From Isoetes taiwanensis (lineage: Eukaryota; Streptophyta; Lycopodiopsida; Isoetales; Isoetaceae): a stretch of DNA of 64,000 nt. Under the pieces are notes generated by a model that saw only the letters and a program-made list of their open reading frames with translations, had not been told where the DNA came from and did no database searches. The stretch spans positions 8,772,330-8,836,329 of the forward strand of contig JAJEKV010000025.1 in the NCBI GenBank assembly GCA_021234155.1, given 5' to 3'. Positions 1-64,000 of the stretch are shown here, piece after piece. Each line of letters begins with the position of its first letter. The first letter of the stretch is position 1. The position numbers were made by a program, and so were the translations under genes.

Positions 1-1260
1 TTGGTATACTTCGTTTCAGTTACGTATTGCTAAAGCATTAATATCGACATTGACACTACATACACATGGCAGCAATAGAGGCAAATTTATACCGAAGCGG
101 TGGACTTACTTGATATTAGATGATCCATGAGTGGTATGTCGTGGAAGCGATAGATAGAGCAGGGGAAAATCAAGGCAGTCGGCCAGATATATTAGCGAGG
201 AAGGAGAATGCGCGAGGCGCCGAAGCGCCAAGAAGATTCGAGAAGAAGCGCCGAGGAGGGATTCGCCAAGAAGAAAGGCAGAAGAAAGCGCCCGAGAATC
301 TGGGATTTACGTAGTATGACGCGGCGACACGCATCGCCTTGCAAAGTTTCTGCCTAGGCGCTGAGAAAAGCGCGCGCCTTATCTGACAGCGTTGAGGCCG
401 AAACGGCCCAGTTGACGCTGAGCAGGTGCAGCGTCTGCGTCGTGGCATGGTCGCGATGAGTGGGAACGCGGTGACAAAGAGGGGAACTTTAAAGGCAAAG
501 TACAAATTTTCAAAGCGGACCGATTCAAATTTGGACGGTGGTGGTCAAATTTCTAATATCTGGTAATTTGACTTTTATATTAATTGGTGGTAAAGAATTT
601 GAATTTATGTTCAAATTTAGGCGGGCGCGTTTAGGCGGGAAATATTGAATTTCAAAATTCGAATTATGGCGGGCATGGGGCGCTGGACGCCGGGCAGGCG
701 GGCGTGGTGGTGAGGCGGGCATGGCGCTGGACCGCCCAGCACGGGCGGGCGTGTAAATGGCGGGCGGGCATGGGCGCTGAGCCGCCGCGAGCATGGGCGC
801 ACAGGCAGTGATGAGCCCTAGTTGGCCGCTTTGTTTTTAAAGCTACTCATTCGCTTTATTAGTTTCGATTCCGGCTCAGCGCCTGCGACCGCCGCGCTTG
901 GCCTTAACGCCTAAGCGCGGTACGCCCTAGCGCCTAAAGCAACCTTTTTCATCCTTTTTGAGTGATTTACGGCGCCATTTCCCCTTGATTCGGCGCCTCG
1001 ACACATCTAGATACCTGCCGGTTTTCGGACCAAATTCAAAGTAGCCTTGAAATGGAAATGGACAATTCGGAGCTCCTCAAAATGTGGAGGCGAGCTAGCT
1101 TACCTCAAGAATGCAGTATGTAAATCTATTTGCATTGTTTGTTTGGGCTAAATGAAAGCCCTTGCGCTATTTAGATGCTGGTGACCACTTTGGGGTCTTA
1201 TAGTTGACGATGGGCCATTTGGATGATTGAGTGCACTTTAGGGTCTTAGCTACTTTAGAA
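1..1260. other. No gene recognised; GC-rich repeat-like sequence
   Basis: I see no conserved protein family here on either strand. Positions 660-800 are dominated by short GGCGGGC-type motifs, which give spurious proline/arginine-rich reading frames on the minus strand. Composition swings from AT-rich (500-620) to GC-rich (660-960), as in a patchwork of decayed repeats. Confidence 0.5.
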
Positions 1261-1261
1261 T

Positions 1262-1567
1262 GCACGGTAGCTTGCTCTCACGGTCTTTGATGTCTATTAG
1301 CTTACCATAGGGGCCTTTTTGTTGGCAAATGGCGCCATGGCGCCATTTGATAATAATGCTTATACATTTAGGACTTGTTGTTGGCAAATAAAGCCATGGC
1401 GCATTTGATGTGTATTAACTTACCATAGGGCCTTGTTGTTGTAAATGGCGCCATGGCGCCATTTGATGTCTATTAACATACATTTTAGAACTTGTTGTTG
1501 GCAAATGGCTTAGGGCCAAATGGCGCCATGTCTAAATTTTTTGGGAACTTGTTGTTGGCAAATGGCC
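1262..1567. repeat. Degenerate minisatellite, about 59-bp unit, about 4-5 copies
   Basis: Units share the core TTGTTGTTGGCAAATGG followed by GGCGCCATGGCGCC, a perfect 14-bp palindrome, then ATTTGATGTCTATTAAC. Copies start near 1316, 1375, 1432 and 1491, with a partial unit near 1550. The copies differ by small deletions, including loss of one half of the palindrome. Confidence 0.75.
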
Positions 1568-1930
1568 ATCGATCCTTTAACACTAATGGGTCCCGGTGAC
1601 ATATGTATTCTCCTACAAATCGGAGGTGTCTGGAAAGGCCCGATCGAGCCACTCTCCTTCCAACCATCTTCAGCGAATATTTGGAAGGGGAGGGCTGGGG
1701 CTTTGCGTCAGCCTAGAACTAAACAGGGAAATGCATTAGTCTTTGCTTCCATTTGTATACGCTGAACTGGGATGCAAATGGGCCATTGCCTAGTCATCGG
1801 TCATGTCTTGTTACGTTGTGCTCTCTCCTACAGATGGCAGGTGCCTCCACCCGGTCAGATCCACTCTCCCTTGAACCATCTTCCTCCCGAATAATGCGAA
1901 GGGGAGTGGTTTGGAACTTCGAATTAGGCC
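1559..1930. repeat. Two diverged tandem units, about 217 bp apart
   Basis: The segment CAAATGGCCAT...CTCCTACAAATCGGAGGTG...CCACTCTCC...CCATCTTC (from 1559) recurs from 1776 with CTCCTACAGATGGCAGGTG...CCACTCTCC...CCATCTTC. Similarity is clear but imperfect. The units directly follow the minisatellite and share its CAAATGGCC start, so they may belong to the same repeat family. Confidence 0.5.
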
Positions 1931-2129
1931 CTCTTCAAAAACCAGCGAGGGATAGGCATCTGACGCCTCTAAAATTCTTATGCAGCGGACTCACATACAA
2001 ATGAAACCGCGGCCGCCCCTTAACCACAACGGAATTAATGCCACTTTGCTTGCAATTTCTAACCATTTCTTTGGTACCTCTTTGTTTCACGATGCCTCTT
2101 TGTTTAAAATATCTTACGTCGCGGAAACA

Positions 2130-3626
2130 CAATTTCAATCGACCGGACTATGATGCTGATAAACCCGATGCTGAGGTGCATGGGAGTAATTCTGGGTGAG
2201 CCCCTCCTCTGAGGCACCGAAAGGCTACTGAGAAGAAACTCACCTCATATAAGGGAGACGTTCTGAAAGCAGTAGGCATTTACCGGCCGAATTATCTTGG
2301 TCCAAATGAAGTTGGTTGTCAAAGGCGGTCGCGAGGTTGGATCGGGTTAGTCTGTGAGGATACTTTGGCGTAGAAAATAATTGTGTACTATGTGAATTTG
2401 AGTTTTATGATCCCAGCGCGTAATGTCCCGCTAGCATTGCAAAATGTAGCTGGTTAAATGAAAGAAAAAGCAAGCGGTTGTAGATGGAGTCATGTGACTT
2501 TGAAGAAGCGACATCAAAGGTCCTGAGAAATCGGGGCTTTATGATTCTTCATAATCGGATGAGCAGTCGAAAAACTCGCCTTTATTAGTTTGTCAAGGCA
2601 ATAGCCAGTGAAACTACAGCCATTGTGGACCGGCACGGCTAAAGCGGTGAGCGAAGAAGACAAGACAACCTAGGGATACACTGCGACCCGACAAAGACTC
2701 CTCATCTTCTCACGAGGATGTCGAGGAGCCGAATTAAGGGAAGGCGGCGGGCAAAGAGGGAGGATTAAAGAGAAAGGATCCGCAAAGATCGGATATGGAA
2801 AAAGAAGCAAGCTAAAGAAAGGAAGAAGGAAAAGGAAAAGAGGGGATAAAGAAAAGGAAAAGAAAAAAGAAAAAGGGAGGAAGAAAAGGATAGGAAGGCG
2901 AGGGGCATAATAAGGAAGGAAAGGCCGGGAAGGAGGAAAGGAAGTGGAGCCGGAGAAACTGAGGATGGGAAAAAGAAGAAGAAGCCTGGTAGGAGACCAT
3001 TCGAGGAAGGAGGGACACCTAAAAACAAAGGGCGCCTCGGACTCCAAGTCCTGTGGAGTCCTAAGTGGTGGTGAACCTCCAGGAGCCCAAGGCATAGCGA
3101 GGATCTGCTTGGACACACGGCCAAAAGGGTCCCCATTAAGCCGAGCTAAAGAAGATCACACATTAAAGAATAGCTCAGCACTTGCTAGGGTAATACGCAA
3201 ATCTTGGTGGAAAGGTCGAGGAAAGAGGAAAAACGCCGAGAGAATACTTGCACAAAAAATTCACGATCAGGCATCTATTTCCTCTCGGTGTCACATTCAT
3301 TAAAAATAGGCGTGTTCAAATTATATCAAGGGCCAGCGTCATCGACATCTAGACCAAGGAATATGGACGCGTCAAAACTTTGGGTGGAGTCCTTTGAGGA
3401 GAGACCCACATCAGGTCTTCACTCCGCCTGATGTGATTCCATTCAATCCCCTCACAAACAATGGCCGGGTCCCTTGGAAACCGAGGATGACCTCATGGGG
3501 ATGCACTATTATATAGTGAATGGTAATCATTCCGATTATGGTACTTTCGACTTGTATGTAGAAGACTTCGGCACACCAAAGTCCCAAGAGCAAATGTCAA
3601 AGATTTATCTTGAGCGAATTGCAGAG
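2130..3626 (+). pseudogene. Coding-like relic, lysine/glutamate-rich, left of the Tat-like element
   Basis: I recognise no family. On the plus strand, short frames at 2130-2370 read like protein (for example KKLTSYKGDVLKAVGIYRPN). They are followed at 2750-3000 by a stretch rich in Lys, Arg and Glu. Frames at 3490-3626 (NHSDYGTFDLYVEDFG) run straight into the left end of the retrotransposon at 3627. Similar coding-like sequence resumes at 14604 after the right LTR, so the element probably landed inside one older gene or element. Several frameshifts and stops are present. The Lys/Glu-rich part loosely resembles the basic region of the H3-fold protein at 35914-36250. Low-complexity charge alone does not show homology. 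Confidence 0.35.
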
Positions 3627-4205
3627 TGTTAGTCTGTGCCTCACAGTGCAGGGACTATTCATCATCTGACAGACCGAGGTCAAGCTCAAGGATCCTCGGT
3701 CGACCCGGTCGGGTCAGCCATCAAAGGCTCGAAGACCAAGCGGCGGACCAATCAAAACTGCGTCCGTCAACAAAGCGCCGCTCGGACAAGTGATGACCCG
3801 TCCTTGCCCAGTGTCGTCGGCGTCGGCGTGATTCTAGAGCATTTAAAGAGGCACATAACATTCTGCAAATCGAGGTCTCCTTCAGTCGGCACGAGATCGG
3901 TCCGAGTGTCTATATTGGGCCCAAAGGCCATTGTACTATATATATGAGTAGAAGCTAGCATATGAAGTGGCTAGATGAGTTTTGAGTCTTGTCTCCTTTG
4001 GTTTTCTCTCTATTGCGAGAGCTCATGTATGTTCATCATTGATATCAAGGAAGCTTATCATTTTTCCTCTCATTTGTTCTTTTTTCTTCTTCTTCTTCTC
4101 TTCTTGCAAATCGGCGTGACATAGTCCCCGGACTCTCACATTTAGATCCACGGGTCCTCCACGGAGGAGCTGTCTTCGAGGAGTTCGAACCCGGACCCCC
4201 AAACA
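3627..4205 (+). repeat. 5' LTR of the Tat-like element
   Basis: It matches 14020-14598 over its whole length. Blocks such as GGACTATTCATCATCTGACA, CTATATTGGGCCCAAAGGCC and the TTCTTCTTCTTC run are shared. It contains CTATATATATGAG near 3938, a possible TATA region. The 3' end carries GTTCGAACCCGGACCCC, which resembles a tRNA T-arm (B box) and is present in both LTRs. Differences between the copies cluster in CG- and CAG-rich stretches. Confidence 0.85.
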
Positions 4206-6200
4206 GCATGCAGCTGCCGGGTGCGATTCCATCCTACTTTCTTACGTAGCCATATGCGTTAAAATTTCCGCCCGGAAGAACTCCTTTCTCAGGCAGGCCT
4301 CTGCTTGGGCGCCATCGGTCGTCGGGAAGCTGACCAGCGACATGTATGGATCGCTTATGACATAGGGGAGGCCATCCGGTCTAGGGCTCGGTCGGCGCCA
4401 CCAACCACGTGTCTGTCTCGTCCCGGTTCCCGCCCCCAAGCGTGCAAACATTGCTCACAACCTCGGTCCCTCATCACTATCAGGGGGCCTTATCGGGCTC
4501 AACCTTCTCAACCATACTTTCATACCCACGAACATGCCTACATCCATCATTCTTGGGCCATCGCCTCTTCCTTCACAACCATCATCTCCCGGGGTGAGCA
4601 AGGATATCCACCGCGTCTCCTTTCTAGCCTACCGGAATATCCTTTCCTATCGTTTCCCACTTTGCCCTTCTGTTTACAACCTTACGGATCTCAAAACCAA
4701 TGCTCCGGCTACTTCGTTTTCTCAACGCAGTCACCCCTTCATCGGGGTCCGCCGGGCACCATGCCACATCAACTCAACCTCAATATCCTCACTATCTTGT
4801 TCTGTCGGCCAAGCACTTTCACATCTACCTTTCGGACTACGGCCCGACTTATCCACCTTTGGCAGCACGAAGGCAAACCCTTAGACCAAAGTGCTCGGGG
4901 CCCACATGGAAAATTTGAGGCTCTAGCTGTCCTAAATGGTCATCGCAACCTCAACTGAAATTCCACATCTTTTCCACCACCTGCGTGGCTCTCCTCATCA
5001 ATGGCTCATGTCAACAAAGCCATTGGAAACAAAGCTGGTCGAAATGAAGCGCTTTTACGTCTCATTATGGGACCACGGATGATGATCAACTTCATCTCAA
5101 GCAACTCAATGAACTTCAACAAGAGCCCGCAGTGCGCGGGATTTTTTGCGGATCGACTTCACGATACGCTAAGTAAGCTCAAGGTACCCCCGCGAGGCAG
5201 TTTTGGTGCGGTTTCTCCAGGACTTCCTCCGGCTATTCGACTCATGGCCCGAATACTGCGTCCCAAGACTTTGGAAGCGGGCTATCGACCTCAATCAATC
5301 ACTTTCGATCAATGTTTCCTCCCGTGGCTCTTCAAGAGCTCCGTTCATTCCCTGTCATGGTTCCACAAGCGGTACATTCGGCCTCAACATGCTAATCCGC
5401 AGTAGCGGTCAAATCTGGTGCCATATTTGCAAATACCAAGGCCATTTGGCAAATGAGTGCAACTCCACCAATGGCCGCCTCATTGCAAAGCGATGCAACA
5501 TGTGCAATCATGCCGCGGAAGAGTGCACTCGCACTCATCCCGTTCGCAACAAAATGGTTTATCAAGTGCAAACCACACCTCGGCAACAATCGCACTATCA
5601 GCAGACCACCGCCGGGTGCAACCCACTCAACTCTATCGACAGCGGGGGCAACAGCGGGGATCAACCCCGTCCTCCTTTTGATCCTTCTAAAGCTTCGGTG
5701 TTATCAGCGTCAAGAATGGGGTCATACCACCGCGGCGTGTCCTCAACTTCCACAAGTTCGAGTGCGACTTCACGGCACAAATCAGACCACATCGGTCCGC
5801 CTCGCGGCTTACCAACTCTGGATTGCTAATGGCAAACAAGGCCGAGACCAGTTCTTAAGAAGCCACCAAAGCGCCTCGGCAATCGCTATCAACCAGCTCC
5901 GGCAAATCAACCTCATTTGGATCAACAAGCACAAGAGGAAATTTTTTGGGCACTTAATCCTCCAGTCCGGTAGTCAAATTGGGTTGGTTTAGTTTCCGCA
6001 CGCCGGACCAAGGCATCCGTCCCTTGACCATTATTAGAATGGCGCGCAGCTTTGCCTTTGCGGTTGACACCATTCCTCATGAGGGCGAAAAAAGGTTCAC
6101 TTTGCACGACTTGGGAAGCTCATGCCACATGTCATGCAAAAAGTTAAGCCAAAGCATTTTGAACCTCATGCAAGCTCTTTGAAGGCCGCACATTGGCAAA
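4206..6200 (+). pseudogene. gag region of the Tat-like element with CCHC zinc knuckle
   Basis: Gag packages the element RNA into cytoplasmic particles. The clearest support is at 5419-5460, which encodes CHICKYQGHLANEC, a perfect CX2CX4HX4C zinc knuckle. It is followed by a second Cys/His cluster (CNMCNHAAEEC) typical of this lineage. The upstream part (4305-5400) has long plus-strand frames but no motif I can name, with frame changes near 4950 and 5200. There is no intact start-to-stop gag. It lies directly between the 5' LTR and the protease motif, as expected for a gag-pol order. Confidence 0.7.
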
Positions 6201-6544
6201 TGTTCATGCCACCCACGAGCTCAACAAAGACAAGATACACCTTCCCATCTCAACCTCCGCGCTCTCGGGCGCGTATCCCAATATTCTTGCTTGGGGTTGA
6301 CTTACTCAAAAAGTTCTTTGCTTCACTACCACGCACTCCGGCACCGGTGGAACCGGCGGATCCTTTTTCTCATGTGCCTCTAGAACTCCAAGAGGAGCTA
6401 GCCAAGATCAAAATTCCTTTAAGCTTGGCAACCATTTTGAAACTTCGTCACGCTCTCAAGGACCGGTTACCACTCCCAAGCTGTTTTAGTTGGGGCTGTG
6501 GCTACCTCTACACCCACGGTCCATGCCCGCGGTGGGTAATCGGC

Positions 6545-6830
6545 AAGTCAACCATGTTCAAATAGATGGAGGTAGCGCGGTCAATCTCATCGCGGATAAA
6601 CTCGCAAACAAATGGGCATCACACAACTCTTTTCGGTGCCCCATATGACATCAAGTTGGCTAATGGCCATATCCGCGACCTCAAAGGCGTCACACCTCTT
6701 CTTCACATCAACATCGGTGATCTCGGCTTCCCCATGGAATTTGGAGTTTGGAAAGTTTGGCGAAGATCCGGTGACTATGAAATGTTGGTCGGCCGGACCT
6801 TTTCTCCATGAGGGCAAAAGTATCCATTCT
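6545..6830 (+). pseudogene. Aspartic protease domain of the Tat-like element
   Basis: Near 6557 the plus strand encodes VQIDGGSAVNLI. DGGS in place of the usual D-S/T-G is the form seen in Tat/Athila-type retropepsins, which cut the gag-pol polyprotein. Downstream frames (YDIKLANGHI, LHINIGDLGFPMEFGVW, DYEMLVGRTF) fit the rest of the fold but need frame changes. It lies between the zinc knuckle and reverse transcriptase as expected. Confidence 0.65.
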
Positions 6831-7449
6831 TGGGCCCGCGGACCCGGTTAGTCATCTTGATGGTCATCTCAATGCCACCATGGACTTGCAAGCGAGGCGG
6901 GATCATTTTACGTTGAACATGCGGAACCCTCTCTCGGAACCGCAGTACGAAGAAGCTCGAATATTTATCAAGTTCGGGCTCCACTGCGAGTGCGCCCTCG
7001 TCATCCTACCGAATATCTTGATCCTTGGGAGAAATGACTCTTGATCGGGACCGGTACGTGGCTGCTTTGCTTGACCCTTACGGCTCCTTGCAATCGAATC
7101 CAGCGTGTTGATCACTTTTTGGATCTTTGAACCTCCGCAACTCTGTTGATGTATTTGTCATGAAGCAACCTCTGGCTGGATGGCCGAGCAACCCCTCTTT
7201 TTCACCCATAAAGTGCCGCGCATCCGGTTATGCTCCAACCTCCACGCACACATTGTCGGGATGCGAAGTAATACCCCATATTAGGACTCGGAAGTCGAGA
7301 TTGTGGGCGTGGGCAACAATCAACTTTGTCGCGCATTCTTTGCAAATCTTAGGCTCCTTATCGTAGCGAGGGGCCGTCAAAGGCATTCACAAAATTCAAA
7401 CACATTTTTAGCTGGAGTTTCTGAGGAGATCTTGGGGGAATCAACAAAA

Positions 7450-8290
7450 GCTTGGGGGAACTCACCATTCCTACCAAATCGATGCGACCCAGGTTTAGCA
7501 GCGGCGTACCCGGCTCAACCCTAATTACCGTGATCGGCGTCAAGGCGGAAATTGACAAACTCCTTGCTGCGGGTTTGATCTATGAGGTCAAACATTACGA
7601 ATGGGTGAGCCCCATCGTCATTGCCCTCAAACACAATGGTAAGATCGGCGTGCGTGTGGACTATCGGAAACTCAATCGGGGCCACGGGCGTGATCATTTC
7701 CACTTCCCTTCACGGACGAGGTTGGAAGAGGTGGGTGGACATGAGATGTACTCCTTCATGGATGGTTTTACGGCTACAATCGGATCTCAATCAAAGAATC
7801 GATCAACTCAAGACTACTTTCACCACCAGGTAAGTCACTTTTTGCCTACAAGGTGGTTCCTTTTGGATTATCAAACTCTCCATCAGCGTTTCAGCGCATC
7901 ATGCTCTCGGTTTTTTTCATGATTTCATGAAGGAAAATCCCTTCTTGCAAATTTTTCAAGATGACTTCTCGCCTCTGAGTTCCATGGCTGACCATTTGGA
8001 TAAATTGGAACTTCGTCTTCGAAATGTGATGAGTCGGCATTAGTCTCAATCTGAGAAATGCACCTTTTGCGTCACCTACGGTGTTACGTTGAGCCATGTT
8101 GTCGACCAAAGCGGGTATCACCACGGATCTGCCAAAATGGGTTATTGTGCTCAAGGCTCAAGCACCGGCCAATATCAAGGAGACCACGCTCTTTCACGGG
8201 TAAGGTCAATTATTACTCCACCTTCATACGGACTAGCAGCCATTGCAGATCCCATTCATAAACTCACGGGTGGCGAATCCACGGGCTTGG
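7450..8290 (+). pseudogene. Reverse transcriptase domain of the Tat-like element
   Basis: The frame from 7452 encodes IDKLLAAGLIYEV, WVSPIVIALKHNGKIGVRVD and YRKLN, the N-terminal RT blocks of Ty3 elements. The catalytic box appears near 7957 as FQDDF, corresponding to the YxDD box, followed by HLDKLELRL. A later frame gives SHVVDQSGYHHG, matching the GH-V--G block. At least three frame changes separate these pieces, so no functional polymerase can be read. Domain order agrees with the flanking protease and RNase H. Confidence 0.75.
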
Positions 8291-8800
8291 AATTCCCAGG
8301 CGGATCTTTGCTTTCAACGGTGAAGCTTTTTTGCTTTTCGGGCACCGGTTCTTGTTCCTCCTCAATGGGACAAGCCCTTTCCGTTCATGTAGATGTCTCG
8401 GCGTTTGCTATTGGGCTGTTCTTTCTCAAGAATATGATCGCGCTGCGACAAACCAAATCGCTTCGCCCGGTAGAAAACTCAATTCTGGCGGCGCAACTAT
8501 TACGCCGCGGGCGTGAAGCTTTGGGTCTCATTTTACGTGTCCAGCGCTTCCGTCATTACCTTTTGGGCAGTCAAATCAAGTTCTTTGTGGACCACCAAGC
8601 ACTCCTCTATTTGATCAACAAGTCCCGCCCACGGGCGCATTGCTCGTTGGGTCCTTCTTCTCCAAGAATTTGCTCCTTTTGAAATCGTTCATAAGGCGAG
8701 GCAAATCTCATGTAGATCGGATTATCTTTCACGCATCCACGGATGATCCCTCAGCTGGAGTCTCGGGGCGCCTTTCACGATGCTCGGCTCTTTTTAGTAG
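8290..8800 (+). pseudogene. RNase H domain of the Tat-like element
   Basis: RNase H removes the RNA template during reverse transcription. The frame from 8089 continues into VHVDVSAFAIGLFF (first catalytic Asp), GREALGLILRVQRFRHYLLG (catalytic Glu) and FFVDHQALLYLINK (Asp). These match the connection/RNase H module of Ty3 elements. A frame change near 8640 leads to the continuing segment near 8640-8740. The three acidic positions are retained, but the reading frame is broken at both ends. Confidence 0.75.
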
Positions 8801-8989
8801 CGGCAACACCACATTGGTTCCATGATTTTCAGCGGTACCTCCTCACGGGTGCTCTTCCACCCGAAAGGCGAGGCGGCTCTCTCACATGGCGACAATCCGT
8901 CGCCATCAATTTCTCAGGAGGTCAAAGTGACTACACCATGGTTGCGGGACATCTCTACAAAAGGGTAAGGACACCATCCGGCCGATTTG

Positions 8990-10130
8990 TGTTCTACCTC
9001 ATGAAGTTCGGATATTGTTAGAAGCTCATCAAGGGCTAGGTGGTGGTCATTTTCATGGTGACACCGCGGCGCATAAAAATCCTTCTATTTGGGTATTATT
9101 ATTACGCTCTTCAAAGATGCTCCATGCGCCCGCCGCGTGTGGCGCTTGCCCGGTGGTGGGGGGCCCCACTGCCCGTGGCGGCTCTTCCCTTGGCGCGCCG
9201 GTCGCCGCGCCACTTCCCTTGACAAATGGGGAATGGACTTTGTGGGACCTATAGATCCTCTCTAGCGGCACACCCGTGCCGTTACGTCCAGTTCTCACTG
9301 ACTTACGCTACCAAATGGGCGGAAGCTTGTGCACTTCCGGACAACAACTGCGGCAAGCGCGGCTAGGGTCCTCTATCAACAAATTATCGCGATTAATTTT
9401 GCCCCGCGGGCTGGTCGGTGGCAGTGGTGTCCATTTCATCAATCATACTATCAAAGGCGGCCGGATTATCTCGATACATCATCACAAGAGCACACCTTAC
9501 TATCCTCAAGGTAATGGTTTGGCGAGAAAGCACCAACAAAACTCGGTCACCATTCTCAAGAAAATTTGTGGCGCTTCCCCGCGCAGTTGGCGGAACAAAA
9601 CTTCCCTCTTGTTCTTTGGGCCTACAATACTTGTTTCAAGATTGCTACGGTCACCTCCTTTTAAATTGGTTTATGGTCGGGGAAGCTCTCATGCGTTTGA
9701 ATACATCCTTCCAACACTCCGTTTTCAAGCGGCTCTTGCTCATAATCCCTGCTTTTGCACTCAAAGAAAGGGTCTATCAATTAGAGCGGTTGGATGAACT
9801 TGAAGGGATGCTTATATTTCGTGTTCTTCATGGACAACGATTTGCAAAAATCTTTACATGACAAGCGTCGAAGACAAAAACATTTAAAAAGGCGATTTGG
9901 TTCTTCTTTATGATTCAGTACAAAATTTTTCGGGTAAACTCAAGTTTCGTTGGCTTGGCCCTTATCAAATTGTTCAAGTGGTTAGACCAGCGTTTTCCAA
10001 GCTGGCGAGTTAGATGGCACTCCATTACCTACCTTGGTTAATGGTTTTTCGTCTCAAAACATTTCATCACCACGAAGCGAAAATCAACAAGCGGTCTGAG
10101 TTCAAGAAGCAAACACCGAAAGTGACTAGA
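8990..10130 (+). pseudogene. Integrase of the Tat-like element
   Basis: Integrase inserts the cDNA into the genome. From 9000 the frames give LEAHQGLGGGHFHGD (the H-H half of the zinc-binding domain). This is followed by a degraded cysteine pair near 9140, WGMDFVGPI-like sequence near 9230, GVHFINHTIKG near 9430 and STPYYPQGNGLARKHQQN near 9490. In the last motif the catalytic Glu expected after GNGxA is Arg as read. C-terminal pieces run to about 10120. Many frameshifts make this a relic. The YYPQGNG form supports a Tat-like assignment. Confidence 0.75.
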
Positions 10131-10299
10131 AAGGCGGCATATTATATTATAGTGGAGATTTTTTTACAAAATGTGGGCGCTGACCCGGCTATTTCTATGG
10201 GGCGCCCTATATACAAAAAGCGGGCTCGAGCCCTATCTACTAAGTCCTAAGAAGAAAAACCCTCTACTCGGGTTTGGGGCGAGAGGTGATCTTGTGAGG

Positions 10300-13200
10300 A
10301 GGTGGTAGAGGTTACGCTTTCGGGATCAGCGAAGGTGCGAGAACCACCTCCATCCGTTGGTCTTGGTCGGGATGTTCAGCCATCCGGCACACCCGGCCGT
10401 CCATTCTCCGCGCCCGCGATTGTGGCGCGCCCGAAGGTCGGACAATTCATCTTGCGGGTAATCCCACTCGGCGGTTCGTGGGCATAGTGCGGTCCTCGTT
10501 CAAACCGGCGGCGGCCATCTTTGGCGCCATCGGATGCCGCCGTTACTCGGTTCGTCTTATATAGCCAAGCGAGGAACTCCTTGTCGGCGTGGACCAATCA
10601 CACAAAAATAGCGTGTGTTTGCAATGCAAAATTTGTTTCTAAAATGAGAATCTTTTCTCCCGCCGCATATCTAGCCATGGTACCTCCGACACATTCCTTT
10701 TAATGATATCCCGCCCGAGTTTACCCGGCATTGAATGCCATTTCTTCTTTTTTCGCCCGTCGGACATTAATGTGTGTCCTTTGCCCTTTTGTCACATCGA
10801 TCTTTCTTTCCGTCTCATCCTCACCGTTCATTGCTTCTCCCTTACGTTTTTGGGGACTTAGCCAAATTTTTGCCTCTCAATACACTCCTTGGCATCTTTC
10901 GACACTGGCACCATCAGCGGCTCGGTTTCGCCCTCTTCATACCTCTTAAGCCTCGGTTATGCGCCCTAAAAAAACCTTTTCGTTCTTCTGCGCCTTTGTC
11001 CTCCCCGTGCTTGACTTTTCGTCCTCCGCCTTTGAATCACTCTTCGTTTACGCAAATCGTTACCATGGCTGCCCCAAGATTTTCTACACTTCAAACTCTT
11101 TTGCTCCCAAGGATCGGCTCTTTTTGCATCTGTATCCTTCTTGGCCGCCCACTTTCAGGTGAAGCCCTTGTTGGCCCAAATAAAAAGTCGTTGAGCGACA
11201 AAAGCTTTCTGAATTCTCTCAAATGGAACTTAGGCTCCAAATCGACCGGTAGGCGGTTCATCGCCAATATCGTTAACGACCCCATGGCTACACCGCGTGG
11301 TCGATGGCACCACCATTTATTTGACTCAACATTTGATTTTACGGGTATTTCATATTCCCTTGCACACCCCTTGTTTATCATAGTGCGCCATCACGGGATC
11401 TAGATGTCCGCGATTTTGGTGCACCTCCTTATCATGCCAATGTCCATCGTCGACCAATATCGACAAGCCTCCACGAAACCTTTGTTAAATTTACGTGGCG
11501 CAAGTTCCTTGGGTATTCTATCAAGAACACCCATATCAATAAACCTTTCTATAACACGGTCATCTTTGCTACACACTCCAACCACCACATAGATTGGCCC
11601 CAAATGATGTTCTATCGTCTTCTCCAAGAAGTGGACCGCCCGAGGTGCCACTTCCATTTCACGAAGTTTACGTGGGAGGCCACTTTCAAGCCCTCATCAG
11701 TCATTACTTCCCTCCCACACCACCAAATTCTCATAATTCCACTTTCGGCGGTCCCTTCCAGCGACTACCAAAGCTGGCACTTCCGCCCTTCTTCCCCTGG
11801 TCATGTCCAAAGTCCGCACACCCATGTCCTTTGTCTCCTCCTCAGCTACACCATCCGGTTCACACCATCTTTCCCAAACATCACAAACCGGGCAGCGGCC
11901 CGGCTCCACCACCACAACACCCTCGTCGGTTGTTGTATCGGTATCGGCCGGGATGCTCAAGGCTGCTTTGCTCTCAAGTTACAAAGAATCCCAAGGCGCT
12001 CTTATGGCGGGGTTCTTGGGCACTAGAGGCCTCGATGCGGTACACGGGACCTTCAAAGCTGCCCTTTGCCCAAGTTGCAACTTTGGAGGCCAAACTTCAA
12101 GACAAACCGCGAAGCTCTCTTACGGGCTCATCTGGATCTCAAAAGTGCACAAGATCAAGTCGACCAACTTGCGGATCAGCAGGGCTCGGCTCAATCAGAA
12201 ATTCAGAATTTATTGGAGCACAACAAGTCAAAGCAGCTCTCACGAGGTACCAGGGCCTTGAGATATTGCTAAGCTCAGCGCCTTGTACTCAGAACTTTGT
12301 GGAAATTTCAGCACTCAAGTTCAAAACCTTCTGAGAAAGGGGCGGCTCAAATTGCCTCCTTGGCGGCTCGGCTTTCTACAGAACCTCTCGGCTCACCTCT
12401 CTTCAAGATCGGAAACTACGAGGAGGTGCAAAAAAAGCTTGAAGATCTTGGATGGCGGAGAGTGCCGTGCTGCCGTCTCAATACTCGGGGAAATCCTCCT
12501 CCAGTCAACACTTCACCGAAGCGGGTCCGTGACCCGATCCGCCTTCTTTGCTAGAAAGGGACAACCCGGATCACGTGATCTTGAACAACGGCTCTGACAA
12601 GCTATTGATCTGGCGTGAGGCTCAAGCAAAACTTGGCCCCATCGCCATTCTTAACGAGAATGCTGTTGACTTCGGTTCCTTCCTGCTATCACGATTATGT
12701 GGTTTGCTCGCCGCCACCTCTTCCTTTCGAAGTGGCATGCGGCGAGATGGACTGTGGATATTCGGCACTGCCAGATTTTCTTGGTTGGCGAGAACTCTCC
12801 ATTGAAGACAAAGGGTTGTCTTTGTGCCCTTGTGGTCTTTGATCTCATACCTGTGCGATCGGACTTTATCACCTTGAGTTGTTCAGCCCATGGCTTACAT
12901 ATTTCATGATTTCTATCGGGTGATACGGGAACACGAGGAAATGGCCCCCGCCCGACTCTCTTTCGGGGTGACCCCAGCGTGCAATGGGTGCCGGGATAAC
13001 AATCCATATCTTGCGGATCTGCTTTCGGGACCCAAACTCTTCATCGGGGAGTACATGCGAGCTTGCCAATCATTTATCTCTCGGCAAGCGGAGGCGGCTG
13101 TGAATAAGGAAGTATCTAGGACATCAGGATCTTCCCTATGCACAAATTTATATGCGACACCTCGCCGGTTATCATCAATTCACGAGCTCGTTGGATAGCA

Positions 13201-13995
13201 AGGCGGTCCCCACGGGATGGGATAGCCCCTCTGTCAACTCTCAACTCTCTGCTTCTCTTTGGGATCGTTGGTGTCAAGCTCTTGATCCGGATCTTGTCGA
13301 TCAATTCGGGGGGCTTCGGCAACCCGCCCACGGGCATGGTTCCTTCTCCCTATGCTTCCCTGGGGGCGTACCTCCGCCCCGGGTTCTGACTTCGATTGGC
13401 ACCTCCTTTTTGGACCAAGGTCATGGATGGTCATGCGGATGGACTCCACCTCGGATCTCGGCCGGATCTCCGGTGGGATCCACGTTTTGTTCGCCCGCTC
13501 ACATTGGGAAGAAGGTGCCACTCACGGATACCACCACAATTGGATCTATATTGCTAATGATGCGTGGTTGCAGCGGCGGGCGGATGCGCTTCATGGTCTT
13601 GACACCTTCTTGCGAGAATGCCACCACCTCACGATCCTTGAGTCCATCTTCAAAGCGGTTTTTGTGCTGCTCTCAAGTGCATTTTGCTAAGCTCCTTAAA
13701 TCGGCGGCGTCCCATTTTTCCTTTGCAATCCGAATGCGATTGTCCGTGCCTTTGGCCTCGGACTGTCTCCTCATGGAATGTCGGTACATTTCTTGAACAC
13801 CCATCGCCCTTGAAGACATAGTGCGATCTCGCTTTCTTATTGATGCGAGATCACGCCCTTGGCCAAAACACTCCTCCTGCTCTTCAAACACGCCCGGGAT
13901 CTCATTAGCGGTACCATAATGGTGCCGTCCTCCTCCGTGAGGATCACTTTGAACAGATGGCTTCGCCCCTCGAAACCCTTCCTCCTTTTTCTTCA
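10300..13995 (+). pseudogene. Post-integrase coding-like region with a coiled coil
   Basis: Between integrase and the right LTR lie about 3.7 kb with many plus-strand frames and no polymerase motif. At 12060-12430 the frame gives heptad-rich sequence (DLKSAQDQVDQLADQQ, SAQSEIQNLLEHNKSK), a convincing coiled coil. It is preceded by proline-rich sequence (11700-11930). Around 12700-13080 a Cys-containing stretch (LCPCGL, ACNGCRDNNPYLADLL) suggests a second folded domain. Tat/Athila elements often carry an extra ORF here, sometimes called env-like, but I see no signal peptide or convincing membrane anchor. Function unknown; frames are broken repeatedly. Confidence 0.5.
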
Positions 13996-14019
13996 CTCGA
14001 GTGTCGTTTGGTGGGGAAG

Positions 14020-14598
14020 TGTTAGTCTGTGCCTCTGTGCGGGACTATTCATCATCTGACAAACCAGGTCAAGCTCAAGGATCCTCGATCGTACGGGTCA
14101 GACCATCAAAGGCTCGTGAGAAGACCAAGCGGCAAACCCGCTTGATCAAAGCCTGCGTCCGGAGTCAACAAGCGCCTTTCGGACAAGTGATGACCCGTCC
14201 ACCGCCCGTGTCGGCGTCGGCGTGATTCTAGGCATTTAAAGAGGCACCGCCAACATTCACCAAATCGGGCCTCCTTCGGGTCGGCACCGCGAGATCGGTC
14301 GAGTGTCTATATTGGGCCCAAGGCCATTGTACTATATATATGAGTAGAGCTAGCATATGATGGCTAGATGAGTTTTGAGTCTTGTCTCCTTCGGTTTTTC
14401 TCTCTATTGCGAGAGCTCATGTATGTTCATCATTGATATCAAGGAAGCTTATCGTTTTCCTCTCATTTGTTACGTTTTTCTTCTTCTTCTTCTTCTCTTC
14501 TTGCAAATCCGGCGTGACATAGTCCCCGGACTCTCTGTTAGATCCACGGGTCCTCCACGGAGGGCTGTCTTCAGGAGTTCGAACCCGGACCCCAAACA
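14020..14598 (+). repeat. 3' LTR of the Tat-like element
   Basis: It is the same length (579 bp) and has the same ends as the 5' LTR at 3627-4205. The sequence just upstream is not an obvious polypurine tract as read (TTTGGTGGGGAAG). The right flank CCGAG pairs with CAGAG on the left as a likely target-site duplication. Confidence 0.85.
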
Positions 14599-14603
14599 CC
14601 GAG

Positions 14604-16479
14604 TGTTATCGGCGCGATCAGCGAGCGAGGAATACTGCATTTCGGTTGTGAAGTCAATGATATCGCTGCGAAGACTATTTTCAAAAGAGCCATTCATTGA
14701 TAACATAACCCCCTGCGGCGACAATATGCTCTATCGCGGGGAAGCGATCCATCGGGGGCGGGCAATCTCGCTTCGAGAACCATACAAGGTACATGTTTTA
14801 ATTTTACGCAAGATTATGAAATGGCCATTTTGAAATGGCTGGCTCATTTTGCTCGATAAATGTTCGTCTAACTTCTTGTTGTTTCCGGCGTTATCGGCTT
14901 TGGCTGAAGTTACCATGCGTGGTAAGCATCCTAAAGATTTCAACCGGTGGGTCTTCATGCGGAGGATATTTTTCGGTTATTCGTGTCCCTATGGAACTTG
15001 TGGAAATCTTGCAAGCTAAAAGACAACAAGGGACAAACTATTACATATGCTTGGGCAAAAGAATCGACTACTTGGTCGGACCTACGAGGTGCATGAGGGG
15101 TATGGACGAAGGCTGTCGGGTTACGTTCGGGAAGTCTTTGGATGGGAAGACCGCCGTCAAGGTCACCGGTGATTATCTGGGTAAGCAAAGCAATTCTTTA
15201 AGGCAAGGGCAAAGACACTAAGATCCATATCTTTCTTAAAGAAGGATAATTTTTGCAGTGAAGGATAATTTTTCGAGGAAGTTCAAGTCCTTCAGCGATC
15301 TCGATCTTTGCGGTCTAGGGGGCCGAGGATCCGAGCCTGATTTCCATGGCCACCTTGCATAGTAAGTGGGTTGAAACCGGAGTGAGCAAGGAAGGCATTT
15401 TTCGATTAGCGTGCCACACTGCTTTGGCAAGATTCATCGCATAATCTTTGTCTTGAAAGAGAGGATCTTGAAGACTTCCGTTGCGAAGTTGAACTATGAC
15501 GACAAGGGACAAGTTGTTTGCACTCTGTGCCGGTATCCTTGATTGCCACGGACACTAGAGGCATATTTCCAATGTGGGACAAAACCACACTAACAAATTT
15601 CTTTAATCTGGTTGTAAAGAACACACCGGTGATTCTTTTTGGATAGTGGTCTTTGCAAGGCGGAGCACAACTTTTGATTTCATCGTATTGGATGATGCGG
15701 ATTCGGATCGAGTTTATATTGGCATGTATGAGGGCGAATACAAGAATCCGCCTCCCGAGGGAGTTCGGGAGGCCCATTCACTAGTGTATGCCACAAAGAT
15801 TCAGACCCTTGAAGGTCCTCTGTCGAAGCAATTGACCTCAAGTTCCCCTTCAGCGATCATCCTCAAGAAGCGCCACCCGGTTCACATGCCCTATGAAGAA
15901 GGCGAAGGCGGGGAGGCAGAGGCTATGGCGGGAAGCTCGCAACAGTGATCGGTCAGTCTGGTGGCAAGGCTTGCCGGGGGACATAATTATGAGAAACCGG
16001 TGGGGCTGCTACATGCTTTCATTACCTCGTCGCGAGAAAATGGTACCGCCGAGGAACGAGGGGTGTTTGATTACTTCTCTGTGGTTCTTTTGGTAGGGCT
16101 TCATTCTTTGAATAAGAGATTTTGCATTGTATTCGAAAGTGACCCGCTTAAGCATGAGTGCCTAAAGGGGATTCTTGATAGGCTTGACCGCCTACTGAAT
16201 CCTACCATCGCAGCTGTTCCTGTGACAGAGAGACCACCTGCTGTAGTTGAAGAAGCTGTAGATCCACCAAATCCAGAGATGCCCGAAGCTCCACCCGATG
16301 TGGACTATGATGTGATCAAGAATACACAATTCAATCTGGACATTCTTGATGATCCCAATTTCACTGCCACAGCGTTCGAGAGCTTTCAGGGAGATCCTAT
16401 GGTTGCTTCTTCTAGCCATGGCCCTGGCCATACGGAACCTGATCCTTTTGTGGAGCCTGTTCCTGATGAGGAACCCTGA
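14604..16479 (+). pseudogene. Unrecognised coding-like relic interrupted by the Tat-like element
   Basis: I do not recognise this protein. Long plus-strand frames occur at 15646-15948 (TTFDFIVLDDADSDRVYIG) and 15961-16479. The latter ends in an acidic proline-rich tail and a clean TGA at 16479, after which the sequence turns AT-rich. Upstream frames (14880-15200) read like protein too (ALAEVTMRGKHPKDFNRWV, RLLGRTYEVHEGYGRRL), with frame changes between them. It begins directly after the right LTR and could be the right half of the coding-like sequence ending at 3626. The tail ends in repeated Pro-Glu-Asp motifs. It may be a host gene relic or part of an older mobile element. Confidence 0.4.
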
Positions 16480-17565
16480 ATTTTGTATGAAAATAATGTA
16501 AATTGTACACTAATACTCTTGTAAACGGACTACCTCTTAGGAGTCCTTGCTTGTTTTGGCAAATTTTTTTTTAATATGCAAATCTATGAATTGAATTTTT
16601 AACTATTTTTTATGATGTTATGTTTCTCGGCTTCATTACATGCAATGCTAGAATTTTTAATAAGCCAATAAATGGCACTTTAGATGCATATTTTTTTAAA
16701 TGAAGCCATAATTTCAAAAAAATTGGCATAAAGTTGACTAAAAAGGATTTTCATTCCTAATTGGAATCGAAATTTCTCATTTTAATGAAATTGTGCTTTA
16801 TATGCTAATTTTTACTGGTTGTCCAAGCTTTCATGCTTAGTAGTAAAACATCAAACAAACACATTACGATAAGAAGATACGTATCGTTTTAAAATTGTTA
16901 GGAGGAACATATTGGCATGAGAGGGAGAAAACACATGAACAAGCAAGGAATATTATATTGTTTATCGAAATAAACAAAATAATCACCTTCTCTCAAAAGA
17001 AGCGGCAATTTTTCCATACAACATAAAAGGATGTTACATCTTTCTTATCCCAATATTGTTTAAGAAAAGGAGATTCGGGAACTGTTTCTATCCATTCACT
17101 AGGCTACCACAAGTTCTTTAAAACTAATTAGAAATATCCACGGCTCTGCGATAAAAAGCAAAAGCTTCGATATAATAATCACTGAAGCTCTATTCAGTTC
17201 TACAATATAAATACGTTGCAAAAGGAAGTGTTATGAATACATTGCAAAAGGAAGTGTTGTGTTATGATGATATGGTTAATGTAAAAGGAAGTATTGTGTT
17301 ATAATGAGATGGTGTGTCACTCAAACTTGAGAACATAATTTGATCTTGAAATTCAACTAACATTCTTCCATGCCATGTCTTTTGAGAACATAATTTAATG
17401 TGGAAATTCCACTGATCTTCTATGCCATGTGTCCAAAGCTTTAAAATAAGATTTCTTTTTTATAAATTTAACACTAAATTACCATATGAACCCAGGAAGA
17501 TATGTGGATTTGAGACTTCTTAAAGAAGAATTGATCATATACTTTAGCAGACATATATGTAGAAC
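16480..17565. other. AT-rich intergenic sequence
   Basis: I see no gene. The sequence is AT-rich with short direct repeats near 17220-17310 (GTAAAAGGAAGTATTGTGTTAT-like and GCAAAAGGAAGTGTTGTGTTAT-like copies). It may include the 3' untranslated region of whatever ended at 16479. Confidence 0.5.
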
Positions 17566-17900
17566 AAAATGGAGCACTATAATTACAAACATGAATGGAA
17601 GCGTCGGACAATAAATCACTTAACTACAAACGAGAATGGAAGTGTGGGACAATGGTTTGCTCACCTTACCAATTTGGCCCATCGTAACTATGAATGGGAA
17701 TGGAAGCGTGGGATAATGGCTTGCTCCTCCTTACCCGTTTGTCCCTGGTCGGACAATGGATCATCGTAACTACAAACATGAAAGGAAGCGTGGGATAAGG
17801 GCTTGCTCACTTCTTACCAGTTTGGCCCACTGTAACTATGAACGAGAATGGAAGCGTGGAAAATGGCTTGCCCACTTTTTATCAGTTTGGCCCGGGGGTT
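17566..17900. repeat. Minisatellite with GAATGGAAGCGTGGGA core
   Basis: Four to five imperfect units read ACTA(C/T)(A/G)AA(C/T)(A/G)-like spacer, GAATGGAAGCGTGGGA, then AATGG(T/C)TTGCTCAC...TTACCAGTTTGGCCC. Copies begin near 17570, 17622, 17685, 17765 and 17830. Units are about 65-80 bp and diverged. Confidence 0.75.
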
Positions 17901-18857
17901 TGATAAAATTCTCTTTTTTTCTTTCCTTTCTTTTGATTAAGACTAGACTATTGTTTTGCAACATACTTATTAATGGTTCAAAACACAGCTTCATGGATTT
18001 TCTTGAATATATGTATCCCATGTGTGCCTACTCTAATATTGTAGAGTCATGGACACATGTTTCACATTTTATTTACACACGCAATTAATAACATCCAAGT
18101 AGATTTTAGGGTAGCTCCAACTATAGGTGCAAAGTACTTTTAAAGGTAGCTATAAATAAGGTGCAATACACAATGAAAGGATTGTCTAAGGTCTGCTTGA
18201 ATAATGCAATGCCTTCAAAAGGTATGGTGTTGTTCACAACACATCCATCTTGGACCTTAGAATCACGCAAGTGAATGAAAGGTCAAGTCCCCATTAGAAT
18301 TGGATCTCATCTAAATCGCCCATCTATTTCCCCTTGGAAAGTTAGGTTTTCAAGAGCAGAAGGGGCATAGCCACAACACATCCACATTCATATACAAGCA
18401 GCAAAAGATAGTGACGATGTGAGATTGAGTACACGACATCAACACCTCATGCACATGGTCACTTGCAATCTACATGTTCTCAAAGTGATCAATGGCCTAG
18501 AACTTATTCTATGCAAATCTTGTGATTACAATGGTCTAGAAGTTCGCAAATGCATGTTTTTCAACACTTACAAGTTCAAAATTATACCCGAGCAGCGGCA
18601 GGGCACAGATTCTAGTATGTAATTATTGGTGGCAAGATTATTTCGTCCCGCAAAAGCATGGGGGCTGCTTCCCAAAATTGGGGCAAATTGTACACATATG
18701 TACAGATCTAAATCATGATCGTCAAATTTGCTTACATATTCTAAGAAAGATTTCCGCTTCTTAGGGTTTCGCCATAGCTGTCTCGCCAAGCAATGTAGTA
18801 TGGTGTGTGGTCACATGTCGGTTGGATCTTTGCCTAGTGGTGTGACGTTAAAACTAC

Positions 18858-18886
18858 TATCTATGTATCTATCTATCTATCTCCAC
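18858..18886. repeat. Tetranucleotide microsatellite (CTAT)n
   Basis: Short run of CTAT/CTATGTAT units, about seven repeats, imperfect. Confidence 0.8.
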
Positions 18887-19010
18887 CACCACAACAAAGA
18901 TTTTGCCAAGGGAACAGATGTGGCCTTTGGCACTTCTAGATTTCTTGAGTTTGAGCGATTCCACCTCTTTCTTTCTTTCTTTTCACCTGAGCTAATTTTG
19001 CCACAAAAGA

Positions 19011-19051
19011 TTTTGATTTTGATTTTCATTTTCATTTTCATTTTCATTCGG
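19011..19051. repeat. Hexanucleotide microsatellite (TTTTGA/TTTTCA)n
   Basis: Two GATTTT units followed by four TTTTCA units, the change from G to C making a compound repeat. Confidence 0.8.
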
Positions 19052-20768
19052 CCTCACTAGGATGGAAAACAAAGATTTGGCGACAACGTGCATTTTTCTG
19101 TCAATCAGCAAGCACATTTCACAGAGATTTTTTCTTGGAATCTATGTCTTTGTGTAGCAAAGGTATAAACAAAATTTGGGCTGGAGAAAAATCGCAAGCA
19201 GAGGAAAATAAATTAGTCACGACAGATTTTTGTGGATTCATTCTTGGCCTTCTAAAGAAGGCATCGCTTTGCATGTTTGTGTTCAGCAAGCAGAGGCTTC
19301 GAAAGTGGCGATCTCAGAACAGAAATGGGTTTTCGCAAGTAGATCCGGCATGCAGAGGAAGCAAAGGTTTGTAACTAAGTATTCTTGTGATGGTAGTCAG
19401 GGATATGGCTTGATTAAGTAGATTTATTAATCGAGATCTGTGCATCCATCTCAGGTTGGCCTGCCTTGCATCCACGTTACCGTCTTCAACACATGCCCTC
19501 TCTTCATTATTCATGCTCATCATCCCTTTGCCTTGTTCATGGCATTGCATGTAATCTAGTCTGTAACTTTCACTCCATGATGACTCTGCCACTGATTTGT
19601 AGCCCTGGCGTTGTAGGTGGTTTAGGTCTGTGCTTGTTTCAGGGGACTTTGAATTTGCTGATGCTCTATTTGCCTACTAGTCTATTTCATTTTGAGACAT
19701 TGGCCCGATTGGCTTGTGTGTTTTGGGATCAATCTTAAGCCTCTTGAGCTTCTTTTTGATACAAGAATTCCAAAAGTGCTTCATCTCGTTATCAGTTCTA
19801 CCGGGCAATTGGGAAGCAATCTGAGACACTAGAGATGAAAAAGCACAGGGGTAAGCCTAAAAGCATGAATTGAATCGAACCCAAGAGTTAAATAGAATTT
19901 AAATTGGAGGTGTTTCAGATGTTTTCCAACTCATCTTACCTTATTGCAAGGCATTCTTGAAAAGTGTAAGCGATTATGCAGCACATCATGCTGAGTGTCC
20001 GGTCCTTATTTTTAAACTGCATGAGAAGCCCCATAAATATGCAAATCCTGATGTATCAGTAACAGAAAAAGTGGCTAATGTTCAGAATGTTTGGGACTTC
20101 AACGAATAATATACTTTCAACGAGTATGAATTGATGATTTGAACGGTCCCAGCTTTTCCTTATTTTGCAAGCTCATGTCACAGAGCTTGACCCATTTTTC
20201 CATTCAACTAACTTATTCCCTCCTTCAACCCATATCTTCAAAATTGCAATTAAGAAGCTCTCTGTGCTAGAAAGTAAAACCACTATTTCTAAAGTACCCA
20301 ATTATATTAAATTTACTAGTGCAGAGTCTAATTTACACCATTTCGATTGTTCTTTAAGCAGTGCCCATTAACTTTGGCTTCGGAGTATTCTAATCACTAG
20401 TTAATTCATTTGTTCAACATTCTTTTATTAGGAGAGATATTTTTAGACCTCATATATTAGAATATTGGTCAATATAGGATGTTAGAAAGTTTTCCAGGAT
20501 TGAAGCGACGTCATTAACAAGCAAATTTGATTGAAGCCCTCCTCCAAATATGATTGATTGCAAGCTCGGTATGTACTTAGTATTCAATTTTCTATCGGGA
20601 AGGATTTCATACTAGGATGGTCTGGATGAAACTTACAACATCCAAACATAAAACATGTTCAAGAATGTCATTTGCAGTATTTAAACTAAAAGAAACCCAT
20701 TATTACTCCGGTAATGCATTATGAAATATCGAACTTAATAATAGGTCTAACCTTACATGTCATGAACC

Positions 20769-20815
20769 AAAGAAATGTTCGCGGCAGCCTTGGCCGCCGC
20801 GATAAATTTCTTGTA
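20769..20815. repeat. Foldback hairpin repeat, copy 1
   Basis: GC-rich stem GCGGC(A)GCC / GGCCGCCGC with outer arms AAAGAAATGTTC and GATAAATTTCTT forms a hairpin of about 47 bp. The same sequence recurs at 26779-26825 and 29506-29555. Read on the minus strand it starts TACAAGAAATTTATCGCGGC, reminiscent of the CACTACAAGAAA end of plant CACTA transposons. Confidence 0.75.
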
Positions 20816-20829
20816 ACAATAATTCTTTT

Positions 20830-22190
20830 TCTTCTTTTTTGGGAGACATTCTTCTTTTATATTATAGGTTGAGTCTTATTTTATCACGTGTCAATCATTT
20901 TATAACGGTGTGCAAGAAATGCATTTTCTAACATTTTGATCCACCATGCATTTAGCACATCGGTGTTGATGGCATGCAAGAGGGCTTGTGAGTTGTATAT
21001 AAGAATGTTGCTTGACAACGATACGGGATAAACATTAGCAGGCGGGCCGGAGAGTGACATCGAATGTTACTAAAGCTATTCTCTCTTGTCAAACGATTTA
21101 GAGTTGGTCTGCGACAAAAACCACGAGGAAATGTTAAGTAAAATCTTGAGAAAGCAGGTTAATCTTCAAATGATTGGGTAAATCGGTGGGTAAAAGCTGA
21201 TCGTCCAATTAAAATAAGTCGGAGAAGAAAGGTATTTGCGAGAACACTTGTGGCGGAAGAACGACCCTAAGAAATTGTTAACATTAGGGGTTTTGAAAGT
21301 ATGCCGGTAGGCGTGGCGTTATTGGACGCGCAGGCAAAATTCAACCTAAACTGTTTTTACGTGATATGGCAACGGGTGTGGACTCAGACACCTCTTTGAC
21401 TAAATAACCACCAAAGCATGGAGGGATTTCAAGAGATATGTTTATTTAATGCCTTGGGCATGTGTATCGAAAAAAGTCAATACATAAAATTTGTAATGTT
21501 TTCCTTTTTTACTAAAAATATAACTAACGTTACTAATAACGCCTATATCATGTTCTATTCTACCCGTGCATATAGAAGTGCCTACCTCGATCCTCCAAGT
21601 TTGACTAATATGTCTATTAAATGCTGCATATTCAATACGTAAAAAAACAGGTCAGGATTCATTATGCCACCTAAGCCAATCATGCAACATCAACTAGCAC
21701 ATTTTCTTTCTATGAAGCCAAAGGGCCTTTCTCTACAAGCATTCTGCCCAACATTTTAACATTTACCTTGCATTCTAGCTATTTTACCAAGCACTGTGGC
21801 TGAATTACCTTGCATTTTGGGTGCTATTCTAGCAGAGGTTTAATGCGCACATAATGCATCCTAGCCTGCTTCTACGTAACAAGAACGCAGATTTACGCTG
21901 CATTGTGGCAGGGAAACCACGCCTCCGCGTCGGTGTGGTTTCCAGTGCCGTAATGCATGGTAAATCATACAACTATTAGAAGACTTGCCAACCTGTCATA
22001 AGGAACTTCTAAAAATAGTTGACAATGTTCACCTTGCCAGCTTGTACCCAAGTAAACATTTGATTATTATAATAAAGTCAAAACAGATGTGGGCCTATGT
22101 ATGCTGGCAAATACGGACGATATTACTTGTTTATAAGGGTGGAGCCCAAGATGTGGTCATATGCATGTTACTCAAGTGAAATGTTTCGTC
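20830..22190. other. Intergenic, upstream of the pectinesterase
   Basis: No gene recognised. AT-rich, with TATATAAGAATG near 20996 as a possible but isolated TATA-like sequence, too far upstream to assign to the gene at 22351. Confidence 0.45.
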
Positions 22191-22350
22191 CCTTGCTCCC
22201 GAAATGAAAGGGAGGAAAGAGAGTTCTAACAACCCTAGGGCCCAACAACCTAAAGCTCAGAATAAAGTACTAGCCTTGGACCATATGCCATAGATGATTC
22301 CATAAAGCACAAGACTCATCCTCTCATTCCATCTTCAAGACATAACATTA

Positions 22351-23983
22351 TTGCTACACATCATGTCGGAGCGCCAAGTCCATGTGGTTAGTTTGTTGCT
22401 GGTTCTGAGCTTAACAGGTTGCTATGGATTCCCATTGAGTGCAATAGAGAATGCAACTCAGGCTTGTGGGAATGGAATGAGGGCATCGACACCGAAACTA
22501 CAGGGTGTGATCAACACAGTGCAGAGCGCGTTGAATTCGGAGAGGGGGGGTAGAGCGAGGGGCAGTGTTAGAAGATTGTTTGGAGGTGCTGAAGGGGGCA
22601 ATGGGGAGCCTAAGTGAGGCAAAATCCAAGGTGCAACATTTTTCGGAGAGGTCAATTGAGGATGGGGATAGCGATGACATCTGGACGTGGGTGAGCACGG
22701 CGCTGACGGGGCGGTCCACGTGTGCAGATGAGCTGGAGGCTCTGGGCGAATCGGGGCTGCAGGGGGTGCTCAGCACTGCAAAAGGGCTGCAAAATGATCT
22801 CCATAATTCGCTTGCATTGTTTATGAATCTGAGAAAGAAGGCTCTGAATCAGTCGAGAATTCATGAGAGAAAATTGGGCAGCGAAGGGCCCTCTTTTCCT
22901 TACAAGCTGACTGAAGGGCTTCCGGCATGGATGCCCTCTGACCGGCGTCGGTTCCTCCTCCAGAATGTCACTGCCAATTTGGTGGTCTCCAAGACGGCAA
23001 GGGAAATTTCACCTCTGTGCAGGCTGCAATCAATGCCTCTTCTCCTGGCTACGTAATCTACGTTAAAAAAGGCATATACAATGAAACGGTCGAAGTCCCC
23101 AGCTCCAAGGCAAACCTCACAATCTTCGGCGATGGTATCAACAAGACCATCATTTCTGCTAGCAATTACTATGCCCAAGCTGGCACCACTTTCAGGACCG
23201 CCACTTTTGGTAAGACTTCCCTTTTTTCTTCCTAGAAAATACTTAAATGCTTTGCACTTCTCCATTTCATTTAATTCAATTCTTGACATCTTTTTTGTTT
23301 ATTTGTCTCTCTCCAAAGGTGTCAAAGCAAACGGTTTTATTGGTAAGCTCCTCACCATCCAAAACAATGCTGGCCCTGAAAATCACCAAGCAGTCGCCCT
23401 GCTCGTCACTTCGGACAAAGTTGCCTTCTACAAGTGTTCCATGGTTGCTTATCAAGATACTCTTTACACTTATGCTAATCGTCAATTTTATAGAGAATGC
23501 CAAGTGACCGGCACTGTAGACTTTATATTTGGAAATTCAGCTGTAGTTTTCCAAAAGTGCTCAATATATGCTAGGACGCCTCTTAGTAATCAAAAGAATA
23601 CCATCACAGCACAAGGGCGCGATGATATAAATCAAAATACAGGGATATCAATTCACCAATGCAAAGTTGATGGGGCAATCAACCTAACCTACTTGGGTCG
23701 CCCATGGAAAACTTATTCTAGGACAGTGTTCATGAAAACTCAACTTAGTAGTGCCATTAACCCAGCAGGTTGGCTTGAATGGGATGGTGCCCCTGCTAAT
23801 AGGTCCCAAACCGTGTATTATGGTGAATATAAGAACACTGGTGCAGGAGCAAGCATGTCAAATCGAGTGAATTGGACTAGAGCACTTAATACGAGTGAGG
23901 CATCACAATTCACGGTTGGATCATTTATTGTAGGTAACGAATGGTTGCCTTCGACAGGCATCACTTATACTGCAAGCTTATAG
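22351..23983 (+). CDS. Pectinesterase with PMEI pro-region (two frameshifts as read)
   Basis: Pectin methylesterases remove methyl esters from cell-wall homogalacturonan after secretion. A start at 22351 or 22363 (MSERQ) gives a hydrophobic signal peptide (VVSLLLVLSLTGCYG). A PMEI-like pro-domain follows, with its conserved cysteines (TQACG, EDCLEVL, STCADEL). The catalytic domain starts near 22960. Exon 1 joins exon 2 through a GT-AG intron at 23210-23318. Active-site blocks are present: HQAVALLV, YQDTLY, GTVDFIFGNSA and LGRPWKTYSR, with Gln, two Asp and Arg retained. The protein ends normally at 23983. Two frame breaks occur in exon 1: one in a run of G at 22541-22549, and one near 22992, where one base seems missing before the block whose downstream frame reads VQAAINASSPGY. 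Otherwise the length, about 530 residues, is usual for the family. It is either a very young pseudogene or a good gene with consensus errors. Confidence 0.9.
23210..23318 (+). other. Intron of the pectinesterase gene
   Basis: It starts GTAAGACTT and ends CTCTCCAAAG, 109 bp. Joining TTTTG to GTGTCAAA restores the conserved Gly-Val-Lys-Ala-Asn-Gly-Phe stretch. One intron at this position is common in plant pectinesterases. Confidence 0.85.
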
Positions 23984-23989
23984 TCGTTT

Positions 23990-24712
23990 ATCCAAGAGTT
24001 TCACAAGCATTGGGCAACATGCCTTAGGATATTTTGAGTCAACAAAAATAAATAAAAACATAGTTTATAGAAATATGCCTGTTCTTGAGTAATTTGAGTA
24101 ATGCTATTAATAACAACATGGGGCGGAATTTCTTTTTCCTTTTGTTCTTCAAAATAAACTCTTACAATCCTTATAGCCTCTTAAACAAGTTTAAAAAGGA
24201 GATAGCTACAAATATGATGGAATTGAATATGGCCCCACTTGGCTTTATCCATTGGGCTTGTGGTCAGAAAGGCATCTAATGCGTTTTTTAGTATTGTTTT
24301 GAATGACCTTTGTTTTCCCCTTCTTTTTTTCCCTTTCTATGGTTTTTCTCAACTCAATTCAATTCTATTGGTTTTGGTAATTGATTGGGTTAGAACTTAT
24401 AAGCTTGTATTCAAGCTCGCTAAGGAGTGGTGTATATCATTTGGTGATTGTCCATTTCCTTATCGCGTCTTTTCACATTTAGAGGGTCCATGATATTTCA
24501 ACTCAATTCAATATGAGGTGAGCAATGGACTACAAAGGTACTAAGTCCCATCAATTCTGGTACATATACTGTCGTTGTCCATGTTATGGTCAAGTGTCTT
24601 TAGACATTTTGGAGGTCCATGCTATTTTTTATAAGGTGAGCAACAAACTTTATAGGGATGAGGTCCCATCAATTATGGTAGTAATGTTTGTACTATTACT
24701 TGGGATTAGAGC
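23990..24712. other. Pectinesterase 3' flank, no gene
   Basis: AT-rich sequence without recognisable coding potential. AATAAATAAAA near 24047 could serve as a polyadenylation signal. Confidence 0.45.
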
Positions 24713-24772
24713 TGATATAAGATATATTTGTCCTATTAGGTATGATATAAGATATATTTGTCCTATTCATAC
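24713..24772. repeat. Two 30-bp direct repeats (GATATAAGATATATTTGTCC)
   Basis: GATATAAGATATATTTGTCCTATT occurs twice in tandem. A third copy of TATAAGATATATTTGTCCTATT lies at 26826, directly after the second foldback hairpin. Confidence 0.75.
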
Positions 24773-25651
24773 CATATATAAAGCAGTAACATTTCTGTTC
24801 TTAAAAAATGGGGAAGTAATTTTTCTGGGCTGAGCACAACCCTGGGCCTGACACGTATGTGTCCATTGCATTTTTCAATTCCAATAAAAAGAAAAATCTC
24901 CAGCTCGCCACATGCACTCACTTATTCAAGGCATTAATTTGTGTCCAGGACATTTATGAGCATTTATGGCGGATTTATGAGCATTTATGTTCTTCCGCCT
25001 GGATGTTATCTCTTCCCTCCATACAGCACAGCGGCCGGAATTTGATGCTCCAAACTCGCTCCAAACCACCGAAATCTTTCGCTGCAGATTGCGTATGGCT
25101 GAATGAGATAAACCCATCAAATTTAATCGATGTAAGAAGAGCACAGTCTTCAAATGACAGAGTACATGTGCGAGAATCTGTGGTCAATCCAACTACGGCG
25201 GTTCTGATAAGGATAGGCAGCAATGCAAGAGCAGAACCCACAGAGAAATTCATGGCTGGGAGGGAAGATACGAGATTGGAAGAAAAAAATTGGATGGGAA
25301 GGAAGATCGGCAGGGAATTGAGCAGAAAAGGGGAGGATGGGGAATTGAGGTCCGGCGGTTGCCGCAGTTGTGCAGGGAGCAAGTGGGCGGGGATTAATTG
25401 CGAGCTGGGAGCTATGGCTGGGCCGGAGGTGGGCATTTGTGTGGGTTTTATATTTGGGGGACATCTGAGAGGCTGGAATTGGGTCGCAATCTGGGGTCCG
25501 CTCTTCGTCGTATCCACGTTTGTGGATTACAAGTGGCATATTCCACAAACCCCATATTCCATTACAATGGGTTGCATGCTTCCACGTCCAGTCCAAGACT
25601 TAAGAAGCTTACTCCCTGGGTCGGTCTATGATTCTTTGCTCTGCTCTGGCT

Positions 25652-26294
25652 ATGGCAGATCCGTCTTCCGGCGCCTCCGACCTAGATTTTGAATTTGCAA
25701 CTCCAGCACTAAGCCAATGGAATGATGCATTAAACGAATTCATGAAGGCAGCAGAAGGTCTGATACAAGATAGCATGATTTGCACACTTTCTCAAAAAAA
25801 CCCCAAAAAACAGGGCATTCACATAGGAAACTAAAGTCGGAAGCAAGGGAAGGAAGATTTTGTATTAGAAATTCCATCAAACTCTTGAAGGTAAAGATTT
25901 GCATGGCGGAGTTATTGATCCTTCACACAAAAAGAACAAGAGCTGGAAGGAGATCCTGGAGTTAAAAAGAGCTGAAACTTTTTAGGTCCAATTCCACAAG
26001 CAGAGCAGAGATGCCCACTTCAAATGTGCAGCAAGAGTGGGATTTGATTCAAAAATTGATGCTGGATATTCAAGGAAATATGATTCTAGAACGAACAAAC
26101 CTGACAGGTCAATGCAATTACCAGTTTCAAACAAGGAAGTTGAAAGTTCACAGTATTATCGACAGAGCTCTATTTCTACCACCAGATTAATTCCGGTGGA
26201 TTTAGAAGGCAAGAAGTGGAGGACGAAATCAGGCACAAAGCAGAGGATTTGGGGCAGCCAAATGCGTATCAACAGTCTGCCCTTCGTATCCTGA
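25652..26294 (+). CDS. Hypothetical gene fragment beginning MADPSSGASDLDFEF
   Basis: I recognise no family. The frame from 25628 includes MADPSSGASDLDFEFATPAL then SQWNDALNEFMKAAEGL, which reads like a genuine acidic, helical N-terminus. It stops at 25834 after a run of A (25793-25810) where the frame may slip. A second plausible frame continues at 26037-26294, a Ser/Lys-rich stretch. Introns or frame errors would be needed to join them. A 277-codon frame at 24859-25692 and a 180-codon antisense frame at 24975-25517 overlap the start and cannot be separated from chance. Confidence 0.3.
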
Positions 26295-26545
26295 CCCTTC
26301 TATCTTTTGGATAATATAGTCTTTTATTGGAAGTGTTGTAGATACCTTTTTAAAAGCAAACAAATTTCTTATATCATACTCTATGGTGAAAATGGGATAT
26401 CCCTGCATATTCGAATTTGAAGGTGGAGATTTTGAGAGGAGAAGCATGCATATATATAACAGATTGAATAATAGAAAGTCCCTCCAGGCTTGATTCCGGA
26501 GGGTCAACCAAGCCTCTTGGGTGGCCGTAAATGTTCTATGTTCAT

Positions 26546-26630
26546 GGCGATGGTGGCCTAGTGGTCAGACCACTGGATATGGGTGTTCCCCGCCAAGGTT
26601 CAAACCCCACTAGCTATCATTGCATGACAT
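26546..26630 (+). repeat. tRNA-derived SINE-like head
   Basis: An A box TGGCCTAGTGG (26554-26564) and a B box GGTTCAAACCC (26597-26607) are spaced as in tRNA genes. The ends GCGATGGT and ATCATTGC can pair as an acceptor stem with wobbles. The anticodon arm is irregular, so this looks like a SINE or decayed tRNA, not a working tRNA. Confidence 0.5.
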
Positions 26631-26699
26631 GTTTGAAAGAAAAATATATAACACTTAGCATTGGGAATGTTATAGTCGTTATGATCAGCAATCTTCTAT

Positions 26700-26757
26700 C
26701 GTGTAGGCGTTGAACGCACAGTGAAGAAATGCAGGTTCAAATCCTGCATGTTCTAGC
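26700..26757 (+). repeat. tRNA T-arm-like fragment
   Basis: TGCAGGTTCAAATCCTGCA forms a perfect T-arm stem-loop with a B box. There is no clear A box or matching acceptor strand upstream. It lies 130 bp after the SINE-like head and may belong to the same insertion. Confidence 0.35.
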
Positions 26758-26778
26758 TTAAAATAGACAAGACGGGGA

Positions 26779-26825
26779 AGAGAAACGTTCGCGGCGGCCA
26801 AGGCCGCCGCGATAAGTTTCTTGTA
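26779..26825. repeat. Foldback hairpin repeat, copy 2
   Basis: A stem TCGCGGCGGCC / GGCCGCCGCGA around an AA loop with outer arms AGAAACGT and AAGTTTCTT. Nearly identical to copies at 20769 and 29506. Confidence 0.8.
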
Positions 26826-26999
26826 GGTATAAGATATATTTGTCCTATTATCTGCATTATCAATACATGTATAATTATTATGGGAAAGATTCTTTAGGCA
26901 TATTCGGTGTTGATACCTCTTCCTAGATTCGACACGTATTTCCGGAAGGAAAAAATAGAGATTTAAAAAAAATGACGAAAATGTTCTTAAATCCGGAGG

Positions 27000-27760
27000 T
27001 CGAGGAGCTGGGACATGCCCCGCGCTGCCTCGTCTACCTTCCCTGACCGCCCAATCCATGTCTGTAACTTCCGGCCTCAATCCCCGTTCCACAAGAAAAA
27101 TCCAGCCTGACATTTTGGCTCCGATGCATCTAGCAAAAGCATCCTGTTCAATAAACGAAAAAGTTCCGCCGGATTGCTCAGCTATGCTCAGCTATGGAGT
27201 GCATAATAAGCGGGATCGTGATGATGCCCCAATTCAAAAAAGTGTGCATAGGGTGTCCGTCTCTTATCGGCCCATAAATCCGGCAAAACCATGCCGGAAA
27301 GAATTTGCGAGAATGTCTAGAATCGGGTTCCATTTTGCCGAGCCATGGGTGTCGCCCATCGATAACAAAGAACAATTAGGTGCCTTCTTTCTTCAAGAAC
27401 TCTGGATCCCTTTTCGGCCCATCCGCAATATTCGTACCACCGGGCGTCCAACAGATTAATAACCCCAATTGCCGTTTGTTTAGCTTCTTGATTCATACAT
27501 CCGAGGCGTAACGTCTTGAAGCGGAAGAAAAAACGACAATGGAGAGTCGTCTTGCGGACCCATTTGATTAATCCACGAAATTCATGGCAGCTTTTAGCGA
27601 GGGCAAGCTTAGATCCGCCATGCTTCCACCGGTGTCTAAAAGCGTGACCACATCAATTGGAGCCCCTTCCGAAGTGTGCGAATCATTTTCATTTAGATCC
27701 GAAGCCAAATCCCGTGAGGAGGAGGAGGGCGGGGAGCTTAAAACACGGACAAGAACGGTA
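27000..27760 (-). pseudogene. vWA-domain relic of the plant WAV3 family (RING/vWA E3 ligases)
   Basis: Read on the minus strand, frames encode APIDVVTLLDTGGSMADLSL near 27612-27670, the MIDAS block of a von Willebrand A domain. SARRLSIVVFSSASRRYAS and GGTNIADG (27418-27441) follow. Then come HPMHTFLNWG, HSIAEHS and, in another frame, FSFIEQDAFARCIGAKMSG. This is the vWA order of Arabidopsis WAV3-like ubiquitin ligases, where the MIDAS is usually DVSGS and the end is QDAFAQCIGG. Frame changes occur near 27545, 27440, 27380 and 27190. No RING finger is visible upstream (27760-28000), so the copy is truncated as well as broken. It lies head-to-head with the small gene at 28007. Confidence 0.75.
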
Positions 27761-27842
27761 AGATTATCTCTGGACTGGTGATATGGCAGAGCGGAAAAAC
27801 GGTAAGATTATCTCTGGACTGGTGATATGGCAGAGCGGAAAC
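27755..27842. repeat. 44-bp tandem duplication, pair A
   Basis: AACGGTAAGATTATCTCTGG...GGCAGAGCGGAAA is repeated twice, head to tail, with an exact 44-bp period and no mismatches. Confidence 0.9.
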
Positions 27843-27898
27843 TTCTACAAATCCGGTGATGTCTAATTTTCTAAATCCGGCACAAGAAAAGAAAGATC

Positions 27899-27981
27899 CA
27901 TTGTAGAGGACAGGAAATTGGATCCTAAAGATTTCTTTTCTACATTGTAGAGGACAGGAAATTGGATCCTAAAGATTTCAA
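27899..27981. repeat. 44-bp tandem duplication, pair B
   Basis: ATTGTAGAGGACAGGAAATT...CTAAAGATTTC is repeated head to tail with an exact 44-bp period. It is unrelated in sequence to pair A, 60 bp upstream, but has the same unit length. Confidence 0.9.
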
Positions 27982-28006
27982 GTAGTAAAGCAAGAACGCA
28001 GAGGAA

Positions 28007-28261
28007 ATGAAAAAGGGAAGCAGCGCCCCCTGCTGCCCCTCCAAGGACTGTTTCATACGATTTCAAGATGCCCTTCACTACGCTCACTTCTCCAAAGCGG
28101 ATTATGAACGCATGCCTGAATGGCAGATCGATCTCCTCCTTACCCAGTATGGCTTGCCTGCTCAGCTCATGGGTTCCCTTGAAGACAAGCGCCTATACGC
28201 CATCGGTGCCTTCTTGTGGCCCGATCAGCTTCAACAAAATACCTGCCCCAAACTTAGATAA
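28007..28261 (+). CDS. Small plant-specific protein with MPEWQIDLLL / GAFLWP motifs
   Basis: This is an intact 84-codon frame. It contains ADYERMPEWQIDLLLTQYGL and then DKRLYAIGAFLWPDQ near the C-terminus. I know these blocks from short uncharacterised plant proteins (a DUF-type family of about 80-110 residues), whose biochemical role is unknown. Length, intact start and stop, and conservation of the tryptophan motifs support a real gene. The N-terminus (KKGSSAPCCPSKDCFIRFQ) has three cysteines and no signal peptide. The two 44-bp tandem repeat pairs lie immediately upstream, within the likely promoter or leader. It is the only clearly uninterrupted host gene in the window. Confidence 0.75.
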   Translation: MKKGSSAPCCPSKDCFIRFQDALHYAHFSKADYERMPEWQIDLLLTQYGLPAQLMGSLEDKRLYAIGAFLWPDQLQQNTCPKLR

Positions 28262-28269
28262 ATTCTCCT

Positions 28270-29505
28270 CCTGGTTGCAAAGCTTTTTTTTATCCTTTTC
28301 ATGTCTAATATACTACTCTTCATGCTTGCACATTGTTGCATCTTTTATGCTATAATTTTATAGCGGTATATATGATATGATACTTTATTTAACATTTGTC
28401 TAGTCAGTCATCAAAGTGATTTTCATAGATAGATTGTTTCAGCAGAGTGTAAAGAATGGTTAAAAGTGAAACATGTACTGAGACTACAACAAGTGTGGCC
28501 ATCAATTTAGCCTCACACCATCAGTTTAGCCTCGCGTTTCGTACTGCTAGATTACTATGAACTTGCCACATATAGGATATGCTTCAAAGAAACGTGGCAC
28601 CTTTGCACTATGGATGGGTGTCTATGGTCCCATATATCCAAAAATATATACTCATCAATACGGCAACATCCCACTTCTAAGAGTGGCGTATAATTGCATT
28701 TAATTCTATATGTTGTCAGTGTTCTTATTATCTAAACATCATAGTCGTCCTTTTGCCCTAGGTTTTAATCTCAATCGTTCATTCTAAACTGCTATAGTAC
28801 AAATGTTGTTTCTCTCCTTGCTAGAGGAAACAACTAAAAATCAACAGTTGAAAATCAATTGTGTTACTTATTGTATGTCTCCAACTTTTTGTGTTGGAAC
28901 CAAGGAAGCTCGTTGATTTCTAGTGGAAACAAATTGCACCTCTCAAGGTTACCCATTAAAGCAATCTCAGTTGCAAGAGATTGCCTCGTCAAATATGTAT
29001 CTCGTCGAATTTTACTTTACAATAATCATCCCGTCTAAATATTTCTATTTGTGGTGTAAAATATGACTTTTGCAAAAGAGATCTTCAGAGCTTTTCTTAT
29101 TCAGAGATTGACTTAGAAACATGTCTATGGGCAATGGTAATGGATCTATGGCTTTCTCTTAACCTTTATATTTTGCTTTTATTATTCTTTTTAGGTTGTC
29201 AAAATCTTTCAAATTTGCAACAGTGAATGTATACATGCACAGTTCGTTTATTTGTTTTCCTCATCTTGATTTTGATTTGCCATTATCGGGTCCAAAATGT
29301 CTTGCATTCCCAATTCTGATTTAGGGGTGCTCGCCTTCTAATTTTGATTTTTTAAGAACGTTGCTATTATCCACCGTGCTCATTAAATTATTTCATAGCT
29401 ACACTCTACAACATTACAACTGCCCAAAAATCCACCTACTGTAGGGGTTGGCTACCATCAAGTTTTTTCTTTTTACTCACTTTCGTACACACAAGGGGTT
29501 GGGAA
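28270..29505. other. Intergenic, no gene recognised
   Basis: AT-rich sequence with only short chance frames. No repeat family recognised before the hairpin at 29506. Confidence 0.5.
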
Positions 29506-29555
29506 AGAGAAATGTTCGCGGCGGCCGCAAGGCCGCCGCGATAAATTTCTTGTAT
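29506..29555. repeat. Foldback hairpin repeat, copy 3
   Basis: TTCGCGGCGGCC...GGCCGCCGCGATAAATTTCTT forms a long perfect stem. It ends two or three bases before the breakpoint of the 1.03-kb tandem duplication that starts at 29558. Confidence 0.8.
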
Positions 29556-29557
29556 GG

Positions 29558-30588
29558 CATTATTATAATGCTTGATATGGTCCCATAGAAGTTAAAATTT
29601 TGGGGTCAATGAAACTAAAGTAAAGGTACTGTTGAGGTGAAACAAGCACCAATGAGCAACTAAAATAGAAATATCCAATATGTAACATAATAACAGGGGC
29701 TCCAGGGGGATTTGCCATGGACGTATAAATGGCCATTCTTGAAACCATAGACCATAGCCCAAAAGCAATTGAATAGGTTGCTATATAAAAAAAATAAAAT
29801 CTAGACCATTTGAAAAAATAATCTAGCTTGCTAGTTGTATTGGTCAAAGTATTTTTATTAAGCCATTGGATTATTTTGGTAGAGGTTGAGTCCCAAGATT
29901 TTCATAGTCTAAAACTTTAGGCGAACTCAAATGATTCGATTCCCTTTAAAACCTTAGGCGAACTCAGTATTTCAAACTTTTAAAATCACAGTGTCCCCAA
30001 ATAAATGACTATAATTAAAATGAGAGGCACTCGAGAGGCCCCAACATATGATCTAGGTCATAAGATGGACATATCTGTCGCCCCCAAGGTAGTCCCTTTG
30101 TTTGTGCCATGCATCAGGGTAGATAGCGAGCATAATTTACTGGCTAGATCAGACGTGTCAAATAGGGTTAACAACCAAGACCATGTCTGCCGAAGCCGCT
30201 CACACAAGAAAAAACAATGCTCAATACTCTCAACCTTTTGCTTACATAAAAGACAGAGCTCTGAAATTTGATTATCAGTTTTATGGACCAGTGGATAAAA
30301 GCACGCTGTGGTGTATCAAAAACACGCATTTTGATGCCACATTTTTGCACCTTCTTTGTGGTAGAATCGGGTGGTGCATACCGAAGCAGAGATTGTGGGA
30401 GTGCGAATTAATGAGCGTCGGTTATTTTGAATTTTATGCCACGTCATTGTCCCTCATTTCGAATTAGGAAATAATCACCTCTTCTTCTGTTTTTTTCCGC
30501 TTCTTGCCGATTGAACCCTAATGGAGTCAGAATTGAATGCCACTGGTTACACGATGAAATCTGTGACGAGGCAGTACAGTATACGGTG
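29558..30588. repeat. Tandem duplication, copy 1 (1.03 kb)
   Basis: Starting at CATTATTATAATGCTTGATA, this block is almost identical to 30589-31616. It has only chance frames and no recognised family. Its end reads GATGAAATC then TGTGACG. The AAATC matches the target-site duplication of the chromovirus, and the next 27 bp weakly resemble the start of its LTR. The duplication therefore seems to have happened after the chromovirus inserted. Confidence 0.9.
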
Positions 30589-31616
30589 CATTATTATAAT
30601 GCTTGATATGGTCCCATAGAAGTTAAAATTTTGGGGTCAATGAAACTAAAGTAAAGGTACTGTTGAGGTGAAACAAGCACCAATGAGCAACTAAAATAGA
30701 AATATCCAATATGTAACATAATAACAGGGGCTCCAGGGGGATTTGCCATGGACGTATAAATGGCCATTCTTGAAACCATAGACCATAGCCCAAAAGCAAT
30801 TGAATAGGTTGCTATATAAAAAAAATAAAATCTAGACCATTTGAAAAAATAATCTAGCTTGCTAGTTGTATTGGTCAAAGTATTTTTATTAAGCCATTGG
30901 ATTATTTTGGTAGAGGTTCGAGTCCCAGTATTTCATAGTCTAAAACTTTAGGCGAACTCGTACAGTTCGATTCCCTTTAAAACCTTAGGCGAACTCGTAT
31001 TTCAAACTTTTAAAATCACAGGTGTCCCCAAATAAATGACTATAATTAAAATGAGAGGCACTCAGAGGCCCCAACATATGATCTAGGTCATAAGATGGAC
31101 ATATCTGTCGCCCAAGGTAGTCCACTGTTTGTGCCATGCATCAGGGTAGATAGCGAGCATAATTTACTGGCTAGATCAGACATGTCAAATAGGGTTAACA
31201 ACCAAGACCATGTCTGCCGAAGCCGCTCACACAAGAAAAAACAATGCTCAATACTCTCAACCTTTTGCTTACATAAAAGACAGAGCTCTGAAATTTGATT
31301 ATCAGTTTTATGGACCAGTGGATAAAAGCACGCTGTGGTGTATCAAAAACACGCATTTTGATGCCACATTTTTGCACCTTCTTTGTGGTAGAATCGGGTG
31401 GTGCATACCGAAGCAGAGATTGTGGGAGTGCGAATTAATGAGCGTCGGTTATTTTGAATTTTATGCCACGTCATTGTCCCTCATTTCGAATTAGGAAATA
31501 ATCACCTCTTCTTCTGTTTTTTTCCGCTTCTTGCCGATTGAACCCTAATGGAGTCGAGAATTGAATGCCACTGGTTACCGCGATGAAATTGTGGCGTTTC
31601 AAGACAAAGATACGGT
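30589..31616. repeat. Tandem duplication, copy 2, running into the chromovirus LTR
   Basis: Offset from copy 1 is 1031 bp at the start and 1027 bp at the end. The few differences are 1-4 base changes such as GGTTGAGTC/GGTTCGAGTC, ACTCGAGAGG/ACTCAGAGG and GGTTACACG/GGTTACCGCG. Copy 2 ends within the first 27 bp of the LTR at 31590. Confidence 0.9.
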
Positions 31617-32447
31617 CCTAAGACGATATCATCGTTTGCCGCCACGCCGCATTACCTCCATCTCGATTGGCGGTAATGTAGGCGTGTAGCCAAGCAGGTA
31701 GCACCCTAGGGGGGCAACTTGCAAGGTGTGTACATTTTATTAATGTGCACATTTACCCATGTGCACATTTATCTATGTACACATTTTCCCATGTGGACAC
31801 TTTATGCCACCTAGTTAATAAGGCAAGTGGGCCATACCCAATTATCCCACATGCTTAAAGGGATAATGGGAAACCCTAGCCCTAACCCTTGTCTATTTAG
31901 GTAAAGGAAATCCTAACTTGCTATTTTCATCCATAGCATTCTAGGTCTCTGTTTTGCTTGCTCCAGGAGCCAAAACCACCTCCCAAACTCTGTCTGAGCG
32001 ATCTAGCTCATTAGTTTTCCTTTCTAGCTTCATCTTCTAGCAGTTCAGCAGGATGGTCGAGTTCAGAGCAGGAGGAGCGAGCCAAGGATCAGGTATCTTG
32101 TCAATTTAATTAAATTGACAAGATAATTGCTATTATAATAGCCTAAACCGCCTCCCAGTCATTGAATAAGTAGGTTTAGCCTATTAAATTGCCCATAGCA
32201 GCCATCTAGATCCCTAGATATCGAGCTTTAACTAAAGAACCTAACTCTGTGATTTATATTAGATCTTGTTCTTTCGTTCTTCTGTGATGTGTATGATGAT
32301 GTATCTCTGTGAACTCACTGTATTGGTAAGGGGGGTAGAGACCCTAAGGCCTGGTAGTTGATGTTCCTAGCTAGCCTCTTTAGCACACTGAAAATTTGGC
32401 CTGTGTACAAGAACCACGTGCACCGTATATGAGTAGGGGACGTCACA
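31590..32447 (+). repeat. 5' LTR of the chromovirus
   Basis: 858 bp, TG...CA ends. 31685-32447 is almost identical to 53887-54586 plus 55341-55375. 31590-31684 matches 44949-45044 more weakly. Internal features are 21-bp-type repeats (TGTGCACATTTACCCA, 31730-31800) and a telo-box-like AAACCCTAGCCCTAACCCT (31871-31889). Compared with the 3' copy it lacks about 750 bp near 32415. Confidence 0.8.
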
Positions 32448-32480
32448 GTCAGGGAATAAATTACTAATCGCATATTTCTT

Positions 32481-32730
32481 ATTAGCCAGAATGACTTTAG
32501 CTAAACTTGCTCGATATTAATCCCAAAACTTTCTGTGGTTTAGCTAAACTCTACATATTTTTCCTTTCATACTTTCTAGCGTTTAGCTAAACTAACCCAA
32601 ATATCATCCCAAAAATTTCTATGATGTGGCCAACAGAAAACATTAAGCCAAATTACGATACTTTTTTTTAATTGTTTCCACTTAATTTAGTCATTTTCTT
32701 TGTGAAAACAATCTAAAATAATGTTAACTA
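32481..32730. repeat. Direct repeat R1 (TTTAGCTAAAC family)
   Basis: Contains AGCTAAACT, TTTCTGTGGTTTAGCTAAAC, CTTTCTAGCGTTTAGC and a T-rich stretch with TTTAGTCATTTTCTTTGTGAAAA, in the same order as in 34285-34525. A third partial copy (GATGTTAGCTAAATATGGCC) lies at 32810. Confidence 0.65.
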
Positions 32731-32830
32731 CCAAGGCCTAGGACTCAAATTAAAACGTAATGCTAGAAACTAAACTATTAATCATATATTTCATATGAAC
32801 TAGAATGATGTTAGCTAAATATGGCCTATT

Positions 32831-34284
32831 CATTTTTTACTATCTTTATCGGTTTTATTCCAGGTTTTATTCAGAGCCATTGATCTGTGGGATATCCCTG
32901 GTATTGTGCAAGATCAATGGCCATCAAGATTTTGACCCAAAAATAAAAAACCACTTCCTATGGTGTCGATCGAACACATGGTTCAAGCACAAGAAAAAAG
33001 CAAAATAAAGAAGCCATATAGTGTGCTAATTTCGTATAGTCAGCCCTCCACTGCAGCAACAAAGCAGGCAGGAAGCAAGCAGGACTGCCCCAATGAAACA
33101 CGTTGGAAACAATCCTCTTCTAGTCCTGGGCAGGAGTCCGGAATGAATTCTCCGCCAGTGCCCTGTGCCAAAGAAACCCAACACAAATAAAAAACCCTGT
33201 ATAAAGAAATAAAACCACATTATTGCAGCGTGTGCAATAATCCACGCTCTTTACGCTGCGCATAATTCTAGCAATTTACAAGATCAAATCGAATAAGGAA
33301 GCAGAGGAAGAAGCTTTGATTCTAAATCCTGTCGGGAGCAAAGCTACCGCAATTTTCCTACAAGCGGCTAAAACAATTCCTTTGGCGATTCAAAACAAAA
33401 GCGGGAGAGGGAGGATTTTAAAGCGTGTATAGAGCAAAAAAATTCTGAACAACGGTCGGCCGGGCTGTGAAGATCTTTGGATGGATGCCAAAGAAATAAA
33501 ACCCCTGTATAAACCCAAAGAAACAGAGAGGGATGCAACATTTCAATGCATTGGGGCTCGGATCTAGAGTGCAGACCGCCCATTCCGCCCGGTGAATCCG
33601 GGCGCTTCAAAGCTTGGCATTATGTACAAAGGCCGGCTCTGAAGCTATGGCGGCATTTTGAAGAATTTGCAAATGCCTTGTTCATTTGCATCGCCGGCGA
33701 AGCCCCCCGCCTCCGTCCATGCCCGTGACGACATCTTTCCACCGATTTTTGCGAAACGGCCTTGGCTGCCGCGTTCTTCCTACAAACCATCCCTTGTTCC
33801 CCACCGCCGATTCTTGCAACAATGGAACCACAGATCAACTCCGTCCACATAATACATAGATGAAGCCACGGATCCCTCATTTGGGATCTTTGGCACCTCG
33901 CCCAAAAGAAGCGGAGGATTTTGTTGCTTACCTCCTTCCTCCCCGCCAAATTGGGGACGAGTACAACCAGGCCCGGACCGAGCCATCTGCGGTAGAGCCC
34001 GTGGTGCGCGTCGCCACAATGCCTCTCCTCCATTTTGCCCTTGCCAAAAAAAGAAGGGAGCATGCCTTCTTATCCACACCCTAAAAAAAGGGCGCCAATT
34101 TTTTCTTCCCCACCAGCCTTTGCAAAAACCTCCATGAAAAAAGGAATTGCGAAGCACCCAAAATAGCAAGAAACACTCAAGCTCTTCTCACATGGCAAAT
34201 TATACCGTTTCTTATACAATACTGTACCAAAATCATAGTCCCCACCATTGCCAGAATACCCTCCCCAACCCCAAAACGAAAATA
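32831..34284. other. Segment between direct repeats; no gene recognised
   Basis: This stretch lies between R1 and R2. Minus-strand frames at 33620-34063 (147 codons) and 33780-34169 are the longest but match nothing I know. The R1-segment-R2 arrangement could be a small non-autonomous insertion in the chromovirus leader, but no target duplication was found. Confidence 0.4.
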
Positions 34285-34525
34285 GCATACTATATGATGT
34301 TAGCTAAACTAGCCCGAAATTCATTTTAAAAGTTTCTATGGTTTAGCTAAACAATATCAAATTTCATCCTCTTACTTTCTAGCATTTGGCTAAAGGGCTC
34401 CAGGGTTGGTGCAGTCCCGAAAAAAGTTAAGCTAAAACTATTATTTTTTTCCCAATTTTTTCCGTTTACTTTAGCCAATTTTTTTTGAAAATGTGCTAAA
34501 AAATCGCCAAATAGCTAAGTTTGTA
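34285..34525. repeat. Direct repeat R2 (TTTAGCTAAAC family)
   Basis: Matches R1 at 32481-32730: GTTAGCTAAACTAGCCC, AAAGTTTCTATGGTTTAGCT, TACTTTCTAGCATTTGGCT, TACTTTAGCCAATTTTTTTT. Confidence 0.65.
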
Positions 34526-35121
34526 AGTGTATTGTCAGGCCTTGAAGAGGCAGAACCTAAAAAGAAGAGGCAAATGAACATATGAAGACAAACTAACCCC
34601 AAAAGCACCGGAAGTTAACATGATAGACTGGGTTCAGAATGTAAGCAGATATCCTTCTTCCTTGTTGTTCAAATACCAGGGAAAAAAAGAGACAAAAAGT
34701 GATTATTTGCCTGGAATAGCATATAAACGGAGGAAAAGAGCAAGTCATCTTCATGCAAGTAATAAAATACACTTATAGAATAAAGAAAAAACTTGAGAAC
34801 AACAAAGACTCATAGTTCGTATCTATGGTCCTAATCCTCACCTGTCAAGTTGATTAAACAGAAGGAAAATAGGGCAGTACTCATTTCGAAAATGCCCTTA
34901 AATTATTCCATGGTCACAGTGGTATCCGAGCAATGTTCTTGGTGACCAAGAGCAAAGCACTGGCCATGCTCCCACTAGTACTAACTTAGTAGGATTCTCA
35001 AACCTCAAAAAAGTGGGAAAATTTTTTCTCATTTTTGTAGTATATGCTAAGCTAGTAACAGTTAGTAGAATTGAAAACCAAGTAAACTAAAAAGTTCAGC
35101 TAAAATTTGACTAAAAGTGGA
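34526..35121. other. AT-rich leader sequence, no gene
   Basis: No coding signal. It leads into the first regulatory hairpin of the H3-fold module. Confidence 0.4.
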
Positions 35122-35194
35122 AATGTCTCACACTATGCGCCAGAGCACCAACCTAAAATTTAGGTCGAGCCCTGGGCGCACAATGTGAGACATT
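35122..35194. promoter_or_regulatory. Hairpin hp1 upstream of the H3-fold ORF
   Basis: Arms AATGTCTCACACTATGCGCC and GGCGCACAATGTGAGACATT are complementary at 18 of 20 positions. The loop contains CCTAAAATTTAGG, itself a palindrome, so the whole 73 bp can fold. It is the first of four related hairpins. Its loop (AGAGCACCAACCTAA) is shared with hp3. Confidence 0.7.
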
Positions 35195-35333
35195 GGCCAT
35201 AATAACCTTAAAACTTGATGAATTTTAATAAGGTAAGATGCTAAATCGAATTTTAAGGTAGGAATTACCTAGATTTATATATTAGACCCCTAGGAATATG
35301 CCTGGAAATCACATAATTTAGTCTAAAATGCAC

Positions 35334-35406
35334 AATGTCTCACACTATGCGCCAGAGGCTCGATCTAATTATTAGCTCGAGCCCCCAACGCACAATGTGA
35401 GACAAA
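35334..35406. promoter_or_regulatory. Hairpin hp2 upstream of the H3-fold ORF
   Basis: Same outer arms (GTCTCACACTATGCG / CGCACAATGTGAGAC) but a different inner palindrome, GGCTCGA...TCGAGCC. Lies 212 bp after hp1 and 100 bp before the TATA box. Confidence 0.7.
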
Positions 35407-35505
35407 TGGCTTAGAAAAGTCTGAAATAAGTATATGTTTTAAGTCAATAGGTGCCTCGGCACATTAAAAAGAGCAACTTAAATTTTGACCTAAAATTGCC
35501 CAAGC

Positions 35506-35513
35506 TATAAATA
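35506..35513 (+). promoter_or_regulatory. TATA box of the H3-fold ORF
   Basis: CTATAAATAGACCT, a consensus TATAAATA, about 117 bp upstream of the first usable ATG (35630). It is paralogous to the box at 37486: both are followed by a leader containing TGCTCCC and TGAGGCG. Confidence 0.6.
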
Positions 35514-35629
35514 GACCTAGACCCCCCCTCATTTGTACGTTTCCTCTCTAGAAAATTGCTCCCACTTTTTGAGGCGATTTTTGGGCGCCCGACCTCCGAT
35601 CGGCGAACCGTAAGACATGGGCGAACCAA

Positions 35630-36891
35630 ATGATCGCCGGGTTCCTCGAGGAGATTCAGGAGATGCTTCGGGAGCGTCTTCGTGCGAGAGATGACCAACC
35701 TTCGTCGAGCGAGGGAACAGTCTCAGATGAGCACCAAGGGGAAGGATCCCAGCAGGGAGCACAAAACCGTGAGGTAGACCAGCCAGGTAGACCAAGAGAA
35801 CGCAGACTGAACGCCACGTAAGTGCTCGAGGAAATAGATGGGGATGACGCATTTAAATGCGTAGAGTAATTGGAGCAGATAGAGAAGGAGAAGCAAGATA
35901 AGGCCGAGCGTGGATGGGAGGAAAAGGCGGAGCAAGAGCGGAGGCCAAAGCACACGAAGAGCGTAGGAGGGAGCCATCCCCGAGCCGACCTCGGAGGAAG
36001 AACTCGGCACTGATTCGGAAGCATGAGGCGAAGGAACGGCGCCGAGAGAAGAAAAAGGCGGAGAAGAAGAGGAAGAGGGAGGAGAAGGAGGCCAAGGAGG
36101 CCGAGGAAAAGAAAAAGAAGAAGGACAAGTACGTGGAGGAGCCTAAGAGAAAGACAAAGAAGACGCCCAACATCAAGGTAGTCATCACGGAATGGCCAGT
36201 AGACCAGCCCGTCTCCTCCGACGACTCGGATGACGAAGACTTCAACCCCAATCTTGAAGGTGTGAGTTCTTCCAAGCCCCCAGGTGATGAGCAGGGAGCA
36301 CAGGACCAGGAGAAGCCAGAGCAGGTGCAGGCACCCCCGCCATATCCGACATGGGAGAAGGATAAGGACAACAAGAAGGCACCTCGGCCTGCCAGGGAGT
36401 CGTACGTGATAGACCCCATCAGGGTCTACCAGAAGAAGCTTAAGGCGCACAAGGATTTTATGAAGAAGTGGGAGGCTTATAACTCCTACTACCAAGCGAA
36501 CAAGGTTACTTGGGTCGAAGGTGGACGGCCGTCGAAGAAGCAGACCCTAAAGCCGCCACCAGAGAAGCCCAAACCTCCAAAGAAGTCGCCCAAAAGAAAA
36601 GGCAACTCGAACTTGAATCGAGCAATCAGGGAGATCCAGCAATTCCAGAGGAGTTTCGGCTTCCTTATTCCCCGAGCACCCTTCGCCAGGCTGGTAAAGG
36701 AAGTTGTGCAAGAATATAGCACCGAAATGAGAGTAACAGGCGAGATGCTGTTAGCTTTACAAGAAGCAGCAGAGTAGAAGCTGGTGCAGCATTTTGAAGA
36801 CTCCACGGCATGCACAGTACACGCAAAAAGGGTAACTCTAATGAGGAAAGATATGCACTTGGCTAGTCATATTAATGGAGAGCCTTACTAA
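35630..36891 (+). pseudogene. Basic protein ending in a histone H3 fold with CENH3-like features, inside the chromovirus
   Basis: The frame starts at 35630 (MIAGFLEEIQEMLRER), then passes into a Lys/Glu-rich region (35914-36160), an acidic patch (SSDDSDDEDFNPN), a Pro/Lys linker (KPPPEKPKPPKKSPKRKG) and the histone fold at 36616-36888. The fold aligns without gaps to H3 helices 1-3: RAIREIQQFQRSF, FLIPRAPFARLVKEV, MLLALQEAAE, LVQHFEDSTACTVHAKR, RVTLMRKDMHLA. LLIP- and RVTLMRKD-type motifs resemble plant CENH3, where canonical H3 has LLIRKLPF and RVTIMPKD. Loop 1 is as short as in canonical H3, so the class is uncertain. As read there are stops at 35819, 35867 and 36775 (in helix 2) and one frame change near 35940. 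GTAAGT at 35818 could be a splice donor instead. Plant CENH3 genes normally have many introns; the fold here has none. The role is unknown; I infer nucleosome or centromere targeting. Confidence 0.8.
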
Positions 36892-37030
36892 TTTTGTAAA
36901 TCATAAATTTTGTGAATACAAAGTGTTTTCGAGTAAATTATAAGTGTATAAATGTACTTAATTAAGTTGAGTTAGCAAGTAATGGCTTTTGTTTTAGTCA
37001 AATTGGGCATAATTAGACCGAGTAGTGAGG

Positions 37031-37088
37031 AATGTCTCACACTGTGCGCCAGAGCACCAACCTAAGCCCTGGGCGCACAATGTGAGAC
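37031..37088. promoter_or_regulatory. Hairpin hp3 upstream of the second module
   Basis: AATGTCTCACACTGTGCGCC and GGCGCACAATGTGAGAC arms with the hp1-type loop AGAGCACCAACCTAA, shortened by 15 bp. Confidence 0.7.
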
Positions 37089-37222
37089 CTTCACACCAAA
37101 AGTGGACCAAAACACCTCCAAATCGACCAAGTAAGGGGTCAATTCTTGCCTAACTCAATGAGACTAGTATGTTTTGACCATTAGTTTACTCAGATTGGAC
37201 AAGTATTGACCAAATTGGGCCA

Positions 37223-37292
37223 ATTGTCTCACACTATGCACCAGAGGCCTAACCTAAATTTTAGGTCGAGCCCCAGGCGCACAATGTGAGAC
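37223..37292. promoter_or_regulatory. Hairpin hp4 upstream of the second module
   Basis: ATTGTCTCACACTATGCACC and GGCGCACAATGTGAGACC arms with inner CCTAAATTTTAGG. Lies 192 bp after hp3, mirroring the hp1-hp2 spacing of 212 bp. Confidence 0.7.
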
Positions 37293-37485
37293 CTTCCAGC
37301 ATTTTCTCTTCCATCCTACACCCAATTGACCTTTAGTTTGTTGCAATAGGTCCTCTAGACAGTCCTATTCATGCTCAAACCCTCAAATTAGCCTTCCAGT
37401 CCCCATTTGGACCTCAAAATAGGTCAGGATTGGCCAACCCCAGGAAGTTCCCAAGTCATCCAAAAATTAGAGTTTTTCCCTTGTC

Positions 37486-37493
37486 TATAAATA
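37486..37493 (+). promoter_or_regulatory. TATA box of the second module
   Basis: TCTATAAATAGGCCTC, 120 bp upstream of the ATG at 37606. The following leader shares CTGCTCCCGACCTTCTAGGC and CTGAGGCGCTTTT elements with the leader of the H3-fold module. Confidence 0.6.
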
Positions 37494-37605
37494 GGCCTCA
37501 TTTCTTACTTAGCACCCTACAAGTCTGCTCCCGACCTTCTAGGCGATCTTCCAGCTCCCTGAGGCGCTTTTGCATTTGTTTGATAGCCTAGTCCCCTCTA
37601 GATCT

Positions 37606-39120
37606 ATGGCAACTGCTGATTTTAGGCGATGGTACAGCGCCAGTGCCCATGCAGCCGAGACTGATGTCAATGCAATTTTTCAAGTTTTTCGAAAACAGAT
37701 AGATGTCCAAGCCACGTTGCAAGCAACCCCAGCTTACATGGAAGTCATGACCGAATTCCAAGCTAAGGTAGGACCGTCCTTAGTACAACTCCCCCCTTGC
37801 ACAGGATACTTTGTCCCTAGGCAGTCCCTCCAAGCAGCCTTAGGTGATGTCCCCAACATTGCGAAATATCTGACCAATAAAGCTGCTAGGTTGCCAGACT
37901 ACATGGTCGTGATAGCTAATAGAAACAAGTATTTTTCCTACACCGCTGCTCTAGCCATCTTTCTTTCCCACCGAGCCCAGAACCCCATGGGGGAAACCTC
38001 TATCCCTCCCATGGATGTAGATCCCTTAGCTTCTTGTGAGATGATCGGCTCTTACTCGGTACCAAAGCGGAACAAGAAGGAAGAGCGGATGATGAACCGT
38101 CGACTCGATGGCGAAGACTACGCCGAGCTCGACCCGAAGAAGCGCCGGTTAGCGTAAGCGGTGATGCCAATTTTTGAACAAGGCCGATGGGACCCTCGGG
38201 GATCGCTCCCCCGCTTGGGCTAGGTATCACAAGCCTAGCCCCCATTATCATTGACGGCCAGGAGTACTTGCTCCTTAGTGACATCGAACCTCGAATCACG
38301 AGAGCGGGGGGACCGACTTCGCCCGAGTTGTTGTATCTCTAGCGGCAGCGGCCGAATCTGGATGACTTCATCGGCCGGGAGGCATCCGACTTCCGATCCA
38401 GTCGGAAGAAAACACACTTATCTGAAGTCGACTTGAGATATTGGCATGTCTGGCGATGTCGCCAAATGATGGAAGCTTCGGGACTGCCGTCGAAGAGGAG
38501 TTTTATGCCATTCAAGAGCGGATGGGGATCCGTGGCAAGACCAATTTAACATTTTGATGCCGAGTTCTTCGACACCAGCCCCCACAGGTGTTCAGAGAAG
38601 AGGCGAGATCGACCTGCGGCGAATTACATCGACAGTCAGGGACTATGGAGACCGTCGATGAGTATGCGGAAAGACATAGAGCCGGTGCCCGAGGAGACGA
38701 CGAGTCAACAGCAGCGGGCAGGGACAGGTCGCTGAGGTACTATCTCCCTCTGCTGAAGGACGGGAGAATAGCGGTAATTCACCATAAATTCAGCCCAAAG
38801 GCGAAGAAGTGTTCATGCTCATCGCGACTCTCGGGCTTTGGGGACATGCTTTCGGCTGGCTCCAAAAGCGACTATGACATCTTAGTCAAAGAGAACGATG
38901 GCACTTGACATCTTCGACCGTCATACCCTACCGGACGACGGGGAAGACTAGCGTTGACCTGCGGCCTACCCGTCCTAAGCGAGGGTAGAAGACTTGGTGG
39001 CGACCTTGCGGGCGGGTCATCAACGAACATCCTCAGGAACTTGGGACGCTCCGTAGGAACGGCCCAAGTTAAGAAGTTCCTCCAGGATAACCCATCCTAC
39101 CGGCGATCTCAAGATTAGTT
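37606..39120 (+). pseudogene. Unrecognised protein of the second hairpin/TATA module
   Basis: The frame from 37606 (MATADFRRWYSASAHAAETD) is open for 184 codons to 38157. I know no relative. It has a helical N-terminal region, a central part (CTGYFVPRQSLQAALGDVPN) and a basic C-terminus (DPKKRRLA) that could be a nuclear localisation signal. Coding-like pieces continue in other frames to about 39110 (IDGQEYLLLSDIEPRI, SLRYYLPLLKDGRIAVIHH, STNILRNLGRSVGTAQVKKF), so the original protein was perhaps 450-500 residues. It has its own TATA box and hairpin pair and precedes gag. It is either an accessory gene of the chromovirus or part of an element nested in it. A TATTTAAGATATCATATATA stretch follows at 39147. 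Confidence 0.5.
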
Positions 39121-39285
39121 AGACTCTTGACCCCGGGGGCATTGTATTTAAGATATCATATATATGAATACATTTTCTTTTGCACTTTAAATGTTTTGTT
39201 GATGTATTTTATTCCACAACTACACCAACAAACACATACAATGCAATAGAACAAATAAAGCTAACTGTAAAGCCACGATCTACTT

Positions 39286-40520
39286 GTGTATGCAGCTAGA
39301 GCTCCAGGCACAGCTGAACAAGAACGGCGAGCCCGTAGGGAAGAACAGACTCCGCCCAGGCCACACCCGGCAAGGAACCTGTATGAAGCATTTGGCCCAA
39401 TGACTCCCGAGGAGGAAATGTCTCAGATGAGAACGGACCTCCAGCAGATAAAGGCCTTCTTGGCAGCGCAAGCAGGAGGGAGCTCAGATAACAATGTCCA
39501 GTTGCCGGAAGCACCACCTCAGAAGACGAGGAAGGACAAGAAGAGGAGCAAAAGAAGGAGGTCCCCCGGCACGGAATCCTCCGACACAAGCTCGGATTCC
39601 GATTCCGACTCCAAAGAAGAGGAAGAGCAGGTGCAGGACCAAAGAGACGGCAGACACAGGGACACGAGGACCTCGGACTATCAGAAGAAGGTAGACTCAG
39701 CATTGGGAAATGTATGGAAGGCTAGGAAATGTATGGTAGACAGCAGGTCAGGCATGGAAGCAGAGGCTTGGCTTGATGAGATGAGTGAGTATGGTAACGC
39801 TTATAGCATGAAGGACAAGGACAAAGCGTGGTGCAACACCAACCTGAAGGGCAGCGTGAGGCATTTGGTGGAAGGGCTATGCAAGGCCCATGGCTTGAAC
39901 AGATGATTCTGAGTTCAAGAAGTTTGCTAAGGCTTTCAAGTGCCATTATGTACCCGAGAACATAAGTGTTACATGATGCGATAGTTTCACCGATTGCGGC
40001 AGGGCAACATGTCTGTGCTAAAGTACATAGAGGAGTTCATGAAGCTTAGATTGTATGTGCCCAAGTTGAGCAAAAGGCACGCAGTGGAAGGATACATCGA
40101 AGGGTTGAATGATGAGATAAGGAAGTTGGTAAGAGCAATCAACCCCAAGACAGTGTCAGAAGCAGAATCCAAGGCGGTGAGCTTGCAAGGAACGGGCCCT
40201 CGGTGACATTGGGCAGCCGGCATTAGCGATTATCAGGATAAGGGCAAGGCAACAGGAAGCTATAGCCCTAGAGCAGCTAGCCCGGGTCCAGCAAAGGCCC
40301 CATATAGTGGCAACTATGGGAAGCAACAGGAGAAGAAGCAGGTGTCCTTCAAAGACAAGCAGGAGGGATCAAACTACTCCAAAGCAGTGCAGTCCTTTTT
40401 GCAAGCAATGCCCAAGGAGAAGAGGCAGGCATGTATAGAGAAGTAGCTTTGCTTCAGGTGCTTCCAGCCAGGCCACAGGATGGCGAACTGCCCCTTTGTC
40501 ATGAGCGCAGCGCTAGCGGA
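39286..40520 (+). pseudogene. gag of the chromovirus with CCHC zinc knuckle
   Basis: The frame from 39286 encodes a charged N-terminus, NLYEAFGPMTPEEEMSQMRT, a basic Ser/Asp-rich stretch and WLDEMSEYGNAYSMKDKDKA, part of the retrotransposon gag fold. The frame shifts near 39905. The next piece (39994-40206) has MSVLKYIEEFMKLRLYVPKL and YIEGLNDEIRKLVRAI, conserved in plant Ty3 gags. A zinc knuckle CFRCFQPGHRMANC (CX2CX4HX4C) lies at 40450-40491, immediately after an in-frame TAG at 40444. The 5' end may lie upstream of 39286, since the frame is coding-like from the sequence TATGCAGCTAGAGC onward. The protein forms the virus-like particle and binds the RNA. Confidence 0.75.
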
Positions 40521-40890
40521 GTTGGGTGGATGGGACACTCCGTCTGACGACGACGGCGAGGCAGCACGCGACTATATTCAGGGTGAGTGTCACATTTTTG
40601 CTGCCATAGATACAGAACAAGCAGAGAATCAGTATAAGGTAATTTCCACAGTAGGGAAAGCCAAGGCCAAGTCTTTCATAGTCCTGATAGACTCGGGAAG
40701 TAGCCACAACTTTGCGTCCCCAAGAATGGTTGAGATGTTGAAGTTGAAACCGTTGAAGTCAAAGTCGAGGCTCGTGGTGTTAGCAAGTGGAGCAATGAAG
40801 ACACTGGGGGGAAAGAGGATAAACTTGACATTGATTTGCGGAAATCAACATCGGATGGGGCGTAGTAATGGGCATAGGCAAGTATGACTT
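40521..40890 (+). pseudogene. Aspartic protease domain of the chromovirus
   Basis: The frame continuing from 40480 encodes FIVLIDSGSSHNFASPRMVE. D-S-G-S-S-H-N-F is the chromovirus retropepsin active site (usually D-SGAT/STHNFI). The downstream LVVLASGAMKTLGG agrees with the flap region. The frame ends at 40887, but coding-like sequence continues in another frame (GIGKYDLIIGMEYL near 40870-40915). It is fused to gag in the same frame, as in elements with a single gag-pol ORF. Confidence 0.75.
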
Positions 40891-41159
40891 GATCATAGGA
40901 ATGGAGTATCTTGGACCAGGCGGGGGCCATCATTGATGGAAAGCGGAAGGTGACCCTCCTGGCGCCAAGCGGCAAGATCATCGAGATCCGCAGGTAAAAA
41001 GTTGTGCCCATCATGCGGTGTATGTCTAGTAAGCATTTACATTTCAAGTGCATAAAGAGCGGCGGGTAGCATATATCTTCAAGCTTGAGACCGAAGAGCC
41101 GAAGTCGGGAAGGAAAGCAAGGAAGACAAGGTGCTCCGACAAGTTGCCCAAGCAGATAG

Positions 41160-41940
41160 CTAAGTTGATCACGGGTTCCACGATCTCTTCCCGGATGAGA
41201 TTGAGCGGCTTCCTCCTTCTGAAGTCGAGTGTGAGATAGCTTTTCGAATCGAGGGAACTAAACCCGGCGAGCAAGGCTCCATACGAGAATGGCGACCACG
41301 AGGGAGGCGAGACTAAAAGAAGCGATTGCGGGGAGTTGCTTTCGACCTAGGCTTCATTAGATCTAAGCGTCTCCCCATTTAGGGCACCCATTCTTTTTGT
41401 GAAGAAGAAGGATGGCAGCTTGAGGATGTGCATAGATTACAGGCAGTTTAACAAGCACACCATCAAGAATAAGTATCGCTTCGGATCGGATGACTTGATG
41501 GATCAGCTCCAAGGGGCAAAAGTCTTCTCCAAAATTGATCTAAGGTCAGGCTATCATCAAATCAGAATGAAGGAAGAAGACGTCCACAAAACGGCTTTCA
41601 GGGACCGGTATGGGCATTACGAGTTCATGGTAATGCCATTTGGTTTATCAAATGCCCCAGCGACATTGGAGTTCTTGGATACTTTTGTGATAGTATTCTT
41701 GACGATATTACGGTGTATAGCGAGATCCACGGAAGAACACATTACAACACCTAAGAAAAGTGCTCGAGAAGTTGAGGAGGCGGCGATTTATGCGCCAAGT
41801 TGTGAAGTGCCATTTCTGTGAACGGAGGGTGGAATACCCTCTTTGGATCATGTGATCTCGACATAAGGAATTTTTGCGGATCACCGCCAAGATTGAAGCG
41901 GTGATTGATGGCGGCACCAAAAAAAAGAATGTCCATGAGG
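41160..41940 (+). pseudogene. Reverse transcriptase of the chromovirus
   Basis: The region opens near 41190 with PDEIERLPPSEVECEIAFRI in one frame. After frame changes it gives [40 protein letters not shown] and [20 protein letters not shown], all RT blocks of chromoviruses. The catalytic box reads FLDDI near 41695 in a frame shifted by one base, replacing the usual YLDDI/FIDDI. Tether sequence near 41930-42000 (EVRSFLGLAGYYRKFVKNF) is also good. A TGA at 42015 interrupts the PL-DL motif. Substitution level is low compared with the Tat-like element, so this is the younger insertion. Confidence 0.85.
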
Positions 41941-42039
41941 TCAGAAGCTTTCTTGGCCTAGCAGGGTACTACAGGAAGTTTGTGAAGAACTTTGTAAAGA
42001 TAGTGGCCCCGCTATGAGACTTGGACGAGGCGGAAAAAG

Positions 42040-42640
42040 TGAAAGATTGGGCAGATCATTGGCACAAAGAAAAGCGGGGGTTTGAATTGTTGAAGGAAGC
42101 TTTGACAACCACCCCATCTTGACCTGCCGGATCGAGGAGAAGGACAAGCTTGTGGCGACAGACGCAAGTAAGATAGCCACAGGTGCAGTGCTCATGCAGG
42201 AAGAGCGGGTAGTAGCTTACGACTCCAGGAAGATGAACGACGTCGAGACGCGCTACCCGACCCATGATCAAGAGTTGCTAGCCATTGTCAGGGCACTAAG
42301 GATTTGGAGGCATTATTTGCTGAGGAGGAAGTTTCAGTTAGATACTGATCACCAGAGCCTTCAATATCTTTTCACCCAACCACTCCTCAACCTAAGGCAA
42401 AGGAGGTGGATGGAATTCCTTGAGGAATATGACTTTGACATAATGTATAAGCCCGGCAAGCTTAATGTTGTTGCAGATGCCCTCTCCAGAAGACCATTTG
42501 GGATGAGAACGCATTGTAATGCTATATCAACTCTTTCGAGTGAGTTTGGTAAGAAAATTGAGGAGACATTGCCGTTGGATGGTGATTTCAAGGAGGTATG
42601 GGCAAGCCTCTCTAGGGAGGCTAGAGCAGGATAAGGAAGG
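42040..42640 (+). pseudogene. RNase H of the chromovirus
   Basis: The frame 42119-42634 is open and carries KLVATDASKIATGAVLMQEE (Asp), YPTHDQELLAIVRALRIWRH (Glu), QLDTDHQSLQYLFTQP (Asp) and KLNVVADALSRRP (Asp), the complete RNase H acidic set. It continues into the start of the integrase region (HCNAISTLSSEF). The domain itself seems intact. Confidence 0.85.
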
Positions 42641-43465
42641 GAAGCCTTCAAACATTATAAGAAGGAAGGAAACCTGTTGTACTATAAAGACAAGTTATGT
42701 GTGCTAGAATCATCAGGGGTGAGGAAGTTGATTCTCCATGACACTCACAACAGTTCAATAGCTGGCCACACAGGATTTATGAAGACATATTTCAAAGTCT
42801 TCTTGGCGAAAACTATTATTGGCGAGGAATGAAGAAGCGGATAGCTTCGCTACATCAAAAAGTGTCGGTTATGTGTCCAGACGACGGCGAGAGCAGCCGA
42901 ACTCCAGGAGCCTTGGAACCTTTAGCGGTGCCGAACACTAAGTGGGAGGTCATCAGCATGGACTTCATAACGAGGGCTCAGGGGCGATAGAAGAGGAAAG
43001 ATGCTTTGATGGTTGTGGTCGACAAGTTATCAAAGATGGCACACTTCGTGCCTTGCAGGACCACCGACACAGGTATGGATACAACGAAGCTCTTCACCAA
43101 AGAAATCTTCAGGCTCCATGGCATGCCGAGAGAGATCATCTCCAACAGAAACTCGAAGTTCATGAGTGCCTTTTGGCAAGATCTTTTTCGCGGACGATTG
43201 AGGCGAAGCTGTCCATGAGCACGACCTATCATCCCTCGAGGACGGATGGGCAAGCGAGTGGACCAACAGAATTTTGGAAGATATGCTACGAAACTATGTC
43301 TGGAACAAGCAGAGTATGTGGGACGAGTTTATTCACTTGGTGGAGTTCGCTTAGAATAGCACCAAGCAGGAATCATCCCAAATGTCGCCATTCATGATAA
43401 ACTACGGCTACCAATGTCTAACTCTAGACACTTGGCACAATCCCGTGTCAAAAGTAGAGGTTTCG
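42641..43465 (+). pseudogene. Integrase of the chromovirus
   Basis: The HHCC zinc domain is visible as ILHDTHNSSIAGHTGF and KKCRLCVQTTARAAE, in broken frames. The catalytic core gives VISMDFITRAQG, then MVVVDKLSKMAHFVPCRT, then EIISNRNSKFMSAFWQDLF. The second Asp of the usual DRDSKF block is Asn here. The third block, STTYHPSRTDGQASGPTE, lacks the expected Glu in the frame read. A TAG near 43353 breaks the EFA-NSTKQE motif and a TAA at 43471 the following segment. These stops could come from C-to-T or G-to-A changes. Confidence 0.8.
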
Positions 43466-43471
43466 CAGTAA

Positions 43472-44055
43472 ATGTTGGCCGACATGCAGCAGCTGGTGGA
43501 AGAGGTTCGAGGATATCTTCTTGCAGCAAGGAGTCGGCAAAAGAGCATCGCCGACAAGCATCGAACAGTCAGAGAGTTCCAAGTTGGCAATGACGTGTGG
43601 CTCAAGATCAAAGTGAAGCAGGCGAAGCTCCGCATCGGAAATTGTAAGAAGCTTGCTCCAAGGTGGGCTAGACCCTTCAGAATAGTCAGGAGAGTAGGTA
43701 ATCAATCCTACAAGTTGGACCTACCAGCACACCTAAAGATTCATAAAGTCTTCCACGTGAGTTTGTTGAAGAAGCATACTCCAAATCCAGATGAAGTCTT
43801 AGACACTCTAACGTTGTTGGAAATGACAGAAGAGCAGCTGGAAATAGTTCCAGAATTGATTCTTGATAAAGCCTTCAAGAAAACAAGGAGATCAGAGTTT
43901 CTCCAATATTTGGTCAAGTAGAAACACTTGCCGGTGGAAGGCGACATGGGTACTTAAGAAGGATCTATTAAAGCAGTATCCACAGTTTATGAAGCAATGG
44001 GATGGCAAAGTCATCTCCGAAGAAATCGGCTCAGGCATGTCGATTTGTGCTTAGA
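43472..44055 (+). pseudogene. Integrase C-terminus and chromodomain
   Basis: The frame 43472-43921 encodes the GPF/SH3-like end of integrase: GNDVWLKIKVKQAKLR, LAPRWARPFRIVRRVG, HVSLLKKHTPNPDEV. It continues into PELILDKAFKKTRRSEFLQY LVK. A TAG replaces the Trp expected in the chromodomain motif VKWK. After one frame change comes ATWVLKKDLLKQYPQF, the EATWE-type end. Chromodomains define the chromovirus branch and steer integration to particular chromatin. Here it is the C-terminal 50-60 residues, and the aromatic cage residue at the TAG is lost as read. Confidence 0.8.
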
Positions 44056-44933
44056 TTAATTTCTTGTGTAGATAAGGTTAATCTACGCATGCAGCCTATG
44101 CTTGGTATGGGTTGCATGCGTTATTACCGATGATGAGACCACTACGGTGATCTCTAGGACGTGGTGTAATGTTGATGTAGGCATGACCGCGGTTCCGCTT
44201 GGATGAGTTGGAAGATAGATTAGAAAGTCTACTTCTGTCCCACGGAAGTAGACGACCTCGAGAGATAAGAGGTCATTCAGGAATGCATTGATAGGAAAGC
44301 ACCTCTAGTCCAATACCTTACGAGGAGGACCCTATCCTTCACGCCCAAATACGGGAAGGACCCTATCTTCCACGCTTGGGCAACTAAGGGTGTAGGCATG
44401 AGCACCATATAGGCATTATAGGGCGCTCTCTCCACGGCCATGATGGAAGAAGCATCCTCTTCCTACGCCGGAAGATTAGCCTTGCATCCATTTAGGTTAA
44501 TTATATGGGTGGTTACCTTACAACCATAATTTTATTAATAATTAAAATGGTACTAACGTAGTGTCGACACAATGAGGCCAATGGGCGTTCGAGGGGCAAG
44601 GAGGTGAACTCACGAACTTACAACACAAATTTTGTTGTAATGTGTTGCAAGGAATGAAAATACCTCGAAAGATAAATGTATATGAAACTGTTAAATTTTG
44701 ATAAACTAAATGACTGTAATAAGTGAGACTAATAAGTACCTTGTCTTAATGAAGTTACGAATTGAAAAGTTAGGTGATAAGTAATGACGTAATAATGTTT
44801 TAAAAATATTACCTTAAGGTAATCCTAATAATTGTGTAAGTATAATAGTAAAATATTGTATGCATCAAGTTGATTGCAGGTTAGGAAGATTCCAAGGTGG
44901 GGAGACCCACGATCTTTGCGGACGACATCATTC
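44056..44933. other. 3' untranslated region of the chromovirus
   Basis: No gene. Contains short GGAAGTAGAC and CCTATCTTCCACGC-type repeats (44230-44360). Confidence 0.5.
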
Positions 44934-44948
44934 CAAAGGTGGGGAGAA
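44934..44948 (+). promoter_or_regulatory. Polypurine tract of the chromovirus
   Basis: AAAGGTGGGGAGAA directly precedes the TGTGGCG start of the 3' LTR, the expected primer site for plus-strand DNA. A similar AAGGTGGGGAGA lies 42 bp upstream (44893-44904). Confidence 0.7.
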
Positions 44949-45044
44949 TGTGGCGTTCGGCCACGATTATCACGGTCCTAAGGCATTATCTTTCTTTGCC
45001 TAAATCAGCGTACCGCCATCTGATTGGCGATGTCGCCCGAAGCG
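44949..45044 (+). repeat. 3' LTR of the chromovirus, first part
   Basis: TGTGGCGTTCGGCC...ACGGTCCTAAGG...GATTGGCGATG parallels 31590-31684. It is cut off at GGGTAAAAGC, the end of the inserted transposon. Confidence 0.7.
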
Positions 45045-45065
45045 GGTAAAAGCTGCGTTAGGGTG
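45045..45065 (+). repeat. Left terminal inverted repeat
   Basis: GGTAAAAGCTGCGTTAGGGTG. Matches the reverse complement of 53861-53882 with one inserted base. Confidence 0.65.
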
Positions 45066-45449
45066 ATAAAATATTGGGTCATTTTAATATATATACATTT
45101 TTAGAAATGCATAATAATTACCGTGAATTTTGGTTTTTTTTTCCGACCAAAAATAGGCAATGGAAAATTCCCTCCAATTCTTTCTTCCCCGTTCTTGTTT
45201 CTTTGTCCTTTGATCTCTCTGCTTTTACCTGCGATCCAGCACCTCGATCTCTTGCAAGCGACTAAAGCACGCTCTTCCGAAGTCGCTTGGTCATTCTCAA
45301 CAAATCAAAGGTACAATCGTCTTCTTCCCTAGTTTTCTTCTTTTACGCTTTTAATTTATTACTTTAGGTTTTGTTTACATGTGAAGCTCAGATTATTTGC
45401 ACCTTTAGGACAATTAAAAGATATTTGTTGTTGCATTGCGGTATAGACA

Positions 45450-46341
45450 ATGGCAAAGACACCAAAGAAAGTGCTGCCCTGCATCGGTCAGAAAATCTCC
45501 GGGGCTTCAAAGCGGGGACACATTTGAAGTCTGGAAGTCTGGCTGTAGCAAAGGAGAACCGAAATGAGGACGATTATTTTTACGCAAAGGGATCATGAAT
45601 ATGAAATTCAAGGAAAAATTTCTGAGTACAACTCTTTAGTAATGAGAAGTTTGGGGATCTAAGGAACCTAAGAATAACGGGTACAAGGATGGTGGTGAAG
45701 TTGGAAGACCGGGCAGAATTTTTCAAGTGAGTGCGAGTTTGCATTGGTAGGAAAGATGTCTGAGAATCACTATGTTCCTTTGTATTTTGCTCGAGCATTT
45801 GCCTTACACTTAAAAGGTGAATCAGTTGATTGGGATGATGTGAAAAAAACAGCCACAGCTAAAAGCAAGGTCAAAGAATCCGAGGTTTTGACTGAAGTTG
45901 TAACAGTTAAGTCGAGCAATGCCAAGGGCCACAAGTCCTATGATACTTTCTACAAAAAAGAAGATCTGGACAGTTTGAATGTATTTCTTGAGAGCGGATC
46001 CTCTTTGAAGGAAAGCATATGTAAGGAGATCACGAGAATTTCTGAGGAGGCGAGGCTGCGGCTATATGAGACTTTGAAGCATAGGGAAGGGGAAAGGGTA
46101 GTATATTCTAAGCTAGTCCATGAGGGCGAGACTAATTACTTGAATCGATGTGTCGAGTTGGGGGCATTTCAACGTGAGATGGATGAAAGTGGACAGTAGT
46201 GCTATGAAGTTTGAGCACATAAAATGGAAGGTGGAGGATGCAATTGCTTTGAGAAAAGAGCAAGAGGGGGCGGGATCTAGGCTGAGCTTAGCAAGGAAGT
46301 GGAAGCAAAAAGCATCGAGGTTGAAGGCGACTAGATTCTGA
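45450..46341 (+). pseudogene. Unrecognised ORFs at the left side of the TIR transposon
   Basis: The frame at 45744-46199 (VGKMSENHYVPLYFARAFAL onward) is open for 151 codons and hydrophilic. It is followed by a lysine-rich piece (46150-46341). Upstream frames at 45451-45600 seem to be part of the same protein. I know no relative. The start near 45744 lies within coding-like sequence, so the true start is probably earlier and frameshifted. Confidence 0.4.
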
Positions 46342-46559
46342 ACTCAATTTAAGGTCTTCAAAAAAAAAAAAGCAATTGAGGAGGGGGACACAAAGATTTT
46401 TGGAGTTGAGGGGTTCTTAGATCCTCCTCGGTCCTTAGCTTGCAGCCTCCTCCTCTTTCTTTGGTTTGATTCTTGAGAAGCGACCAAATGCTGATTTTGA
46501 TCCTGCACAAATGGCGGCGGTGTTTTGGTTCCTCCCGGTGGTATTGGCATCTTGCGGAC

Positions 46560-48190
46560 ATCCTTACGCCTATTATGTATCTCCTATCTTGCTAGCACAA
46601 GGAACAAGCTACTTGGCCCGTACCAGTGCACATGGGATGTGAATCTACCTCGTGCATTGGGGCTGATTGGAAAAGGTAAGCATGCATAATCGATTTCTTT
46701 CATGTCTTTCTTTATTGGTTGGTGTAAGATTGGTAGATGGATATTAGTTAGAAGTTGTGCATTGGTTGTGCATTAATTGTTACGTAGTATATTAATCACA
46801 TTTGGGTTTTAAAATGTAGGTTGAAGTGAAGATTTGTAGGGTTGGATTGTTTTGCTTTTCTATTTTGGTGTAAACATCATGTTAGTACATGCATATTATT
46901 AATGTGCATGATGTCTGATGTTGCCCGGATATTATTGAGGAGTTACTTTTATGTGCTAAGAAAATAGGATAAGTAGGTAGCGCTTTGTGTGTACATTTGT
47001 ATAACATGTGGTCTTCTCTTTGGGGACATTTTGATACATCTTTGTACTCTATGATACATTTTAGTGCAATTACAATTTTCCAGTAAGCTTTTCTACACTT
47101 GGCTCCAAATACATATATCTAATATATCTAATACAGCTACATGGAATGCATTTATGAATTCTTTTTTCTAGGAAGCTTTCTACATTTGGATGTGGGTACA
47201 TAAAAGCGTACATGGATTACATAATCTGAGATACATGGGTACATTTGGAATTGAATTGTACATTGCTTTTACGGATTGTACATTTCTTTTGGTCATCTAG
47301 TTACTATTGGTAATGCTTTCATTCTTGCGGTGACATGGGTAGTATAAAAAGCCCGGAGAAAGGTATGTGATATGTGGTTATGGTCTCTTCATATGTATTT
47401 CAATTTCACCTCGTATCACGGATGCCGGCAAGAGCAGGTAGATCCTCCTGCAAAGACACTTGATTTTTCAAGTTGTGTAGATGATTATTATGGAGGGAAG
47501 CATGATAAGTCAACCCCGTCCACATCTAGGTCATCTCTGAACACATTGAACACATTTGTAGCAGAGCATGAGAGAGGAGGAAAAGGAACATCAAGTAAGT
47601 AATTAGTTTTAAATGAATTTGCTGGATTTTATTAGGAAGCAAATTGAGCTCATTTTTTTAATAACATATATAGTTGTCACAAGCAAAGCTACAATTGTAG
47701 CTTCATATGCACAACAAATTGAGCTCCTGAAGCAAAGGGCTGAATGTGGCAACACAGGTGTGTGTCCATATTAGTTTAATTTCTACATTTTCTTGATGTT
47801 TATCTTTGCTTTATTGACAATGAATTATCTTGTAATCTTTGGAACCGGGGGTGAGGAGAACAATGAAGCCGTCTCGACACTCTAAAGAAAAAAGATATTA
47901 TTGTAGAGGTCTTCGACACTCCAAAGAAAACAATTGTAGACAAGGTGCAGAAGGTACCAATTCTAAAGCCAATGCCACATCATCAGACCGAACTTGAAAT
48001 GTTGTTTTCAAATGGTAAGTCAAAAACTACTTATTGCATTTATTTATTGCATGTTCATACATTTTATTATTCGCAGAAACAAAGGAAACTAGTGGATCTA
48101 TGGCCTTAGTTGGAACTACAATCGAAAAGATTGAAGAATCATGTAAAGGCAGGAACATATACAAGCTGGTCTTGAAGAAATTTTAGTGGA
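46560..48190 (+). other. Possible exons of a transposon gene, no family recognised
   Basis: Coding-like pieces are separated by AT-rich stretches with splice-like borders: about 46614-46675 before GGTAAG, and 47440-47596 (PAKTLDFSSCVDDYYGGKHD) before AAGTAAGT. Shorter pieces lie at 47690-47760, 47860-48015 and 48078-48185. This looks like a multi-exon gene leading into the ULP1 exons, but no motif identifies it. Confidence 0.35.
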
Positions 48191-48669
48191 GAATGTGGCT
48201 CTGAGATATAAGCGGTGGTTGTGGTGAAGCAAGAGAAGGCGAGTCGAGGATAGAACGGAATCTGAGATAGTGGTGTGAGCGAGAAAGAGTCAAGAAAAAG
48301 AAAAGATACAAAGGTGTCGTGACCAGCTAAAGAGAACTAGAACCCGGACATCGGTTGAGCAAGCTATAAGTATAATTGGATTAGTAAATATATGTTTTAT
48401 GCTAGTTACCATTGATGCTTGGTTTTGCGGTGACATGGATAATCTTCGGACAATGGTTCCATTCTATTCGTTCCAAGGTGAACCTCGATTAAGGTCACGA
48501 AATATTGTGTGGAGACATTGTTTAAAGATAGGCACATGTCTAACGGACATTTAGACATATTTGGAAGGTATGTGGCAGACACATTTGACATCAAATGGCG
48601 AGATGTCTTCTTTTTTCTTCCTTGAGAAAACTTTTTGACTTATCGGGCAGCATTTAAAGATTAATACGG

Positions 48670-49173
48670 ATGCTAATAGTATGGGACGGTCGGGCGGAGA
48701 TGCGGTTGAAAGGGCTACAAGGCATTGTTGTTAGTAAATGCCCATTATATTATGGTTCAGTTCAAGTTGAGGACCACGCCCATCATGTTTTGGTGATTTT
48801 TGTTTTAGAGTCTGCAAAAAAGTGCGGTACCACCTCAATGGCTTCTCCTGCAATTATTGTGTTGAACTCCATATTTGGTATAACGATTGGAATGACAAAC
48901 TCCTAAATATGTGAGCATTTTCTTTCAGTATATGTACTCGTGCTTGCTTAAATCTTAGTTGCATGTTCTCATTTGTGTGTGCAGGCTTCATAAGGATGTC
49001 ATCACATATCTAACCAACTCTAGCTCACGTAGAGTTGAATTATATGTGAAGAATGCAGTGAAGAAGGAAACTATTCGGAGGGTTCCACAACAACCGGATA
49101 ATGTAAGGCTGCGGTCTTTATGTGATGGCCTTTATGCAAGCTTTTGTGGATGCCCAAGTGAATTCTAAAAGCA
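48670..49173 (+). pseudogene. ULP1-like (C48) SUMO protease fragment in the TIR transposon
   Basis: ULP1 proteases cleave SUMO through a His-Asp-Cys triad. The frame at 48670-48906 gives EDHAHHVLVIFVLES, where HVLVIF fits the HW-hydrophobic block. IIVLNSIFG follows, at the place of the catalytic Asp (here Asn). After a probable intron (about 48907-48984, ending TGTGTGCAG), YLTNSSSRR and RRVPQQPDNV lead into GCGLYVMAFMQAFVDAQ, with the catalytic Cys codon at 49110-49112. A frame change separates the last two. It is a decayed copy, as the Asn for Asp change and frameshift suggest. Captured ULP1 domains are a feature of some plant Mutator and CACTA transposons. Confidence 0.65.
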
Positions 49174-49249
49174 TGGTGAGTTGTTCTTATATTTCACATA
49201 AATCCTTTGCGATGTTTTATTATAGGGGATCTTAATTCTTGTGTTTGTT

Positions 49250-50070
49250 GCAGTTTCATCAACATGGTTCGATAAGGATTTTGCACTTGGCAGAAGAAAT
49301 GTATTAATAAAAGCCATGATTGAATATGGTTTGAGAAGAAGAGATGAGACAAAACAAGTTGTCCTTTAGGCGGGAAGAGTGGTAGTTAAACTCATTTCCA
49401 ACTTATGGAATTTAAAGCTAATTGACTATTGTACTTTGAAATTTATTTGAATAAGAAATTGTTTGCAGCGCTTTAATTTCTATCAAGGGTTACAAACTAG
49501 AATTAGTTTAGGCTTTACATCTTATCCTTAGGCTTGGTCGGTTAGATGTATGGCTAACCTAAGCGCCTGGATTACTTACGAGGGCTTATTATATTTGATC
49601 TCCAAGGCATTTTGGGTTACTATTGTAAATCAGCACCCGGTGACTATAATGGCACTCAAGTGCCAATCCAATTACACGAGGGAGTCTTCTTTTCTCGTCC
49701 ATTGTGAAATCATTGTTGTCTTGGTGTTCCAACCATTGGGATTTGGTACGTTTTGGTCGGATCTTGGATGTTCGACGACCATTGTAGACAAGTTGTATGA
49801 GCAAGGCATACCAAGATTTAAATTCATTTATGGTGGCAATAGATATTGGACCCTCTTCTTAGAGGTCAATGATGGAGACGGAACATATTTCTTTTCCCTT
49901 TGGATATTCCACTCCTCAAGTATCGAATCACGGAAATAGATGTGTTATGATTCTTGACCTTCCTTTCAAATGTATCTTCAATGAGGGTTGCTCTTCTGCA
50001 TACCGAGTATGGCATCGAAGGCTAGCGGGTGAAGACAAAGATTTGTGTTGGCTATTTGACTAGTTTGTTG
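49250..50070 (+). pseudogene. Coding-like sequence after the ULP1 fragment
   Basis: Starts after an AG at about 49253 with STWFDKDFALGRRNVLIKAM, probably the C-terminal exon of the ULP1-like protein, and ends in a TAG near 49367. The frame 49550-49939 (129 codons) is hydrophobic and unrecognised. Nothing beyond position in the transposon supports a function. Confidence 0.35.
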
Positions 50071-50399
50071 GCTTGAAGAATGCAAATGACTTTACCACTT
50101 ATGTCCAAAGCATCATCAATTTGATACTTCGTGCATACAATGACCACGATGGTGAAATGCATAAAATCTCAATATGGTGAAGACATGTTCCATGCTATAT
50201 TTTACAAAACCGGGGTAGTTCACACAGTACAAACCACTGCAAATTCAATTCAATTCAAAAAGTAACACAATACAAAAGCCTTTGCAAATTCAAAGCCTTC
50301 ACCTAATCCAAGACATCCACCATTTTGGGAAGACTTCCTATATCTCACATACGACATCGGACAATGCAAAAGCTGCACTAGCACCTTTAACCACAATGA

Positions 50400-53190
50400 T
50401 TTATCTTCTTCATGGGAAATTTAGCTCAATATGAGACTCTCTTGGTACCAATACTTCTCTATCATCCAATAGCTTATATTTGTTATGGCAACTTGGCAAT
50501 TTACGATAATAATAAGGTGATATGGTATGTCACACTGCATGATGCTCATTCTTGTAATCATCAATGATCGTTTGATCCAATACATGCTTTTCTCTAGTGC
50601 AAGCAAGAACATAGTATGGCACATCTTCCTCATTACGAGGAAAAGAGCAAAAGAAGCAAAATTATCACCAAATTGTATCACATCATGTAACTCCTCTACC
50701 TCATTTGCAAACATTGCGTTTTCGATTCAATTACGTACCTTGACATGTGCATATGGGACTAGCTTCTTCAATGTCCACTTTCCACGGTGTTGAATAGACT
50801 CATATGCACGCCATTCAAAGTTTATGCGAGCCTTTGCAAAAACAAGATAGTGGTCTAACCATCGGTAAGGTTGGGTCCTACGGACTTATGGAAGATACCG
50901 GATTACCCGACTTTGGACACCGGGAAGGGGTTGCACATCAAATGGCTTTGACACATCAATCTCAGCCTCCTTCACTTCCCAATACACTCTGAACTTGAGA
51001 TTTCTTGTTTCTCAAAACAACCACAGGCATCATGAGCACCCTTTATTTCAATCCCATGCTCTCTTCTTTGCTCAGCGGCCCAAGAGTTGCTGGCCTTGGC
51101 GACCTCTCCATCATGTTCCCCCCTTTCCATGCCACGATCAGAAGAAATTCCATTGTACCACGAATGCCATCGCGACAATGGTACGCATATGAAGTAGAAT
51201 GATCTTACGGATTTGGGCCGGCGGCACAACCATCGACCACCGCGAGATGATCACGCATGTGAGATCCTCCATTCTCTTTCAACCCGAAGATGAAGTTGAA
51301 ATGCATCTTTGTACAAAATGTGTGTCATGACTTCTATCATCGAAACATATAAGTGAGCAGGTCTTACGCAACTTACCATTTACCTTGAAGAGAGTGATGT
51401 GTACCAAAATAGTGATAAAGTGCGCATTCCAATGTTGATTTGCACTTCTTTGAAGGGCTGCAATGTGTAATTTTACTGCAAAGTCTACTAGTGATATCCG
51501 GAATCATCTCTTAGACTCACGAATGCTTCTTCTAAATTCCTTGCTACGCCAATGAGTGCAAAGTTGTGATGCACAAACTTTTCATGTGATCAAACATGGC
51601 GAGATAGCATGAAAGGAGCATCTGTTTGCTTCTCCACCAATCTTAGTCTTCTAGAAGTGCCCTTCCTTGACTTCTCGTCCATATAACTTGATAAGCTTTG
51701 CCATTTAACATCATCTTCATTATTACGATCGGTCTCTTTTTGGACATAAGGGAATCTTTTGCTTACCACATTTTCACAATCCCCCTTATGCACGCCATTG
51801 TGCCACTCTTCCCTTTCCTCTTTTTGGCAAACCATTTCTCTTCAAAGAGTGCTAACATTACAAAGTGCAAGCTTTTTGCACGACAAACCCCATCATGTGT
51901 ACCAACGGCACATACATCACAATTGCAAAGCTGCAATTTATGTGAAACTTCAGCCTCATAGAGTTGAATGCTTTTCTGAAATTCTCTGCTTGTTCATGCT
52001 TGACACAACAACAAGTGTTTCTCTCCTTCAATTTCCTTATGCAACTTGGTTTGGTATTGAACATTTGAATACCAACATACATCTGGATTCTCCTCCACAA
52101 GTTTGCTCATCATTTCGACTCTGCACATTGCAAAAGAAAATAGGTAAGTTGGAAGGCGTGCATTGAATATACATATCCGATTACATAAGTAAAAATACTA
52201 TGTATACCGGTACATATCGGTTGTACATGTAAAAAGATTTGATTGAATCTATACATATTCAGTACATATGTACAATAGATTATGTATAGTATCAATTTAT
52301 AGCACATTTAATCCTACATTCTTACACTATGTACATATATATCACATAATATACATGAAATACTTCCAAGAGCAAGTAGATGACCCCATAAACCTCATTT
52401 ACATGTATAATACATTAAGTAAAACAGGACCGAAAATGCTACATCAAAGCAAGTAAACTAAGATTGGCAAAGGAGTTCACTTACGGCATATTTAATCTTA
52501 CATCCTTACACTATGTACATATATATCACATAATATACATGAAATACTTCCAAGAGCAAGTAGATGACCCCATAAACCTCATTTACATGTATAATCTGAT
52601 TAAGCAAAAGCAGAATAGAAAAGGCTACATCAAAGCAAGTAAACTAAGATTGGTAGAAGGAGTTCACATATGTGCATGAAAACAACAAAAAGCTGAAATG
52701 TAATAGTTTCTTTGACAAAAGCTTTAATACGAGGAATGTCAAGATCTTTGGATTGCCTCGCTTCTTTTTTCCTCACATCCACGTACTTTGGTGAAACCTT
52801 GGTGTTGTTAAGCGAGGTGGATGACTTTTTGCTTGGTTTCTTCATCCAAGCGATGGGATCTAGCCTTCCTACCTGCTAATGCCCAAATGTTTGAGCCGGC
52901 AATTGCCATTCTCTTTCTTACGCTGAAGCGACATATGAAAGATTCCGGGGATGGCATTTGAGCATCTTGCAAGCAATTCCCTTTGCTTCAAATCACCATT
53001 TTCCCCACAACCATTGATAAAGCCCGGGTGCTTGGCGACCAATTTATCACCACTATTAGAGCATTTTACCTCTTCCAATCCATCTTTAAGGTTTTCTAAA
53101 ATTGCATGCTTGACTACCGCTTTGCTTGTGAAGGCAACCCAAATCGAGGGTTCAAAAAGCTCCAATAGCATGTGATCTTGCAAGAATCTA
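50400..53190 (-). pseudogene. Minus-strand gene relic of the TIR transposon with a GEHDG motif
   Basis: Minus-strand frames at 50421-50714, 50972-51229, 51590-51835, 51858-52100 and 52869-53183 read like pieces of one gene. At 51229-50972 the sequence RGMERGEHDGEVAKA resembles HGKGEHDGKVVELKR at about 61000 on the same strand. That motif (HGKGxxDGxxxxxKR) recurs, as I recall, in transposase-derived proteins of uncertain family. Frames are repeatedly broken. The gene is convergent with the ULP1 gene, and the same convergent layout recurs at 58.9-61.1 kb. Confidence 0.4.
52303..52670. repeat. About 186-bp tandem duplication
   Basis: CTTACACTATGTACATATAT...CAAGAGCAAGTAGATGACCC...CATCAAAGCAAGTAAACTAA occurs twice, offset by 184-187 bp, with a few mismatches and a 3-bp length difference. 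Confidence 0.85.
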
Positions 53191-53860
53191 GAAGCAAATA
53201 AGTACCTTTGATTAGGAGCGGAGATTGACTTCTTTTCTCATAATAGTACTTGACATTTTGCTGCTTTGGTCCTTATTTTTTTTGGTAACATACCTTGAGG
53301 ATGTACTACCCTTTTCAATTTAAGCTATCATGCTCTGCCATCTTCTTTTCCCTTTCTCATCTCTCCCACTTCGAAATTCTTTGCATGCCACTGTTGTTTA
53401 CTCTTCACAATTTTGAATTCACGGATGCCATCGATGATCGCCACATTCAGTTTCAAAATCGCAGTTGCATGTTTTCACGATCACCACATTCAGTTTCAAA
53501 ATCACCCGATTGCATGTTTTCACGATTGCCACATTCGGTTTCAAAATCACCCGGATTGCATGTTTTCACGATCACGGGAAAAAATTCAAATTGTGTTCTA
53601 CTTTCTTGGTTCGATCTGGGAATTTTTGTTGGAAGGAAATTTTTCTGGAGGGAATTTTCCTGGAGGAAATTGGAGGGAGGAATTTCCAATTTCCTCCAGG
53701 AGTTTCGCATCAACCGCCGGCCTCTACTCGTCATAATTACAAACAAACGGGAATTTTGCCCCTTTTGAAATATATAAGACAAAATTTATACATGAAATAA
53801 GTACATTTAAAATTCAGCAACCCGTTCAAAAGTTTACATGAATTGCCCCCTAATGTATGA

Positions 53861-53882
53861 CACCCTAACGTGCTTTTACCCC
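53861..53882 (-). repeat. Right terminal inverted repeat
   Basis: CACCCTAACGTGCTTTTACC, inverted copy of 45045-45065. Confidence 0.65.
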
Positions 53883-55375
53883 GACGTGTAGCCAAGCAGG
53901 TAGCACCCTAGGGGGCAACTTGCAAGGTGTGTACATTTTATTAATGTGCACATTTACCCATGTGCACATTTATATATGTACACATTTTCCCATGTGGACA
54001 CTTTATGCCACCTAGTTAATAAGGCAAGTGGGCCATACCCAATTATCCCACATGCTTAAAGGGATAATGGGAAACCCTAGCCCTAACCCTTGTCTATTTA
54101 GGTAAAGGAAACCCTAACTTGCTATTTTCGTCCATAGCATTCTAGGTCTCTGTTTTGCTTGCTCCAGGAGCCAAAACCACCTCCCAAACTCTGTCTGAGC
54201 CATCTAGCTCATTAGTTTTCCTTTCTAGCTTCATCTTCTAGCGGTTGGGATGGATGGTGAGTTGAGGAGGGGAGGGGCGAGCCAAGGATCAGGTATCTTG
54301 TCAATTTAATAGCCTAAACCGCCTCCAGGTCATTGAATAAGTAGGTTTAGCCTATTAAATTGCCATAAAACCATCTAGATCCTAGATATCGAGCTCTAAC
54401 TAAAGAACATAACTCTGTGATTTAGATTAGATCTTGTTCTTTAGTTCTTCTGTGATGTGTATGATGATGTATCTCTGTGAACTCACTGTATTGGGAAAGG
54501 GGGTAGAGACCCTAAGGCACGGTAGTTGATGTTCCTAGCTAGCCTCTTTAGCACCTTTGTAAATTTGGCGTGTGTACAAGAACCACACGGTTGTGGGTGA
54601 AGGGGCTAGGCTGGGTGACAAGGAGGTTCATGTGGACTCCGCGAGCGATCCCTCACGGTGTGTAAAGCCTACCGGGGGATCCACGTGGACTAGGTCTAAT
54701 GGCTTGCCCGCTGGCGTGTGGGCAAGGCATGGGCTCGGTTGCCAGTGGAGTGATATGTCACTCTCCATTGGGTTCAAGTCGAATAAGGCGGTGGCCCTCT
54801 AGTTGCCTTAGTCGGCATGTAGATCTCGGAGGGGTGATCCCTACACGCCCCATCGGGCGGGGAGATGCAACCCGGGAATAGCCCCTTTGGCTATGCATCC
54901 GTGGCTCTCTGATCGAGGTCCCAACACTTTTCAACCTACTTTGCAAAGTGTGTGCGGGGAGGAGGCGGATGGAGTGGACTACCCTAAGCCATGTTCTCAT
55001 GCGGCCAAATCCATTGCCATGAATTACATGCGCAATGAACCACGGAGACCAGAGCCGTCGGTCATCCCTTGGGTCCCGAGCCTTGGGTAGGATCCCCATA
55101 TGTGATGTGCTGATCTTTGTCTATGCAGATATATGATGCGTCATCCTTTGAGATGGTTATGTAATGTGATGTTGTATATTAACATGTATGTTACGCTTCC
55201 GCAGCTAGGTAGGCCCTGAGGAAGATAGGACAAATGACCCCTTCATTCTTCCCACTGGAACTCATCAAGGTTGCAGTGATACGTGGAGGGCCCTGTATCA
55301 GTGTGGAGCTGGTATGGGGGATGAACTCCTGTTTGTATACGGTGAGTGCACCGTATATGAGTAGGGGACGTCACA
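53883..55375 (+). repeat. 3' LTR of the chromovirus, second part
   Basis: From TGTAGCCAAGCAGG (53887) it is almost identical to 31685-32415. It then has about 750 extra bases (54587-55340) and ends with the same GTGCACCGTATATGAGTAGG to GACGTCACA as the 5' LTR. AAATC follows. Confidence 0.85.
54587..55340. other. LTR segment absent from the 5' LTR
   Basis: About 750 bp of more GC-rich sequence lie between AAGAACCAC and GTGCACCGTATATGAG, which are directly joined in the 5' LTR at 32415. No terminal repeats or target duplication were seen, so a deletion from the 5' LTR is as likely as an insertion here. No gene recognised. Confidence 0.6.
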
Positions 55376-55380
55376 AAATC

Positions 55381-56030
55381 TCTCCTCAAACAAGAGATTG
55401 TGCCCATGAAGATCTAAAGAAGCTTTGGGTGACAAAGTTGAAATGAATCACGGCTCTGGGTATTTTCCCCAAATGCTTGTTGAATTGAAAAATTAAGGCA
55501 TATCTTTTCTTGTGCGAGGGTTGAAGAATCTGAGCAATGGACAATACAAAGAGTTCATGCAAATTTACAAAAGAATTACAGCTCCTGAAACCTAGGCTGT
55601 GGCTTATTATCTGCATATAAATGGGGAGGCTGCTAATTGGAAGAGCTTCTTGGATTATTATAGAACTCGATGAGAAAGCGAGAGGCGGTTCTTCTAGACC
55701 CAAAAGCATCACATAAAATCCAAGCTGAGCAAGAAGAAAATAGTAAAAGTGACAGTGATGATGAAGATGATAGGAAAAAAACCAAATCAGGTTTCTCTAG
55801 ACCACACATTCAGTTTGAACTCACAATCAAAAAAAAGCGCGAGCAATGTTAGGAGACCAAAATATGCCATTCTTGGTATGTTCAATTATTGGTTGTATTA
55901 CAACGAGAAAAAATCTCAACCTTGACCTAGATTGTTTCTATCAACACAAAAAGGTAACCTCAAATCCACTTCAAGAATCGGGTATGTCTACTACCATTTT
56001 GCATCATGTTGTTTGTATTGTCATGTTGTT
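55381..56030 (+). pseudogene. Coding-like host flank, unrecognised
   Basis: Plus-strand frames include ENSKSDSDDEDDRKKTKSGF (acidic/basic) and LVCSIIGCITTRKNLNLDLD. No family recognised; several frame changes. It may belong to the element relic that continues at 56970. Confidence 0.3.
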
Positions 56031-56139
56031 GTCTCTATGATGCCATCGTGGGGCATTTAGGTGCAATGGATGCCATAATGATAGATGAGGTATGTGTGAT
56101 CACGGTGAGTGTTGAGTTGTTGGCATGTTGTTTGTGGTG

Positions 56140-56925
56140 TAGTGATGAGAATAATGCTAGCATTTGTGGTGTGGTGTGTCTCCGTCATGGTGGAGTGGGG
56201 TGATGTGCTGCCAATGGTGCTAAATATGTTGCTACGTTGTGGCGCGTGGCATATGTGGGGTGATAGTAGTAGCAAGTGAGGTGTGTTGTACCAGTGTGGT
56301 GTGGCGTAGGTTGTTGTGCCGCCAATAGTGGTGATAGTGTAGCCTATATTGTGTAGTGTATGCAGGTGTTGTGTGGTATGTCTTGTGTGGTGTGGTGTGG
56401 TGTGGTGTAGGATTCTTGTGCGCCAATAGTGGTGAATGTTGTGTGGTATATCTGCCGTCTTTGTGTGGTATATGTGTGTGTGGTGTGGTGTGTAATGTGG
56501 TGTAGGTTTTATGCTGCCAATAGTGGTGAATGTTGTGTGGTGTGGTGTGTACTTTGTTGTGTGGTATGGTGTAGGTTTTGTGCGTAATAGTGGTCAATGT
56601 TGTGTGGTGTGTGCAGCGTGTCGTGTGTGTGTACTATGTTGTGTGGTGTGGTGTAGGTTTTGTGCCGCCTTGATGGTAGTGGTGATAGTGCGACCCTATG
56701 TTGTGTAGTGCATCTGCGGCGTGTGTCGTGTGGTGTGTGTCTTGTGTTGTGTGGTGTGGTGTAGGTTATCGTGTCGCAATAGTGGTGATAGTGCAACCTA
56801 TATTGTGTGGTGTGTGCAGCGTATTGCGTGGTGTGTAATGTGGTGTGTGGTGCGATGTGGCGTGTGTGTGATGTGTGGTGCGATGTGTATTGTGTGGTGT
56901 GTGATTGTGGTCTTCCATTAGTATG
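56140..56925. repeat. GTGTGGTGTGG-rich compound minisatellite
   Basis: Long tract of GTGTGGTGT motifs punctuated by CAATAGTGGTGA(A/T)(A/T)(G)TG and GTAGGTTTTGTGC, giving irregular units of roughly 60-110 bp. Its reading frames on both strands are artefacts of the repeat (Val/Cys/Trp on one strand, Thr/His/Pro on the other). Confidence 0.85.
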
Positions 56926-56969
56926 TGGCTTATTATGTTAGGAGGCTGACATATATGGAGTGTTTTGTT

Positions 56970-57432
56970 TTCCAGACTATGGTAGACTTGTGAAGGAATG
57001 GTTGGCTACAACATCAGCTAGGTCAAGCAACGATTGCAAAAACGAGGATAGAAAAACTGATATCAATAGAAAGATTGAGTTGATGGAGCATAAAGCATCG
57101 AAATTAGAGTTACCGGATGATGGCGGTCAATCATGATAGCAAATCCGAAAGCGGCGGAGCTGTTGTTGGTTATGCTTGAACTAAAGGATGAAGAGCTAAA
57201 TGGTACAATGTTGCACGAAATTTTGAATCAATTGAATAAGGAACTAGGGAACTGGAGAAATTGAGCTAAAGGCATGTGAAGCCTTACTGCTGGAGCTGCA
57301 AATGCAAAGATTTGAGATTTTCTCTGAACGTAGTGGCCATGACACTCCTTTAGATCCTGCACTTCCAATGCTTCCTGATGCAGAAGAAGAGGGTGATGAA
57401 GGTTGTCCATATTGTGGACGGTGTCTGAAATA
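56970..57432 (+). pseudogene. Coiled-coil-like coding relic
   Basis: Frames give YGRLVKEWLATTSARSSND, KIELMEHKASKLELPDDG and KAAELLLVMLELKDEELNGT, then an acidic stretch and CPYCGRCLK. The opening follows TTTTCCAG, a possible splice acceptor at 56976. Family unknown. It precedes the ULP1 copy at 59 kb much as coiled-coil-like pieces precede the ULP1 copy at 48.7 kb. Confidence 0.35.
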
Positions 57433-57825
57433 GGAGGGTAAATTGTTGCCAGTTGTGATAGCAGAATGCAGTCATTAGTGTCACATTCCATGTCTGTCAC
57501 TCCATTTGAGGTAAACATTATTATCTCTAACCTCGTTTGCAGACTCTATTGATATTGGATTTGTTTTACAGACATTCTAGAACCTACTGCAGCCCCAGTT
57601 GTGCCCACATTATGTCTTAGACATGGCTTTTGGCTTTTGGTGTTCGAGTGGTACCACAAGTACCAATAAACACAAGTAAGTACCTTAACTAATGTTCTTG
57701 ATGATGTTTGTCACGGGTCTACTAACCCGTGTTTGCGGAAATTGCGAGAATGCGAAATTTGAGGCGAAGGATATCGGTGATTATCCACGCCTCGATGGAG
57801 TTATGAGGCGCAAGATACCTCCCGG

Positions 57826-58650
57826 GTGCACCTAGAATTCACCCCATTAGATACTTCAAAGTTAATCCCAGCTGTTGACAGCGGGGATAATCCAAAACGA
57901 AATTTGGATAGTGAACTCAATGCAGTCGTGGCAAGTAACTACCAATGCCACATACCTCATTTCCATTGTGTTACAGAGATAAATGCTACTGCAAGCCATC
58001 ACGACGAGATTCCCAGTGCATCTGTTTTAGGAGGAAAATTAATTCCCCGAGACTCATTTTGCACGGGATCACGCACTAACAAAAGTTTTTCTTTGAACGA
58101 ACATGAGCCCCAGGCGAATCACGGGTGATGAAGTTGACAAAGAAATCCTGGATCCTGAACAAGATGCAGTCTGCTCATCAAGTCCAATACAACCTCAACC
58201 AAGAAAAACCAAGAGGTTAACTAAAATTCTCCTTGTTCTGGATTTTAATGGGGTTTTGGGCAAGTTTTATGACTTGAAAGAGAGGATCCTGCATCGGTGA
58301 GCAGTGGCGTTCGAGAAATTGAACCTTCAAAAGGCGGCGGTTTCGGGCACGGATTCGGGGAGTTCTTAGAATGGTGTTTTTCAAAATTTGAGATTGCATT
58401 GTGGTCGGCATGACTAAGAGTAATGTTGATTTGTTGGTGAGAAAGTTGTTCTTGAGGAATATAAGGCTGATTTCTTTTTATTTGGAATCGGGATGCGCAC
58501 CAACACAAAGTTAAAAGTGGTTAATAAGCCAATTTTCCTTAAGGATCTGTCCAAAGTGTACCGAAATCTTGGAAATACCAAGTGAAAAATTGTTGATAAA
58601 TGACAAGCGAGATATAAAGGGTTACGCTTAACCATCGAACACCATGATAT
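57826..58650 (+). pseudogene. FCP1/HAD-like phosphatase relic
   Basis: Family members are HAD-fold phosphatases related to the RNA polymerase II CTD phosphatase. The frames read RLTKILLVLDFNGVLGKFYD (58215-58275; motif I, with Asn at the second Asp, as in the plant DLNGLL subgroup). GEFLEWCFSKFEIALWSA (58340-58410) follows in another frame, then TKSNVDLLVRKLF, KPIFLKDLSKVYRNLGK-like sequence (58525-58580) and LLINDKRDIKGYA (58592-58630), where active members have an Asp pair. The N-terminal 57826-58128 part is variable. At least four frame changes make it a pseudogene. It shows no intron, suggesting a retro-copy or transposon-captured fragment. Confidence 0.65.
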
Positions 58651-58999
58651 GTCCAAATAGTTTTGCTCAGGATAGATTGGATTCTAATTTCCTTTTGGAG
58701 CAACTCAAACCATAATTTTGGAAGGACTTACATTTCTGAGAAAGTGTAATACGCTTATGTGAAGGAACATCAAATGTGGAACATGTGGGATTCTGAAGAG
58801 TCGCAAGCTTGCATGAAAATACTTTCGACAAGTATTTTCATAAATGAATCTTAATAAAACTCTTTGAAAGTCAATTTAAGTAAAAATTTTCTATGATATG
58901 TGTTGTACTTTTTAATTTAAAATATTTGAATGGATTGTGAGCAAATGTTCTACCGTGTGTATTTAGGACTAGAGATGATAGAGCCCGGCGGTTTTGTCT

Positions 59000-59709
59000 A
59001 TCTAAAAGCCACATACACATTTGGGAGTGGTGTTGAGTGGGCTGAAAGCGTAGTGATTAGCTCCACCGGCATGAAAAATTTTGGAAGGCGTCTGCTTGAT
59101 GGTTCAATGATCAATTGATCCTCCTCTTCTCAATGTGATACTTTCATCTGATTTGTGATCATCAGGATTGTGCCATCATATGTACATGTTTGCAGATACA
59201 TGGAATACTACTTGATGCTTCAAGAAATGAACCATCCCTTTCATTTCTTTGACCCTCTCTTTCACTCGACATTGTCCAAGGACACGAATAGTTACAAAAC
59301 AATAAGGAAACGTGTGAATCTGGATAAGTGCCAGTACATGTTCGTGTCTGCTTGTGATGGACATCACTGGACTTGTTTTCTGATCGTTCGCACAGAGATA
59401 TAAACCAGGAATATATCACTTTGATAGCATTGGCTTGCATGGCGAAGCCAGACATATTGAGAGGTTAGTGCTTGCTCATTACATTTTCTTTGTTGTCACA
59501 CAATGTCAACAAACTTTCAATGCAGGTTTACGGAATTGCTTGGACATAATAATTTCATCTTTACAACCTCAGATGTTGTAAAAATTTTTAGAACTCCTCT
59601 TCAAACTGATAGTCATTCATGTGGCCCTGCCATATATTCATTTATGCACAAATTTGTGAGGGGGTACTTGAAAGGAGTGAATATATTGTTGCCTAATCTA
59701 GTAAGTTAA
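59000..59709 (+). pseudogene. Second ULP1-like (C48) protease fragment
   Basis: Frames in order: CQYMFVSACDGHHWTCFLIV (59326-59390, catalytic His in HHW), then, after a one-base shift, IYHFDSIGLHGEARHIER (catalytic Asp). A GT-AG intron follows at 59464-59525 (GTTAGTG to CAATGCAG). Then come RFTELLGHNNFIF and LQTDSHSCGPAIYSFMHKF, with the Gln and catalytic Cys. All triad positions are retained, unlike the 48.7-kb copy. Splicing the intron rejoins the frame. The upstream frame 58930-59118 may be another exon. One base shift near 59400 still breaks the ORF. The ending LLPNLVS is followed by a TAA at 59707. Confidence 0.75.
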
Positions 59710-60265
59710 CTCAAATACAACAGACAAACCAAACTCTATTATTGACAAAGTGTGGTTAACTGCGGGTTGTGGACATTTGGTCGGGATCTAGTTGATGTTA
59801 GAGTGTTCATGCTTGAAATTTTAAGATCGAGAAGCAACAAAAGGCTGGGCCGAGAGGAACATATATGTTGGGAAGTATATAGGTGCATGAGTCACCTCGT
59901 GCTTTAAAATCACCATATATCTTTCTTATGTACATAATTATTCTTTGTAACCTCGATTCATTTGAATAAAAATTCATATTCAATTATATGTTCTTTGTCA
60001 CAAAAATAAGGCATTAAGTGTTCAAAAGAATTCAAATCTTCAAAAGAAATCAAGACAAACTCATTTTACAGCTGAGCACAAAACTTGGATGAGTTCACGA
60101 AAATACGGAATGGTTTTACATTTCAGCCTCATCGAAAGAACTTGAGTAAATTACGTAAAATTTTCTCCCTAACCTAAAGGATCCGCCTATATATATAGTC
60201 TTGTTTTGGCGTTTAGTTGGTGGCATGTGAAGTTTGAATGCGGATCTATGTTGTGAATACTATGC

Positions 60266-61100
60266 CTAAAGGCGTCTTTTCTTGCCAAATATCATAGGCG
60301 ACGGTTGATCTTCGCCCTTCTTGTAATACATATCTTCCATGACACTATCACCGGCGAGAAACCATGTTCCATTGAGTTGGAAATCTTTCTCCACTATCCA
60401 TTTTGGTTTTGTGCACATCGAGAATCCAAACTTGACACCCTCATCTTTCCCTTTGAACAGCGGCGACAAAATTATCACCAACACTAAGTGCCTCTTGCTA
60501 ACATCGTGGGATTGGAGAAGAACAAGGACCTGCTAGATTTATGGTCCTCCTCAATGTCAACATGCACATTGGAGGATGGTACAATAATTTGAAGTTTCCA
60601 ATCATCAACATAGTGCTTGTTCACACAAGCGTCCCACATGCCATCAAGCAATAAGCTTGAAGCATGAAAGTTCCCTCGATATTACCTTTGCAATGGAGAT
60701 TCAGGATTGAATGCATGTATACAATGGATCTGCCTAGTGTCCAAAATCCTTTTCGCACCCCATGCTTTATTTCTATCTATATCCTCCACCTTGACTTCCC
60801 AAAGAACCTTTTTATATTTTTTCCTCTTCTTGGTTTCGGATGTGTTCATCCCTTTCGGATGTTCCACAAGTAAACATCTCTTCACAACTTCTACCACTTC
60901 ATGAGCATTACCCAATTTTATGATGTATTTTAATTGCGGTTGTCTTAACTATCTCTTCAACTCAACGACCTTGCCATCGTGTTCACCTTTCCCATGGTTA
61001 GAACCAAAAAATTCCACATCATATATAGGCTTGATTGTCGTTTGTGTACCTAGCCACAAAGTAAAATGGTCTAGAAGCCTTGAATTGAGATGTTGCACCA
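60266..61100 (-). pseudogene. Minus-strand relic with HGKGEHDG motif
   Basis: On the minus strand, frames read QMVQHLNSRLLDHFTLWL, FFGSNHGKGEHDGKVVELKR (about 61010-60950), then GNAHEVVEVVKRCLLVEHPK (60915-60860) and, further down, MLVIILSPLFKGKDEGVKFG to 60266. The order fits one protein broken by stops. The motif HGKGxxDG...KR matches a similar, more decayed motif at about 51140 on the minus strand of the TIR transposon, and both genes converge on a ULP1-like gene. I therefore read 56970-61100 as a relative of that transposon. I could not find its terminal repeats. Confidence 0.45.
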
Positions 61101-61439
61101 TTTGAAAAACATAATGTCTCTTTGGCACCCTTCCTTTACGCTCCGGATATTTTGTGGTGCTTCATGAGCAGGTATTGCCCGCGAACAAAGTATCGTGTTC
61201 CTATCTTCTTTTTATTTTGGGAGCATGTTGGGTTCCGTGCCAAGGCGCGCGCATCTTTACGCCGCATGTCGCGGCGTTCCCTTCCAGCTTATGGCTCCTC
61301 ATGCGATGGGGGCCAGCGGTGGCGACATTAATTGCCAAGAATTTGAAATTGCGATATCATGCTCACGACTTTTGCTATAGGATTTTTGCGCTATCGCATT
61401 TTGGCTTCAGAATGGGCGCATTAGAATTGCGCCGATAAA

Positions 61440-64000
61440 TGTTGATCTCGGTCGGGATCATATGGTGAGTAGAAACGCATAACAAAAATCGGAGGGTTCT
61501 CTTGCTAAAACTAAATCTAATTATTATATTTCAGGATTCAAGCTCCTCTTGCTTTTGGAGTGTTCTTGGAAGGTAGAAGTTTATGCCATTTTATCACGCA
61601 AGCGGCCGACGTAAGATCCATCATGAAGTTTGAGTTATCCTCATGTCTTTCCTTTGGTTTCATCCTTGCTTCAATGGCCTTTTTTTCCGACTATATTTTG
61701 AAGCTCTTTCGGGTTATTGTTGAAGCTTCGGCTCAAGTTCACCGCGGTGCATTGACAATGAAGGTATTTGCTTCTATAGTTAATGAAGGATTGTGGCTTC
61801 CTTCACTCTAGGTATGAACTTTCTCTATTTATCCTCCAGGTATGCAATAAGGATGATCCTACTCCCTTTTGGTGTAAGCAAGCTTTTATGTTTGGAAGGA
61901 GGAAAAGCAGGTCTCTCCAGTTCTCATTTTGGAGTGTTACCGACATCATGTAAATGTTTGTTGCCTTTTCTCCATTTGCAAATAGCCCTATTCTCTATTT
62001 TCTTTGTCTGAATTTCTCATTCTTGAATAAGCCCATTCTTGAATTGCCCACAATATTTCTTGAAGTGTAGAACGCAATAATGCAGATAGAGCTACTTAAA
62101 TACTATTTAAATACTATTTAGCGGTGTTTGGTGTTGGTCACAATTTTCACATGTCCAAAGGATTCAAGCAATTTATGCTTGTTCATGTTAGCTTGCATGA
62201 TCTGCAGATACTTGAAATGTCATATCGTGCATTGTCTTATGGTTGTAGATAGTGTCATCCAGCATCATGCAAAGAAACTCAGAACATGACTTGCAGGGAC
62301 TATCAATATTGATTTTGGTTATGCATACGAAGATGCATCTACTGAGCTGTGGATATCTGATACCATGTGGTCACTTAAGATTCAAATCTCCATTAGCCAG
62401 ACCTGCTTTCTGCTCTAAACTGCAGTTATTACTGAGAAAGCAGGTCTCAATAAACATTTAGTCTCAAATATTGCTTTAGAGACGGGACGGTTAAAGGTGA
62501 TTTGACAGCCATATCTGGCCTGCTCTGCTAATCCATTAAACCATAACAACATTGCCACGTAATTCTTGGAAGTTAATAGGCCTTGTGTAGATAGAGCTCC
62601 CGGGAGCTTGGTTTGTATGTCTTGTTCATGCTAACTTGCATCATCTGCCGAACTTAGAGTCATGTGGTGCTTTGCCTATATGCGTAGATAGTATCATCCA
62701 AGCACATCATGCAAAAATGGGGAGAATATTGCAAGCCATTTTCTACTTGCCGTGGTAAACAATGTGTTGATTCAAAAGCTGCCTCTAGGTCTATTATATT
62801 TTCCATAGTAATGTTATGTTGGTTTTAAAAGGCTTTGGGGTGCGAGAGGTACATTTTTCTTAGAGTGACTGGAATAGAAAGTGTTCGGTTTCATAAATCC
62901 ATCCTTCCAAATCTAAATAGCTTGATCAATGGGTTTGGTTACTTTTTGCTTTCTGAGAACATTCTATCTGCTATCAATATTGATTTTGGTTATGCATATG
63001 AAGATGCATTTACTAAAAGCTATAGGTTGCAATTCTTGATTTGGATCCAATTCATCCCATGCACTTTTATTCCCCTTACGATACCATGTTGGAATGCATA
63101 GACTTTTATTCCCCAATCAAGTTCTTTGTGAAAAATCTTCATAGAGCCATTTTCAAATCATCGAAGAGTATGGCTCTAGAGTGGGTATTTGTTTCAAAGG
63201 GTTTTTGGTCGCGAGCTTGCTTTTTGCAAGTCTATTGGTGTAGATCCACGGGTAAAACCTTTTTTTACGGCATTTTCTTTCATACTTCTATATTTTTCTC
63301 ATTTTATTCTTCTAAATGCTTAGAAAAATCTTTGCTGGCAATATTAACATTTAGCGTCTTTGGGCAGAGGTTTTGGATTTAGGAGTGCATATCCAATTGA
63401 AGGTTTCAAAATCATGTGTAGCTATATGTTCCATGCACATGGAAGACCTACATGAAATTATTATTAGTAGGCAAGGTCCAATATGCGAGGGAGGTCACAT
63501 GTTACATTTATGAAAGCCGTGAAAATTGAAGCGAAGTGTGGAAATTGGCCCGAAGTGAATGGCATGAGACAAGCACACCTAAAGGTATGCATGCTAAATA
63601 CCTCCAGGACATATGATGTTACCCTCTTGCATTGAGCTTCAAGGAGATTTTGTAAACCTTTAGTAAATTGTCATGCTCTTTTTAGGCAATAGTCTTCACT
63701 TTAGTGCATAGGGTTATAAATTAGTCGGACAATGTTTCCTTCTAATTGTGCAATTTATGTCTGATGTAATTATATTTATAAATGAGGAGATGTAGCAGCT
63801 CTAGCAGATTTGGGGTTTGGCTTGGAAGGACCATTGTCCTAGAGAGCTTTTGCTCATTGTTTATCATCGGCATAGCGGCGAGTTTGTTGACATCATTTGA
63901 TGGTTCAACTGTTGTGTTTCTATTTGAAGTCATGGAAGAAGCGGTTGTAAAAGATCCCTTTGTTGTTTTGTGGTAAGAGGAGTTTATGCTATTGTGGAGT
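61440..64000. other. No gene recognised; weak direct repeats
   Basis: Plus-strand frames up to 113 codons occur but show no family. Two diverged direct repeats are visible: CATGTTAGCTTGCATGATCT...GTAGATAGTGTCATCC (62184-62275) with 62626-62716, and CTATCAATATTGATTTTGGT...GAAGATGCAT (62299-62345) with 62967-63015. They suggest a degenerate duplication of roughly 0.4-0.7 kb. The window ends inside open sequence. Confidence 0.45.

Follow-up and report, generated by a model that had tools for sequence, protein, structure and literature searches.

Extra ORFs (eORFs) of at least 250 codons have been described in the 5' or 3' part of thousands of plant Ty3/gypsy and chromovirus elements (PMC6317226). 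These elements resemble the one analysed here in their LTRs and in the gag-PR-RT-RH-IN order, but the available part of that paper names no histone ORF and mentions histones only with regard to chromodomains. Two papers that deal with chromodomain elements in non-seed plants (PMC2864245, PMC3350952) mention histones, as far as the papers are available, only as chromodomain partners or chromatin marks. The captured ORF3s of bdelloid LTR retrotransposons include env-like, GDSL esterase/lipase and DEDDy exonuclease genes (PMC5408684); capture of unrelated accessory genes is common to them and to the element described here, whereas the captured genes named in the available text are non-histone, unlike the element's H3.

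Viral histones are described from DNA viruses and include the marseillevirus doublets, medusavirus histones and the bracovirus H4, which enters host nucleosomes and acts via its N-terminal tail (PMC9145170, PMC5423620). As far as these papers are available, the likeness lies in a captured core histone within a mobile genome; the difference is that the carrier here is a reverse-transcribing LTR element, in which the H3 tail stands ~300 residues from the fold. The available part of the viral histone review (PMC9145170) makes no mention of a retrotransposon, and the main texts of the I. taiwanensis (PMC8566536) and I. sinensis (PMC10541799) genome papers, as far as available, make none of a histone. 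A search of open-licence papers found no retrotransposon-encoded histone among the titles and abstract openings listed, and an earlier note on this DNA likewise named no described retrotransposon that combines an H3 fold of this kind with a chromodomain. The element's H3 shares the MARTKQTAR start, the H3 fold and interface residues with host H3 and CENH3 but differs from them in its ~50% fold identity, its long charged arm and its presence in many copies within LTR elements.

The element and its H3-type gene in the window

The window is a stretch of 64,000 nucleotides of Isoetes taiwanensis DNA, and the element found in it is a Ty3/gypsy LTR retrotransposon by its LTRs, primer site and PR-RT-RH-IN order. 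The features identified were as follows (window positions, with strand).

31590..32448, +, 5' LTR, internally deleted, keeping LTR positions ~1-793 and 1540-1570 (blastn with the LTRs of 10 other loci)
32449..34912, no strand, later insertion of 2464 bp between the LTR end and the primer site, flanked on both sides by GTCACAG
34920..34931, +, primer binding site TGGTATCCGAGC, in most copies TGGTATCAGAGC; presumably of the tRNA-iMet type
35122..35194, +, hairpin repeat 1 of 4, TGTCTCACA...TGTGAGAC
35336..35404, +, hairpin repeat 2 of 4
35505..35513, +, TATA box CTATAAATA upstream of the H3-ORF, 112 nt from the ATG (in 17 of 20 other loci)
35617..36891, +, H3-ORF, decayed: ATG 35617, frameshifted tail, open frame 35902-36774, TAG 36775, TAA stop 36889
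36616..36774, +, H3 fold, piece 1 (~H3 residues 45-97), by Pfam Histone and PDB H3
36778..36888, +, H3 fold, piece 2 (~H3 residues 99-133), by Pfam Histone and PDB H3
37031..37091, +, hairpin repeat 3 of 4
37222..37295, +, hairpin repeat 4 of 4
37485..37493, +, TATA box CTATAAATA upstream of ORF2, 121 nt from its ATG (in 15 of 20 other loci)
37606..38157, +, ORF2, broken in the window; open (318 aa) in the copy at locus L048
39271..39906, +, gag piece, by position and conservation (same slot in 13 of 20 loci; no Pfam gag match)
40447..40887, +, zinc knuckle (Pfam zf-CCHC E 0.0069, under the cut-off) with aspartic protease (Pfam RVP_2 E 6.6e-5)
41351..41821, +, reverse transcriptase piece (Pfam RVT_1 E 7.6e-16)
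42086..42634, +, RNase H (Pfam RT_RNaseH E 1.6e-33)
42942..43397, +, putative integrase piece, by place and reading (homologous piece 3' of RNase H in 4 of 20 loci)
43472..43921, +, integrase C-terminus (Tf2-1-like SH3; Pfam SH3_Tf2-1 E 1.1e-20), then a possible chromodomain start cut by a stop
53877..55375, +, 3' LTR without its first ~82 nt (blastn with the LTRs of other loci)

The H3 histone fold was located at 36616-36888 on the forward strand, with one in-frame TAG inside it (36775-36777). Because the TAG splits the fold, its halves were searched apart. The Pfam Histone family (PF00125, cut-off 26.4 bits) matched 36616-36774 with E 6.6e-11 and 43.0 bits, and 36778-36888 with E 4.9e-7 and 30.5 bits, also above the cut-off, and H3 chains of the Protein Data Bank (PDB) gave a gap-free collinear alignment with both pieces. 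The H3 fold that the earlier note had read here was thus borne out by the Pfam and PDB matches but is broken by the TAG. Downstream of the ATG at 35617 the tail was frameshifted, and MARTKQTAR, intact in open copies, was present only as a decayed trace. With this frameshift and the TAG the window copy is therefore unable to make the protein, and the window element is a dead copy.

The earlier note had also placed the fold between the 5' LTR and gag, and this placement was right, but the 2464-bp insertion separates the LTR from the primer site. The 3' LTR differed from the 5' LTR at 31 of ~700 ungapped aligned bases. A chromodomain, likewise attributed to the element in the earlier note, was not confirmed: the 33 residues past SH3_Tf2-1 gave no Pfam chromodomain match, 47 residues from the same place matched only leucine-rich-repeat proteins in the PDB, and the frame stops there. 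Between the integrase end and the 3' LTR lie ~10 kb (43922-53876), which are probably nested insertions; an ORF inside them (45699-46199) matched no Pfam family above cut-off. Elsewhere in the window, a ~1 kb tandem duplication of 97.7% identity (29557-31596) ends at the 5' LTR start, and the stretch 22535-23980 contains a gene for a pectinesterase together with part of a PMEI domain (Pfam E 1.1e-90 and 2.4e-10).

Upstream of both the H3-ORF and ORF2, a pair of hairpin repeats was followed by the TATA box. Further copies of the element also showed these hairpins (35122-35404 and 37031-37295) in recognisable form. Compared with each other by blastn, the two promoter-like regions showed 69-71% identity over 280-295 nt in 3 of the 20 loci and were similar over only 88-94 nt in 2 further loci. 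The TATA box which the earlier note had assigned to the H3 gene itself was found at 35505 and recurs at the other loci as listed above. This box makes a separate transcript probable, and we infer that the H3-ORF and ORF2 may each have their own. The idea that a small element has its LTRs in the promoter-like regions (35.1-35.6 and 37.0-37.6 kb) was rejected because the LTRs were located elsewhere and both regions are internal. ORF2 was conserved between the window (37606-38157) and L048 (positions 4539-5492). No Pfam family above cut-off was found for the L048 copy and no protein-database relative for the window piece, and the AF2 model of ORF2 (pLDDT 41.5) was too poor for use.

The family across the genome and selection on the H3-ORF

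A genome of 1,658,258,908 bases in 1110 contigs was searched with the 53 residues of the fold before the TAG. The search produced 5076 first-look candidates, 150 of which were scored; 141 of these 150 had no stop within the 53-residue match, and open frames reached up to 507 aa. Loci were fetched at two lengths, 20 at 10 kb and 30 shorter, with the window among the latter, and removal of 7 overlaps left 43 distinct places. The 10-kb loci, which extend to ~6.5 kb past the fold, showed the order 5' LTR, primer site, H3-ORF, ORF2, gag, protease, RT, RNase H and integrase. The fold survived in all 20 of them, ORF2 in 15, gag in 13, the zinc knuckle/protease in 13, RT in 7, RNase H in 5 and the integrase piece in 4. 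One locus (L033) held a second partial copy of the element.

A sharp 5' LTR start was found in 10 loci; nine of these read TGTGACGT and the tenth TGTGACAT. The LTR length was ~1.52-1.59 kb. The H3-ORF stood at the same place across copies, with the LTR end and then the primer site TGGTATC(A/G)GAGC upstream in 15 of the 20 loci and gag downstream in 13, as expected if the gene belongs to the element. The exact 23-base junction of LTR and primer site occurred at 997 genomic sites (reversed control 0). A degenerate 26-base pattern of the tail start, with up to 2 mismatches allowed, occurred at 3743 sites genome-wide (control 21), a count that includes host H3 genes (15 full-length, 96-98%).

Thirty-eight junctions on contigs C1-C257 were chosen regardless of H3 and compared with tail starts, exact matches only; both listings were in contig order, so exact matches on C1-C257 were covered. 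An exact tail start lay downstream on the same strand at 15 of the 38 junctions, at a distance of 627-690 nt in 13 of these and of 500 and 907 nt in the others, while no tail start lay on the opposite strand within 3 kb of any of the 38. The remaining 23 junctions lacked an exact tail start over a range of 3 kb and may be decayed, truncated or H3-less. Among the outcomes that the earlier note had named as speaking against its reading, two were looked at. Family members shown to be without the H3 fold did not turn up, these 23 junctions being as just described, and the gene was not a single degraded host copy but a high-copy family under purifying selection. A passenger or a chance match was rejected on copy number, place and selection: the H3-type gene is part of the Ty3/gypsy element and not a one-off passenger.

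The dN/dS comparison proposed in the earlier note showed that the H3-ORF is under purifying selection. The codon-model omega was 0.078 for the fold (36 copies), a value biased downward by the exclusion of broken folds, 0.217 for the arm (13 copies) and 0.204 for the whole ORF (13 copies), all from copies found via protein similarity, which favours conserved ones. As the copies had been picked by similarity to residues 45-97, omega was rerun on residues 98-126, outside the search query, and was 0.085. Comparator values from open pieces only of the same loci were 0.112 for RT (6 sequences), 0.152 for protease (10) and 0.242 for gag (7). The 36 folds were the full-length pattern matches among 49 rows minus 6 duplicates, the broken copy of the window having been excluded beforehand; the 7 rows missed by the pattern were L008 (substitution) and L010, L015, L019, L029 and L030 with the duplicate L047 (stop or frameshift).

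Mean pairwise synonymous distances were 0.79-1.07. Saturated or undefined pairs were left out, so that each region was averaged over 37 to 64 of its 78 pairs and the folds over 306 of 630. Non-synonymous divergence in the fold was low. At these synonymous distances the H3 gene has been long resident in the family. Pairwise distances of the H3-ORF correlated with those of the protease (rho 0.44, 1 of 2000 permutations) and RT (rho 0.51, 25 of 2000) and weakly with those of the LTR (rho 0.23, 71 of 2000). The test is low in power because its own yardstick, protease against RT, was not significant (rho 0.25, 293 of 2000); LTR against RT gave rho -0.11.

The protein of the open copies and its ancestry

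In open copies the predicted H3-ORF product was 410-467 aa long and consisted of an H3 tail, a charged arm of ~300 residues and a C-terminal H3 fold. A single open frame joined tail and fold at 15 of the 43 distinct loci, 2 of which frameshift late in the fold. The alignment was made of 13 open proteins, each starting with MART, and common to all were MARTK(Q/E)T(A/T)R, the Glu/Lys-rich arm and the C-terminal fold, together with a conserved arm segment around YVIDPxKVYQKKL...KWEAYNSYY. The charged tail fused to the fold in the earlier note was therefore present, but it measures ~300 residues, not ~230, and opens with MARTKQTAR in open copies. A profile of the 13 copies matched H3 chains of the PDB with E 2.7e-30, and the best-matching chain aligned the tail (1-21) residue by residue. 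The AF2 model of the whole H3-ORF protein (pLDDT 57.4) was too poor for use.

After ARTK(Q/E)T(A/T)R the sequence continued with KP or VP, and serine 10 was found in 0 of the 13 aligned open copies. Two tail types were seen among the exact tail starts on C1-C257, lysine 9 being kept in 55 of 100, a number that includes two host H3 genes. A general loss of tail lysine 9 in the family was rejected on this count.

An unfiltered count of residues over the 43 distinct loci gave R69 in 43, R83, H113, K115, R116 and T118 in 42 each, D123 in 41 (2 unaligned) and L126 in 40 (3 unaligned). H113, R116 and D123 are residues of the H3-H3' interface, and the fold encoded by the open copies is complete and keeps the residues of this interface and those that contact DNA at the dyad. 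R63 was replaced by P in 43 of 43 loci, K56 and K79 were replaced in the family folds, and HRFRPGTV, the segment before the alpha-N helix, was absent; several nucleosomal DNA contacts (R63, K56, K79, HRFRPGTV) would thus be lost, which speaks against entry into nucleosomes. At the C-terminus L126 was retained and residues 128-129 were altered.

The 13-row profile gave 444 matches in the protein database. The best 120 of the 444 covered at most 51% of the query and, judged by name and by the three sequences inspected (P0019, P0133 and P0134), are apparently canonical or fused H3 gene models, in none of which the charged arm was recognised. The window piece gave 16 matches, each covering at most 29%, and viral contigs gave no match.

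Mean fold identity was about equal to H3 (50.6-51.7%) and to plant CENH3 (48.2-50.4%), and the best identity in the compared set was to protein P0015 (55.4%). In the fold tree the element family joined two plant CENH3s with 73% support, on long branches. The CENH3-like motifs of the earlier note were recovered in the family as LIPRAPF and RVTLM(R/K)KD, along with EIRHFQ. A longer loop 1 is typical of plant CENH3; it was absent in the 14 aligned family copies, in which loop 1 had the canonical H3 length that the earlier note had given.

A canonical H3 query of the genome produced 9022 candidates, and the 150 scored comprised 15 full-length host genes (96-98%) and 135 other matches with 71-86% identity, many in long open frames. 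A second H3 repeat, F2, was identified at L051 (C1061:1000150-1001650) and L052 (C1034:26617450-26618950); it is a candidate LTR element, taken as a repeat family from these two fetched loci. Its protein (412-413 aa) had an unrelated N-terminus, no H3 tail and a near-canonical C-terminal H3 fold, which was identical in both loci, showed 84-85% identity to Arabidopsis H3 and joined two plant H3s at 79% in the fold tree. The 1.4 kb downstream of F2 resembled ORF2 weakly by tblastn (4e-4; best of the reversed control 0.16), too weakly for F2 to be classed as a related element.

Possible function of the element-encoded histone

A high-copy Ty3/gypsy element carries an H3-type histone gene, and we consider it likely that the encoded protein acts in chromatin with host H4. 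In the proposed mechanism the H3-ORF would be transcribed separately from its own TATA box, its protein would pair with host H4 and bind DNA, and the element-encoded H3 would be loaded into nucleosomes or nucleosome-like particles; chromatin carrying it would then allow new copies to avoid silencing, or would steer or tether integration. The conserved tail and fold interface, the variable arm and the retention of the gene through divergence fit a chromatin protein that pairs with H4. We lean slightly towards pairing of the protein with host H4, DNA binding and entry into nucleosomes or nucleosome-like particles. The benefit to the element would most probably lie at chromatin: new element copies might be shielded from silencing, a tentative suggestion at best, and steering or tethering of integration is put forward just as tentatively. 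That the element, with thousands of copies encoding such an H3, makes its own nucleosome variant, a K4-type tail on a long charged arm, whose deposition would protect copies or target integration, is plausible at slightly under even confidence.

Other readings of the same gene were weighed against this one. The H3 fold could belong to a protein that condenses DNA or RNA, or to a gag-like particle protein, which would stay outside chromatin and leave the packaging to the charged arm. The position of the H3-ORF upstream of gag, the long Glu/Lys-rich arm and the loss of some nucleosomal DNA contacts agree with such a role, but conservation of MARTK(Q/E)T(A/T)R (3743 tail-start sites) and of H113, R116 and D123 at the H3-H3' interface is unexpected for a mere packaging protein, and we regard this role as unlikely. 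The conserved tail on an arm otherwise unlike H3, and a C-terminus with L126 kept and residues 128-129 altered, would also suit a dominant mimic of host histone outside nucleosomes, whose tail titrates H3K4 readers and writers or whose fold titrates chaperones; we hold this to be doubtful.

A captured CENH3 guiding the element to centromeres would account for the EIRHFQ, LIPRAPF and RVTLM(R/K)KD motifs and for the grouping with plant CENH3s at 73%. It is improbable, however, given the canonical-length loop 1, the about equal identity to H3 with P0015 as best match, and a tree of long branches that holds only two plant CENH3s. For a host H3 gene carried as the chance passenger of one sub-lineage, the broken window copy and the 23 of 38 junctions without an exact tail start can be cited; it is made very improbable by a fold whose synonymous divergence averages close to 1 while its non-synonymous divergence is low, by thousands of tail starts and by co-variation with the protease.

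The reading preferred here, a histone gene of the element acting in chromatin with host H4, bears on how LTR elements deal with chromatin. Chromodomains enable LTR elements to read histone marks, and a histone-encoding element could supply the chromatin substrate itself. Transposon action on chromatin thereby becomes directly testable with one protein. The finding suggests that capture of core histones extends beyond DNA viruses to reverse-transcribing elements. The H3-like tails and folds, which number in the thousands in this genome, could also be confused with host histone genes. If the element does make its own nucleosome variant, the presence of two unrelated-looking ORF designs in one genome, the H3-ORF family and F2, would indicate that quillwort repeats recruited H3 repeatedly or long ago.
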